From Tulasnella sp. 424 (taxonomy: Eukaryota > Basidiomycota > Agaricomycetes > Cantharellales > Tulasnellaceae): DNA of 64,000 nt. The notes beneath the pieces are model-generated. The model ran no database searches and was not told where the DNA came from. It saw nothing but the letters and a program-made list of their open reading frames with translations. The DNA lies in assembly GCA_019633425.1 (NCBI GenBank), contig WSUB01000173.1, positions 20,520 to 84,519 of the forward strand, given 5' to 3'. Numbering within the stretch: position 1 is the stretch's first letter; each line of letters starts with the position of its first letter. Below are positions 1 to 64,000 of the stretch, piece after piece. Both the position numbers and the translations under genes were made by a program.

Positions 1-1943
1 GGTTTGGAGCCATCGGAATTGCCTGTCATTGAGGATTTGAGCCTTCTTGAAGTATTCCAAATTCTTGTGGTCAGTGAGAATTCGGATGGTGAACTTGGCT
101 CCTTCTAGGTAGTAGTGCCAGTAGACCAAGGCTCGCACAATAGCCATCATTTCCTTATCCCAGATATCGTATTGACGCTCCGCAGGGGTCATTGATTTGG
201 ACATGAAAGCGATAGGGTGAATTTTGCCGTCACTTGACCTTTGCAAAAGTACTGCTCCGTAAGCGTATCCTGAGGCGTCCGTCTCCAAAATGCATGGTTT
301 CTCCGGATCATAGTGGACCAGTACCGGAGCTGTGGTGAACCTTTCCTTAGCTTGCCGAACGCTTCTTGGCATTCCTCTGACCAATTCCACTTCGTTTCCT
401 TTTGTAAGAGATTGGTGATTGGGCCTGTGATGTCCGAGAAATCCTTGATAAAGCGTTGGTAGAAGTTGGTGAAACCGAGGAAGGTTTGGATATCCTTGAC
501 ATTCTTAGGAGTGGGCCAGTCCTTGATTGCTTTGACCTTGTGCCTATCCATTGCAATGCCCTTTGGAGTGATCCACAGTCCCAGGTAGTCCGTTTCCTGT
601 ACAAAGAACTTGCATTTCTCTGGTCGGCAGTGGAGGTTGTTCGCGCATAGTCGGCGTAGGACTTCCTTGGTGACTTCCACGTTTTCCTCTCGGGTCTTGG
701 TGGCCGGCATAGTATTGTCGAGGTAGTTCACCACGGAGGAGTCCAGTAAGTCATGCAGGACATGGTTGATGAAACGTTGGAAAACCGCAGGTGTGTTGCA
801 GAGGCCGAACGGCATTACGGTCCATTCAAAAAGACCATAACGTGTCTTGAAAGCCGTTTTCCATTCGTCTCCTTCTGCGATGCGCATCAGATGGTATCCC
901 CATCTTAAGTCAAGTTTGGTGAACCATTCCTTGTCGCTAAGCCGGTCGATCAGGTTGGACGTGAGGGGAATAGGGTATTGGTCTTTTACCGTGATGTCGT
1001 TGATTTTCCGATAGTCAATTACCAGTCGTTTCTTGCCGTCCTTTTTTCTGACGAAGAAACATGGAGAAGCTACTTGGGACTTCGATTCTCGAATGTAGCC
1101 CTTGGCCAGATTTTTGTCTATCCACTTCCTTAGCTCCTTGCTGTCCTCGGCTGACCCAGCATACAATCCCCCTGGCTTAGGCAATTCTGCCCTGGGAATG
1201 AAGTTGATCTTGCAATCATACGATTGGTGCGGTGGAAGTGTGTGGTCATTAGTTGGTTCCTTGAAAACGTCGAGAAATTCGTGGAGTTCCCTCGGGACAG
1301 CTTCTTCTAGAGGTTTGGCTTCCTTGACGTGCTCAGAGGCGATTTTGGCTGAGATGCTAGTTCCAGCGATGGTGTCCGATACTTCGGGCGGGGGTTCCCT
1401 CTGATCCGGTTGTCCATTAACTTTCCCTAGTACGTCGGCTGGGGTGTCCAGGCAGTTGTGGGAGCAATAAGGGTCCCGGAAGGCGATTTGACGGGTCCTC
1501 CAGTCAATCTCTGGGTTATGTCGGTGCAACCAGGGCGCTCCTAGGATCACTGCGTGTCTTCCGATGTTGGCGACGTCCATTACGAGACTTTCTTCGTGGT
1601 TACCCATTCGAAGGCATCCTCTTACTTCGCGATCGATAGTTCCAAGGGATCATCCGTCTATTGCAGCAGGGTAGCGGGGAAACTCCTTTCACCAGGTAGG
1701 TAAGTGGTTTCGGTCCACGAAGTCTTTATTGATGAATTCAGAAGTGGCACCAGAGTCTATCATGGCAGTGGGAAATGCTGTGACTTGGTTGGTGCTCAGC
1801 TCAGTAGGTACGATCAGATGCGTAGAGGGGTCGAGTGGCATCATACAGATCTTATTGGGCATGGGGAATACATGATCAGTACCTAAGAGCTGAGACCTTT
1901 GAGCGCAGCGTGGCACAGTCACTACGCGCTGTGGGGAAAACCC
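1..1943 (-). pseudogene. pol of gypsy A1 (protease and RT part)
   Basis: The protease segment (1689-1922) keeps AMIDSGATSEF with the catalytic DSG. The RT segment (189-1607) has the usual order, including VIDYRKIND, the PFGLCNTPAVFQRF region and the active-site box. That box reads YLDN instead of YLDD, which removes a catalytic Asp. A 1-bp deletion near 345 shifts the frame before RNase H. Protease and RT are separated by further lesions around 1608-1690. This copy cannot make active RT. Confidence 0.9.
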
Positions 1944-3122
1944 TGCGAGAGACCTCCGTCATCGGGATCGGAACGATTGGTGGACTGGGGAGCAATGGAA
2001 ACAGTGAAGGAATTGTTAGGATGAGGATTGGGAGTGTTGACAATGGGGAGTTTGGGTGGCTGCGATGGTGGGGGCGTAGTTGGATGGGTAGTCGATGACC
2101 CCTTGACATTGTTGGTGAGCGGCAGCAGTGTGACCCTTTTCTCCACAGTAGTAGCACAATCCTAGACTTCGACGGCATGCTCGTTCTTCAGGTGACAGCC
2201 TCCCTCTCCTGGCGGCGTCGATATGGATGGGGACTGGTTGACTGTGGGTGAAGGCATTGGGGGCCTGGGAGGAAGGTTGAGGAGCAGGAGTGGGAGTGGG
2301 GCGTGGTGGAGGTCAATGCTGGGGTCTGTTGTTACTGTGGTCGCTTCCTTTCTCCTGCTTTCGTTCCCAAAGGCGGTCGTCGATTCGGATGCTGAGCTCG
2401 ATGAGTTTTTCCAGCGTCGCAGGTTTATCATGGTAGACTAGTCCGTCCTTGACGTCAGCGCGCAATCCTTGCCGATAGGCGTGCATGAAGGCTTGTTCGT
2501 TCCAACTGATATCGGCTCTGATATGCCTAAAGTCGGCAGCATAGGTGGCGGCTGGTCGGTTGCCCTGGGATAGGGCTTCCAATTTCCGGATCGCTGTCCC
2601 TTCCTTGTCTGGGTCTCCAAATGCTTTAATGAATTCCTTCTTAAAGTCGTCCCAGTCGCTTGATGCGTTTAACTGCTTTGTCATTAGGAGGTCTTTAAGG
2701 ATGACATCTCCCCAGGCTTGGGCGGTCCCAGTGAGATAACGGAGGGCAAATTGGATTTGGGCTTCATCGTCTGGGAAGTCACTTGAGCGTGCCCAGAAGT
2801 AGTTCTCGCAGCTTAATAGGAATCGTTTGGCGTCTCCTCCTCGGTTCTTTCCGTCATAGGTATCTGGTTCCTTGATCTTCATTCTGGTGGCTTTGGTAGT
2901 TGTAGTGGCCTGGGTCTGGGTGCCGACGCCTGAGGCTTGCAAGACGGTGAGGATGGCTGCAACCAATGCTGGGTCTGCTGTTACTGTTGGGTTCGGTTGT
3001 ATCCCGGTATTGCCGGTTCCTGATGGGTTGTTCGCGTTCATTGGGATGGTAGTTCTTCTTGGGGTGTTTGGGGCAGAGGCTGATCTAAGGTTGAATGCTG
3101 ATGCTTGTGAGGCAAAGCTCAT
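1920..3122 (-). pseudogene. gag of gypsy A1
   Basis: The capsid-like Gag reads from ATG at 3122 (MSFASQASAFNLR) through the conserved segment MKIKEPDTYDGK to a TGA at 2313-2315. The sister copy has CGA at this site, so this is a nonsense mutation. Downstream, with an indel, the zinc-knuckle segment CYYCGEKGH can still be read near 2140-2170. A GGGTTTT heptamer at 1937-1943 marks the former -1 shift into pol. Not functional as it stands. Confidence 0.85.
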
Positions 3123-3529
3123 ATACTATCGGTCTTGGCGACGGTGTCTGTTGGTAGTACTTGATAGGCTCTGAGTAGGGAACTGGTGGTAAGAACGTAA
3201 GGGATCAGGAGATTGGTGTATGAGAATGAGATGTCGGATTCTGGGAAGGTGTCGATGAGGTAGGCAAGAGTGGCGGAAGGGCAGTTGGTGATATCGATTC
3301 TTGTGTGCTTGGTAGCTCGGGCGATTCTCTTCTTGAAGTTATATGGCTTTCCGTTGGTTGCGTAGTATTCGACTGGCTTGAAGACTTGTTCTGTGATGGG
3401 GTATTGATACTGTGGTTCGAGGAGGTCGAGGACTTGCTGTTCTTCTTTGATTTCTTGTAGTCTTTGGAGGTATTCGTTGGTCTTGGGGCTAAGTCGAGAG
3501 GTTTCTTGGATTCAAGGAGTCCTTGGCAT
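3119..3529 (-). pseudogene. ORF0 upstream of gag, gypsy A1 (one nonsense codon)
   Basis: Counterpart of the 136-codon ORF0 at 38182-38592. It starts MPRTP and then hits TGA at 3512-3514 where the sister copy has CGA (Arg), a direct C-to-T example. The rest stays open to a TGA at 3119-3121 that overlaps the gag ATG (3120-3122) as ATGA. No known domain is recognised. It is the first ORF on the predicted RNA. Confidence 0.7.
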
Positions 3530-3569
3530 GAACTGTGGATACGGGTTGCTCGAAGGAGATTCCGCCTAA

Positions 3570-3997
3570 TGTCAGGGTTCCCTTAGGGTAGAAACCGAGC
3601 AAGGCGTATCTGACTATGAACTATGGTTTGGCAGAGAGAGATCACTAGGCAAGATCGTTGCGCTAGCACGATGGTTGAAGGGTAGACTATGACTGAATAG
3701 ACAAGAGGCGGAATGAGGAACAAACCTCCTCATTCTGCTGTACTTAAATACTAATGAGTGGCTGTGACTAGAATGTCCCGGTATAGTAAGGAAGGCGATA
3801 GAATCAGAGAGAACAGCTGATGCATCGCCTGAATAAGAGGAATGAGGAATGCATGAGGGAATGACTAAGGAACGTGAGGTAGTGGTGAGGCATAAACGGC
3901 GAATGCGGGGGATACGTCGATCATGAGGATCACGTGATGGGAATCTCGCCCGGGTCACGTGACTAAAGAAAGTGGATCATGTGACGAGGTCGTCAAA
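3570..3997 (-). repeat. 5' LTR of gypsy A1
   Basis: Starts TGTCAGGG and aligns along its length with the 427-bp LTRs at 32779 and 38633, with many substitutions. It contains the conserved hairpin at 3708-3738, here with one arm mutated (CATTCTGC instead of CATTCCGC). The last bases (CGTCAAACA) are ambiguous, so the right edge is uncertain by about 3 bp. Confidence 0.9.
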
Positions 3998-4768
3998 CAA
4001 ATCAACATTTTCCGCAGCTGAAAATTTTGAAGAAAACACTGGGAGGGGAATCACTTTTCCTAATAATTTTTCATTTTTAGAAAATTATGATGAAAATCTC
4101 TGACCATTTTCCTCCGAGTGAAAAATGTGGAGGGTTTTCACTACAGCACTGAAAACCTGGACCCTTTTCATGTCTCAATAATCCTTAGCATTTTCAGTGG
4201 AGATGGTCCACATCTTTTTCAAGCTGAAGAAAATGCTGAGGAAAATTCTGAGCAATTTTCAGCATGCCCCAATATATCCCTGAGACTAATCTGAGAATGT
4301 GGAATACCACTTACACTCTCCCAAGCATTTTCAGTCTGGGATGAAAATTTCCCAACATTTTCCATCATTCTGGAGGGAAAAGGTGGCATCAACGGAAAAT
4401 CTTGGTAACTTTTCATCCCGGACTGAAAATGCTTGGGAAAGTGTAAGTGGTATTCCACATTCTCAGATTAGTCTCAGGGATGTATTGGGGCATGCTGAAA
4501 ATTGTTCAGAATTTCCCTCAGCATTTTCTTCAGCTTGAAAAAGACGTGGACCATCTCCACTGGAAATGCTAATGATTATCAAGACATGAGAAGGGTCTAT
4601 GTTCTTCAGTGCTGGAGTGAAAACTTTCACATTTTTCACTCGGAGGAAAATGGTCAGAGATTTTCATCATAATTTTCTAAAAATGAAAAATTGTCGGGAA
4701 AAGTGATTCCCCTCCCAGCATTTTCTTCAAAATTTTCAGCTGCAGAAAATTTTGATTTGCTCCCTGTG
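3998..4768. repeat. Palindromic foldback/MITE-like element
   Basis: Two arms of about 370 bp are inverted copies around a centre near 4378. The arms match for example at 4019-4130 against 4630-4740. The right end reads inward on the minus strand as CACAGGGAGCAAATC. Symmetry puts the missing left end at about 3989, where gypsy A1 is inserted. It has AAAATTTTC-rich low-complexity arms and no real gene; the two mirror-image 79-codon ORFs are by-products of the palindrome. A second, truncated copy lies at 18768-19194. Confidence 0.88.
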
Positions 4769-5018
4769 CCATCCGTCCTCAGGCCCGAAATTCCCAGAGA
4801 CAAAGAAGAGTTTTCCTAGAGGAGGTCTCTGAAGGGGAGGATGGATATGAGGATGATGATCAATGGTTGGATGAACCCTCTCAGGATCACTCCCAAAACG
4901 AGTGCTGGCTTGATCCTGAGCAAGCTCACCAAATGGAAATGGACACTGCAAGACTTAACTGGCTTGACGGAGCTCTCAGGTTGGAAACCACACAGTACGC
5001 CTGCATATTTTTTCATTT
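4769..5018 (+). other. Acidic coding-like fragment of unknown origin
   Basis: Between the MITE and the 5019 transposon, one plus-strand frame (about 4815-5018) reads as a coherent acidic stretch (EEVSEGEDGYEDDDQWLDE) ending at the insertion point. It may belong to the same KDZ-type gene whose tail continues after 11081, but I could not show the join. Left unassigned. Confidence 0.35.
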
Positions 5019-5259
5019 CACCCTGAGCAAACCAACTTTTTCATCTACAAAAAAACATTGTAGAAAACGCTCCTAGGGGAACCAATTTTCTCAGTAGTTT
5101 TCAACTTTTGGAAAACAGCTTGGGAAATTTTGGCAGTTTTCCTGCTCTGAAAAATATTGGACAATTTTCCTGATGTTTTTTCATTATGTGTTTTGCATTT
5201 TCAACATGGGTGGCAAAGTGCACAGCATTTTCCACTGATGGAAAACGTTGCAGAAAAGT
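5019..5259 (+). repeat. Left terminal inverted repeat of the 5019-11080 transposon
   Basis: About 241 bp, reverse-complementary to 10841-11080 with scattered mismatches. The shared interior includes the block around CTCCTAGGGGAACCA. Confidence 0.88.
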
Positions 5260-5721
5260 GGACAACATTTTCCATTGAAAAGCAAGGAGCAGTATAGGAA
5301 AAGTTCCATCAATGGAAAACATTGTCCACTTTTCTCTCAAGGGGGGCGGCGATAAGAATCCTTGACACGAACCCCCCCTGGGAGAGGAGAGGGGGGTTAG
5401 CCCAAAACTCGGAGTTAGAAAATTTTGTACCTGTTTTGGAAAAAATATACAAAAGGGGGTAGTTTTACCGTTGACCCGGCCGCAAGCCTGCATTTAGCCG
5501 GATTTCGTTGGGGATGAGGGCCGAAAGAAGGGAAAAGAAGTACTCACCCCTCCCGATTACACTGTTCTGGTTCATAATTCCTATCTAAGCAAGTCAACCT
5601 CGCGCATTCCGTATATGGAAGAGAACCTCCTACATGAAGGTCCGTTGATCATCAACTGAAAAGTGAGCACCAGGCTAAGCATCATATAGACCTTGATGGT
5701 CGGCCGATACTCTCAAGAGCG

Positions 5722-8700
5722 GTGAAGGAGGAAGCCATCGAGCAAGCCCTCCGTTTTGACTCTCCCGCTCTTTCGGACTACGATGGCAATGCAAGTGGTC
5801 AATATGCAGTGTCCGCTTGTGGGGAGCAAATAGTTTCACCCAGTACATTTCAAGAGCTGAAGGACTCACGGTGGGGAAGTTGGAGAAGCGGGGAAGCGCT
5901 GGATCGAGTCGGCTCCATTCAAGATGAAGATGCAAGCAAGGACGGACTGGATGGTGAGCCTGAAGTAACTTACAAGTCCTCTCCAAACAATGTATCAGTT
6001 ATCCTTGATGGTTGGAAGCTCGGCGAGGCAGACCCCAGTCCAAATCGTGTGCTGGTTGGCATCCCCGTGCCGAATCCAGCAGCAGGCAGTCAGTTTACAA
6101 GCAGCAATACAACCTGTAGTCAAACGCCAGCTTACCAGCCAGATGATAACCAAGAATGGTGCACCAAGGAGCAGCGAGAGATTGATGAAGATGGAGAAGC
6201 AGATCTATCAAATGATGGGGGGGTTCTGTCAGAAGCGGACGTGAACACCGGAACAGCCCACACCTCGGACACTGAGGTCCTGTTGGATGAAGATTACACT
6301 CCGGAAAACGAAAGAAATACCAACGAAGAGCATCTTCCAAATGAAGAAGCCTCTCTCGATGGCGTATTTTGGGAGGAGAGGAATGTCGGAGGCCAAATAC
6401 AGCGGGTCCGAGTCAAGCGCTGCGCGGATTGCCACCAAACGATTAGTCTTGGCCTAGGGACCAGTATCCACTCATTAATTGAGCATCAAGGGAGTCGTTC
6501 CTGTAAAAATGCGGCCGCTCTAATCACCCGCGAGGAACAGAGTCGCCGATCCCAGCCCAATACCTCTGATGAAGCCAACTCTTGGGGCGAGGAGGTTGCT
6601 TCGGTGGAGCACTTGGAGGAGCAGGTAGAGGGGGAGACTAACGGAGCGGCACCGACTGTCAGTGGGAACAAGAACGCAATCCCCGGGACTACACCCCAAT
6701 GCTCTGGCATCCCCATCTCATTCACCAACTCTATTTACCGCAACTATCCATTCCAACTCCACCACTACAAAGATATGCCGTATTTTATCTCCAAAGTGGA
6801 GAATAAGGGTCAAGACTTCTGGATCCAAAGTCACAAATGCCTCAGGTTTCCTCGACTCGGGGACACGGCCTGCACAATGTGCAAACATCTCAATATGTCA
6901 AATGCTCTCGACCGCATTCAGAGCTCAATTGGGACAATTGATCCTCACGTGAATTATCGGTATCGCACATTTCCCCAAATGGCTGAGGCACTTCAAGAGA
7001 AGACTTGCGCACTGAACAAATCGAAGCTTGAGGTATGCATATTCCCTTTGAGTACGTCACAGCTCTCTAAAATTACGGTCTTAGGCTCTCAATCTATCAA
7101 GGAAGCTTGGAACACTGACTGGACGGGTCACTGACTACAAGCAAGTCATACACCATATCGCTTTCCTGGATGTCCCCGGGGTCCATAGAGTTATTTGAGT
7201 TGCTTTGAAAAACGGAAGAAGCCCCTCGGAGATTGTAGGCCTTTTAGAAAAGGCATCGAGAGGACTCTATCATGCCAAAGACTTCCAGGTAATGTGATGT
7301 TGAGTTGTAATGTATGACTGGGGCATCTGATCGTATACTTGTTCGCAGATGGCGGAGTTTGACATTGCGGCTCTCTCACTTGTAATTGGTGGTCCGAAGC
7401 TAGTCTATGCACTTTCGAAATCACTCGCACTCCCGTCACTTACAGCCATCCGAAAGCACTCCCACCCCCCAGCCATTACTCCTTGCCCCGGGTTCCCAAA
7501 GCACGAAGAGATCGTCGGCAACATCAATAACTGCTTTCAATCCAAGTTGTATGGGAAACCTCGGGGGTTTGAAGTGATGATGGATGAGCTTAGCCTCGAA
7601 GAACGCCCGCGTTATCACTATGCTACCAATGCAGTGCTGGGGATCTGCAGAGAACATGGCGGCGCATTTGATCTTGAGGTTTCTTCCATGGATCCGTTGG
7701 ATGTGCTCGCTGAAGGCCTTCGAAACAAAGAAGTCTACTATTCCAAAGAAAGCACAGTCGTCGCTATTGCCCCTCTTACCGGAGAAGACTACAGTCCGCT
7801 GATAATAATGATTTCGGGGACATGCAAGACCGAGACCAACTTGCGCCAAAGGGAGTGGATAGAGCTCATCGAATCCGGATGGAGAGAAGCAGAGCATGGA
7901 GAAATTTGCCATGGAGAGATATGGACATTCTCCAGTGATGGTGACGCTACCCGCCGCCGTGCAATGCACCGAAATTTCATGAGCAAAGACCTCACCCAAT
8001 CAAGTCCTATCCACCGTCTCCTCTCCCCCTAAAGTTCATGAACCTTTGAGTGGGAGCGAGCTCAGTAACATCCAACTTCAATACCAAGCACATTTTCAAG
8101 CATTATGCAACCCTAATTCGTGGAACGGAAGGTATCCTGCTCAGCCACTCACATATCCAATGCACCGAGATCAAAAGATACCTTTACTCCCATCCCCGAT
8201 TTGAAGATTCAAGCTCCACAGTCACCTCCCTGTTCGATGGTAAAGACCACCAAAACGTCCCAAAGGCGGTCCGGCTGTTGGCTTCCGTCTCATTGTTACG
8301 AGATATCCCTCGCTCTGAAGAGAAGCCTGAAGCTCGCCCGCTCATTCTCCTCAGCCAACTCTTGGACTCAATTCTACTTCCCTTTACCACTCCTGAGCTA
8401 TCACTATCCGACCAGCTCATTCATCTCTCCACTGCATCGCATCTCATTCTCGCTCTATTCCGGCTCAACGGAAACGCATTCATGCCCGGCCAGCTATACT
8501 ATGACACACAAGCATGTGTAAAGAACATTTACTTCTGTGTTGCAAAACAGAAGGTTCTTGACTCAAGCGAAAAATTCCTCATTGGGCTGTGTGGCACAGG
8601 TAGACTGGAGGGAGAGTTCGGACAGATATGTTTGACATGTCACGGGTCAAATGTCGACATTCTGCAGCTCACAGACCGAGCTGCATCGGCTGCCCAAATG

Positions 8701-10688
8701 TCCGAGATATATGCCAAGCACCCAAGCTGGAACCGAGGCCATCGTCGCCTTTCTCTCACAGGGAAAGAAGTGATCGATCATACAAACCCGAAATCGTGGA
8801 TCGGAGACATGACCGTGGCCAATGTCAGTCTTCTAACGTGCTGGAATGCTGGGAGACAAAAGGCCGAAACCTTTCTGAGGGCAGCTGGTACTGGGGCTCC
8901 CTTTACTCAGTTGCAGAATGATGGGTCCGTCAATATGATGCAACCTCGGGGTAGCTATGTTGGGCTTCGAGATGATGAGCCAGACAGATCCCAAGACGCC
9001 TTGTCTCCAATCGACGAAGAAATCGAAATTCAAACCTCGCCTGATGCTACGGAAGCCAAAGTGGAAAGCACCGAAGACTCTTTCCCCTGCAAACTTGACG
9101 ACCTACTCCCGGATCCCGCACTAGAGCCCACAACTGGAGGAGGGGACTCGGATGTAGACAATGTATTCAAAAAGGATAACACATGGATGAAGGTTGGCGG
9201 ACGAAGCATTCACAAAGCGTCCGCCGTCAGAATTGCTCTATCCGAAGACAATGTCCAAAAATCTCGAGATCGACTCCTACGGGTCAGAGGGTACTCTCGA
9301 GATCCTGCAAAGCCGACATTAAACGATGATTCCATATTCGGAGGAGCGCTTATTGTTGGTCAACTCGTTGCAACATTCCCTCGGATCAACAATACAGCTG
9401 CTCTAGCAATTCTTCGCACAACTGCCTTCTTCAACGCCACCAGCGTTGCTGTGTCCTCCCTGAAGCCAGATGAGCTGACGGACCCAGGTGTTAAAGTGAA
9501 AGCTCAAGTCATGGAACTGAAGCAAAGCTCAGACTTACACTGGCAATGGACAGGTGCATGGGAATCGCTGTCCCCAGTCCAAGCAAAAACAGGCAAAGCG
9601 GTGGAAGCTGTCCAAGCCAAAGGCTCGAAACGGGAGCTAATATTAACGGTTCCAGCCCCTCTTGTGCAAGCAATTGATGGTGAACTTGTCGTCTCTGACA
9701 CAATATCCTCACTTGAGTCCGACGATTCAAATGAGAAAGCCCTCACCTGGGCATTCTCGCATACCGCACTCGCTTCGCTATCTGCAGCTCTATGGGAGGC
9801 TATCAGAAAGGACAAAGAGAAGATTCCGTCAAGGAAGCCTAGCACCACGTTTCCATATCGGAGTCAAGATGGTATGTTGATCTAGTTTTACTTGCGGCTC
9901 ATCCGCCGGGTCGAATGCGCTAATGTTCTTATCACGGCGGAAAACAGGTTCCGTTGCCTTCATCAGTACAGCGGGTAACGAAGCCCTTAGGGCCCTTCCT
10001 AACGAAGGAGAGCTCTCTTGTTTTCAATGCCATACATTAGTCAAGAGCAACAAGATGCGGGACCATCAGGCTCAGTATATCCTGGCGGTAGTCCTCGGCA
10101 ACACCACACCTCTCAAGCCAGTTCAGGTAAGTTCATTCAACGAGGCTTACTTAAATGATTGTCTCATGCGTTTTCCAATTCGATTATTTCCTCCAGAAAG
10201 GAGAGGAATACGCACCATGTGGGTTCTGTGGCCGAGTGGGAACGTGCAGCATCGGACTGGAAAAGCCCAACCGGACAGTAGTCCCAACATTGGAGTGTCC
10301 TCAATTCCATAAATTGAGTATTACAGCGGCAGCAACATCGACCGCTTCCGGTCCCAGCACCAACCAACCCATTTCTTGCCTTCTCTGCCAAGCGGCCGAT
10401 CCCGCAAAGCGCGGGGCTGAGTTGCGGCATGTTCATTGGTCTTACAACATTGCCCAGCACATTGCAATAGCACATCCAAACAAGACCGTATCTGACGAGT
10501 TCAAGAGATCTTATGAAGTAACTCAAGAGGAGAAAGAGAGATTAGGATTCAAGGGTGGCAGTGAGAAGAGTGTCGGGTCAAAATCCAAGTCAAATGCCCA
10601 GAATACAGCCTTGAAGAAGCCCGTCGTGAAGCGGAAGGGAGATGATAATGAGCGGGATGGGGGGAGGAACAAAAAGAAGCGAAAATAG
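5722..10688 (+). pseudogene. Uncharacterised transposase-like zinc-finger protein gene, nearly intact
   Basis: A five-exon model is supported by coherent reading: 5722-7032, 7085-7288, 7349-9871, 9948-10126 and 10197-10688, with GT-AG introns of 52, 60, 76 and 70 bp. About 1,570 codons. The N-terminal part has a C2HC-like cluster (RCADCH...H...C, about residues 234-260). The middle has two acidic motifs, MMDELSLEERPRY and SSDGDATRRRAM, followed by NTKHIFKH. This order resembles the D-D part of RNase H-fold transposases such as P-element/THAP9, by inference only. The C-terminus has CFQCH, PCGFCG and CLLC with a later H-x4-H, then a basic tail (KKKRK). Lesions: TGA at 7196-7198, a 1-bp frameshift near 8030 and TGA at 8047-8049. 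I recognise the type as a multicopy agaric gene family without a name I can give. Confidence 0.8.
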
Positions 10689-10840
10689 GGGTAGGAAGTG
10701 GGGGGAGGGGGGGAGGGGTAGGCAGAATTTTTGTATGTATCGAAAAATAAATGTGCAGAGGAGGGGGTGGTGTGCCGAAACTCTGGCTATCTGGGATAAA
10801 GGGGCTTCGTGTCAAAAAAAAAAGTCCTGGATGCCCCTTG

Positions 10841-11080
10841 ACTTTTCTGTAACATTTTCCACTGATTGAAAATATTGTGCAGTTCTCCACCCATATTGAA
10901 AATGCAAAACACATAATGGAAAAGTATCAGGAAAATTGTCCAATATTTTTTAGAGCAGGAAAACTGCCACAATTTTCCAAGCTGTTTTCCAAAAGTTGAA
11001 AACTACTGAGAACATTGGTTCCCCTAGGAGCGTTTTCTACAACATTTTCTGTAGATGAAAAAGTTGGTTTGCTCGGGGTG
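10841..11080 (-). repeat. Right terminal inverted repeat of the 5019-11080 transposon
   Basis: 240 bp, the inverted partner of 5019-5259. The outermost bases read GGGGTG on the plus strand, followed by TTT. Confidence 0.88.
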
Positions 11081-11672
11081 TTTCCTACAATCTTGGAGTC
11101 CAATTGCTTTGTCTGTCATAGAGCAAAGTACATTCAATTGCTGTCGCAGCAATCCACTAACCCAGTCCCGGGACTGCAAAGCGCCTTCCAGGAGAAACTG
11201 AAAAAACACAAGACCAAATTGGAAAGTGGGCTTAATGCCCATTACAGTTTCCTTCGCTCCATAGGCTCAGGCATCATAGGCATAGACCTGACCCCAAAGG
11301 AGGCTCACAAAGACCCTATCCTCGTCCCTTCTCAATTAAGCCGCACAAAACGGAAAGCATATGGTCTCCAGAAGCTGGCAGAGCAGGAAAAAAAACTCCG
11401 CATTGGGTAGGCATTTGATGCACTTGTGCAGCTCCAAAAGGCCCTTTCTTACACGCCACATGAGGAAGTCAAATGGGTACAATGTTACAACACGGGCACA
11501 GGAGACCTTGAAGCGAGCAGAAGTGACCGTTAAGCAATGGGCTGCTGTGTACCGCTGCTGCTGGGATGTGTTAGTGCGACTCGAAGCCAAAGAATCTGAG
11601 CTTGGTAGCTTGAGGGAGCTCACCCAGGCAGATCTTGTAACTACTCTCTTAAGCATACCTCGCTCTTGGTGA
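11081..11672 (+). pseudogene. C-terminal region of a KDZ-type transposase gene (relic)
   Basis: Two frames together read like the tail of agaric KDZ transposases. The first (11084-11410) has VPGLQSAFQEKL and ends LRIG-stop, where AFDALVQLQKAL follows in frame (probably CAG to TAG). After a frameshift near 11445 the second frame reads TTRAQETLKRAEVTVKQW and LRELTQADL. The assignment rests on remembered family resemblance (the x-DAL-x-x-L and NTR-x segments). The gene is broken on the left by the 5019-11080 transposon and continues past gypsy C at 17853. Confidence 0.6.
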
Positions 11673-11824
11673 TGGTGTTATTTGTTGTTGCGCTTTTCCC
11701 AATCCCTCCACTCATCCTCATTTCACTCCTTCTCTTTGCTCATCTCGCTTTCAAATATTCTCCTCTCACATCCCGCTTTTGTTCTTACCTAACGCTTGGC
11801 CCCTTCTTGCTCAATTCTCCCCTC

Positions 11825-12357
11825 TGTCAGAGTCGAGATCGAGGTCGAGAGTTCAGGCGAGGCGCTTCAAGGTTTGAGGTTCGAGAGTCAAGAGGTAACA
11901 GAGATGTTGATACTAGAGGAGTAGACGAGAGGCGGAATGAGGAACAAACCTCCTCATTCCNNNNNNNNNNNNNNNNNNNNNNNNNNNNNNNNNNNNNNNN
12001 NNNNNNNNNNNNNNNNNNNNNNNNNNNNNNNNNNNNNNNNNNNNNNNNNNNNNNNNNNNNAGAGTCAAGAGGTAACAGAGATGTTGATACTAGAGGAGTA
12101 GACGAGAGGCGGAATGAGGAACAAACCTCCTCATTCCGTCCCGTTATTATAGTACAAAGGTGGAGGCGATGACTAACGAATGTGTAACAACATGGGGCGC
12201 TTACTGATGATACATGAGGCGACGCGTAAGCAAATGAAGGACAACGCGTAAGCGAACGGGTAGAAACCGATAGAAAATGATGGAACGACAAGATAAGGAA
12301 TGGGATGATAAGATAACGAGCGTGATAAGATAAGAGTGTGAGGACGGGGTCATCACA
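11825..12357 (-). repeat. 3' LTR of gypsy C, containing an artefactual assembly gap
   Basis: Removing the 100 N (11961-12060) and one copy of the 77-bp repeat flanking them (11884-11960 equals 12061-12137) leaves exactly 356 bp, the length of the partner LTR at 17106-17461. So the LTR is whole and the gap is false. Confidence 0.93.
11961..12060. other. Run of 100 N (scaffold gap)
   Basis: Exactly 100 N, the usual placeholder for a gap of unknown size. The 77 bases on its left are repeated exactly on its right. Confidence 0.98.
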
Positions 12358-12369
12358 GTTGCCCCCCCT

Positions 12370-15300
12370 TTACAAGCGAAGCCGAGACGATTGGCGTTGA
12401 GGTTGAGCGGTAGGAGCGTTTGGGAATCTCTGATGGAATTCGTTCACTAATTCTGACGCGTGTTCAAGGTTTTCTGCATTCTCCCATGTGTTGTTTTTGT
12501 CGCTGAACCCTCTCCATTTGACTAGGTACTGCAATTGCCGGTAATAGAGGTGGGAGTTCAAAATCTTCTCCACTTCCCACTCTTCCTGCTCTTCGACTAT
12601 TATTGGAGGAGGAGGCGCTTGCGTTCGTCCCGGAATTGTGTCGGTAACATGAGGCGTGAGCAGTGCGTTGAACTGTGGGCCTCTGTCGGATACTGTTTGG
12701 GCGGGGAGACCATGGTACTTCCACACGTTGGCTATGAAGAGTTCCGATGTTTTCTGTGCGTCGAGTCCGAGTTCTTGCGTGGCGATAAAGTGGGCTTCTT
12801 TCGTCAATCGGTCTACTGCTGCCAGTATTGTATCATTGCTGTTTTGGGTTCGCGGGAGTTTGGTGATAAAGTCATACGACACGTCCAGCCATGGTCCTTC
12901 GGGTACTGGTAATGGTTTCAGGAGACCGGTTGGCTTCATGTAGTGAGGCTTGTTCCGTTGGCAGATGCCGCATGCTTCGACGTATCGATTGACGTAGGTT
13001 TTCATCGACAGCCAGTAATATCCTCTTGACAGTGCTTCCAGCGTCTTTGCTTGGCCTGGGTGTCCTGCGATGATTGCGTCGTGATACAGTTGTAACAAGG
13101 ATTGTTTAATGTCTTCATTGTTGGGAACGTAGATCTTCTCCTTATAACGTAATAGTCCATCTCGCTTTGACCATCCTGCCATGTCTTTTCGTGTGCTTGC
13201 TGGGGCGGAGTCCGGATCGGCGTTCAGATACGGTAGTACTGCTTTGATTGTCGAGTCCTCAGACATTTTTGCTTCGATGGTTCGCACTATTTCTTCGTCA
13301 CTCTCCAGTTGGACGTCTTCCTCATTTTCGTTAGCGTTGACTTCTACAAATCTTGATGGTGGTAGGAACGTTAGGGGCGTTTCTTCTGCCCCCCCTTCAG
13401 GACGGTGATCCGGATGATGAGACAGTGCGTCTGGTTTCCCTGATTTGACACCTGGACGGTATTCGATTTCTAAGTCTTATTCAGCAAGTTCTTGCAGCCA
13501 ACGATGTTGCCTGGCATTGAGGGTTTGTGTTTTCATGAACCATTGCAAGTTCTTGTGGTCCGTTTTGATGCGTGTCTTGTGTTTTGCACCCTTAAGGTAG
13601 TGTTGCCAGTATTTGAGGGCTCTCACTATCGCTAACATTTCCTTATCGTAAATGTCGTAGTTGGCCTCGGCCGGAGTGAGGGATTTCGACATGAAGGCGT
13701 TCGGATGCAGTTTGCCATCTTCAGCCTTCTGGGATAATATTGCTCCGTACGCGTACCCTGAGGCGTCTGTTTCCAGTGTTGAAGGTTTCTCTGGGTCGTG
13801 ATGTCGTAGTACTGGAGCTGTAGTGAACCGTTCTTTCAGTGTTTCGAAAGCCTTGGCGCAATCCGTCATCCAGTTCCATTTGACGTCTTTTCTGAGAAGT
13901 TTCGTAATAGGGGCTGCGATATGGGAGAAGTCTTGTATAAAACGTCGGTAGAAGTTGGCGAAACCTAGGAACGTTTGGATTTCCTTGACGTTGGTTGGCA
14001 TCAGCCATTCTTTGATTGCTTCGACCTTGTATTTGTCCATGGAAACTCCTTCTTTGTTGACCCACAATCCTAGATATTCCATTTTGTTCATGAAGAATTT
14101 ACATTTTTTGGCGTTGCAGCGGAGGTCGTTTTCTCTGAACCGTTTCAGGACTTCTCTAGTGATTTCCACGTTCTCCTCCCTAGTCTTGGTTGCCGGCATC
14201 ATATCGTCAAGGTAGTTGAGTACTGACGAGTCGAGAAGATCGTGAAGGATGTGGTTGATGAATCTTTGGAATACCGCTGGTGCATTGCAGAGACCAAACG
14301 GCATGACAGTCCATTCGAATAGGCCGAACCGCATTCTGAATGCCGTCTTCCACTTGTCTCCTTCCGCTATCCTGATGAGGTGGTATCCGGACCTGAGGTT
14401 GAGATTGGTGAACCATTCTTTCCCTGCTAGTCGTTCGATTAGCTCTGTGGCCAAGGGAATTGGATACCGATCGGGAATCGTGATTTCGTTTAGCTTCCAA
14501 TAGTTGATGATCAATCTTTTCTTTCCGTCCTTCTTTCCGATAAAGAAACATGATGCGGCGATTGGCGAGTGCGAAGGTCGAATGAATCCCTTTTGTGTCA
14601 TCTCCGTAACCCATTTCTTCATGTCTTCGTTATCTTCGGCCGATCCTTGATACAGTCCTGACGGCTTGGGTAGTTCCGCTCCGGGTTTGAGATCTATCTT
14701 GCAGTCGAAGGGTCGATGTGGCAGCATTGCGTGACTGTCCTTCATTTCTTCAAACACATCTAGGAATTTGTGAAGCTCCTCGGGTACTGCTTCTTCGACA
14801 GGTAGTTCCTTTGGGGCATGCTCAGAAGCGATTTTGGCTGATATACTTGTTCCGGCAATTACTGGAGGAATGGGTTTTCGATCTGGTTGCCCGTTTGCCT
14901 TTCCGTATACATCTATCGGTGTGTCCAGACAATTTTGCGAACAATACATGTCGTCGAACGTCACTCTTCGAGTTCTCCAGTCTACTTGAGGATTGTGTCG
15001 ATACAACCACGGCACTCCCAGAATGATGGGGTGTTTTCCAATGTTGGCAACGTCCAATGTTATTTTTTCCGTATGTGGTCCGATCTGCAGTTCCGCTTGT
15101 ACTTCTTGATCGATTCTTCCTAGCGGATGTCCATCGATGGTGACGGGTTGTAAGGGGAACTCTTTGGTTTTAGTGGGGATTCGGTTTTCTTCGACAAATC
15201 GATTGCTGATGAATTCTGACATAGCCCTGGAGTCGATCATTGCAGTGGGGAAAGCTGTGACTTGTTCTGTTGTGATTCTTGCAGGTACGATTAGGTGGGA

Positions 15301-15405
15301 CGTGGGGTGCATGTTCATACGATTTTCATAGTTCATATTTACAGCATGGTGGGTACCTAAAAGATGACGAAGAACAGGAGCGCTCACGCACTGGGGAGAA
15401 AACCC
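12370..15405 (-). pseudogene. pol of gypsy C (protease, RT, RNase H, deleted integrase, chromodomain)
   Basis: One frame runs from the frameshift heptamer (15399-15405) to 12370, broken by TAA at 13477-13479. The protease motif reads AMIDSRAMSEF, so the DSG glycine is lost. RT keeps NYLDDMMPATKT. RNase H has LETDASGYAYGA and DKEMLAIVRAL. Integrase keeps the H-H-C-C finger (LYHDAIIAGHPG, CGICQRN) and the first two catalytic Asp regions (SYDFITKL, SDRGPQFN). It then jumps directly to LLTPHVTDTIPGR, losing roughly 200 residues with the catalytic Glu compared with the copy at 33216. The chromodomain (EEWEVEKILNS...LVKWRGF) remains. Not active. Confidence 0.93.
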
Positions 15406-16742
15406 TGCTGCACGAGAGGACTGAAAGGGTTGTTGGACTGGAGCCTGGGAGTAGGGGATGAATCGGGGTTAGGAAGTGGGTTTGCGGGGCTTGGGACCAT
15501 GGTTGCTGCGATAGTGGTGTCGATGACTCCTTGGCGTGGTTTTGGGGGAAGTCCGTGGTCACTTGCTCTATGCCCAGCTAATCCACAGTAGTAGCAACGA
15601 CCTTCTGCTCTTCTCCTCGCTTTTTCTTCTGCCGACACCGGTCCTCTTTTGTTTGCGTCGATCTGGATGGGCACCGGTTGCATGTGACTGAACGCGTTGG
15701 GAGCTTGTTGGTTTGGGTTGGCTTTGTATATGGGCTGTGTTGGTTGCGGCGGCGGTGGTGGTGCTTGGTATATCGGCATTTGGTTCAGGAAGGGATTCGT
15801 TGGTGGACGAGGTTGGAATCGAGGAGGGGGGCGAGGATGATGGTCATTGCTTCTTTCTTGCTTTCGTTCCCATATACGCTCGTCCAGCCGAATGCTAAGA
15901 TTAACCAGGGTTTCAAGGCTAGTAGGGATGGGATGGTACACCAGTGCGTCCTTGACTTCTTCCTTCAGTCCTCTGAGATAATAGTGTATGAAGGTGCCCT
16001 CGTCCCAGTTGATCTCCATGGTGATTCTTCGGAAGTCTGCTGTGTATTGCGTGGCTGGCCCCTTTTGCCCTTTCTCGATGAGTGCCTCCAGTTGCCTTAT
16101 TGCCGCTGCTTCCTTATCCGGGTCTCCGAAGGCTTTGATGAATTCTTCTTCGAACGCTTCTCATTTCCGTCCTTCTCTTTTCTTCTGTTTGCCAAGTACG
16201 TCTCGAAGGATCGGACTTGCCCAGGTCTTGGCCGTGTCGGTCATATATGAGATGGCGAATACGATCATCGTGCGTTCGTCTTCGAATTCTTCTCTTTTGA
16301 CTAAGAAGTAGAATTTGCAGCTTTCTATGAATTGATCGGCTGCTAGTCCTCGTTTCTTGCCATCGTAGACCTCGGGTTCCCTTATCTTGATCTTGGGTTT
16401 TCGGCTTCCCGCGATTCCCATCATCCGGAAGGCTTTCTTTGCTGCTCGGAATTCCGGGTCGTTCTCGTCTGGGCTTGGGGTTCGCTCCCTTTGCCATGTT
16501 CGTGGGATTTCGTACACCGTCGACCTTCCTCTTGTGTTTGTGTCAGGCGGGATTCTTGGTGATCGGAGGTTTAGTCTTTCAATTTCTTCGATGACCGTCC
16601 CGACCAACGTGGGGCGCGAGTTTCGAGGGAGACCGAAACTTCCTGGGAGTTGCGGCAGTGGCTGTTGGATTTCTGGGTGTGCGACTGATTCAGTAGGTGC
16701 AGGAGCCCCTGTAGATGCTTGTTCTTGCTGTGTTCCGTCCAT
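15384..16742 (-). pseudogene. gag of gypsy C
   Basis: ATG at 16742 (MDGTQQEQASTG). One nonsense codon at 16161-16163 (TGA, probably from TGG, as the sister families have Trp in the segment before EFIKAFGDPDK). The capsid-like region is followed by the zinc knuckle CYYCGLAGHRASDH, a C-x2-C-x4-H-x4-H form. The ORF ends at 15384 after a GGGTTTT heptamer in the zero frame, and pol continues in -1. Confidence 0.9.
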
Positions 16743-17094
16743 TCTTTAGCAATTACTGTTCTGTCAATGGGAAGGATTTGGTAGATTCGGGCGAGTTGGG
16801 TTCCGATGGTTGGTAGGGGATGACGATGGTTCTTTCTTCTTCGTCAACTACGGCTACTTGCAGGATTGACAGGAGTTTCTGGATTTCGAACTGGAATCGG
16901 TCGTGTACGGCGATGTTGTATTGAGTGTTGGTTTGTTGGGCAATTCTGATGGACTGAGGAAGTCAGGCTAGTAATCCGGTTCTTTTGATTCGTTGGCTTT
17001 GTCGAGGTGTTGCTGTGGTTTCTGGGAATACTTCTTCGTAATCGGGGAGTTCTTGGTGCTTGGGCATGCAAAAGCGAGTCGCCTGTTATGGACA
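16743..17094 (-). pseudogene. ORF0 remnant of gypsy C
   Basis: Between the primer site and gag, one minus frame reads EERTIVIPYQP and, after a 1-nt shift, another reads YQILPID just before the gag ATG. The same IPY-x-P ... Y-x-(I/V)-LP-x-D block ends ORF0 in gypsy A and B, so this is a broken ORF0. No domain recognised. Confidence 0.55.
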
Positions 17095-17105
17095 ATTCCG
17101 CCTAA

Positions 17106-17461
17106 TGTCAGAGTCGAGATCGAGGTCGAGAGTTCAGGCGAGGCGCTTCAAGGTTCTAGGTTCAAGAGTCAAGAGGTAACAGAGATGTTGATACTAGAGG
17201 AGTAGACGAGAGGCGGAATGAGGAACAAACCTCCTCATTCCGTCACGTTATTATAGTACAAAGGTGGAGGCGATGACTAACGAATGTGTAACGACATGAG
17301 GTGCTTACTGATGATACATGAGGCGACGCATAAGCAAATGAAGGACGACGCGTAAGCGAACGGGTAGAAACCGATAGAAAATGATGGAACGACAAGATAA
17401 GGAATGGGATGATAAGATAACGAGCGTGATAAGATAAGAGTGTGAGGACGGGGTCATCACA
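17106..17461 (-). repeat. 5' LTR of gypsy C
   Basis: 356 bp, TGTCAGAG...CATCACA on the plus strand. It carries TATAATAA (minus strand, 17248-17255) and the conserved hairpin. The primer-complementary nonamer (minus ATTCCGCCT) is at 17211-17219, 36 nt downstream of the TATA start. Confidence 0.93.
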
Positions 17462-17852
17462 CCCTCACTCACCCTCTTTCTCTTCCGATCATCCCCCTTT
17501 TTTCACAATCCCACTTTTCACTAGATGACATATTTTTGCTCATTCTTCATTTGTGTTCCCCCCCACTTTGACCCCATCTCCCTCCTTATTCTACACTTTG
17601 GCCTTTTGTAACCCATCCCTCCCCTAACTCCTGGTGCTGTAGCGAAGCGAGGCATGCCTAGTTCTATTAAGCACATGGCTGGAGGAGGAAAAGTATCGTG
17701 AACGTGGTAGCACCTTACCGTGGATCTGGACCATTGCACCAATGCCGCAGCAACACGAAGATGTGGCAGCATCAGTTCAAGCATGGAATGATGAAAGTAA
17801 GGGCAAACTTTCTTGCCTATGATTGCACTACATCTAACTCCCTCCAGTTGTC
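17462..17852. other. Pyrimidine-rich DNA, no gene recognised
   Basis: Begins with the CCCTC TSD of gypsy C. C/T-rich to about 17630, then relic-like sequence leading into the KDZ fragment. No ORF worth calling. Confidence 0.6.
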
Positions 17853-18137
17853 CGCCTTGAGTGGGTCCATGCAAAAGCAGCCCTGGACCGATGGGTTGAA
17901 GAGAACCATCTCCTGCGCGAGGAATTGGGAAGAATTGCACCATTCTTCAGATGGGCCTATCAAGACTGGTCCAACAAGAGTGATAATCTTGGTCAAAATG
18001 AAGGGGACAGGGTAATATGTGGCTACAGGGCTTTCACGCTTCGCAAGGCTAATGAGTATAAGCGGTTGGTTTGCAATGCACTAGACAACTTGTCTCTTGC
18101 TGGCCTTGACCTTCCTTCAAAACTCTGTAGCTCCTAG
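17853..18137 (+). pseudogene. KDZ transposase C-terminal fragment
   Basis: The frame reads RLEWVHAKAALDRW, then EENHLLREELGRI and GYRAFTLRKANEY, ending in a stop at 18135-18137. This matches the ending I know from agaric KDZ (CxC-type) transposases: R-x-x-W-x-KA-x-A-x-RW-x-EE-x-x-LL-x-EE-x-R. It is probably the continuation of the tail at 11081-11672, separated by the gypsy C insertion. Confidence 0.65.
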
Positions 18138-18767
18138 TTCCTTATTGTACAAGGTGCAAACTAGATGCCACCTATCTGTTCATACATACTTGATTGTAGA
18201 CAGTAGGGTCGTTGCCGCATCAACAGCAACATCACTGAGGAGATTCGATGCCCTGTGTCTATGCTACCCAACCATTCAAACATTCTGCAGCAACCATTGA
18301 GTTGCCCCACCTTCCCCTGCGCATGCTGACAAATATTTCTTCTCTTCCACTCCAATGAGCCACGGAGCTATCCAGCCTATATCACTGAACCAACCCAAAC
18401 CTTGTCACAAAGTCATTCTGCTGCCATGCTTGATCTAGATTAGCTGGTACTTATTGTATTGTGTGAGCTGTGCAGGCTAGCAAAATTCCTTCCTCAGCCC
18501 CCAACAAACCAGAATCCCTGCTGGCTGGATTGCTGAAGTGTCCCAATCTTAAGTTCCAGTAGCTGGGGTGCGCGCGCTGATCGTGGGAAATGGGAAGTCG
18601 CCACACGGGATTCGTATTAGAAAATAGGAAATGCGAATACAGGTCAACTACTTACTTTAACTGTAGTTAGAACGGCTGTAAGTAATTGTAGAGTTGATAT
18701 GTGATATTCGAGAGGTTGATTGGGAGGGAAGGACGGGCGGGAACGTCCGGTGTCGAGCGGAAATGGC
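18138..18767. other. No gene recognised
   Basis: 630 bp without a credible ORF or a repeat shared with the rest of the window. Possibly the non-coding 3' end of the KDZ relic. Confidence 0.5.
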
Positions 18768-19194
18768 TGTACACTTTCACAAGCATTTTCAGTCCAGGAT
18801 GAAAAGTTACCAAGATTTTCCATTGACGCCACCTTTTCCCTCCAGAATGATGGAAAATGTTGGGAAATTAAGGGGTATTCCACATTCTCAGATTAGTCTC
18901 ACAGATAGATTGGGGCATGCTGAAAATTGTTCAAAATTTTCCTCAGCATTTTCTTCAGCTTGAAAAAGATGTAGACCATCTCCACTGAAAATGCTAATGA
19001 TTATTGAGACAAGAAAAGGGTCTATGTTTTTCAGTGCCATAGTGAAAACCTTCCACATTTTTCACTCACAGGAAAATCATCAGAGATTTTCATCATAATT
19101 TTCTAAAAATGAAAAATTATCAGGAAAAGTGATTCCCCTCCCAGCATTTTCTTCAAAATTTTCAGCTGCAGAAAATGTTGATTTGCTCCCTGTG
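18768..19194. repeat. Truncated second copy of the CACAGGGAGCAAATC MITE
   Basis: Matches the central and right parts of 3998-4768, including the palindrome centre, and ends at the same terminus (CTCCCTGTG at 19186-19194). The left arm is missing and the loop is partly deleted. Followed by TGG. Confidence 0.82.
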
Positions 19195-20097
19195 TGGAGG
19201 TAGTCTCTAGCACCTGCTAACACATCTCCTATCTCCACCCCTGCACTGTCCCAAACCCAGCTATCATCCAGGCTACACTGAACTGGCCTATGCCTGCACC
19301 AGTGCTTGGCCCATATGAGCCAGTATACTGTGGATTGTTCTTCTTGCAAATGCTAACAAGTTTCAACCTCAAGGTGCAGGCAAATGACAATAGGTCCAAG
19401 ACTGGACCAACCAAATCCCCGCGCATCCTGCTGCAGCACTTGAACCTAATCTTCCGCCTTTCAGCTGGTATGTCCGGTATTTTGTTGCTAATGCATGCTG
19501 ACATGTTTACATTTGAGTTAAATTCATTTTGCAGGTATCTCCCAATACCAGATGACCTGACTTGATCAGCCAGATGTTCGGCATGAAATGCTGCAGCACT
19601 TCGTGGCTATTAGCCAGGTTCTGCGGCAGAGGCTATCCACATGGACTCACAGCGCTGACATGAATATCAAGATTTTGCTTGCGCTGACAACATGAGAACC
19701 TTTTATCCCAAAAGGTTTAATGGTAAGCAGTTTGTTTGTCACGCAGAACCCAGCGGGATTATGTTCCGCAGAGCGAATTGGTTAAGTGGGTGGGGGTAAA
19801 AGGGTTGTCTGCCTCTCTTGAGGCAAAACCCGTATTTATTTGCTAGATAAGGTTGTGCTAGAGTATTCTACATCACTCTATATTAAACCATTGCCCTCCG
19901 GGCAGTCCTGGCCACGGCAGGCCTCACACTTACGTAACTACCAGGCCGAACAAGTTGTCCGTTGGACTCACACAGACTTGTGCAGTAACAATAAAAGATA
20001 GGCTTGAATATATACAATATAAAAAAATCGGACGAGGAGAAATAGGTTCACAATGTAAGGGAGAGCGCGGAGCCATTCACAGTACAGGACTAAAAGA
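19195..20097. other. Degenerate sequence, no gene assigned
   Basis: A 91-codon plus ORF at 19290-19565 has no family I recognise. 19730-20097 is non-coding, with an AT-rich stretch near 19990-20020. It could include remains of the DNA transposon linked to the MITE. Confidence 0.45.
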
Positions 20098-22066
20098 TCA
20101 AGGGAAGAAACTGTACAAAGTATCATAATCATCATCTTTCACAGCCGTCCCGTAGTCCAAGCTTGAGTCATATGCGGTCGGCATCTTGTGATCAGGAGCG
20201 GGGCGTTTCGGGACCTCGAAGTCACGTCCCCTCTCACCCCTAGCAAATCATGATTTCTCATGTGACTTAGTGTGATAAAATCCTTGGAGGTGGTGGACCT
20301 TTCTCACAATTTCCTTAGCTAAGAAAATTACTTGAGTTGTTTGCCAAGTCTTCCCACTTAGGAAAAAATCCTCCTGTCAAGTCTCAGGACTTCCATGCAA
20401 ACTTTTAGCTATATAAAATTTTGGAGACATAACTTGTTAACTTTATAGAGTTGAAAATGTTCTGTCCTTCCTCAACAATTTTCCCTTGGTCTTCCTGCAG
20501 CAGAAGGCGACTATCATTTTCAACCTGCATTTTCTCCCCAATTCAAATATTTTAGTGGTTGGAAAGGTCTGAGAGCTTTTTGGAATCAATTTTATAGGCC
20601 TAGAGAAAAGGGGCCAAAAATTTTTGATTTCATGGGAGAAAATAACAATTTCTCGGGGAACAGCAAATTCTTTTCTCTGGTGTCAGAAAACCTTTTACAG
20701 AAAATAATGATCATTTTCCACTTAGGAAAATGCAGGAAATTTAAACAAAATCTCAGAGCAAACAATGATACCTTTCTTTCAACAGAATATGGGGAGAAAA
20801 GTGATCAGAAAATGCTTTCTGCTTTTACCATGAGAAAATGTCAGGTGATTTTCATCAAATTTATAGCTCACCTAAAATAGCATAGACCATAGAGCTTGTT
20901 TTCAGTTGAGTTTTTTGGAATGTGAGAAAATATTTGGGAAAAACACAAGTGTAGTTTAGGGAAGAAAGTTGATGAGAAAGCTCCACCACCCCCAAGGATT
21001 TTATCACACTAAGTCACTTGAGAAAATCATGATTTGCTAGGGGTGTCTTCGCCGGTGACTTGGGAATGTGCAGGCCCAGCATTCCCCTTTTGGCAGGGGA
21101 TGCCGAACCCAGCCCGAGCGGCATTTCGGGGCCCTTGAGGAGCTCCTTCTGTTGGAGTTCCTGCAGATTGATTTAGTGAGCTATTAGGAGACTATGGCTT
21201 GATAAAAAAAACTCACCATGATAAGATGTTCTGCAGTCTTGAGCTGGATGACGCTGTCCAGACAGAGATGGATGTGAAATGATGATGTCACACCGATATC
21301 GACGAAATCTCCGACCTGAAAGATCAAGTGAAATGCGCCTGCCAGGGAGCCGCCGGGAAGGCGTCGGCGGAGATCCAACCAAGACACCGGCTCGAAATGG
21401 GACGACGGGGATGGCTAATGCGATGAAGTGGGTGGTTCGTGCTGGTCGCATTCACGGCGATACACACAGGAAACCACTTACTCTAACAAAAGCTTGTCGA
21501 GCAATGTAAAGGGCGTCACGGGTGGACCAGTCAAGTTGGACTGATGCCGCGTGTTTTCCAGGAATAGACCGGAGTGTTGCGAACTGAAGCTTGCTGACCG
21601 TCGCCCCTTGAACGTACCATGGCACAGTACGTCCTGGGAGGTCTTCAATGTGAGCGAATTGACGGGCCTTGCTTTGCGATGTCCACGTCCTAAGATAAGT
21701 GGGGATAAGCGTCAGCGAGTTTATCTAGAGCCCAAAAAGCAAGACGCGGCCCTACCCATCCCAGTTACCACCCTCAGTAAGCGCGAACTCCTTCAACACC
21801 CCTTGAACCCGGAACTCGGCCAGATAGTCGCACAGATCATGCTCGGCTGGAACATGGAGCGCTTCAAATGGTTGTGTTGAGTCGACAATATCTTCAGGAT
21901 CTTTGTGTCAGATGTAGAACCAGTCCGCGAGGTCTTGTAAATTGTAAGGGACGTATTGCCAAGGTTCGCATTCATTGACATTGGTTTGGTCGTGTATGAG
22001 ATTGATATTGCTGATGCCCCATGACAGATTGGCAAAGCGACGGTTTGAGTCAAGAATGAGGGCCAT
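20098..22066 (-). pseudogene. Unknown multi-exon gene interrupted by a MITE
   Basis: The first exon starts at ATG 22066 (MALILDSNRRFANLSWGISN) and runs through HVPAEHDLCDYLAEFRVQG. It has an in-frame TGA at 21908-21910. Later exons read LPGRTVPWYVQGATVSKLQF (near 21600) and VIQLKTAEHLIM (near 21220), followed by an intron. The last coding exon reads ...LGLHIPKSPAK and is split at 21045/20235 by the MITE. Beyond the MITE it resumes with RDFEVPKRPAPDHK and ends in TGA at 20098-20100. I do not recognise the family. Exon borders are approximate, and at least one nonsense codon plus the insertion make it non-functional here. Confidence 0.55.
20235..21045. mobile_element. 811-bp MITE, TIR CACCCCTAGCAAATCATG, TSD TCT
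   Basis: Inverted ends of about 70 bp: CACCCCTAGCAAATCATG at 20235 and its reverse complement ending at 21045, both followed by the block GTGACTTAGTGTGATAAAAT. Flanked by TCT at 20232-20234 and 21046-21048. AT-rich interior with no transposase. It interrupts the last exon of the minus-strand gene 20098-22066. Confidence 0.92.
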
Positions 22067-22872
22067 AGGAAGTATAAGAAATAATGGTTATGGAAGATGG
22101 GAAAGGAGGGAATGAATGGTGATTGGAGGGGTGTGTTGGTAAGGTCTAGTGATATCAACTCCGTCGGTATTTATCCGTTCAACATGCCAAGAGATATTCG
22201 AGTTTGAGATATATGCAAGCTTTCGATTTAGGGAATATGACATTCTTTCATGGGCTTGGCAGTTGGGTTGAACATTGACCGACCCATTGACGGTATATCA
22301 TTCACAGAGGTCGGACAAACAGTATTGTAACTTTTCGGAGCCATAGTGTTCTCCAAGTATAGGTAGCGACGTCCGTCCAATGGGCTCTGCCGCATTTAGT
22401 TTGACTTTCAGGGCGGAGATCCGGCACCATGCAGCAGGTTTCAGGCCCCAGGGGCTGAGCATTGTCCCTTTCTATGCAGCAGGCACAATCTGGATGTTGT
22501 GCAGAGTGATCTACTCCCTTGTAAGCCACATAAGATTATGAGACATGGTACGATTTCTGGTCTCTGTACCAGACAGAGCAGGAAGGTCGAGTTTTATCCC
22601 GTGCTCTGTGCTTCCGGGGGACACTCAATCTCAAAGGCCGGATGCGGGATTGGATTTTTTTCAACAAACCAGGACCAGCAACGTTCCATATAATAAGAAA
22701 AGCAGCATCAAATTGGAATGGACATTGTATAAAGAGGGCATCTCGATACATGAAAAGAAAAACATGCGGTGCTACAAGGTATCATGTCCGAGTCGTCGCA
22801 ACAGTACCTTAGAAGTAGAGACTTGGTCGATTCAGCACATTCCTTAAAACCCTGATGTGTTTCAACCTAGAC
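22067..22872. other. No gene recognised
   Basis: Short ORFs on both strands (for example 22545-22847) give no recognisable protein. No repeat found. Confidence 0.5.
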
Positions 22873-23370
22873 TCACCCTTCTAGTGCGCTATTGACGTGC
22901 GGACAAGCTTGGTTGTAGCACCAACCAGACAGCATCAGTCGAACATGACCTGCAACAGGTAAGTCGCCGTTGCGGTGGTTTGCTTCGTAAGGCTGAGCAG
23001 CTCGAGAATCAAAGACAAGACTGAACGTCATTGCTTTGGGATCTTGACGACGCTGCAGAGTGGGGCAAGCAAATCTGCAAGGAACACCCTCCGGCCACCC
23101 CACGGAAAACGTCCGGACGTCAAACCCGTTACGATTGAGTTTGCGGATATGCCGGCCGAGGTAGCTTGGTAGCTGGGCTGTAACAATTGTGGACAGATGA
23201 CGGAGGTCAAGACCATGGCCTGCATGAGGGTAGATGAGGGCGACATTGGAGAACAGAAGCTGGGGGTAGATAATGTGGATGGCATCGGCAGTGAGGTATG
23301 AGAGGGAAGCAGTGGTCGTCGGAAAAGCTAGAATTCGGTGCAAGTCGAACTGAGGGTGGACTGTCTTCAT
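22873..23370 (-). CDS. Hypothetical protein, 165 aa
   Basis: Uninterrupted ORF starting MKTVHPQFDLHRILAFPTTT and ending at 22873. The sequence is not low-complexity and reads like a folded protein (YLGRHIRKLNRNGFDVRTFS), with no signal peptide or membrane segment. I do not recognise a domain. No TATA-like box or introns were identified. It could be one exon of a longer gene or a relic. Confidence 0.4.
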   Translation of the reverse strand: MKTVHPQFDLHRILAFPTTTASLSYLTADAIHIIYPQLLFSNVALIYPHAGHGLDLRHLSTIVTAQLPSYLGRHIRKLNRNGFDVRTFSVGWPEGVPCRFACPTLQRRQDPKAMTFSLVFDSRAAQPYEANHRNGDLPVAGHVRLMLSGWCYNQACPHVNSALEG

Positions 23371-24146
23371 ATTGACACGGATTATTTGATCGTTTTTGTT
23401 GTGCTTTCAACTAAATGTTGCGATCTTTGTCAGGCCGACGTGGTGAGGGGCATCCGTCCAGGGCAGGTGGAAGGCACCCACCGGTATCCTTGTGCGTTCA
23501 AGTGCTCGGTTACAGCACTTTTCTAAATGATAGTCGAACGTTCCCACGGTCCGATAAATACCTTAAATTCTCTCCCCCGTCCATGCACGATACCTCAGTC
23601 AGCTTTGAAGCTAGAGACATCAAACAAGTTGCATTGCACTTTTAAAACTGATCGCCAGGGCGTGACGTCGCCCTTTTTGTCAAATTCGATATTCTAATCT
23701 TAACTCCCCTTCGCGGCGAAATACCTCACAGGAGCTTAGAAGCGCCGGATGCCATCCCTATTATGGCCTGTAACATTGTTTAACATGTGTACAAAGGGCG
23801 TGACGTTCTTAGATTTTGCCTAAACGCGATATTTGATAGGGTACGGTACGGTCACTTTGCCATCCGCCCCCGGCCCCATTGCCCCCCTCGGTTTGCATTG
23901 CTGAGTACCTGCAGAGTAGTTACTTGATGAAAAGCTGCAGCATGTCAAATATATGCCGCTTACTAGGGCGCATCTAGTTTGCTAAGACCTGCTCTGCCGA
24001 CTCGGACGAGGTTATCGTCCAGGGAATAAGGGACATGTTGATTTGGGCTGACACGGAACTTTGCAACGGGAATTGTGGTTTCTTTCCTCCTCCCTTACAC
24101 TCCCCGTTTACTGCAGCACAGCAATACTTGCATGGTAAGCACCTTG
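23371..24146. other. Intergenic, no feature recognised
   Basis: About 775 bp upstream of the AT-hook gene. No convincing ORF; a stretch near 23650-23900 is GC-variable and non-coding. Confidence 0.5.
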
Positions 24147-26246
24147 ATGGGGAGAAACAGGAAAACCAACACTCCGAAGAACGGCAAAGGAGCCAAAGCG
24201 AAGAAGAAAGCACCCGAAATTGATGATGTCGAGCCAGAGGATGAGTTGGAACATGGAACAGGTGACCTGCCCAGAGAAGATGGCCTGCAGACACCTGAAT
24301 TGGATGACAATGAAAGCCTCAGGGCGCATAATGATGGTGGAGAAGGTGGTGGACAACCAGCTGCAGGGCCAGTCGCCCTGGCCATCGCAAACCTGCCGCC
24401 CGCCCGAAGGACCACCAGAAGCCAGACCAAGCAACAGCAAAATACACTCGTTCAGCCTGGTCAGCAAGATATGGTAGACATTTGCATGCAGCCTGCTGCG
24501 GCTACAAGGCGAGGAAATAGAGTGATAGGTCCGAATCGATTTTTTCGTAGTTGCTTCGAGCGAGAATCTAACCCTCGTGTCTTTTGTTCACACAGCCCAA
24601 GAAGCTACAGTGGGCAAAAATGCCGGTCTAGAGGTCCTTGCTGAAGCTGCCGAGATTGTTCAAACGGCAGGAGGGCGGGAGGGCTCACAAGAAGTGAATT
24701 ACGACCAGTCCGATCCATGGGCTGACCAGGGAGCGAGGTCACCGTCGGAACAGTCTTTGGAGGCCGAGAATGACAAATTACCACATGGGAGCACGTTGAG
24801 GGAATCGATGGATCCCGAGATTTCTGATGAACAACCTGTGGAAGAAGCTCCTGCAAAGCGCCGGGGACCCGGCCATCCAAAGAAGGTGCCTGAAGCTCCT
24901 CCCTCACCTGAGCCAGTCATAATCGATTTCTTCATCAAAATCAAAGCTGTGCAACACCGAGTCAAGCTCCTATCAGATACGGAATGGAGTGATGCAGAGG
25001 ATAAGCTATTGGAGAAACTCAAGATGCGGCAAAAGACGGAGCCGCAGCTAGCGTTCAAGCTCTCTGACGCACCACAACGAGAGGACCCTCGGATTTTCGA
25101 CTCCTCGGAGTATGGTGAACTTGTTCATGAGCTTGAGCGGCACGGACTATCAATGAAACGAGATGCGCGGATCAAACCAAAGAGTGTAGTGATCTTTGTT
25201 CGAAAAGTGAGTCATTTGGCAACAAAACTCCCAGACAAGCGATGACTCATGATGACACAACTCTCGTACAACGCAGGAGCTCGAAGCCGCAAAAGATTCC
25301 AAGTCAAAAGGGGGTACAAGCACCAGTAGGAAGCGCAAGCAAGCTCAATCGCCGCCAAATACAGATTCCAGTGGTTCCGAGTCAGAGTCTGGCTCCGATG
25401 GAAGTGACACCAGTGGAGCAAGCCGTCGGAAGAGGAAATGTGTGGAGAAGAAGGGACGTCTCACAATATCAAAAGCCCTCGAAAAGATAGAAGAAGCGCA
25501 GCTGTGCGCTTTACATGGCCGATCTTGCAAAGTTGGACCGGATGGGGAGCACACACCTTTCACCGTCGAGGAAAAGCAGTATTGGGCTGTTCTATTAGTA
25601 CGTATGAATCATGTTCATACTGCGTGCTTGGCTACGGTTCATCTCCAGTTCACATATTATGTTCTAACAATCATTGTCTTGCTTGTCCTAGCACAAAGGG
25701 GAAGCCTCCGAGCAGTACCCACCACCGGGTATTGTCAATGGCAACTTTGTTCGGGTCCACCACCAGAAAGCGAAAACGCTAAAGCAAGAGACCACTCCGC
25801 AACCCATCCAGATTCAAATCGCTCCCCCTCCAGTCCCCAGTTTCCCATCCCAATACCTTCTCCAAGCCCCCAACTTCACCGGTGCTAGCTCCTCTCGTGC
25901 TCCATCTCCAAATTACCACATCCTGAGCAGCGATGGTCTCGAGGAAGACGCCACCCTGTTCCCGACAATTCAGTCATTTCTGACTGAGCTGGACCATACA
26001 GCACTTGCGGCAACGTCAAACGGGGAGGACTATCGTAATCTTAGCCAATTCATTGACGTTCTTGTGGTTCAGAATGGGTATGTCCGCATCCACGAGATTT
26101 ACGATAGGTATCGGGAGGAGAAGGACGGACGCTTTTTGAAAACCAAGCTGGAGTTTCCAGTCAGCACCGCTGACGGGACCGCTGATTTCCTCTGGAATCA
26201 GATTAGGAAGAAGGTGAAAGCCATTAGAAAGTCCAGCAAGGTTTAG
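24147..26246 (+). CDS. AT-hook-containing nuclear-type protein of unknown function
   Basis: Multi-exon gene. Exon 1 from ATG 24147 (MGRNRKTNTPKNGKGAKAKK) is basic then acidic. The next coding block starts near 24597 (QEATVGKNAG) and contains the AT-hook-like KRRGPGHPKKV. GT-AG introns at 25207-25274 and 25598-25691 keep the frame. Exon 3 has a Ser/Gly-acid linker, a basic patch (SRRKRK) and ALHGRSCKVGPDGEHTPF. The last exon runs to TAG at 26244-26246 with a charged C-terminus. About 580-600 codons. The first intron is unsettled (acceptor at 24596; the donor may be at 24530). This looks like a multicopy agaric family. The AT-hook and basic patches suggest a nuclear DNA-binding protein, by inference. 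Confidence 0.65.
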
Positions 26247-26317
26247 CACGCTGTTGTTGATACAGAGTCACAATAGTATAAGCTTTCTTAATACACATTC
26301 ATTACTCGAATCCTGAC

Positions 26318-27499
26318 CTAGTACCCACAATGAGTAAACCACCCTGCGCACTTATCTGGGGTAATGGAACAGATCGCATGAGTGAGAATATCAATAGCAG
26401 CTTGATCATCTCGCTGATCAAACGCCGCCCGAACAGCCTCTCCGTTACGCCTTAGCCAAGCTTTCACAGAGGCAAATGCCTCCTCGATGGGATTAAAATC
26501 AGGTGAGTACGGTGGTAGAAAGACAATACGCTTTCCGCTATGCCCCTCAGATTCATTAGCAATCGTACAAACGGTGAATAGATAATTTGATTAGCTACCT
26601 TTGCTCGATTATCCTTCGTAGTCCATCCGACTTGTGAATATGGCAGTTATCAAGTACGATAACGGAGTTAGGGCCAGGGAAGTCATTCATCGAGCCAAGG
26701 AGGTCGAGAATAAAAGACTTGAACGAGCATGCATTGAAGGAACCTCGAACTATATGCAGTTCAAGAAGACCAGAGAGAGATATTGCTGGGAGGACGGAGA
26801 ACCTGGAGTAATCGAGTTAGATATGGCCATGCAAAAATATGATCGAGTCACCTCTTTCCACGTTGGAAGTGTGTCCGGCGGAACGCCCGTCCGCCTGATC
26901 ACGCCCAACCCCATTTCTTTTGTGACGTGCGCTTGTCCACGGAGCTCTCATCAACAAATACAAGCTGATCCGGTGAGTAATGAGCCCCAATTTTGAGTAT
27001 GTACTGTCGCCATCGATCCTCATTTCGCTCCCGTGCCTGATGTGTCAACTTCCAATTTCATGGGTTTCACATCTAGCGGTGGGGGTCAAACAGCCATACC
27101 TGTTTTAGTGAAAGTCCACAGCGAGAAAGTACTCGCCAAATGGTTGAAGCGGAGACAAAAACCCCGTAAGATCGCCCGAGTTCTTCCTTGAGCTCATCGA
27201 GGTAAGCGTCATTTCGTTTCTCGACGAGTGAGACAATAAGCTGAGTTACTGTGAGTCCAGAAACCCTAAAGACATCACAGTAGACCACTTACACGCTCCT
27301 CTTTAACGCCCAACTTGCGCAAGCAACCTCGGCGAAAGGGGTGCGCCACAACATCACCAGTTTCGTGGTACTTCTTGATTGTCCTTTCAACTGTTCTTAC
27401 ACTGCACCCAGTGTGAGCAGCGATCATGGCATTGTCCTCATAGAAAGACATGCGTATGATCAGCCGCTTAATGGCTGGGTCGATTGTAATAGGGGCCAT
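26318..27499 (-). pseudogene. Tc1/mariner (IS630-type) transposase relic
   Basis: The N-terminal part from 27499 has a helix-turn-helix (CSVRTVERTIKKYHETG). The block 27073-27288 has a second one (STIWRVLSRCGLSLKQV). Further on in broken frames come VFVDESSVDKRTSQKKW (first Asp), ILDNCHIHK (second Asp) and PPYSPDFNPIEEAF (last acidic residue), ending at a TAG at 26318-26320. Several internal stops occur; one after GWA fits CGA to TGA. TIRs and a TA duplication were not found by eye. Dead copy. Confidence 0.85.
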
Positions 27500-27897
27500 T
27501 TGCGAGAGATGATGGTCGAGGAGTCGGCACGTTACATGAGGCCAGTCAGTTATGCAATCCTGAGGTAATGAGACCTTACCGAGGCGAAGGAACTGCCATT
27601 CTTGACGTCACTCCCTCACAAAACATCCTAAGACACTATATCTGCGCCTGGAAGGTACTGTGGCCACTGATTCATTGTCCAGAAGGTAAGGAGCCAGGAG
27701 GGAGTCGAAAAAAAAAAGACCCCCCCAAACCAAGAATCTGGGCACGTCACGCCCTGGGGAAGTACCAAGGGAAGAGGTACGAAGTGGTTTTTTGGTGTCA
27801 TCGTGCGTGGTTGAAGAGATATCGTGCTTGGACGTCGGCCAGGGGTTTTTGAGGATATCGGACTGTGGGACGCGAACGACTATCATTCTGAAAACTG
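27500..27897. other. No gene recognised
   Basis: Region between the Tc1/mariner relic and the F-box relic. Contains an A10-C7 homopolymer pair near 27710-27727. Probably includes the unrecognised end of the mariner element. Confidence 0.4.
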
Positions 27898-28344
27898 CTA
27901 TAAAGGAGCGAGCTGGTCCTGATACGCAATGAAATTGAGGCCTGACATCCCGATGGGGGCATTGATGATGAACTGGATGCATGTGTGGCCGTTGATGATG
28001 TAACCGTTGGCACGCATTATGGTGCGAACGACATTGGGTGAGAGGAGGAAGTCGACTTTGAGAAGTAGTTCGAATCTGGTCGAGAGGTACGCAAGTACCG
28101 CAATGTGAAGTGGTCGGCAGACTTGCATGAGAGCATACAGCCCGTCGAGGGGAGTCCATGAGAGGATGTGAACGAAGATGTCTATGTTGAGGCAGAGCAG
28201 AGTGATAGTGGAGTGAGAGGGAGAGTGAGTTGGGCGCTGTTGGAGGGTGTTGAAGGCGGCAATGATGGTAGGGAGATCCCATGTTGTCTTGCGTAGTTCT
28301 TGGTGAGTGGCGCCATGATTGCTGTAGAGGAGATGCTGGAGCAA
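27898..28344 (-). pseudogene. F-box-like gene fragment
   Basis: 149-codon frame with LNIDIFVHILSWTPLDGLYA followed by LMQVCRPLHIAVLAYL, the F-box pattern (I-x-x-IL...L..L..VC), then YIINGHTCIQFI. The last resembles the segment VISGS-x-AL-x-FL that follows the F-box in many agaric proteins. It stops at 27898, far shorter than the usual 400-600 residues. F-box proteins recruit substrates to SCF ubiquitin ligases. Confidence 0.5.
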
Positions 28345-28776
28345 GAGGTTTTGGAAGCACTCGTTTCACTCACTTGGAGGACAGGTCTGGTAAGAATAAG
28401 GGAACCGACTTGGCACACGATTCGTTCCATGCGTTATTGCAACGTGGGGAATATCAGAAATGTAAGCACCAAGATTTCCAAGTTTAGAACGACGTGTTAT
28501 TCACCTCGTTAAGGTTCAGGGTAAATTGCGCCAAGACCATAAGAGTAAGGAACGATGATGTTGCTTACCATGCACAATGTCGATGTTCGGACACCAACTG
28601 TTAGTACTACTGGCCCACCCATCGAAACCGCAGCCGTTTTCCTCGGCACGAAGGCTATTCAAGTCGAAACCTTCTCTTAGCCTTCACTCTCCGTTAGATC
28701 CATAGACCCAAACTTTGTCGTGTCTTGTAAACCTCAACATTCAACATGACGGATTCGGAAGTACGGTTCGCTTGGG

Positions 28777-28783
28777 TATAAAA
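28777..28783 (+). promoter_or_regulatory. TATA box of the 28946 gene
   Basis: TATAAAA in GGGTATAAAAGTGACC, 163 bp upstream of the ATG, followed by a C/T-rich leader typical of fungal promoters. Confidence 0.6.
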
Positions 28784-28945
28784 GTGACCAGCCGTTTGAG
28801 CAAGAAAACACAGGATCCCCATCCTTCTTTACTCACTCAGTCAAGCTCTACCTCGTCAATTACACTCCACCTCTTGCATATCGCTCTATCCATCCCTTTC
28901 ATCATACCCATTTTGCTGCTTCACCTCCTCTCATCCCTTCTCATT

Positions 28946-30966
28946 ATGCCTGCCAAACGCGCTGTTCGGTCCACCAAGGCGGTTGAAGAGTGCGGCATTT
29001 CACTAGATCTCTTCGATGCTTTGTTATTGACTGTTTCCCACACAACTTCTTCATTCCTCCTCAGTGAACAACCCGTCGCTCCTCAAGTTGATACGAAAAA
29101 ACGCGCTCTGAGCATTGGGTGGGTGTAGGGTCGTTTCCTTCTACTGACCAATAACTCAATTGGACGGATCTCTCACTTCTCCAGGTCGGATGAAGATACC
29201 ACTGAAACGTACGTTACAATAATTCACGTGTGGTAAAGTTTCGTTCTCACTATGCTTCTCTCACTAGTCTTGAGAAGAAACCTCGTAACGGGCCAGTTCA
29301 GCAAAACAGGTAAGTTCAGTTCGACATTCACTGGCACAGGATGCTAACACTAACATTATGCAATAGGAAAGGAGGGAAGAAACCTACTCTTGTTGATGAT
29401 GAAGCCGAGGCCACCGAGTGTGTTCAATCGACTCAAAGTCAAAGTCAAGACTCTCTAACACCCTTACCTATTACCGATTCAGTGATGCGAACAGTGGGGA
29501 AGAAACGACCCTGAACCCATATGCGCCCCTCACCAAGGAAGAAGTTGACCACATCAGAGACACTATCCTGGTCTCGCAAAAGGAAGCAGATGAGTTCGAT
29601 GCAAGGTAATCGCCTTCTTGCTTCATATGAGTATATCCAGCAACTGATGTCCTTTCAAACCGCGTAGGCGTCGTAAACAACTCGCTACCATCCCCAAGAA
29701 TCGAACACCTTCCAACGGATCATCCGCTCATTCCTCCATGCCTGATTTGGAGCCTTTTATACCCACCCAGGTTCACAAGGAGCGGAAGAAGCAAACCGTG
29801 TAAGCACCCTCAAGTCCTCCATTCCTGGTACATCTCACGGACTATTTGCTGTTAGGAGTGCATACAGAGTGCAAGGAAAAACTGTTCGCAGCCAAAGCCA
29901 CAGCGTAGCGTACGTAGCAACGGCATATAATGCTGGGGTTTCCACTGACATTTTGACATGCAGACCTTCCAATGATGGTTCAGTACCTTCTGGAATCGCT
30001 CTCACTAATGTTGAGGTAATCGTGAAGCCTTTTATACCCGCTTCAGGTGCGGACAAGCGTTCCGGCAAACAGCGTGAAGGCAAGGAACGACACCTGGTGA
30101 AGTATGTCAGCCTTATTGCATTTCCGGTTCTCCGGTTACTGATTCATTTCCGGCGGGTTCCTTCACAGACTACTGGAGACTATTATCAATCTAAGTGTAC
30201 AAAAGCCCGGCGGCGCCATTTGTGGACCCTCCATGTTCCGATATTCCGACGCTCGATACGCGTGGAAGGGAGTACCCGGACATGCAAACCAAGACATCCT
30301 CCACACGTCTGGGCCCCAACCCATTGCGCAACGCTTCTTGATTGTTGGGGAGGTGGAGAAAAGCTGGTTCCTCAAGGGAGATCAGCCTTCGGAACAAGTT
30401 TTGATCGACATCCGTCCTACTTCTGCCATCGACAAATGCTCTGTCGGGAATATTCTAGTCAAGTTCTCTGATAAAAGTGAGTATCGAACTATACATTTAT
30501 GCACGCAAGCGAGACATCTAACGTACTTTAAACAGGTCTCCCGGTGTCTGACATATACACATATCACGCTTCCAGACGGAACAAGGGGTGGTTGGGGTAA
30601 GCTTGAAGCATCTTCCCATCGACTGAGTGCTGTAGGACTGAATCTCAATCCCAATAGGCCATTCCATTTGAGGACTACTACAATGGTCGCAAAGCCAAGG
30701 AGTTCTCCCCCCAAGCATGCAACGAGCTCAGTGTATCGAGGGACCTCTATCCCGATGACCTCGTTGTGGTTGAATGCTGCCTTCGCCAGTACAAGGATAC
30801 AAAATCGAATGACCACTCGCCCCAGAGAACTCCAGGCCGTGGTGGATCCGCTAATGGAGTATGGGTGGCTCACTTCGAGATCTGCTATATCTTTCTTTTG
30901 AAAGAAGGTCCCCGCATTCCTCGTACGACTGACTTCGGACTATCCTCGTGGGGCCTCAGCGCCTAA
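28946..30966 (+). CDS. Unknown many-exon gene, about 430 aa
   Basis: ATG 28946 (MPAKRAVRSTKAVE). At least nine short GT-AG introns preserve one frame: 28990-29064, then introns ending before SDEDTTET, LEKKPRNGPVQQN, KGGKKPTLVDDEA and so on. The N-terminal half is basic and Ser/Pro-rich with many tiny exons. The C-terminal half is globular, with LLETIINLSVQKPGGAICG, FRYSDARYAWKGVPGH and VLIDIRPTSAIDKCS. It ends at TAA 30964-30966. The last intron (about 30597-30658) does not keep the frame by simple splicing, so a 1-nt lesion or a different border is likely there. I recognise no domain. It lies 96 bp from the Helitron helicase end. Confidence 0.6.
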
Positions 30967-31062
30967 TGATGTAGGAATAGTACTACCACCTAAGAATTAT
31001 ATCTATTTTTTGTGTCTGATAAGTTTTCAAGTGATCTGATCATGGGTGCAATAGCGATTGGT

Positions 31063-32778
31063 TTATGCAGCCTCTTTCAAGCTTGCGTGTTTGTGATAAA
31101 GCTGATATTGATTTGCGACGGCCTTGCTCAAATTTATTTCCGAAAGAGCGGTGCGATTCTCAAACGCTTCGGTAGTCTTAGCATTTAAAGCTTCGAGCCG
31201 CTCAAACTCTCGACGAAATTCAGCTTGTAAGTTTTGGTATAGCTTCGTTGGCTTAAACCAACGAAGTATTGCCAGTCCTTCAATGGACCGGACTCTAGAG
31301 AGCATAACGTAAACACTCTGGAGAGAGTGGCACTCAGCTAGATCGACGATAGCCTTCTCAAGTGTTCTTCCCTGCGACTTGTAGTCTGTATAGGCGTATG
31401 CTGGAAGCAGAGGCAGCTGCCATCGAGTTATCGTAAATTCACCTTCCCTTGTAGAGCTGTACTTAAAATGTGTTCTAGTTGGAACAATTGGATAGACATT
31501 GGGTCCCAAGGTTGGATCCACACAGGTTCCTGAACCGGGAATCTTCACGAGCGCGCAAACCGCAATATTAATCTTTCCCCCTTCTTTGGTTAAACGGTAC
31601 TTCACATTTAAAAGAACACCCTCAGCACCATTTACCACACTTTGAGCCAGGGCAATATTTTCTGTTATCATGATTTTCATTCCAGGAACGAGCGGTAATA
31701 TTCCTAACACATCATTTGTTGTCGATGAGCTAACACGTAGCAATCGACTTCTTTCCATAGAAGTGACCCGTCGTTTACCAACAAAGTCGTTAGCTTCAAA
31801 GTACTCGACCGTCTGATCTGTACTGGTAGCATACTGCTGGACCTTCATAGTATTGAGGCGATCTCGAATGCGCTTTCTCGTTACGATAAAAGGTGCATTG
31901 TGGAATTTGTCCAGACATACACCACTCTGTCTGAGATGGTCCAATGATCGATTTAGCAAGACCCAATAATCTGAAATGTTGTAATTATCGCCACTGCCAA
32001 TCTGCTCAGGGGTATGTGGAGACAGTCCTTGCCATGCCTTTCCAAAGCGAACTCGCTGTAGGAGGTTAGAATACCAGGGATCGGTCTGGTGGCGCAAATT
32101 TTTTCTGAGCTGTACAACAGTGTCAATCTGGCGCCAGAGGTAAGCTCCATGTAGAGCGGTCTGTCCTGTAATTGTTTGTGCAGTGTTGATAAAAACTCGT
32201 GAAACAAGGTCGTGACTAAAGAGAGGCTGCTGCCGAACAGGGCGTAGTTGTCCAAAGTCGCCAGAGAATATGTTCACTCCACCGAAAGGCCTTCCTTCAG
32301 TGTCCAGGCTAAGCCCTTTTGCAATAGAGATTTGGTGAGAAATTTGTCTCAACAGCTTAGCAGAAACCATTGAGATTTTGTCAAGTACCAGCCATTGAAC
32401 AGTACCCCAAATTTGAGAAAGAGTCTGTATATCAGGGCGGTGTGCTGACTTCGGTAATAATGTGAGAGAGTGGATAGTATAACCGCTGATAAGAACTGCT
32501 GCAATTCCGGTCGGCGCGCTCAAAAGCAAAGATTGCAAGAAGCCGCACCGTTGCAATATTTTAACGATCACGTTAATGACATGACTCTTACCAGTGCCAC
32601 TGACTCCTCCCAAATACATCAACAATTGATTACTTCTACCTGTCACGAAATGCTCAGCAACTATACGGAAAGCTCTCTCTTGTTCTTCGTTTCCTCGAAG
32701 ACTGCATTCGTCAACTATTCGCTCTATCTCTTCCAAAGGGTTACATCTCATAGCGTCGGTCTCTCGAATAGTAAGATG
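31063..32778 (-). pseudogene. Helitron helicase domain (Pif1-like, SF1B)
   Basis: Frame open from the gypsy A2 junction to the stop at 31063. Motifs in order: Walker A GGVSGTGKSH, motif Ia PTGIAAVLI, Walker B as LVLDKISMV, GDFGQLRPV, MITENIALAQSVVNGAEG, AYTDYKSQGRTLE and YVMLSRVRS. The Walker B Glu of the usual DEISM is Lys here, which should destroy ATP hydrolysis. The helicase would unwind donor DNA during rolling-circle transposition. It was cut from its Rep domain by gypsy A2. Confidence 0.92.
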
Positions 32779-33205
32779 TGTCAGGGTTCCCTTAAGGTAG
32801 AAACCGAGCAAGGCGTATCTGACGATAGACTATGGTTTGGCAGAGAGAGATCACTAGGCAAGATCGTTGCTCTAGCACGATGGTTGAGAAGTGGACTGTG
32901 ATTGAATAGACAAGAGGCGGAATGAGGAACAAACCTCCTCATTCCGCTGTACTTAAATACTAACGAGTGGCTGTGACTAGAATGTCCCGGTATAGTAAAG
33001 AACGTGGTGGAACCCAGTGGAAAGGCTGACGCGTTGCATGAGTAAGAACAATGAGGGGTGCATGAGGAGATGAATAAGAAACGTGCGGTGGTAGTGAGGC
33101 ATACAAGGTGAAGTGCGGGGATCAGTCGATCACGATAGACACGTGATGGGAATCCCGACTGGGTCACATGACTGGGAAAGTAGATCATGTGACGAGGTCG
33201 TCACA
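32779..33205 (-). repeat. 3' LTR of gypsy A2
   Basis: 427 bp, TG...CA ends. Hairpin at 32917-32947. Confidence 0.96.
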
Positions 33206-33215
33206 TCAGCCCCCC

Positions 33216-36200
33216 TTAAGGACGTCGACGAGGAGGTTGCTGACGAGTGGGACGTTGGCGAAGTTCAGGACCAAAGGCATCTGGGAATCGTTGGTGGAAC
33301 TCTTGTATCAAGTCAGGCATGTGCTCCAGTTGCTCTGCGTACTCCCATTTGTTTTCTTCGTCTCCGAATCCTTTCCATTTGAGTAGGTACTGCAGTCGCC
33401 CATACCAGTATCGCGAGTTTAGGATCTTCTCGACTTCCCACTCTTCTTGGTCTTCAACTATAACTGGAGGTGGTACTGGTTGAGTTCGCCCAGGGATGGT
33501 GTCTCGAGTATGGGGAGTGAGTAGGGATACGTGGAAAACCGGGTGGATTCTCATCGTGGCAGGGAGCATTAGCTGGTAGGCATGGGATGAGATTTTCTTT
33601 TCCACCTTGAAGGGGCCAAGTCGCTTTGCTGCTAGTTTGTCGGACGGCCTGTCGGTCTGGATGTTGCGAGCCTCTAGCCATACTTTGTCTCCTGGTTCAT
33701 AAGACGGTTCCTGTTCTCGATGGCGATCGTAATACTCCTTTTGACGTTCCTGGGCGAGGGCCATAGCAGACTGGATTTCCTTTTGGACAGCGGCGATTCG
33801 ACCAAGTCTTTCCTCCGCGGATGGGTTGGATTGCGCACTGGAGGGGAGGTCTGTGAGGATCGGGTTGTATCCTCTGCTAGCCATGAATGGGGACATGCCG
33901 ATAGATGATTGAATGGAGTTGTTGTACGAGAACTCGGCGAAGGGAAGGAGTTCGTCCCAGTCGTCTTGTCGGTGATTGCAGAATATCCGTAGGAAACCTT
34001 CGATTGTCTGGTTGGTGCGTTCTGTTTGACCGTCCGTTTGTGGATGGTATGCCGTGGACAGGACTGGTTTGACGCCTAGCCCCCCATACAGGGATTTCAA
34101 GAATGGGGCGTTGAATTGTGGACCTCGATCCGACACTACCCGCAATGGAAGGCCATGTAATCTCCAGATGTTGGCGATGAACAGTTCTGCTGTCTTGGCT
34201 GCGTCCAATCCATGTTCTTTAGTGGCAATGAGGTGGGCTTCCTTGAGCAGCCTGCAGACCACGACCATGATGGTGTCGTTTCCTTGGCGCGTTTCCGGCA
34301 ATTTGGTGATAAAGTCATAGGAAATGTCTTGCCAGGGTCCAGTGGGAACAGGGAGCGGTTTGAGGAGTCCGACTGGTTTGGAGTAGTGATGCTTGTTCCT
34401 TTGGCAGTTATCACAGGCATCGACGTATCGGTTGACATAGGCTTTCATCGACGGCCAGTAGTAGCCTCTGGATACAAGCTCCAAGGTCTTCGCTTGTCCT
34501 CCATGTCCTCCCATTAATGAGTCGTGGTACAGTTGGAGGATAGACCTTTTGATGTCGTCGTCGTTTGGGACGTAGATTCTTCCTCGGAACCGCAATAGTC
34601 CTTCATCGAGACTCCAGTCCGTCATTTCTTTCCTGACACGTGCTGGAGCTGCTTCTGGGTTGGCGTCGAAATAAGCTAGGATCGATTCTATGTTGGGATC
34701 TTCGTGAAGCTTCCATCCAATCTTGTCTACGATTTCCCGGTCGGTGGCCAGTTGGACTTCTTCCTGTTCGTCATCTTCATTGTCCGCATTGATTTCCGCA
34801 AACGTAGATGGCGGTAGGAGCGTTATTGCATCGATTTCCACGATTCTAGAGGTTGGTAGAAGCGTCAGGGGCGGTTCTTCTGCCCCCTCTTCAGGACGGT
34901 GGTCGGGTCGTCGTGACAGGGCGTCGGGTTTGCCGGATTTAGAGCCCGGGCGATAGGAAATGACGAAATCGTAACATTGGAGTGTCTGGAGCCATCGGAA
35001 TTGTCGGTCATTAAGGATCTGAGCCTTCTTGAAGTATTCCAGGTTCTTGTGGTCAGTGAGAATTCGGATAGTGAATTTGGCTCCTTCCAGGTAATGGCGC
35101 CAGTAGACCAGGGCTCGAACGATAGCCATCATTTCCTTATCCCAGATGTCATACCGACGTTCTGCGGGGGTCATTGATTTGGACATGAAGGCGATTGGGT
35201 GAATCTTGCCGTCGTTTGACTTTTGCGAAAGTACCGCTCCGTAGGCGTATCCCGAAGCGTCCGTTTCCAAGATGCAGGGTTTCTCCGGGTCATAATGGAC
35301 CAGTACTGGGGCCGTGGTGAACCTTTCCTTTAATTTGCCGAACGCTTCTTGGCATTCTTCTGACCAATCCCACTTCGTATCCTTTCGTAAGAGGTTGGTG
35401 ATCGGGCCTGTGATGTCGGAGAAGTCCTTGATAAAGCGTCGGTAGAAGTTGGCAAAGCCGAGGAAAGTTTGGATGTCCTTGACGTTCCTAGGAGTGGGCC
35501 AGTCCTGAATTGCTTCGACTTTGTGCTTGTCCATTGCGATGCCCTTTGGGGTGATCCATAGTCCCAGGTAGTCCGTTTCTTGTACAAAGAACTCGCACTT
35601 CTCCGGTCGACAATGAAGGTTGTTTGCGCGTAGCCGACGTAAGACTTCTTTGGTGACTTCGACGTTTTCTTTTCGGGTCTTGGTGGCCGGCATAGTATCG
35701 TCGAGGTAGTTCACCACGGAGGTATCCAGTAGGTCGTGGAGGATGTGGTTAATGAAACGTTGGAACACTGCAGGTGCGTTGCATAACCCAAATGGCATCA
35801 CAGTCCATTCGAAAAGGCCATAACGTGTCCTGAAAGCCGTTTTCCATTCGTCTCCTTCTGCGATGCGCATCAAGTGATACCCCCATCTCAAATCCAGTTT
35901 GGTGAACCACTCCTTGTCGCTGAGTCGGTCGATTAAGTCGGACGTGAGGGGAATAGGGTATTGGTCTTTCACCGTGATATCGTTGATTTTCCTGTAGTCG
36001 ATTACTAGCCGTTTTTTGCCATCTTTTTTCCCGACGAAGAAGCATGGAGAGGCCACTTGGGATTTCGATTCTCGGATGTAGCCCTTGGCCAGGTTTTCGT
36101 CTATCCATTTTCTTAGCTCCTTGCTGTCTTCGGCTGATCCAGCGTACAACCCGCCCGGTTTGGGGAGTTCCGCTCCTGGGATAAAGTCGATCTTACAGTC

Positions 36201-36968
36201 GTATGATCGGTGTGGGGGAAGCGCATGGTCGTTCGTTGGTTCTCTGAAGACGTCAAGAAATTCGTGGAGTTCTGCCGGAACTGCCTCTTCCAGGGGTTTC
36301 GCTTCTTTAACGTGTTCTGAGGCGATTTTGGCCGATATGCTGGTTCCAGCGATGGCGTCGGTTATGCTTGCTAGAGAGTCTTCGTCGACTGGTGGGAAGT
36401 CCAATACTTCGGGCGGGGGTTCCGTTCGGTCTGGTTGTCCGTTTGCCTTTCCTAGTACGTCGGCTGGGGTGTCCAGGCAGTTGTGAGAGCAGTATGGGTC
36501 TCGAAAAGTGATTCGGCGGGTTCTCCAATCGATTTCAGGATTATGCCTGTGGAGCCAAGGCGCTCCTAAGATTACTGCATGCCTCCCGATTTTGGCAACG
36601 TCCATTACCAGTTTCTCCTCATGGTTTCCCATCCTAAGTCGTCCTCTTACTTCACGGTCAATGATTCCAAGAGATCGTCCGTCTATAGCGGCAGGGTAAC
36701 GAGGGAATTCCTTTCGCCAGGTTGGTAGGCGATTTCGTTCGACAAAGTCTTTATTAATGAATTCAGAGGTGGCGCCAGAGTCGATCATGGCGGTTGGGAA
36801 TGCTGTGACTTGGTCGGTGCTCAGCTCAGTAGGTACGATCAGATGCGTAGAAGGGTCGAGTGGCGTCATACGAATCTTATTGGGCATGGGATATACATGA
36901 TCAGTACCTAAGAGCTGAGACCTTTGAGCATGGCGTGGCACAGTCACTACACGCTGTGGGGAAAACCC
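33216..36968 (-). CDS. pol: pol polyprotein of gypsy A2 (PR-RT-RNaseH-IN-chromodomain)
   Basis: About 1,250 codons, open from the -1 frameshift site (36962-36968) to TAA at 33216. Its in-frame start is not ATG (GTG near 36947), consistent with expression as a Gag-Pol fusion. Protease AMIDSGATSEF; RT with VIDYRKIND, PFGLCNAPAVFQRF and NYLDDTMPATKT; RNase H with LETDASGYAYGAVLSQ and ILTDHKNLEYF; integrase H-H-C-C finger (YHDSLMGGHGG, CDNCQRN) and D-D-E core (SYDFITKL, SDRGPQFN, TDGQTERTNQ); chromodomain EEWEVEKILNS...LLKWKGF at the C-terminus. All key residues are present. The chromodomain is expected to steer integration to marked chromatin. Confidence 0.96.
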   Translation of the reverse strand, partial: GFSPQRVVTVPRHAQRSQLLGTDHVYPMPNKIRMTPLDPSTHLIVPTELSTDQVTAFPTAMIDSGATSEFINKDFVERNRLPTWRKEFPRYPAAIDGRSLGIIDREVRGRLRMGNHEEKLVMDVAKIGRHAVILGAPWLHRHNPEIDWRTRRITFRDPYCSHNCLDTPADVLGKANGQPDRTEPPPEVLDFPPVDEDSLASITDAIAGTSISAKIASEHVKEAKPLEEAVPAELHEFLDVFREPTNDHALPPHRSYDCKIDFIPGAELPKPGGLYAGSAEDSKELRKWIDENLAKGYIRESKSQVASPCFFVGKKDGKKRLVIDYRKINDITVKDQYPIPLTSDLIDRLSDKEWFTKLDLRWGYHLMRIAEGDEWKTAFRTRYGLFEWTVMPFGLCNAPAVFQRFINHILHDLLDTSVVNYLDDTMPATKTRKENVEVTKEVLRRLRANNLHCRPEKCEFFVQETDYLGLWITPKGIAMDKHKVEAIQDWPTPRNVKDIQTFLGFANFYRRFIKDFSDITGPITNLLRKDTKWDWSEECQEAFGKLKERFTTAPVLVHYDPEKPCILETDASGYAYGAVLSQKSNDGKIHPIAFMSKSMTPAERRYDIWDKEMMAIVRALVYWRHYLEGAKFTIRILTDHKNLEYFKKAQILNDRQFRWLQTLQCYDFVISYRPGSKSGKPDALSRRPDHRPEEGAEEPPLTLLPTSRIVEIDAITLLPPSTFAEINADNEDDEQEEVQLATDREIVDKIGWKLHEDPNIESILAYFDANPEAAPARVRKEMTDWSLDEGLLRFRGRIYVPNDDDIKRSILQLYHDSLMGGHGGQAKTLELVSRGYYWPSMKAYVNRYVDACDNCQRNKHHYSKPVGLLKPLPVPTGPWQDISYDFITKLPETRQGNDTIMVVVCRLLKEAHLIATKEHGLDAAKTAELFIANIWRLHGLPLRVVSDRGPQFNAPFLKSLYGGLGVKPVLSTAYHPQTDGQTERTNQTIEGFLRIFCNHRQDDWDELLPFAEFSYNNSIQSSIGMSPFMASRGYNPILTDLPSSAQSNPSAEERLGRIAAVQKEIQSAMALAQERQKEYYDRHREQEPSYEPGDKVWLEARNIQTDRPSDKLAAKRLGPFKVEKKISSHAYQLMLPATMRIHPVFHVSLLTPHTRDTIPGRTQPVPPPVIVEDQEEWEVEKILNSRYWYGRLQYLLKWKGFGDEENKWEYAEQLEHMPDLIQEFHQRFPDAFGPELRQRPTRQQPPRRRP

Positions 36969-38185
36969 TGCGAGAAACCTCCATCATCGGGATCGGAACG
37001 ACTGGTGGACTGGGGGGCGATGGAGACAGTGAAGGAACTGTTGGGACGAGGACTGGGGGTGTTGATAATAGGAGAAGGTTGGGTAGCTGCAATGGTAGGG
37101 GCGTGATTGGATGGGTAGTCGATGACTCCTTGACGTTGCTGGTGAGCGGCGGCGGTGTGACCCTTCTCTCCGCAGTAGTAGCACAGCCCTTGATTTCGAC
37201 GGCATGCTCGTTCTTCGGGCGTCAATCTCCCCCTTCTGGTGGCGTCGATATGGATGGGAACTGGTTGATTGTGGGTGAAGGCGTTGGGGGCCTGGGAGGA
37301 AGGTTGAGGGGCAGGAGTGGGAGTCGGGCGTGGTGGCGGTCGATGCTGGGGCCTGTTGTTACTATGGTCGTTTCCTTTCTCCTGCTTTCGTTCCCAAAGG
37401 CGGTCATCAATTCGGATACTGAGCTCGATGAGTTTTTCCAGCGTAGCGGGTTTGTCATGGTAGACCAATCCATCTTTGACGTCTGCGCGGAGTCCCTGTC
37501 GGTAGGCGTGCATGAAAGCTTGCTCGTTCCAGGCGATGTCGGCCTTGATGCGTCTAAAGTCGGCGGCGTAGGTGGCGGCAGGTCGATTACCTTGGGACAG
37601 CGCTTCCAGTTTCCGGACGGCCGTTCCCTCTTTGTCTGGGTCCCCGAATGCTTTGATGAACTCATCTTTGAAGTCGCTCCAGTCACTTGATGCCGTTAGG
37701 GATTGCGTCATTAGGAGGTCCTTGAGAATGATGTCTCCCCAGGCTTGTGCGGTCCCAGTAAGGTAACTGAGAGCGAACTGAATCTGGGCTTCGTCGTCGG
37801 GGAAGTCGCTTGCACGTGCTCGGAAGTAGTTTTCGCAGCTTAGGATGAATCTCTCGGCATCTCCTCCTCGATTTTTCCCATCGTAGGTATCCGGCTCCTT
37901 GATCTTCATTCTGGTGGTTTTGGTGGTAGTGGGCTGGACTTGGGTGCCGACTCCTGAGGCTTGCAGGGCGGCGACGATGGCAGCGATTAGATTCGGGTCT
38001 ACTCCTGTGGGAAGAGTTGGCTGAGGGTTCTAAGTACTGGTGTTGGGTTGGGGCCCGGTGTTGCCGGCGTTGCCGGTTCCTGATGGATTCTGTAGATGGC
38101 TCATTGGAATAGTTGTTCTTCTTGGGGTGTTTGGAGCGGAGGCTGATCTGAGGTTGAATGCCGATGGTTGTGAGGCAAAGTTCAT
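36947..38185 (-). pseudogene. gag: gag of gypsy A2 (one in-frame TAG)
   Basis: ATG at 38185 (MNFASQPSAFNLRSAS) overlaps the ORF0 stop as ATGA. Codon 52 (38030-38032) is TAG, probably from CAG, in the Gln/Pro-rich N-terminal region. After it the frame is open for more than 340 codons: MKIKEPDTYDGK, a capsid-like region, and the zinc knuckle CYYCGEKGHTAAAH (C-x2-C-x4-H-x4-H). It ends TAG at 36947-36949. Translation from the internal ATG 37909 would give a 320-aa Gag lacking the N-terminus. Whether that supports mobility is unknown. Confidence 0.88.
36962..36968 (-). promoter_or_regulatory. -1 ribosomal frameshift heptamer G GGT TTT
   Basis: X-XXY-YYZ heptamer in the gag zero frame; pol is the -1 frame. 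The same heptamer in the same frame occurs at 15399-15405 (gypsy C) and is retained at 1937-1943 (A1). Confidence 0.75.
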
Positions 38186-38592
38186 ATACTATCGTATTCG
38201 GCGATGGTGTCTGCTGGCAGCACTTGGTAGGCTCGGAGGAGAGAACTGGTTGTGGGAACGTAGGGGATCAAGAGGTTGGTGCAGGAGAATGAGATGTCGG
38301 ATTCTGGGAAAGTGTCGATGAGGTAGGCAAGAGTGGCGGAAGGACAATCGGTGATATCGATTCTTGTGTGTTTAGTGGCTTGAGCGATTCTCTTCTTGAA
38401 GTTATATGGCTTTCCGTTGGTTGCGTAGTATTCGACTGGCTTGAAGACTTGTTCTGTGATAGGGTACTGATACTGTGGTTCGATGAGGTCGAGGACTTGT
38501 TGTTCTTCTTTGATTTCTCGTAGTCTTTGGAGATACTCGTTGGTCTTGGGGCTGAGTCGAGAGGTTTCTTGGAGTCGAGGAATTCTTGGCAT
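38182..38592 (-). CDS. ORF0 of gypsy A2, 136 aa, unknown function
   Basis: First ORF after the primer site (leader about 30 nt), intact. MPRIPRLQETSRLSPK at the start; charged coil-like segment EYLQRLREIKEEQQVLDLIE; C-terminal block NLLIPYVPTTSSLLRAYQVL followed by PAD. The stop overlaps the gag start (ATGA). A related protein precedes gag in gypsy B (52160-52681) and, broken, in gypsy C and A1. Conservation across three families argues it is a real gene. No homology to a known gag, env or nuclease is visible. Confidence 0.78.
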   Translation of the reverse strand: MPRIPRLQETSRLSPKTNEYLQRLREIKEEQQVLDLIEPQYQYPITEQVFKPVEYYATNGKPYNFKKRIAQATKHTRIDITDCPSATLAYLIDTFPESDISFSCTNLLIPYVPTTSSLLRAYQVLPADTIAEYDSI

Positions 38593-38621
38593 GAACTATG
38601 GATATGGGTTGCTCTAAGGAG

Positions 38622-38630
38622 ATTCCGCCT
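38622..38630 (-). promoter_or_regulatory. Putative self-primer binding site of gypsy A2
   Basis: Immediately after the 5' LTR the element reads TTAGGCGGAAT. AGGCGGAAT is perfectly complementary to ATTCCGCCT in the LTR (38769-38777). It lacks the TGG start of a tRNA-primed site. Confidence 0.7.
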
Positions 38631-38632
38631 AA

Positions 38633-39059
38633 TGTCAGGGTTCCCTTAAGGTAGAAACCGAGCAAGGCGTATCTGACGATAGACTATGGTTTGGCAGAGA
38701 GAGATCACTAGGCAAGATCGTTGCTCTAGCACGATGGTTGAGAAGTGGACTGTGATTGAATAGACAAGAGGCGGAATGAGGAACAAACCTCCTCATTCCG
38801 CTGTACTTAAATACTAACGAGTGGCTGTGACTAGAATGTCCCGGTATAGTAAAGAACGTGGTGGAACCCAGTGGAAAGGCTGACGCGTTGCATGAGTAAG
38901 AACAATGAGGGGTGCATGAGGAGATGAATAAGAAACGTGCGGTGGTAGTGAGGCATACAAGGTGAAGTGCGGGGATCAGTCGATCACGATAGACACGTGA
39001 TGGGAATCCCGACTGGGTCACATGACTGGGAAAGTAGATCATGTGACGAGGTCGTCACA
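38633..39059 (-). repeat. 5' LTR of gypsy A2
   Basis: 427 bp, apparently identical to 32779-33205. Drives transcription leftward. Confidence 0.96.
38769..38813 (-). promoter_or_regulatory. LTR core promoter: TATA box plus cap-proximal hairpin
   Basis: TATTTAA at 38807-38813 (minus). The perfect 11-bp hairpin GCGGAATGAGG / CCTCATTCCGC spans 38771-38801. Its 3' arm overlaps the primer-complementary nonamer at 38769-38777, 36 nt from the TATA start. Confidence 0.7.
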
Positions 39060-39064
39060 AGATG

Positions 39065-41318
39065 AGCGACAGTGTAATCTCCTAAAGACTCCAAAGTTAC
39101 TTTCACTCCATTTTCAAGGCTGAGATTGAGCCCACCCTGAACACGGGGGAGTTCTGATTGTTGACCCGTTTTGAAGCATTCAGCTTGCCGGATTTCTTAA
39201 GGTACTTCATCTGACGTTCATATCACTTATGTCACTGTCTATGGCCTCGGAGAATGGTGTACAGCCCTCAACCTGTGTATAAACAGGGGAGACTTGGTCG
39301 TATGCATTAGCCATAATTGTCATGGCATTACGAACCTCTTTGTCAGAGGAGGATTCTTCATTTGCTGTGGAAGTAAGCGTATCTTCGGTCTTGTCGACAT
39401 CTGAATCACCATCCAAAGCTTCATCCTGAATCAATGCTGATTCCAAGTCTCCATTCATGGCAGTCAAGTCCGGTCCCCCATCTTCAATAGCCGGCACGTA
39501 TATGTTAGGGGCTCGGCCCTCTCAACGGAGTATATCATGCGTAATACGTGCATCTTTACATTCATTCAGAACATTCATGTTATGCATGACGAGTCGGAGG
39601 TTCTCGGGAAAATCGAAGTGGTCAAAAGCGTCCGACCAGGACTTGTTGGGGTCCTGAATATCTCTCACTTATTGCCAGGGCTTGGATAAGATCAACATTG
39701 CACGGCACCACTCTTCGCGAGACTCGAGATTGTTTTCGGGTCATGAAACGGAAGGTCCTAGAAGTACAGGAACTAGTGGGACATCTCTCTTTCGAAACAT
39801 GTGTGTATCAGCTTGAGGGTGCATTTCAACACCAAGTGTCGAGTAGGTTCCCCGGTCTAAAGGTTTTCTCCCTGCAGTATTCTCATTTCTCTTCGCTTGC
39901 CTAGCTTCGTCATATGGCTTCGATATTTTAACGACTCCGGCTACAAACTCCCACAGCAACATGGTTAAAAAGGGAGAATTGGACGATTGAAGGCGATAGT
40001 CATAGATCTGGTTCGAAGCTGTAACGGAATTCTCGATGAGTGACAGAATAACTTCAGGCTCAGTGTCTATGAGATTTTCGGCATCGTCTGACTCGGCAAG
40101 CAAACTTTCAGAACAATCTTGCGCATTTGTAGCATGTTCCTCACTTGCCTCGTGCCGATAAACAGGAATTTTGGTATTCCGGAAGGAATCGCAATTGTTA
40201 TCCTGCTTTCGGACCCGACGATCAAAATAACCCCAGTAAAGAATCTGAAACTTATGGCTTGTATAGTGATCACCACCTCCAATGATGAAACTCATGACTT
40301 GCTGGTGCGATAACTCTGTACGAGACATCATAGCATTTACACTTTTCGTCAAGAGGCTTTTCTCCTTCAGACCCTGGTCAACCCCCGCCTGGCCATCAAA
40401 TTTGAGCTCGTTCCGTTCGATTGCGTACGTCAGGGCTGCTAGTCCTATATGAACCGGAAGTACGGTCTTAGTCACATAGTCGGTAAAGTAATACACAGTG
40501 GCTTTGGCTCCTTCTCCAGAACCAATATATTTGATACCCATATTCCCTTGAATCAGACCGATCACAACAACCTGATAGTTATTAATTTGCGGGTGCCACC
40601 GACGTAAGACAATAGATCCAGTTTCCTCATCTATATAAGAATTTAAACGGGTTGTCCCATTGATTCCCATTCTACAGTGCTCGTCGTCGCGTGGTTCCGA
40701 TTTTTTAAGTTTCTTCCAGCAAGTGTCAGTGTGAATATGCCAATTACATATGTCAGACACATACTCCAAAAAATCGTTGTCGAATTTAGTCAAATCTTTG
40801 TAGTCCGCAATTTGCGGGCCATAGACGGAGCTTGGGTGAGGCTTTTCCCTGGAGTGAATTGGTTTCGGTACAGAAGGATCTGTGACTGGCTGACTTGCAT
40901 CTGGCAAAGCTGTCCGTATATTCTCCTCTAACCATGCAAACATTCGCTTCTCGTATTCCGGATCAGAAGCCCTCCTATCTCGCAGAGCCTGTGGATTTAG
41001 GTTTCCTTTTAACCAAATCAATAAGTGTAGGTGTAATGTGCCTTTTCCTTGTGCCTCAACTGTTCCGTAATACGCGGTACAGATACCAAACAGACCTTCG
41101 CCCTTACCAAATTGCAGGACATGTCGAATGAAACTAGTAATCATAACATCAAAAAAGATCGCCGCTGCTGCTGGGTGATCCGCTACAAGTTGTGCCTGCA
41201 GACACTTATCACCTTTCTCAATAAACTGAAGAGCTCTGGGGTCATTTCCTACACGGACACGAACGAGTGGATGACGGACATCAGAGGGGTTGATTGTAGT
41301 AAACAAACTGGGGGTTCC
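39065..41318 (-). pseudogene. Helitron Rep (HUH) domain and linker
   Basis: Frame from the CACTA junction: GTPSLFTTINPSD, then the HUH motif GTLHLHLLIWL, then FLEYVSDICNWHIHTDTC, and the tyrosine motif YYFTDYVTKT. The Rep nicks and rejoins single strands at Helitron ends. The main frame stops at 39741-39743 (TGA, probably CGA). The linker toward the helicase (SREEWCRAMLILSKPW, NVLNECKDARITHD) has two more stops before the gypsy A2 insertion. An acidic segment at 39207-39497 belongs to this linker. Confidence 0.88.
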
Positions 41319-41758
41319 TTCCACTGTGCAGGCCAAAGCTGCTGAAATGCCGCGTCCCACGGTTGAATTTCAGCAATTCGGCAGTTTCGGGCTGAAAGCG
41401 GTATGACGCAGTTCGGCAAGGTTTTTGCTGAAATTCATCCCCGCTGAAATCTGCTACTTACATGATTAGTTTTCAAATTTCAGCTTTTCGAAGAATTCGT
41501 TCACGTCAACATTAACAACGTTACGTACCGGCCAGGTGGGTGTGCAGCTCCAAGTAGGAAGCCGTTCCCCAACGGACAATGAACCAGAGAGTACATAAAT
41601 AGAAGACAACACATATTGTTAGGTTACAACACATCTTGTAATAAAGTTAAATAATAATCCACCATGTCGGTGTACAATGAAGCCCACAGAGTTCGAATAT
41701 ATATAGTACCTTTTGCATCTCGAGGAATTCTGCGCGATCAACCTCTCAAGTGTACGAG

Positions 41759-44700
41759 CTACCGTCGTCCAAGTCGAGTGTTTTGAGGATGTACAGCTGT
41801 CTCGGGGTCATCTCCGATTTGGGTGACTTCTCTTGAACCTAACTGCTCCACAAAGATCCATTTGTTGCGATCAACGACGCGGCCCACCAGGCACTGAAGT
41901 GATTGGATATCAATCACTTCAAGCGGATCAAACGTGTTGGCGTGACACACGACTTGCTCAGCACCGTTTTGTCCAGTGGGACGGATTGGTAAGACAGCGG
42001 CGAGTGCAAGGGTTTCGGGTGTTGTGATCCTGAGCGCTGCGCATGGGGGAATTTTGAGGACGAAAAGGCTCTGTAGTTGGCCATAATAGTCTGCTTCGAC
42101 GTCAACCCCGGCTGGAGCCCGATTCCTTCGATGGAAGTGGCGATCTTGTAGCACAGTATACTAATACGACGATTTAGAGTGTAAGTTAAGAACCCTGAAA
42201 TGCGGATCTGATAGTTCACCTTCACGAATGTCATATCTCGCCTTCCTGGTCGGCTAGGGTCTTTAATAAAGTCTAGCGCATGCATCATATCTCCGTCGTT
42301 TAGCCACTGTAATTTACCCCAATGAATTGCACTCCGTGGAATTAAGGATTTGACGTCTGAACGCCGTGCGTTGAAGCGAGTGGCGATGTGATTGACGAGA
42401 CGATCAGAGATGAGGTGCGAGAATATCCGAGTTTCAGATGGAGCTACAAATACGGAGTTGGGATCTTCAAGGAGGCGGTATAAAAACCGAGATTGTTGGA
42501 ATTAGAGTGAATGAAAATAGAGGACATCGACGCTTACATCCAAGGACTTGTACTCCTCGTTGTTCGATATCACGACGCTTTCGCAAGTCGAGGTTTTTGC
42601 GGAGGCCATAGAGGATTTTGATTTGATACAGCTGCGAGAGCTCGGTTACCCGTCGGTCGATGCTAGCGTAGGGGAACCGGCGACTCTTGATCGCAGGGAG
42701 GAGAGACCCGCAGAAACGTTCCATAGGAAAGGCCCAGTAACACCACACGGGTCCCATCATGCGAACGCTGTCGGAAATATGCAGTAGAGCGTGTATTGGT
42801 AAAGTGCATACTGGGAGGCGCTGCAGGTCTTCTTGGAGATAGATTCTGTATCGCAGCCGTCAGTCCTCAGCGTTATTCGAAAGAGAAGCCGCGCTCACCG
42901 TTCGTATTCTGTAACCCATTCAGCGAAACCATTTTTGAGTCTGTCGACATCTTCAAAGCTGATTTCCCGACTTAGACATTTGTTAAGGAGTGAGACTAAA
43001 CGTGTGAAGTGGGTGTAATAAATCAGTTTCTTGAATCGCTTTCGCAAGAGTGCTGGAGCGAGGTACATGCACCATTGGGACCACGACTCGGCGATGAAGT
43101 GGCTCCGCTCTTCAGCGATATTTGGAACCCTGCATCCGAAGGCTGAAGGGATTGAGTCCCCTGAGATCTTGCAAGCCTCGCCAATCGCGCTCCAGATGGT
43201 TTTGTCAAGACCGTATTCCTCCTTCCCTTCGTCAAGGTTTTTGTAGTCGCCACACCATAAATTGGCAAGGGTTTTGACGACGTTTTCCCACACCACATGC
43301 ATAAAGTCGTACGGAAATGATTGAGGAAAGCGGAGAGAGGAGAGTTCAGCAAGGATGGGGTAACCTTTGATGCCAGTGGCAGTCGCCCGACGTTTCTCTT
43401 CGGCATCATTGGCAGAGGAGACAACGAAGCTGGCATGGCTCATGAACTGAGAATGGGTTCGAAGAGGAAGGTTTAAGGGATCGTAGCTTTCCCCATTTGG
43501 TCTCCAGAGAGGGGTGTAGAGGGTGGTAATTTTAGAAGGTGGGGGGATGCGAATACCGGTGATCATGCACATCCGACAAGGGCGACGGCCGTTGTGCCCT
43601 TTCATCTGCATCAACTTCGCCACCGCAGGAATATCTCCGAACGCAAGTAAAATGTATGCATGAAGAGTAAACGACTCTTCTTTCACGGCATCGAAGGCCG
43701 TAATCCCTTTTGCCAATGTCTTCATCTCCTCCACAAGTGGCCAGAGGAAAGAGTCGGTGTCTTTCACTTGCTTCGGGCCAGGTATGACGCCGACGCAGAG
43801 TATGTTGTCCAAGTGAAATCGTACTTCTGGGGGGAGATTGTAGTTGAAAAGGATGATGGGCCAACACGTTTGCTTCCGACGCTTGAAGGGGCAGAAACCA
43901 TCGAAGGAGAGACCAAGCGCGATATCCCGGTCATCGGAGAAAAAGCTGTGGCCGAGGCTTTCTTCGTCAACTGTAACTGGCTCGTCCAGAAGCGATAGGT
44001 AGTGCTCTCCATCGAAGACATCAATGATGTCTTCCCAGTCGGCGGCGGGATCGTTCGGGTCTGGCGATGACAACTTGAAGAGTGAGCGGTACATGAGATT
44101 TGTGACTGTGTCCGGGTTTCGAAACCACTGCTTGAGTCGAGGTATAAGCGGCTGGTAGTTGAAAATCTTCACAGGCTTTCCATTTCGGTCGTAACGAGGC
44201 TCCCGGCAGTACGGGCAATGGTTAAGCTTTGCATACTGTCCAGTGAAGCAGCAGCATGACTTGCGACAGCAGTGGTACTGGCGAGGGCGAACACCGGAGA
44301 GCTGGCTAATCCGACGCTGTAGAACATCGATTGACGGCACACTACCCTTCAACCGTCGAAAGCTACGAGGGAGCTTGAGGTAAGCGTTGTCGCCGAGGTG
44401 GGTATCGACTTTGTAGTTAAACGCTTCAAAGTAATCCATATCATCTTCGGTGACGTTCCGCGCTTAGAAATTATAAAGACATGGGTAAGGATCTCGTCAA
44501 TTCGATGGAAGATGTGAGATAAGGAGGAGTAACTGACCTCGCTTCACCGCTTCAGCATTAAAACAATCGTTAAGCTTCTCCTCTGCCGAGACCCGCGTCG
44601 AAACGCCTTGAATCCACTCCACATCGTCATCCGAATCTGAATCGAACTTGCTATTGTCAGAGAGGACGCCTTCCAGCTCGAATTCTGAATCCGCGGCGTC

Positions 44701-45276
44701 GGAGTCGCTGCTGGCATCTACAGTGTCGTCGTCGATATCGGGGACTTCCTCCAGCTCAACTGGCGGGCGTCGTGGGCCAGTGCGCCGGTACTGGTAAGTC
44801 CGGAGATCCTCCATTGGGGCCATATGCTCCGGCTCGGGTTGTGAATTGACGCCGAATTCATCTGGATGACTGGTAAAGGGACTCTGGCTCCGCGCCGACG
44901 CATTTGAAGGCGAGCACGACCAATGAGCCCGGTGCCCCTGCGTTGAAGGGCCAGGATCACCAACTGCCGGTAGATCAAGAGGAGAACTGTGATGAGTTGG
45001 CGAGTTGGTAGGAAAGCGTATAGACGACATTGAAGAGCTGGTCGACAGAGCAGGGGTTGGGGATCTTCGCTGCGGGCGGGGCAGGCCTCAAGCTCCTCGA
45101 GAAGGGAGACTGCCTTTCTTTTTGCGGCCTGACCTCACGTTGGATGCCTGGAGAGTGTGATTTGCCCGGATAGCCAAGGTTCCCATACCTGCGAGATGTC
45201 TCCTCTGTGTCTCAAGGGTCTTGATTAGCCCAGGACAACCGCACGCACACTTGAATGGTGGAAGCTTCTTTGTCAT
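41759..45276 (-). pseudogene. Tnp2-type CACTA transposase
   Basis: Exons read from ATG 45276: an N-terminal zinc-finger-like segment (CACGCPG...RRHLAG), an acidic linker (45030-44497), an intron, the main exon 44439-42899 with Tnp2 features (HCPYCREPRY, LGLSFDGFCPFKR, GDIPAVAKLMQMKGHNGRRP with CRMC), an intron near 42832-42898, then GPVWCYWAFPMERFCG and a C-terminal domain ending at 41759. An in-frame TGA at 45088-45090 interrupts the first exon; it would fit CGA to TGA. Otherwise close to complete at roughly 1,000 residues. It cuts and inserts the element. Confidence 0.9.
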
Positions 45277-45857
45277 CGCCGCTGGCGGGTGTCGGGTCTC
45301 AGCTTGGACTGACAGAGAGTAACACGAGGTACGTACTTGTACAGGAGAAGCAAAGAGATATCAAATTAAGTGTTATGATAAGCAAGCGGTAGAAATCGAA
45401 GTAGTTGGATGGTAGAGTGGGAAAGGGGAGTGAGGATTGCTACAAGGGTTCAGACGTCCCAGAACAAAGGATCTTGAGGAAGCTTGGTTGTATTTGCTCC
45501 TAACACATTCTATTTCATCGCCGACTGATGCCTTCCCCCCCTCACAACGTAATGTTCATACACCGTGTCTGGATCATCTCTGTTCTGTATTACTATGCAT
45601 ATCCACAATAAACTCGTGGGCTTTGCCGCTTCTCGCAATATGTTATGTCCACCAGCCGCCTTCGCTGGGTTCGCCAGCTTCGAAACCAGTTCGGTCCAAC
45701 AGTTCATCGACTCTCAAATTTGAACCTCCGTTTCAGTACAAGTAGCACTGGAGTATCGGGCCTGATTAGAGGTGAGCTCTCTTACCCTTCTTTGTTGCTC
45801 GACGCTTTATATTGTGGTCGTCTTCGAAAGCTCAATAATCGCCCGCGTCCAAGCCCC

Positions 45858-47086
45858 ATGTCGACCTTCAACGATACTAGCAGCTCTGACCGTATGTAGC
45901 CAGCTCTAAGCCTATTCGCCTTTATTACTGATAACAAATACAAATTTATCGAACTTCAGGATCCGCTGGTTCTGCCGAAGCGTTGCATGGCCATGATTTA
46001 GCACACCATGTCACAGCCAAGCCATTGGAACTTCAGTACTCCGAGCTCGTCGCAATCCACTTCGGATCTTTTGCTCTATCTAGGGCCCCTTTGATGACCC
46101 GACGAAAGGCAAAGAAATTCGTCAAGTACCTATGGTCCATCACCGCTGGTCTTCTACCTTACGAAGGTCCGGTTCAACTGCCTCAAATTTCATTGCAAGA
46201 TATAAACTATGTACGTATTAAGCGAGATATTCTATTCTCATTCCACTTCCCTCATTCTATTTGATGGTTTTAGGCCATATCTTACGCTAATTCCCTCATT
46301 AAACGAGGGAAAGCAGCTGCAAGACTGCTTGCTATTGCGGATTTCGACGCACTCACGCGAGACCTACCCTGAGGATGATTACAGCTTTCTCTGCAGCAAT
46401 ATGAGTGGAGGTCCCCTTGAAGATCATCCTTCTGTGAGTATTTTTTTCCAGTTCACCCACTTGTCTCGTCAGCTTATTAATTCGCAAACAGGCCAAATAT
46501 GGACCGTTTCGTCATCCCGCAATAGGGATGATCATTTGCCGCATGCTTACCTTCGATTCGAAAGGTGATATATGTCTCTCCGGCGCGCATTTTTACCCCA
46601 AGATGCCAAAATCGTTGATTCTTTTGGTCTGTGGTCTGGTATGTGATGGTGTTTGCTATATCCAAGTCGGCTGTCTTCTCCTCACATTTAGACTCCTTCC
46701 TAGATCCGATTCGCCTTGGACGAACTCAGTACCGGTGCCTACCTCAAGCTGAGCTTTACAGAGTGGGCTCAAGACTACTCGTGGGCCGACCTGCAGGAGA
46801 TCTGGAGCGCCACCGAAGAAATTGACGCGGGTGAATATCTTAACCGCACTCAGAGGGATCTTGCTGTGCAGCTCAGGTAGCGTACATCTTTGGCTTTTGC
46901 TTACCAATGACATAGAGCTAAACCAAACGATCTCTCACTAGAGAGTCGATCGAAAACTCGCGTCACCCGATTTTAGACTCGCCGCCTCCTCGACCACTGT
47001 TTCCTTGGGACCAACCTGCCAGCAACAGTCAAACCGACGATGAAAGCAACGTTGAGAACGATACCGACGCAACACTCGTGGACTAG
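45858..47086 (+). CDS. CACTA accessory protein, resembling the agaric DUF6532 type
   Basis: ATG 45858 (MSTFNDTSSSDR). Introns 45892-45959, 46211-46273, 46434-46491, 46639-46703 and one from 46877 to about 46941. It ends DATLVD at TAG 47084-47086. The motif AKYGPFRHPAIGMIICRML in mid-protein resembles the KYGPFRHPAI block I associate with DUF6532 proteins of agarics. A 1-nt frameshift is needed near 46368 (LTRDL / PEDDY). It is divergently arranged from the transposase, sharing an intergenic region near 45300-45850. The function is unknown; being carried inside the element suggests a transposition helper or regulator. Confidence 0.65.
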
Positions 47087-47653
47087 CCATTTTTGATACC
47101 CTATAACTCGAGCTATCTTTATAATATATTTGGTGTATGCTTCTTCTGTGTGACTGGTTTCTACATCGTCTTTTGCGCGTTGCACCCTGAGGCTGTCTTC
47201 GAGTCGAAGCCAAACATAGAATAATTCCCAGCGTCTATTCCACTTTCGCCCAACAAACTCCTGCCCGCCAACACCTCCTCCAGTGCCACTCTCTTAGTTG
47301 ATCTAAATCAGGGGCTCGACTCTGTTACCTAGGAATGCCATACTCAATGTCGTCAACCGTCGCCAACACCACTCAAGGACTCGGCAGCCAGTCAACGTTG
47401 AAACAATCGCCATGAGCCTTGACTTGCAGCCCCTCATCTCCCCGCCTGGTCAAACCATCAAGGGTAAATAATACTGGCATCGGCCAGTCGAGAGAGTGAC
47501 TGTTTTTCATTTTATTTAAAGAGTAAGTACTTATTTGAAGGAGTCGAGGCAAGTGCTTACTCCCTCTTCCCACCTGTCGCTCTAATCCACCTTTCTTCCC
47601 TAACTTTCATCGAACGAGTCCATCCCCTCATCCCCTCATTCTCACTATCAACC

Positions 47654-49333
47654 ATGCCCACCACCAGGACGTCCGCTGCCTCCGCACCAACCGGTCAAGT
47701 TAATACTAAAGCCAAGAACTCTAACAAATCCAAGACTCCCAAGACCGCGCCCCCCGCAAGCAACACACATGTCGAACCCCTCCCCTCCCCACCAGCCGAC
47801 AACTCTCGTCCTAAGAGAGTCACAGCCAAGCAATCTGCTAATGCCAACCAAACCGCCAGCCAACCTGCTCAACAACCAACTGCACGCAAGAGACAAGCAG
47901 GTCAAAAGGACCACCCACCGCGCATTGCCCCCAACGCACCCGAACTTGATTCAGAGGTCGAAGGTCAACCACCAGCTAAGAGACTCAAGACCAAGCCTGT
48001 CAAAGACGTTGCAGCCCAGGCAAACCCTTCTAGCGGCAAGAAGAAAGGAACTCCCAATGGCTCTCTTCCAGTCGCTAAGGAGAACGTGCCACCTGCACCC
48101 GCGACGGCAGCTAGCAAGTCAAAGCAAAAACCTACTGCAGCGGAACGTCATGAGCAGCAAGTGACCGAAACGGACAATGACGGTGAGGATGCATTGGACG
48201 TGACCTCTCGCCAGCATCGATTCTTACACGTACCTTCACAGCTCTTGCGAGACGCATTAAGGAACTTGAAGGTTCGTCTTAATCTCAACTAAAGACGTGT
48301 CTCGGTTACTAACGAATACTATTTCTTCTTCCCCATTTAGCGGAGAACTCCAAGCAGCGATCAGTTGTCGAACGGCTCAAGCGTAGGACCAAGCGCCTCG
48401 ACAAACAAGTAACTCAGCATGCCGCGTCCAGAGCCTATGGCGAAACAGATCAGACCATCGATGAGCCCGACGAGCCTTCATATAATCTTCAGGAGGAGAT
48501 GGGTCTAGGAAAAGATTACAAGACTTATGCGAGAATTCAGGTGAGCGCCCAAGCGATCCTCTGCGAATATTCCCTCTTAACACGTCATTATTCATTGTCC
48601 AGAGAACCGTCCGAGATCTCTCCAGACGTCTTTTAGATTTCGACAGGCCTTGGAAGGCTCAAGATGCTATTGTTATTGGCGATCTTTTTCGTGCGGTAAG
48701 TGCCACCGTTCTATCACTTTCTTTGATTGGATTCCTCGTTACTAACACATTCATCGACTCTAACAGGCTGCCGAGAAGGAGCCCTTCCTTAGCCGCTTTC
48801 GTCAACACTGGGCAACGTCAAAATTCGTTCAAATGTACCTTCGCAATACCCGGAGCTACAATTCCAACATTGACAATCCAACCAGCGATGTCGGGCGTCG
48901 GAGAATTGGGAATACTAAAGTAGGAGCACGCGAGGCTGGACTTCCCAGTCCAGATTTGTCGAAGAAGAAAAAGTCAACACCGAGAGGTTCAGTCAAAGCG
49001 ACGTCAAAGGAAACTGCCAACAAGTCCCGTGCCTCAACATCGTCGGCCAGCAAGACTCTGAATCCCTCGGCTACCGCGGCCAACCCGCTTAACAAAGCTA
49101 CCAACATTCAACGCAGCAGCATTGGCGAGGACGATGAGGAGGACTGGGACGAGGGCTTGGACGAGGACCAAGATCCGTCAGACGATGAGGTCGAAGGTGA
49201 GAGAGCGGGTGAAATTGAAGGCGAGAACAAGGAAGACGAGGGCGACGAGGACAGAGATGGAGGAAACTATGGTGGTTATGACGATGACGTGGACGACGGG
49301 GCTGCGTTTTCTGACGGATGCGCCAATGAGTGA
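47654..49333 (+). CDS. CACTA accessory protein with basic N-terminus, coiled coil and acidic tail
   Basis: ATG 47654 (MPTTRTSAASAPTGQVN). The long N-terminal Lys/Pro/Ala-rich region includes KRLKTKPVKD. Introns 48273-48341 (approx.), 48541-48602 and 48696-48766 join LARRIKELEAENSKQR (coiled-coil pattern) to LLDFDRPWKAQDAIVIGDLF and FLSRFRQHWATSKFVQMYL. The C-terminal half is Lys/Ser-rich then strongly Asp/Glu-rich, ending at TGA 49331-49333. One frameshift near 48200-48230 seems needed. No known domain. The charge layout suggests a DNA- or chromatin-associated partner, by inference. Confidence 0.6.
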
Positions 49334-49688
49334 ATCGGGTTTCATGCCCCGATTAATCGTTCTTAGATTTCATTTCGCTCGAGCCTGTATTTCATACTTT
49401 TGCTTTCTCTAAAAGATTGATTTTGCTCTTTTTTGGATATGATTGTCAGCGGCGCGTGATGAGTTTCCGTCTTCCCTAAGCTGGAAATCAACCGTACTGT
49501 CTGGAATTCACTCTCACGATGTATGACAGGCGACCCAAAAAACATAATGAAATCTTTCTACTATCTACTGAAACATGCAGTATGAAATTCATCAACAAAT
49601 GTGGAATTTCACCCCTGAAAAAGGTGAAATTTAAATTAGCGTAGGTATGAAACGTTGTTGGTTTTCAGGCCGGCCGGTCCGCTCAGTG

Positions 49689-51509
49689 TTCCACGTTGAT
49701 AAGGCCACGCACTTCGTTACGCTGATGAAGTTTAGACCCAGCAGATCCTTTCAGATTTCCAGTGACATGGCGGAGTTTAATTAATATGTGCAACGCTTTT
49801 TTCTCGTCAGGGGTTGAAGGTTTTATTGACGGGTTAGACTCCAGCTTTTGAGCGAGAGAAGCAAAGACATTCGGAGGGATTGACGAAATTTCGCTGGCTA
49901 CTTGTTGTCGATGACGTTCTTTGCCGCGAAAACTCAACGTATGGTTGACTTCGGCTTTAGCGATAACATTCCAACATATATAAGCAAAATTTGCATCTTT
50001 CTCAAATGGGGATTTATGAAGTTTTACTAAATGCTGCACTTGGCGTAACAGGGAAGTCTTGGTGCGATGGTGGGGATGGTTTAGCGCACAAAGGCCCCAT
50101 GGATCCAAATGAGGAAATTCAGAAGTCAAGAAGGCCTTGTCATAGTCGGCCATAGGTTTCAACGATGCTTGATACTTAATAAACGGTTTTCCTCCTCTAC
50201 ACCAACTCAAAGCCTGAGCTTTCATTTGAAGGTAGTTCTGGGGCGTGTGGTCGCCGTTTGTGTATCCTACGGATTCCATAAGGAGATCCTCTGTTCCGTC
50301 ATCATCTTGTCTCTCCAAACTAAAATTACAATCTGATTAATCAGCGGTAGAGCTTCTAACAGCTTCAGAGAGAGTGGTAAAGCCAATTTCTATGGCCCTT
50401 GGTACAGCAGTATCTTTCTCTTTATCTTCTGCAGAAAAAAGCGAGTCCAAGTTGTCTTGACTAAATTGTGTGCCAGAGGCCCGATAGTAAGAGTTTTCTT
50501 GTAGCAGAAAGTCAAGAAGAGTTCGAACGATACTCTTAGATACCATTATAGGACTGAGCTTGGCAATGTTTTCCATAGTGGGCTTCGATTTCCCGACGAA
50601 TAAAGCACAAACAGCCTCATTTATTTCGTTAAAAGCGGTGGAAGCAAACGGCGAACAGCCGAAGGATCTTGAGGTAATATAATTGTATTGCCCTTAGAAT
50701 AACCTTGTGCAGTGGAACGGTCAATAGCGAAACCTCGAGACAGATCGGCTGTGAAGCGGAAGGTGATTCTACTAGCTCTACACAGAGAAACCATGGTTAA
50801 GTCTGAAACCGACGCATTTTCAAACGCAAATTTGACATCAGAAGGGAGGCACTCATACGCAAAATAGTAATTGTTTGCTAGAGCGAATTCTGGCATGTGC
50901 GGCTCGTCCGTCTCAACAAGGGAATTGTAACATGGGGTACACATATTAACAGGGCCAAGTGTATCTAGAGAGTGCATTCCAGGCGGATATGGGACAGCGT
51001 CTTTATACACTTGCAAATTGTAGCTGGTCGGTAAAAGGTCCTGAGGTATCGCTGGATTGACAAGAATCCCAAAGTTTATTTGATCAGCCTCGACTACGTG
51101 AACATCATTAGGATAGCAAACTGTTTGGCAAACGCCACATGGGTGTTGAATGAACTGGGAACGGTGCATAGCCTTCTGGAAATCAGAGATAATTGAGTGC
51201 TTCAAAGTGTCAGAACAAAGGCGAGGAAAAGCCTCGCCTGTGACATGTGCATCGTGCAACCAGGCATCTTTGGATTCGTTATAACGATTACGGTGGGATG
51301 CCGCATCTTTCTCCCATCGGCACTTGGTTTTGCTGGCATCCTCGGTCTGACATGCTTTACGCTTTCGGTCTTTTTCGGCAGGAGCAGGGGGTTTTCCTCC
51401 CGCAAACAGCCTCGCCTGTCCAACCTGGAATAAAAACACAAGAGGCGCTCTCGGGGGGGTGAAGGTGAGAGAGGAGTCTCTGTACTTGTTCCTTTTTCGC
51501 AGATGCGGC
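49689..51509 (-). pseudogene. Helitron N-terminal region
   Basis: Two main blocks. 51439-50621 contains KCRWEKDAASHRNRYNES, a Cys motif (HPCGVCQTVCYPNDV), MCTPCYNSL and AFENASVSDLTMVSLCRASR. 50318-49692 contains FPHLDPWGLCALNHPHH and ends RNEVRGLINV at the CACTA junction, where GTPSLF continues at 41318. This is the usual order in fungal Helitron proteins before the HUH motif. Stops and frame changes occur between the blocks (about 50320-50620). Gypsy B borders it at 51509. Confidence 0.82.
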
Positions 51510-51854
51510 TGTCACGATCCTAGCCTAAACGATAAGATAAGATACTGGTTGGGACTCGGGCATGACCGAATACTCGTTGCAACCTTGAGGCATGTACTCA
51601 TATGCTCACTCAGCGCCTCATGGTAACCACACAGTCATTACTCAGACGACGCGCAAGCGATTCCATGACGTTCCTTGATATTCCATGACGATCTTTATAT
51701 ACCAGCCTCAGTGAGGAGGGTTGTTCCTCACTTTGCCTCTTGTATTCTATCTACAGCAAAGCCTCTCACGAATACGACAACTTACACCTCTACTCTGTTA
51801 CTTCTTGACTCTGAGACCAGCCTCGCGATAAGGATACTCTATCGGAGTCTGACA
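51510..51854 (+). repeat. 5' LTR of gypsy B
   Basis: 345 bp, starting TGTCACGATCC. It lacks 19 bp present in the 3' LTR around the ACGCG...CGTAAGCGATT segment and has a few substitutions. Confidence 0.95.
51696..51738 (+). promoter_or_regulatory. LTR core promoter and hairpin of gypsy B
   Basis: TATATA at 51696-51701. Hairpin GTGAGGA...TCCTCAC at 51711-51731. ACTTTGCCT at 51730-51738, 34 nt from the TATA start, is complementary to the primer site. Confidence 0.7.
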
Positions 51855-51856
51855 TT

Positions 51857-51865
51857 AGGCAAAGT
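51857..51865 (+). promoter_or_regulatory. Putative self-primer binding site of gypsy B
   Basis: AGGCAAAGT, two bases after the LTR (TTAGGCAAAGT), is the exact complement of ACTTTGCCT at 51730-51738. It differs from the A/C site (AGGCGGAAT) at three positions, each compensated in the LTR. Confidence 0.72.
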
Positions 51866-52159
51866 CACCAAAGGTGTACCTTGTCACCCTGGAATCCTCG
51901 GCCCTTTCGTACAAAACCAACTCTCCTGAAACCTGGGACGGGTTCACCTTCAGACAGGAACCCACCGACCTCATCGACCATCTCGAGCACTCTATCAAGA
52001 ACCCTTACTGGAATAAAAGTGAAAGGCTCTTCTTGCGCAACCACCTCGCGATTCTAAAGCATCTTCAACGTATTTCTAGTGGCACCTCTCGCAGTACGTA
52101 TCGCCAAGAAACAGCAACAGCACAAACCAGCAAAACAGACCGCACGAAAGGTCGTCCTT

Positions 52160-52681
52160 ATGCTCACCAACAAACAGTGGGAGCAAAGGCTTAAAGAACG
52201 GACCAAGAAGTGGGTTAGTGAAAACTACCGAAGAAACGGACTAAGGATAGTAATCTCTGCCGACGAACCCAAACCCGACCTCGATCTCGATGATATTATC
52301 GAAGAATTAGAAGTGCAACTCTTGGTCGAAAGAATAGAAACCATTCCAGTAGACCAGTCCAACCTTGGGATCCCTCTCGACCGACCAACCTATATCCCAA
52401 GAACCTTCGGGGGCAACGTCCTCAACCAATGCCACATTGCAGCAAAAAAAGCAAACCAAAACCAAGAAGTCTTCTACGCCGACGTCAGCAAACTTACTAG
52501 GGTTCAGAAGAGATTACTCCAACTCAACTTCCCCTATTCGTACTTCTCGTTCGACGAACTCAAGTTCTTCATCCCTTACGAACCGACCCCGCCACAGTAC
52601 CATCAAGCCTACCACATCCTCCCCCTTGACCATTTCATCTACCGACTACGAACACCATGGATACAAGCTTTGACGCAGTAG
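52160..52681 (+). CDS. ORF0 of gypsy B, about 173 aa
   Basis: Frame with first ATG at 52160 (MLTNKQWEQRLKERTKKW). A related-looking stretch in another frame (51874-52080, no ATG) may be its displaced N-terminal part. The C-terminus contains FFIPYEPTPPQYHQAYHILP and LDHF, aligning with the ORF0 end of gypsy A (IPYVPTT...AYQVLPAD). The stop at 52679-52681 lies 25 nt inside gag (ATG 52657). Function unknown. Confidence 0.68.
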   Translation: MLTNKQWEQRLKERTKKWVSENYRRNGLRIVISADEPKPDLDLDDIIEELEVQLLVERIETIPVDQSNLGIPLDRPTYIPRTFGGNVLNQCHIAAKKANQNQEVFYADVSKLTRVQKRLLQLNFPYSYFSFDELKFFIPYEPTPPQYHQAYHILPLDHFIYRLRTPWIQALTQ

Positions 52682-53847
52682 ACTTCAGTACTCTCAGTAA
52701 CGAAGACCTCCGGGCCGCGTTAACCACGATGAGTACGAATGTTCGAAACCTATCACAAGCACTACTAAATGCAAGAAACGAAGTTGATCAAGCCAATGCC
52801 GCCGCCACCCATGCCACCAATCAGCTCAATACTATGCAAGGAACTATGACGTCGCTCAACATAGGAAGGGCAGTGTCTGCAGCTATCAGTGGGCTCAACA
52901 CTGCGACTCAAAACCTCACCAACGGGTTAGCCAACATCCCCACAACCATGAACGTTACCGGAGCAACAGGAACGGGAGGAGGATTGAAGCCGGTGAAGCC
53001 TGAACCCTTTAAAGGGGGAAGGGGGTCACACGCGCGCTCCTTCATCCAGTCGTGCCAACTCTACTTCAACCTGCGACCCGGGGACTTCCCAAACGACAAT
53101 CTCAAAATTCAATTCGTGCTTATGCTCCTGCAAGACAAAGCGGCGCTATGGGCGCACCCAATCCGTACTGACATCATCAATGGAGTAAGGAGCAACAAGG
53201 CAACAGTATGGACTAGCTTCTATGACCTCTTCGAAAACACCTTCTTCGACCCAGACGAGAAAGGCAGCGCCATGCGAACTCTAACGAACCTCAAGCAACT
53301 CAAGTCGGCAACAGCATACACTAGCGAATTCCAGCAGCTCATCACGATCCTAGGATGGACGGGGGACGACCAGCTTAAGTACCATTACTATAAGGGGTTG
53401 AAAACAGAACTTAAAGATGAGCTCGCCAAAGTAGACGCACCGCCAGCCCTTGATGACTACATTCGACTCGTAGAAAAGATCGACAACAGGATCTGGACGC
53501 GTAAACAGGAGAAAAAGGAAGAATCTGGCACACCCCATAGGCCGAACCCTGCACCACGACGGGAGTACCATGCGCCAGCCCCAACACCAATGCTCAACAT
53601 CACCACCAACGAACCCATCCCGATGGACATAGGAGCGGCAGTGGTACGTTGAGGACCCATCTCACCCGAAGAACGACAACAAAGGATCAGGGAAGGGCTC
53701 TGCCTGTTCTGTGGAGGAAAGGGGCATAAGAAGAGCGACTGTGCCGAGTTGAAGAAGAAAGGAGGAGTCGCAAGGGCCGCAATGATACGAGCAACGGAGA
53801 CAGAGGAGGTCGCTACGGAAGAATCGGGAAAAGGCCAAAACTCTTGA
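52657..53847 (+). pseudogene. gag: gag of gypsy B (one in-frame TGA)
   Basis: ATG 52657 (MDTSFDAVDFSTLSNEDL). Coiled-coil-like N-terminus (QALLNARNEVDQANAAATHA), capsid-like region (KPVKPEPFKGGRG...FIQSCQLYFNLRPGDFPND), then TGA at 53650-53652 (probably CGA). In frame after it: GPISPEERQQRI and the zinc knuckle CLFCGGKGHKKSDC (canonical C-x2-C-x4-H-x4-C). It ends TGA 53845-53847. Without readthrough the product loses its zinc knuckle and cannot fuse to Pol. Confidence 0.9.
53826..53832 (+). promoter_or_regulatory. -1 ribosomal frameshift heptamer G GGA AAA
   Basis: Zero-frame codons are TCG GGA AAA; slipping by -1 enters the pol frame 15 nt before the gag stop. It fits the X-XXY-YYZ rule. 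Confidence 0.72.
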
Positions 53848-56800
53848 ATAGCACGCACTCAAGAGCTCAAGTTCTGGAACGGGTACTACGCACACATGTA
53901 TTCAGTAATATGGAATCTATCGCATCTATGGAAAACCCGAGCCCCAGACACATCGTCGTGCCTACTACACTTATTGTTGCAGGATCAGAAACAAGACCAA
54001 CTGCAATGATCGACACAGGAGCAACATCGTCATTCGTTAACAAGAAATTTGTAGAAAAACATCAATTAGCAACGCAACCCAAAGAAAGAGCAATACCCGT
54101 AAAAGATGTAGATGGAAGACCACTGGGGAAGATTGAAGAAGAAGTACAAGCGCAAATACGGATCGGAAACCATGGCGAAAGTATTAAACTAGACGTCGCC
54201 CCGATAGGAAATCACCCGGTCATATTAGGACTTCCATGGCTACAGCAACATAATCCGACTATCGACTTCGAGCGAAACCGAGTAGTGTTTACTAGTGAAC
54301 AGTGCGCGGACCAATGCCTGGATAGCGCGCCGGACGTAAAGGGACGGATAGATGGAAAGCCATACACACCACCAATTGAGGACCAAGAATATGACGAAGA
54401 GGACTTGGAGGAACTGATAGCGGCAATCGGTGAGAGTCGAGAACCAAGGCTAAAGAATATATCGGCACACATAGCCTCTCAACACACAAAAGAGGAAAAA
54501 CCACCTGAGGAAATTGTACCAGCGGAATATCACGACTTCCTAGATGTTTTCGATGAAGAAGCATGCGACGAAATGCCCCCACACCGGCAATGTGACCTAA
54601 CAATCGATTTGGTTCCTGGGGCGCCATTACCAAAACCTTCAGGATTATACCCAATGTCGGATGCTGACAATAAGGAACTACGCACATGGCTGGACGATAT
54701 GCTAAAAAAAGGCTTCATCCAAAAATCAAACTCGCCAGTAGCCGCACCCCGCTTCTACGTTCCGAAGAAAGACGGGAAGAAGCGACTGGTGATGGATTGG
54801 AGAAAGCTCAATGAAATCACTGTGAAGGACCAATTCCCACTTCCAAGAACGGACGAAACGATGGACTTATTACGCGGATCGGAGATATTCTCTCGGTTCG
54901 ACCTGCGCAATGGATACAACCTGATACGTATTAAACCAGGGGATGAGTGGAAAACGGCATTCAAAACCAGGTGGGGCTTATACGAATTCAAGGTTATGCA
55001 CTTCGGCCTCTGTAATGCACCAGCAGTCTTCCAACGTTTCTTGAATGATGTACTTGCGCCAGTACTGGACCTTACGGCAACAAACTACTTGGACGACACA
55101 CTGTCATTTGCAAAGGAACTAGGGCCCCATATCGAAACGAATAAGACGATCCTGTCTCAGTTCCGAAAATATCGACTGTTCTGTCGGGCGAAGAAATGCG
55201 AATTCCATGTACCAGAAACGGAATGGTTAGGAGTCCATGTCAACAAAAACGGATTCCGTATGGACCAGTGGAAGGTGGAAGCCATCAAGGAGTGGAAAGT
55301 ACCCCGAAATGTTACCGACGTCCGCTCATTCCTAGGATTTGCCAACTTCTACCGACGATTTATAAAAGACTTCGCAAAAATCGCACGACCGCTACACGAC
55401 CTAGAAAAGAAGGACACCCAGTTTAAATGGGCTGAAGCTCAACAAACAGCGTTCGATTCAATCAAACAAGCAATAACTACTGCCCCTGTTCTGGCGCACC
55501 CTGACCCTGCAAAACCGTATGTCTTGGAAACGGACGCTTCAAATTACGCCTATGGAGCAATACTATCACAAAAACAAGACGACAAGAAGGAACACCCCGT
55601 TGCCTTTCTCTCCAAATCATTATCACCAGCGGAACAAAACTACGACATATTCGATAAGGAAATGCTAGCAGTGGTAAAAGCCCTGGAGCACTGGAGGACC
55701 TATTTGCAAGGAACAGAAGATCCGGTCAATATCATCACGGATCACAGAAACCTTCGGTACTTCAAAGACGCCAAAATCACCAACCAAAGGCAAGCAAGAT
55801 GGGCGGACCTCCTAACGCATTACAACTACCACATCGGGTACCGACCAGGAGTGATGTCAGGGAAACCAGATGCACTATCGCGACGATCGGATCTGCGACC
55901 TGAAGGGGGGGCTAACGACGACAAAAGAAATCAAACCGTGTTCAACAAAGAAGCATTCGCAACCATCGCTGCTATATATGCGTCCGATGCTCAGATTCTG
56001 GACCAGATAAAGGATGTATTGCAAAAAGATGAAGACCTGAAAACCACGATTACGCTCCTAAACGCCGATCCAACCGTCGCACCAGCCGAAATTCGAAACG
56101 CAGTCAAGGACCTAAAATGGGAAGATGGGATGCTGTACCGATGCGGGAAGATCTACGTACCAAACAATGCAGATATAAAACGAAGGATACTGGAACTCTA
56201 CCACGATTCAAGGATCGCCGGACACCCTGGGCAAGCTAAGACACTGGAACTAGTGTCGCAAGGATACTACTGGCCGTCCCAAAAGCAATACGTAAACCGA
56301 TATGTCGAGCAGTGTGATCCATGCCAAAGAAACAAGAACCGGCATGCAAAGGAGCATGGACTACTGAAGCCGTTGCCAATCCCCGACAGACCTTGGCAAT
56401 CTGTATCGTACGACCTAATAACAGAACTGCCAGAATCCGACGGATACACCGCAATCCTAGTCGCAATGTGTCGCCTAACAAAGCAGGCACACTTCGTCAA
56501 AACAGTAAACGAAGTGGATACGGAAGGCGTGGTTGATCTCCTGTTGAATAACGTATGGAAGCTGCACGGCACACCGATCGACACCGTATCAGATCGAGGG
56601 CCGAACTTCGAGTCCAAGTTGATGTGAGCCGTATACAAACGCCTGGGAATCCAGCCCAAGTTCTCAACAGCATACCATCCACAGACAGACGGTCAAACAG
56701 AGCGAACCAATGCAACCCTCGAAACATACCTGCGATTCTATACGTCCCACCGACAAAATGACTGGTCCCAACCGTTACCATTAGCAGAGTTCGCATACAA

Positions 56801-57497
56801 CAACGCAACCCATAGTACGACCGGGATGTCCCCTTTCTACGCGAACTACGGATTCAACCCAACATTCACAGATGCACCAAGCCAGAATCAATCGAGCCCA
56901 GGAGCGGAGGAACTTGCCAATCGTTTCGCAAATATCCGAGAAGAACTACAAGCCAGTATGAAACTCGCACAGGAGAAACATGCAGAGTTCTTCAACAGAA
57001 AACATGGTAATACACCAACGCTAGAAGTCGGCCAGTTAGTTCTACTGGAAGGCACAAATATTCGTACGGATCGACCAGCAAGGAAGTTAGGACCAAAACG
57101 ACTCAGGCCAGACAAAATAGTCGAAAAGGTGTCAACTCATGCCTACCGATTACTGCTCCCACCAAGTATGAAGATCCATAATGTGTTCCATGTCTCTCTG
57201 TTAACACCATACAAGATCGATACCATCCCTGGGCGTGTGTATGAGGAACCACCCCCTGAAATCATTGACGGAGAAGAGGAATACAAGGTTGACGAGATCT
57301 TAAACTCTCGTTACTGGCGTCGCAGACTCCAATATTTCGTCAAATGGGTCGGTTACGGAGAAGGTCACAACTCTTGGGAAGACCTGAGCAATTTGGAAAA
57401 CGCGGAGGACAAGATCAAAGAATTCGATACCCAATACCCAGATGCAGTATCACCAGAACAAAGGACCTCGCAGCGTCATCAGAACAAAAACCGCTAA
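53832..57497 (+). pseudogene. pol: pol of gypsy B (one in-frame TGA in integrase)
   Basis: About 1,220 codons in one frame. Protease AMIDTGATSSFVNKKF; RT VMDWRKLNEIT, HFGLCNAPAVFQRF and NYLDDTLSFAKE; RNase H LETDASNYAYGAILSQ and DKEMLAVVKALEHW; integrase finger YHDSRIAGHPGQ, CDPCQRN; core SYDLITELP, SDRGPNFESKLM, then TGA at 56625-56627, and in the same frame TDGQTERTNATLE. Chromodomain EEYKVDEILNS...YFVKWVGYG near the end, stop at 57497. All catalytic residues are present apart from the nonsense codon, which is consistent with CGA to TGA. Confidence 0.93.
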
Positions 57498-57528
57498 ATA
57501 CGACTCGCTCGGTCTTGGAGTGGAGTGA

Positions 57529-57892
57529 TGTCACGATCCTAGCCTAAACGATAAGATAAGATACTGGTTGGGACTCGGGCATGACCGAATACTTGTTGCA
57601 ACCTTGAGGCATGTACTCATATGCTCACTCAGCGCCTCATGGTAACCACACAGTCATTACTCAGACGACGCGTCAGCGTCGAAAGGACACGTAAGCGATT
57701 CCATGACGTTCCTTGATATTCCATGACGATCTTTATATACCAGCCTAAGTGAGGAGGGTTGTTCCTCACTTTGCCTCTTGTATTCTATCTACAGCAAAGC
57801 CTCTCACGAATACGACAACTTACACCTCTACTCTGTTACTTCTTGACTCTGAGACCAGCCTCGCGATAAGGATACTCTATCGGAGTCTGACA
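57529..57892 (+). repeat. 3' LTR of gypsy B
   Basis: 364 bp. Hairpin AAGTGAGGA / TCCTCACTT at 57747-57771 (9-bp arms, perfect). ACTTTGCCT at 57768-57776. Confidence 0.95.
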
Positions 57893-57897
57893 GCGGC

Positions 57898-58370
57898 AAC
57901 CTGACAACCTGAGGCTTCAATGATTGTGCGCATTCCATCAGCGGAAAAATGATTAAAAGAATGTAATAAGTCGCGTAAACATTGAGGGACTACGATAACA
58001 CGGCGCTCATCGGGCACAGGAAAAGCGGATGCAAGGGAATCTATCGAAGTGTAGGCAGCGACGAAACAAAAATGTACGTTCTGGAGTAATGTCCCGTTCA
58101 GAAGAGGACGGGTACTCGGCAGGTCTGAGCAATACAACCCTGTTTCGCCAAGGAGATTCCGGGGGAATCTGAAGCATGTGAAGAACGTCGGGGAGTGTGA
58201 ACAATGCTGGAACGTGTGGGCATATCTTTGGAATCAGTCGGAATCGTAATTGGAACCTGGAGGTACTCACCAAACCACCTTCTTGCTGAAGCTTCGGAGG
58301 CATGGATACCTCCTGACAAGCTTGATGCGGACGTCTTGTTGACTGCATCTGGAAAGAAGCCGTTAGCATA
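57898..58370 (-). pseudogene. N-terminal exon(s) of the Helitron protein
   Basis: Minus-strand coding stretch containing CLRDLLHSFNHFSADGMRT and IIEASGCQVAA. Across the gypsy B insertion (one GCGGC removed) the frame continues as SAKKEQVQRLL, a SAP-like pattern, then probably an intron before KCRWEKD. Upstream, MQSTRRPHQACQEVSMPPKL near 58335 may be the true start with an intron after it. Frame breaks near 58140-58200 make the exact structure unclear. Confidence 0.55.
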
Positions 58371-59222
58371 GCTTTATTAGAGATATCAGGTCACTATACC
58401 AGCTGCATGAAGGTGGGGGCTTTTCATGAGGTCGAGGAATGTATTTGGCTGGCATTGACCAAGTAGATGCAACATGAAGAAAGAAGGGGGAAAGGGTGGG
58501 TTCGTGGGTCAATCAGAGTAGGCAAAGCCAGTGGAGACGACGACACCGTCAATTTAAATCGTTTCGTGCGCTGTGGTCTGCCGCACGAGGTGGGCCAGGA
58601 GGAATGTGGTCAAAGCACAAATTGAGCTGAGAGCTTGAGGGATAGGCTTTGCCGTGCGAGGCGGACTGCCAGAGGAATATGGTCAAAGTTTCAAGTTGAC
58701 GCGGAAGGCCAGAGGACAAGCTTTCGTGCACATCACATGATGAGGAACAACCCTCGCAAACATCGCCAAATGTTCATGTAAAAAAAGGGGGACAGAGATT
58801 TCAGCAGTTGAGACCTGAACACAGCTGTGGCCAGGAATTCTATCCTTTTCCCAATCCTTCTATGCGCAGTGGAAGGTGCAGGCAACGCGCCGGTGGTCTG
58901 CGCGAGGCTCTGGGCGCTTAATTGCCAGATTAAGGAATTGAGGGGTCCCAAGCCGGTTGCAAGCCCATCGGCGAGTTGCCCAAAAGGTTTCGTCAAGCTT
59001 ACAAAGCTTAAGTTGACAAATTCGGCTATAAAGAAGAGCATAAGGCGTCGGCCGGTTTCTCAAACAAAAGGTTCCTAAAAGGGTAATTTCTTTATTTATA
59101 AGCTTTCGGCTCCGGAGTTTCACAGGTATTTTATGCAGAGACGAAAGCGAAATAAAAAAGAAATTTATTATAGTAAAAGGAACAGGGAACGCTATTTATC
59201 AATACATCCTGAGGTGGGGGGA
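58371..59222. other. No gene recognised (may contain the Helitron 5' end)
   Basis: About 850 bp. Two similar GTGGTCTGCCGCACGAGG- and CCGTGCGAGGCGGACTG-like blocks lie near 58570-58670. No convincing ORF. The Helitron 5' terminus should lie here but was not identified. Confidence 0.4.
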
Positions 59223-59595
59223 TGTCACGACCATGGTTCAAAAGATAAGATAAGATATGAATGAAGACTTGAGCATAGCCGAACACTCACCGTAAACCTT
59301 GAGGCTGTTACTCATAGTTACTCATACGCTCACTCAGCGCCTCATGTATTCAGTGCGGTTCTTACTCAGGCGACGCGTCAGCGATGATGAGACACGTAAG
59401 CTGTTCCATGACATTCCTTGACGTTCTATGATGGTCTTTATATACTAGCCTAAGTGAGGAGGGTTGTTCCTCACTTTGCCTCTTGTACTCTACCTACAGC
59501 AAAGCCTCTCGAATACAACAACTTACACCTCTACTTTGTTACCTCTTGACTCTGAGACCAGTCTCGCGATACGGTTACTCTATCGGAGTCTGACA
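59223..59595 (+). repeat. Solo LTR related to gypsy B, TSD GGGGA
   Basis: 373 bp, starts TGTCACGACC and ends CTGACA. Flanked by GGGGA at 59218-59222 and 59596-59600. Hairpin at 59452-59476 and the ACTTTGCCT nonamer are conserved. No internal element sequence, so it arose by LTR-LTR recombination. Confidence 0.92.
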
Positions 59596-59600
59596 GGGGA

Positions 59601-60181
59601 TATAGATGCGAATCCCATGGTTCCCTAACAGCCATTCCAGGCTCATGGATGTAAGCCCCTTAGCTCCGGTGTTTCCATACATGCAACTGCAGCTCAGCCG
59701 TTAGGATAAAGAATGTGATTAACGTACTATAATATATATGTTGTTAGCCATGCATTATTTCCTTCCAGGAAAGTATTGAAATCACCACCTGGGCATCTCT
59801 AATAACCTGATGGCCCACTCACACATGCAAATTGTACGATAACCGAGTTATTTCACCATAGAGCTACCTGAGGGAAATACGCACCGCACAGACGCCTCTA
59901 ACTAGAGGTGTAGGTGCTACAAATCAGGTGCTCATACCCCAACGATGAGGGAGCGATTCACTCCTTAGTATTCTCCGTACTGCGGCCTTGTAGGTGCCCG
60001 AAATATTGAGGATCTTGGACCTGATTTTTTTGTGCCCGTGGATTCAGTTGGGACGTAGGATTCCATTTGACAGCTCTTGAACAACAGGTGGATGTTGGTC
60101 ATCCAGGGTCTAGCTCAGCAAAACCTGTCCAAACTATGTACTTGCTCCGGCAAACTCTCATCCCACCCCTCGGCCCATACT
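59601..60181. other. Upstream region of the F-box gene
   Basis: No ORF of note. A block near 59940-60000 (AACGATGAGGGAGCGA...) and the bases before the ATG resemble the sequence preceding the second F-box start at 63831, suggesting a duplicated promoter. Confidence 0.45.
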
Positions 60182-60931
60182 ATGAACACACTACCCGTCG
60201 AGCTACTATCAAGCATATTCATCAAACTCTTACCCGCCCACCTCAGCAACCCTCATTACGACGTCAAGGATCCTGCTCCGGTTCACGCCGCGATTTGCTG
60301 CATCTGTCAAACATGGAATCAGCCTGAGGTTGCCAAGTCAACCCCCAGGCTGTGGAATTTTGTCAAAATCAGTTACAGAGCTCGCTTACACAATGCAATG
60401 AAAAGACGATTGGAGCTGTCAGGGGACCTACCGCTAAACGTTTTGATGCGGTTATGCCAGGGGCTTGACAAGGAGTCCGTAAACATAATTCACACGTTGT
60501 TGGTAGAGCAAGTATCACGATGGAATACTCTAAGGGTGGAAGCTACTGTAGAGGCTCCTTCAACACTTCGCGAGTGGGTTCCATCTAAGCTTCCAAATGT
60601 TGTTGGCTTGTCACTGGCTCTCGAGGTCATCGAGGAGGTCCCAAAAGCACTGTGCTCCCCAGACCAGTGGAAAGTTCACTATACTTTAGGATATTTTTTC
60701 CGATCCACTATAAAGGTGGGAAATGGCCATCCGGAGAAATGTCTCGCTGAGATTTCCACGGCAGGCCGAGGTGGAATTTCCCTCAGTACTGGCAGGGGAA
60801 CCGCCCAAGGCGCAGAACAAATCAAGACCATGTTTTATATTAACAATAACTCAATTCTCCAATATATTATCTTCATCGTAATATACTGTGCATGGTTAAT
60901 CCCACCTTTTCGTTGCATGATAACCCATTAA
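60182..60931 (+). CDS. F-box protein, probably truncated
   Basis: The start at ATG 60182 (MNTLPVELLSSIFIKLLPAH) is chosen because the F-box begins directly there; the frame is open further upstream. F-box pattern LPVELLSSIF...ICCICQTWNQPEVAKSTPRLW within the first 60 residues. The following part (FVKISYRARLHNAMKRRLEL, SRWNTLRVEA) matches the usual layout of agaric F-box proteins. From about 60690 the sequence loses this character and ends at 60931 with a hydrophobic run, so the C-terminus is probably read-through into other DNA. Likely an SCF substrate adaptor in origin, possibly inactive. Confidence 0.6.
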   Translation: MNTLPVELLSSIFIKLLPAHLSNPHYDVKDPAPVHAAICCICQTWNQPEVAKSTPRLWNFVKISYRARLHNAMKRRLELSGDLPLNVLMRLCQGLDKESVNIIHTLLVEQVSRWNTLRVEATVEAPSTLREWVPSKLPNVVGLSLALEVIEEVPKALCSPDQWKVHYTLGYFFRSTIKVGNGHPEKCLAEISTAGRGGISLSTGRGTAQGAEQIKTMFYINNNSILQYIIFIVIYCAWLIPPFRCMITH

Positions 60932-61994
60932 TATTTGCCATGGTCTCTAACTGCATGGATGGCGTGACTTCCTGCGACTCAAAAGCTGTATATTCATAAT
61001 ATATGTATATATCACGGTTGGTATTGTAAGGCAGGATATCTGTAAGGATAAATATACTGGCCTTGTTGAATATTCAGTTGGAGAGTTGGCGGAAGTTGGA
61101 GCACAAGAATGCCGCATGCGCTTGAGTCGTCCAAAGAATGGAGTCCGACCCTTAAACACAGGCTTTACTTGCCACCTGTGGTGTTAATTCAAATAGATAA
61201 GCAGTTGCTTTAGAAAGATGAAAAGTTCTGATGAGCTCAATGAACGATAGAAGTATTCCCTGTCAGTCTAGACAGCAACGGCTTGGGGTAGAATGTGCGA
61301 CCTCACTACGTCATCGACGGCCCCACCCCTCCCCCGACCTTGCCCTCTCCCACCACCACCACCACCACATATCCCTCCACCAACTTCACTGTCAGTCTCA
61401 ACGCTTTCCCCTTCAACATACTAATGATATGCTACGTCATTGATATTCTGGCGATGGAATGTCCTTCAGCGCGATTTTGCTGCAAGACTTGGTGTGGTTC
61501 CGATATTCCATTTTTGACTACTCTGCCAATCCCTCATTTTGCGCAATTAGTTACTCCTTGAAGTAGGAACACAAAGCTTCAGAATACACAGCCTCAGCAT
61601 AATCTTGATTGTGTTCTTGGTATGTTCCTTTTGCAATACACCCGTTGCAACCTGCTTGACTCTCATCATAGCTGGTATTGTGATGTGAATTGCACCGAGT
61701 CAAGCAAAAAGCGAAGCTGCTCAAGCTGCAGAGCCGCAAGCTCACATGAGGATGACATCGTTGAGTTGAACTATGACGACGTTGGCGATGGTTGTCATGG
61801 TATTGGTTCGCTTTATCTTCGTTTGTCTACTCATCCCTTTCCCTCCACACTTCAACATCGCCCTTTTTCTCTGTTTGACTGTCTATCTGTTTCGTTCCTG
61901 GTTTCGGACTTCTTGGTTTATTCATCTTCCACTTCAGCGCGGAGTTTTGTTTTGTTTTATAGTCACGGGTTACCTTATTTAGAATCGACGGGCT
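60932..61994. other. Non-coding; short CCA repeat
   Basis: No gene recognised. (CCA)n of about 20 bp at 61350-61369. Small ORFs such as 61622-61999 are not convincing. Confidence 0.5.
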
Positions 61995-62411
61995 TGTGAC
62001 TGAAGATCGGATTGGACGGATTCCTGGAGAATCTTCTAGAACCGGGTGGAGAAACTTGGAATTTTACGGAAAAGTCGGGAAGGTTCTAAAACCCGGTTCA
62101 GGTGTATATAAAGAGGAGCCTTCGCTGGTGCGAGGCTCCCGCTTTCCCGGATCCCCTCTTTTACTCTCTCTTTGTCTTATCTAGTCATCTAAATTAGTCA
62201 TCCGGCTGTGCCAAACCCAGCGGCGTGACCTCGGTTGTGTGTGAACCCCGCGACACTTCACTGCACGTGCCTTACCCCGCGCAATAGTCAGACCTGTCCA
62301 CACTTATCTCTATTAGACTTCCTCTCGGTCCATTATATACATTAGTTTAACGCGCGCGTAAATAACCTTTCTAACCCCTGCCTCTTACTCTGTTAGCCTC
62401 ACGGTTCACCA
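61995..62411 (+). repeat. Possible LTR or promoter remnant
   Basis: Starts TGTGACTGAAGATCGG and ends near GGTTCACCACA. Contains TATATAAAG (about 62105) followed within 15 bp by an inverted repeat GGAGCC...GGCTCC, the layout seen in the LTRs of this window. No partner LTR, TSD or coding sequence was found. Confidence 0.35.
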
Positions 62412-62921
62412 CAATGGTGCTGACAGAGACTCAGATGCGTCTTCTGATGTCAAGATGGGCGATAACAGCAGCAGCATCGATCTCGATTCTGACTAAATTG
62501 ACCTTTTGTTACCGTAATGTATTGCTGTATTTCATAGTAAATCAATTATTTTTTGATGTAGCCGATAATCGATCCCCATGTGTGCGAGCGAAAAGCAGGA
62601 GAACGGACAATGAGGGATCCTAATAAATAGTGGAACGGTAGCAATTTGCAGTAGAAGCCAAGCAGGGGAATGGCACAACTTTCTCCTCCTTTACAATCCA
62701 TTCCCCCACCATCAATATCTCCTGCTGATTAGTGGAATAGGGTCGATTTCAGTGGAAGTTTGACTGATTGCTCATAATAAACTCTCGTTCTTTCTAGGAT
62801 CTTTTCGCCGGTCAAAAATCTCACAGTGAAGATGATACGGACCTCACATTCTGCTCTTCAAACAGCCCTGTAGGTGCTCTGAGTACGATGCACCGATGAT
62901 CTACCATGCTGAAGCGTTTCC
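62412..62921. other. No gene recognised
   Basis: A 69-codon ORF at 62414-62623 starts directly after the LTR-like segment and could be a leader remnant; otherwise nothing is visible. Confidence 0.4.
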
Positions 62922-63656
62922 AAACAGGTCCTTTTCTCACTGACGCACTGCCCACTCCTGCGAGAATACCACGCGATGGGCATTGGTTTCGAGGGGTTTG
63001 AAGAGCCTCCGAGGGCCGCTCTATGGAAACGACTTGCCACCATCTTGTGTAGAGAATGTCCACAACTCGAATTTCTTCAAGTCAGCGAAGAGGGTAATGT
63101 TTGGGACGATGCCACGTCGCAGGATGAGAGCTGGCCAGCTCTCTCGTCCTTGACCACGCTCCGGTTTGCCATCCGAGCGAGCTATGGAACCATCCGCTGC
63201 ATTCTCACAGAGATTAAAGCACCGCATCTTTGACTCGTTGAGTTTAGAGGCGTTCCAGTCGACAACGGGATCAAGGATACATCAATTCCGGAGATTCAGT
63301 TCCCTACAGAAAACGATGGTAGAGCGCTATTCTCAGGAATGAATATGTCACACCTCGTCACCCTTCTAACGAGAATATCGAAATTCAACGAGCTCAAAGT
63401 GGAAGTGGACTTGGCCAGTATCATCGACGGGAATCTCAGGGCCTGGATACCTGGAGCTGAATACCTCGGACTCGGTTCTGAAGCCCTCGCTGAGCTCAGA
63501 AGCTTGTGGGAGTGGGTCCAGCAAAATATTCCGAAAGCGAGTTGGATGGCTCTGTCAGGGGAAAGTGGTTTGAAACGCCTTGGTGGAGCGGACCTGTCAT
63601 TTGATGCAGCTACTGCTTACCTGGACAACCGCATGGCACTTTCACTTGGCATGTAA
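62922..63656 (+). pseudogene. C-terminal part of an F-box/LRR-like gene (one TGA)
   Basis: One frame reads LLREYHAMGIGFEGFEEPPR, FLQVSEEGNVWDD, WPALSSLTTLRFAI, a TGA at 63231-63233, then LVEFRGVPVDNGI, MSHLVTLLTRISKFNEL and EYLGLGSEALAEL to the stop at 63656. Leucine-spaced repeats of this kind follow the F-box in agaric proteins. The TGA would fit CGA. The N-terminal F-box is missing. It could be the displaced 3' half of the gene starting at 60182. Confidence 0.5.
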
Positions 63657-63830
63657 GTCATTTTGACGGGTCTGGATATATTCAAGCCTGCTGAACAATA
63701 TCCTTCCTGACAGGAGTCCTATAAGGAGTTTGGACTCGTGACCCAACGATGAGGGGACGACTTACTGTATCCACCATTCTGCAGCATTCCAGATACAGAT
63801 TCCGGACATTGCCAACTTCGACCGTACACT

Positions 63831-64000
63831 ATGAACTCATTACCCATCGAACTACTCTCTTATATATCCCCAACGCCCTACCTCTTCACCTTGACAACCC
63901 TCGTCACCACGTTGAGGATCCCACACGCACTCGAGCAGGCCTCGATCTGCTGGGTCTGCCAAAGGCGGAATCGAGTTGCCGAGTCTCCTCCTAGACTTTT
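63831..64000 (+). CDS. F-box protein, start only (window edge)
   Basis: ATG 63831 (MNSLPIELLSYISPT), open to the window end, with ASICWVCQRRNRVAESPPRL aligning with CCICQTWNQPEVAKSTPRLW of the gene at 60182. The upstream DNA also matches that gene's upstream. A second member of a local F-box duplication. Confidence 0.55.
   Translation, partial: MNSLPIELLSYISPTPYLFTLTTLVTTLRIPHALEQASICWVCQRRNRVAESPPRL

Follow-up and report, generated by a model that had tools for sequence, protein, structure and literature searches.

The analysed stretch of Tulasnella sp. 424 DNA (64,000 nt, hereafter the window) carried four gypsy elements, designated A1, A2, B, and C, whose priming features are listed in Table 1. 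Pfam searches detected RVT_1, RT_RNaseH, Integrase_H2C2, and Chromo domains in A1, B, and C, as well as SH3_Tf2-1 in A1 and B, and the best-scoring solved chain for the A1 pol was Ty3. Polyprotein identity was 66% between A and C and 50% between B and either of them. The LTR boundaries were considered real since A1, B, and C, for which target duplications could be read (A2 extends beyond the window edge), were each flanked by a 5-bp duplication. The two A1 LTRs were identical across 427 bp, indicating that this family moved recently. The junctions shared a common layout, in which the LTR end CTGACA was followed by TT and then by a 9-nt site. In the 3' LTR of gypsy C (11825-12357, minus strand) the hairpin block was partially duplicated and an N run was present. 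No match was obtained within the window with Rfam at gathering scores.

Table 1. Priming-related features of the gypsy elements in the window (positions are those of the window; PBS, primer binding site).
Feature	Position	Strand	Evidence and remarks
Gypsy B 5' LTR, TGTCAC...CTGACA	51510..51854	+	94% to 3' LTR 57529-57892; target duplication GCGGC
Gypsy B TATA box, TATATA	51696..51701	+	Sequence; nonamer 34 nt downstream
Gypsy B hairpin AGTGAGGA...TCCTCACT, around predicted RNA start	51710..51732	+	Sequence, alignment, folding
Gypsy B self-primer nonamer ACTTTGCCT, predicted RNA nt 1-9	51730..51738	+	Sequence, junction pairing
Gypsy B PBS AGGCAAAGT, after TT spacer	51857..51865	+	Sequence, junction pairing
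Gypsy B U5 arm GACAACTTACACCT, PBS-flanking helix	51776..51789	+	B-group alifold, alignment rows
Gypsy B post-PBS arm AGGTGTACCTTGTC	51872..51885	+	B-group alifold, alignment rows
Gypsy B integrase C-terminal part, SH3_Tf2-1 + chromodomain	56628..57494	+	Pfam PF24626, PF00385
Gypsy A1 5' LTR	38633..39059	-	Identical to 3' LTR 32779-33205; target duplication CATCT
Gypsy A1 hairpin CGGAATGAGGA...TCCTCATTCCG	38772..38800	-	Sequence, alignment, folding
Gypsy A1 self-primer nonamer ATTCCGCCT	38769..38777	-	Sequence, junction pairing
Gypsy A1 PBS AGGCGGAAT	38622..38630	-	Sequence, junction pairing
Gypsy A1 U5 arm TTGCTC	38660..38665	-	Helix alignment
Gypsy A1 post-PBS arm GAGCAA	38609..38614	-	Helix alignment
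Gypsy A2 self-primer nonamer ATTCCGCCT	3706..3714	-	Junction L030
Gypsy A2 PBS AGGCGGAAT	3559..3567	-	Junction L030
Gypsy C 5' LTR	17106..17461	-	Repeat pair; target duplication GAGGG
Gypsy C hairpin	17214..17242	-	Sequence, alignment, folding
Gypsy C self-primer nonamer ATTCCGCCT	17211..17219	-	Sequence, junction pairing
Gypsy C PBS AGGCGGAAT	17095..17103	-	Sequence, junction pairing
Gypsy C U5 arm TCGCCTG	17135..17141	-	Helix alignment
Gypsy C post-PBS arm CAGGCGA	17079..17085	-	Helix alignment

An earlier reading of the letters alone (the original prediction) held that the post-LTR site of these elements is not of the TGG type and is complementary to a stretch of the same LTR, and both points were borne out. 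All four sites began with AGG. In A1, A2, and C the site AGGCGGAAT complemented ATTCCGCCT in its own LTR, at the positions predicted, and gypsy B had a pair of its own, with ACTTTGCCT in the LTR and AGGCAAAGT 2 nt past it. The LTR partner, said to begin 34-36 nt past the TATA start, was measured at 34 nt in B and at 36 nt in A1 and C. The unshuffled B, A1, A2, and C LTRs contained one site complement apiece, while 5000 dinucleotide shuffles per LTR gave a site complement in 7, 14, 9, and 11 cases, respectively.

By LTR searches of the 46.8-Mb assembly (448 contigs), 35 distinct 5' LTR/PBS junctions were recovered from this one genome. The nonamer paired with its own site over 9/9 positions in 29 of them; four contained one G:U pair (L007, L061, L093, and L028) and two contained one mismatch (L045 and L089). 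Because junctions were selected with the patterns TTCCTCAYTYYGCCTC (the block, ≤3 substitutions) and TGACATTAGG (≤1 substitution), the selection largely predetermined part of the block and the first three site bases; the other six site bases were free. A 36th junction (L040), which fell outside the selection rule with two LTR-end substitutions, also paired 9/9, bringing the exact matches to 30/36; L036 and L072 were redundant with L093 and L092. One junction (L086) carries an N and was omitted from the resulting 34-row alignment and from the start-site and two-strand foldings described below. In this alignment 99.3% of the nonamer:PBS cells were paired, compared to 22 to 48% in registers shifted by 1 to 3 columns, and none of 500 shuffles equalled either the observed pairing or the observed covariation score.

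The extent of the match was constant as well. The base preceding the nonamer was C in 35/35 junctions and the base following the site was never its partner G, so that the match ended at one constant base. The two bases past nt 9, CT against TT, were unpaired in the four rows examined. The first base after the site was C in 32 of the 35 junctions and T in the other 3, and such a C would fit a reverse transcriptase copy of the cap G. The distance from the TATA start to the nonamer was 36 nt in 27 of 34 junctions, 34 nt in 5, and 33 nt in 2, the 35th junction carrying an N in this region.

A control gypsy clade from the same genome (C246), subjected to the same test, showed a complement of ≤6 nt at the LTR junction vs. 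9 nt in each of the four window elements. Its LTRs (L105, from 1545; L096, 1832-2225) were identical across 394 bp, and its T-rich internal start (TTTTTCAGTCTAAAC) held neither a TGG site nor a self-primer. No LTR pair was present in the stretches fetched from four other loci (C363, C193, C226, and C12), one of which (C193) contained a 50-bp, 86% match to the start of the control LTR. The sequence CTGACATTAGGC had 32 matches in the genome; those on C65, C162, and C336 were dropped because the fetched stretches lacked the nonamer block. Searches of viral contigs by protein and DNA pattern yielded no relatives.

The differences between the families had originally been read as three compensatory changes. 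Three pairs did change on both sides in the 34 rows, but they amounted to one switch between two states rather than to repeated covariation. The LTR was in the B state in 7 of the 35 junctions; the other 28 had the A/C state, either exact (25) or altered by one base (3). A search for a third state, in which four nonamer bases were left free and TTCCTCA and GCCTCTYGT were fixed (copies with other flanks escape this pattern), gave 82 matches in the genome and none in the reversed control, distributed over ATTCCGCCT (59), ACTTTGCCT (17), ATTCTGCCT (5), and ATCCAGCCT (1). The single ATCCAGCCT copy was dropped, its fetched stretch containing neither the hairpin arm nor the LTR end. Covariation of nonamer and site in a larger set of copies, which had been proposed as a check, was thus found for three pairs, but with only two main states, and 314 of 500 shuffles had as many double-changed primer:PBS pairs, i.e. 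there was no excess. Since only two main states were found, the matched double changes between the families may represent a single event. A matched change of primer and site would be expected from the mechanism itself because each new site is partly copied from the primer; as such it supports self-priming without needing three independent rescue mutations.

Further pairing was present around the PBS. A helix between U5 and the post-PBS region, formed in A and C, had 83.6% of its aligned cells paired, with four double-changed pairs, a number equalled in 223 of 500 shuffles. Its arms varied between the A and C families and within each: most A copies had TTGCTCGG/TCGAGCAA and L045 had TTGCTTGG/TCAAGCAA, while most C copies had TCGCCTG/CAGGCGA and three (L058, L063, and L085) had TCGCCTT/AAGGCGA. 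The B rows were without this A/C-type helix and accounted for most of the unpaired cells; they had a longer helix of their own, GACAACUUACACCU with AGGUGUACCUUGUC (B-group alifold, alignment rows). A short TGTC:GACA contact beside the primer was conserved, showed no covariation, and was no better than in shuffles. The lowest-energy folds of leaders beginning at the nonamer held the nonamer:PBS pairing in 7/9 A, 13/19 C, and 1/7 B copies. Most B copies failed, and L001 and L050, which are the B and C copies of the window, were among those whose lowest-energy fold lacked the pairing, so that leader folding alone is no proof of self-priming.

The aligned copies also have in common a hairpin that extends with its 3' arm into the nonamer, with 96.8% of cells paired over 34 rows. 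Two outer pairs were double-changed when B was compared with A/C (one from GC to AU, 4 rows; one from AU to GC, 7 rows), and 311 of 500 shuffles reached two such changes. Its four inner pairs, GAGG/CCTC, were invariant across the 34 rows. The majority share was 0.93 in the hairpin block, 0.96 at the LTR end and PBS, 0.61 in the TATA area, 0.43 in U5, and 0.63 in the post-PBS region, a contrast that is overstated because rows were picked partly by the hairpin block and gap-rich U5 columns were counted as 0. The most serious competitor among the explanations considered accepts self-priming and regards the hairpin as a promoter element in the DNA, a palindromic factor site, with no role in the RNA. 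We consider it quite conceivable, if not the probable case: it would account for the invariant inner pairs and for the high share of a block situated between TATA and start (0.93 vs. 0.43 in U5, with the same overstatement), but double-changed outer pairs, perhaps from one event, would be unexpected for a fixed protein site.

The position of the RNA start was addressed by folding. When the RNA started at the nonamer, the mean probability of nonamer:PBS pairing was 0.75 (A/C, n=27) and 0.50 (B, n=7); for starts at -3, -6, and -12 it was 0.76-0.78 (A/C) and 0.38-0.55 (B), and for starts at -24 or -30 it was 0.09 or 0.06 (A/C) and 0.06 or 0.05 (B), respectively. In these models folding permits any RNA start from about -12 to +1. 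With both hairpin arms in the RNA the primer pairing was nearly lost, and the whole hairpin is therefore probably present in the 3' copy only. Given the TATA spacing of 33 to 36 nt, the constant end of the match, and the folding loss at -24 and -30, the RNA is better seen as starting, by prediction, at the nonamer, with the 5' arm of the hairpin left in U3. Priming from the 3' arm of an LTR hairpin, as first proposed, was accordingly retained as to the nonamer being the primer, but the folding spoke against a whole hairpin at the RNA 5' end. Alternatively, the RNA could start upstream, and the hairpin at its 5' end could act as a switch that closes the primer until Gag or reverse transcriptase opens it. 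The energies in four copies (-12.7 to -22.6 kcal/mol for the hairpin vs. -11.9 to -13.8 kcal/mol for nonamer:PBS) do describe competing folds, but this explanation is unlikely: a start at -24 would fall just 9-12 nt past the TATA start, the PBS match stops at the first base of the nonamer, even if copying from a longer RNA end is conceivable, and the nonamer:PBS pairing drops to 0.05-0.09.

A start at the nonamer leaves a second nonamer in the 3' copy. In two-strand foldings with the whole hairpin, the 3' nonamer took the site with a mean probability of 0.00 (A/C) and 0.05 (B), and when the 5' arm was omitted these values were 0.27 and 0.56, respectively. These energies should not be over-read, since the correct 5' pairing in B was still low (0.19) with the whole hairpin. 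On this modelling, the hairpin in the 3' copy may mask a decoy second nonamer from the site. It is very unlikely that the 3' nonamer copy (in the 3' R of the same or a partner RNA) is instead the working primer, regulated by the hairpin: without the 5' arm it does compete for the site in cofolding, but it hardly does so when the natural arm is present, and we know of no case in which an internal primer is released.

Returning to a masking role of the hairpin, the matching changes in its arms suggest selection, as the arm is not recopied from the primer in the way that the site is, or else template switching within the palindrome during synthesis. Extending this, self-primer, site, and a U3 'lock' arm might form a three-part co-evolving code, in which, with transcription starting inside the hairpin, the 5' primer is born unlocked, the 3' copy is locked, and the lock arm follows by selection. 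We advance this only tentatively and hold it to be less probable than not; if true, one sequence would serve as primer at one end of the RNA and as protected template at the other.

Altogether, we consider it probable (approximately 0.87) that this chromodomain gypsy clade (A, B, and C) self-primes reverse transcription in the manner of Tf1/sushi elements, with a start at the nonamer, a predicted pretzel-like fold, and predicted masking by the 3' hairpin. Tf1-like self-priming had been part of the original prediction, and it is now backed by the 35 junctions, the constant limits of the match, and a second helix, flanking the site, with covarying pairs between the A and C families. The nonamer's first A, 33-36 nt past the TATA start, would be where transcription begins, and the first 9 nt of the RNA, whose potential to pair is evident from the junctions, are predicted to fold back onto the site 2 nt past the 5' LTR. 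The U5/post-PBS helix and the short TGTC:GACA contact would hold this fold, as in the Tf1 'pretzel'. RNase H would then cut after nt 9, by analogy with Tf1, and the released RNA would prime minus-strand DNA. Given the sequence of steps in reverse transcription, plus-strand synthesis would copy the attached primer and thereby rewrite the site, so that primer and site would change together and changes in the LTR would reach the site with no selection involved. The hairpin would span the start, and with its 5' arm in U3 it is predicted to be whole in the 3' copy only.

The usual mode of priming among LTR elements is by tRNA, which makes a host tRNA or tRNA fragment the obvious candidate; here it is highly improbable. 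The sites begin with AGG rather than TGG, the matched LTR changes would be left unexplained, and a host tRNA with a better match to the site, foreseen as counter-evidence, was not encountered: no match exceeded 7/9 in the 20 of 59 listed tRNA loci that were compared (13 of the 20 also called by ARAGORN), where 59 is a lower bound and the 18 loci on C258 and C314, perhaps organellar, were left out. Priming of the A, B, and C elements by tRNA is not supported. That a chance match was merely inherited by related copies would agree with there being two states only, one of them common to A and C, but is next to negligible given 7-14 hits in 5000 shuffles per LTR, both states being matched at the same place, and the double changes in the U5 helix.

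The proposed self-priming by A, B, and C elements resembles known systems in several respects. According to the portions of the sources available, the primer of Tf1 consists of the first 11 bases of its own RNA (PMC7175516), and the pretzel of Tf1 and its relatives combines primer:PBS pairing with two PBS-flanking duplexes (PMC10085805). As far as these portions describe them, Tf1 and Tf2 of Schizosaccharomyces pombe share with the present elements a site just past the 5' LTR and a chromodomain, along with a primer from the RNA 5' end and PBS-flanking helices, the last two of which are predicted here (PMC7175516, PMC10085805). They differ in the length of the match, which is 9 nt here as opposed to 11 bases in Tf1 (PMC7175516), and in the hairpin over the primer at the start site, of which the same portions contain no mention for Tf1/Tf2 (PMC7175516, PMC10085805). 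In Tj1 of S. japonicus an LTR stretch likewise complements the site and a self-primer has been proposed; its sequence and host are different, and the excerpted text of that report does not describe two families whose changes match (PMC4600332). The Tcn1 clade (Cryptococcus, mosses, and club mosses) also comprises chromoviruses grouped with Tf1/sushi, and self-priming is predicted for the majority of them in the sections available (PMC6317226, PMC7175516). For SM-Tcn1, an extract of the study (PMC2864245) gives a T-rich stretch after the LTR and no identified primer, unlike in A, B, and C. Since the survey of PMC6317226, as described in the available part, required ≥10 matching bases, a 9-nt primer would have been passed over.

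A Tf1/sushi-type mode of action is thus supported, the likeness resting on the priming layout and the domains. This kind of priming is already known, the role of the hairpin is what we infer, and the hairpin at the start site is the distinctive feature. Within the self-priming literature covered, in the portions available (including PMC5006619 and PMC3601003, the founding Tf1 papers being outside this scope), no hairpin at the start site that covers a self-primer was found to be described. The elements add a well-populated clade to those that self-prime, and the natural swap between two primer/site pairs in one genome makes the mechanism testable. Self-priming RNA carries the primer sequence at both ends, and if the role of the hairpin holds, it would answer a neglected question, namely how the 3' copy of the primer stays off the binding site.

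Other mobile sequences surrounded the gypsy elements in the window. A PIF1-helicase ORF and a Helitron_like_N ORF lay on either side of A1 in the same orientation (31066-41369, minus strand), and A1 may have inserted into a Helitron. Inverted repeats of 240 bp (90%; 5019-5259 and 10841-11080) flanked ORFs of 498, 233, and 611 aa, none of which had a Pfam match above the cut-off, even at E≤1, nor the 611-aa ORF a PDB match at E≤1; repeats and ORFs perhaps constitute a terminal-inverted-repeat element of unassigned kind. Two head-to-head arms of ~340 bp were present at 3998-4768, each about 91-92% like a single copy at 18853-19194, and a Transposase_21 (tnp2) ORF was located at 42898-44463 on the minus strand.
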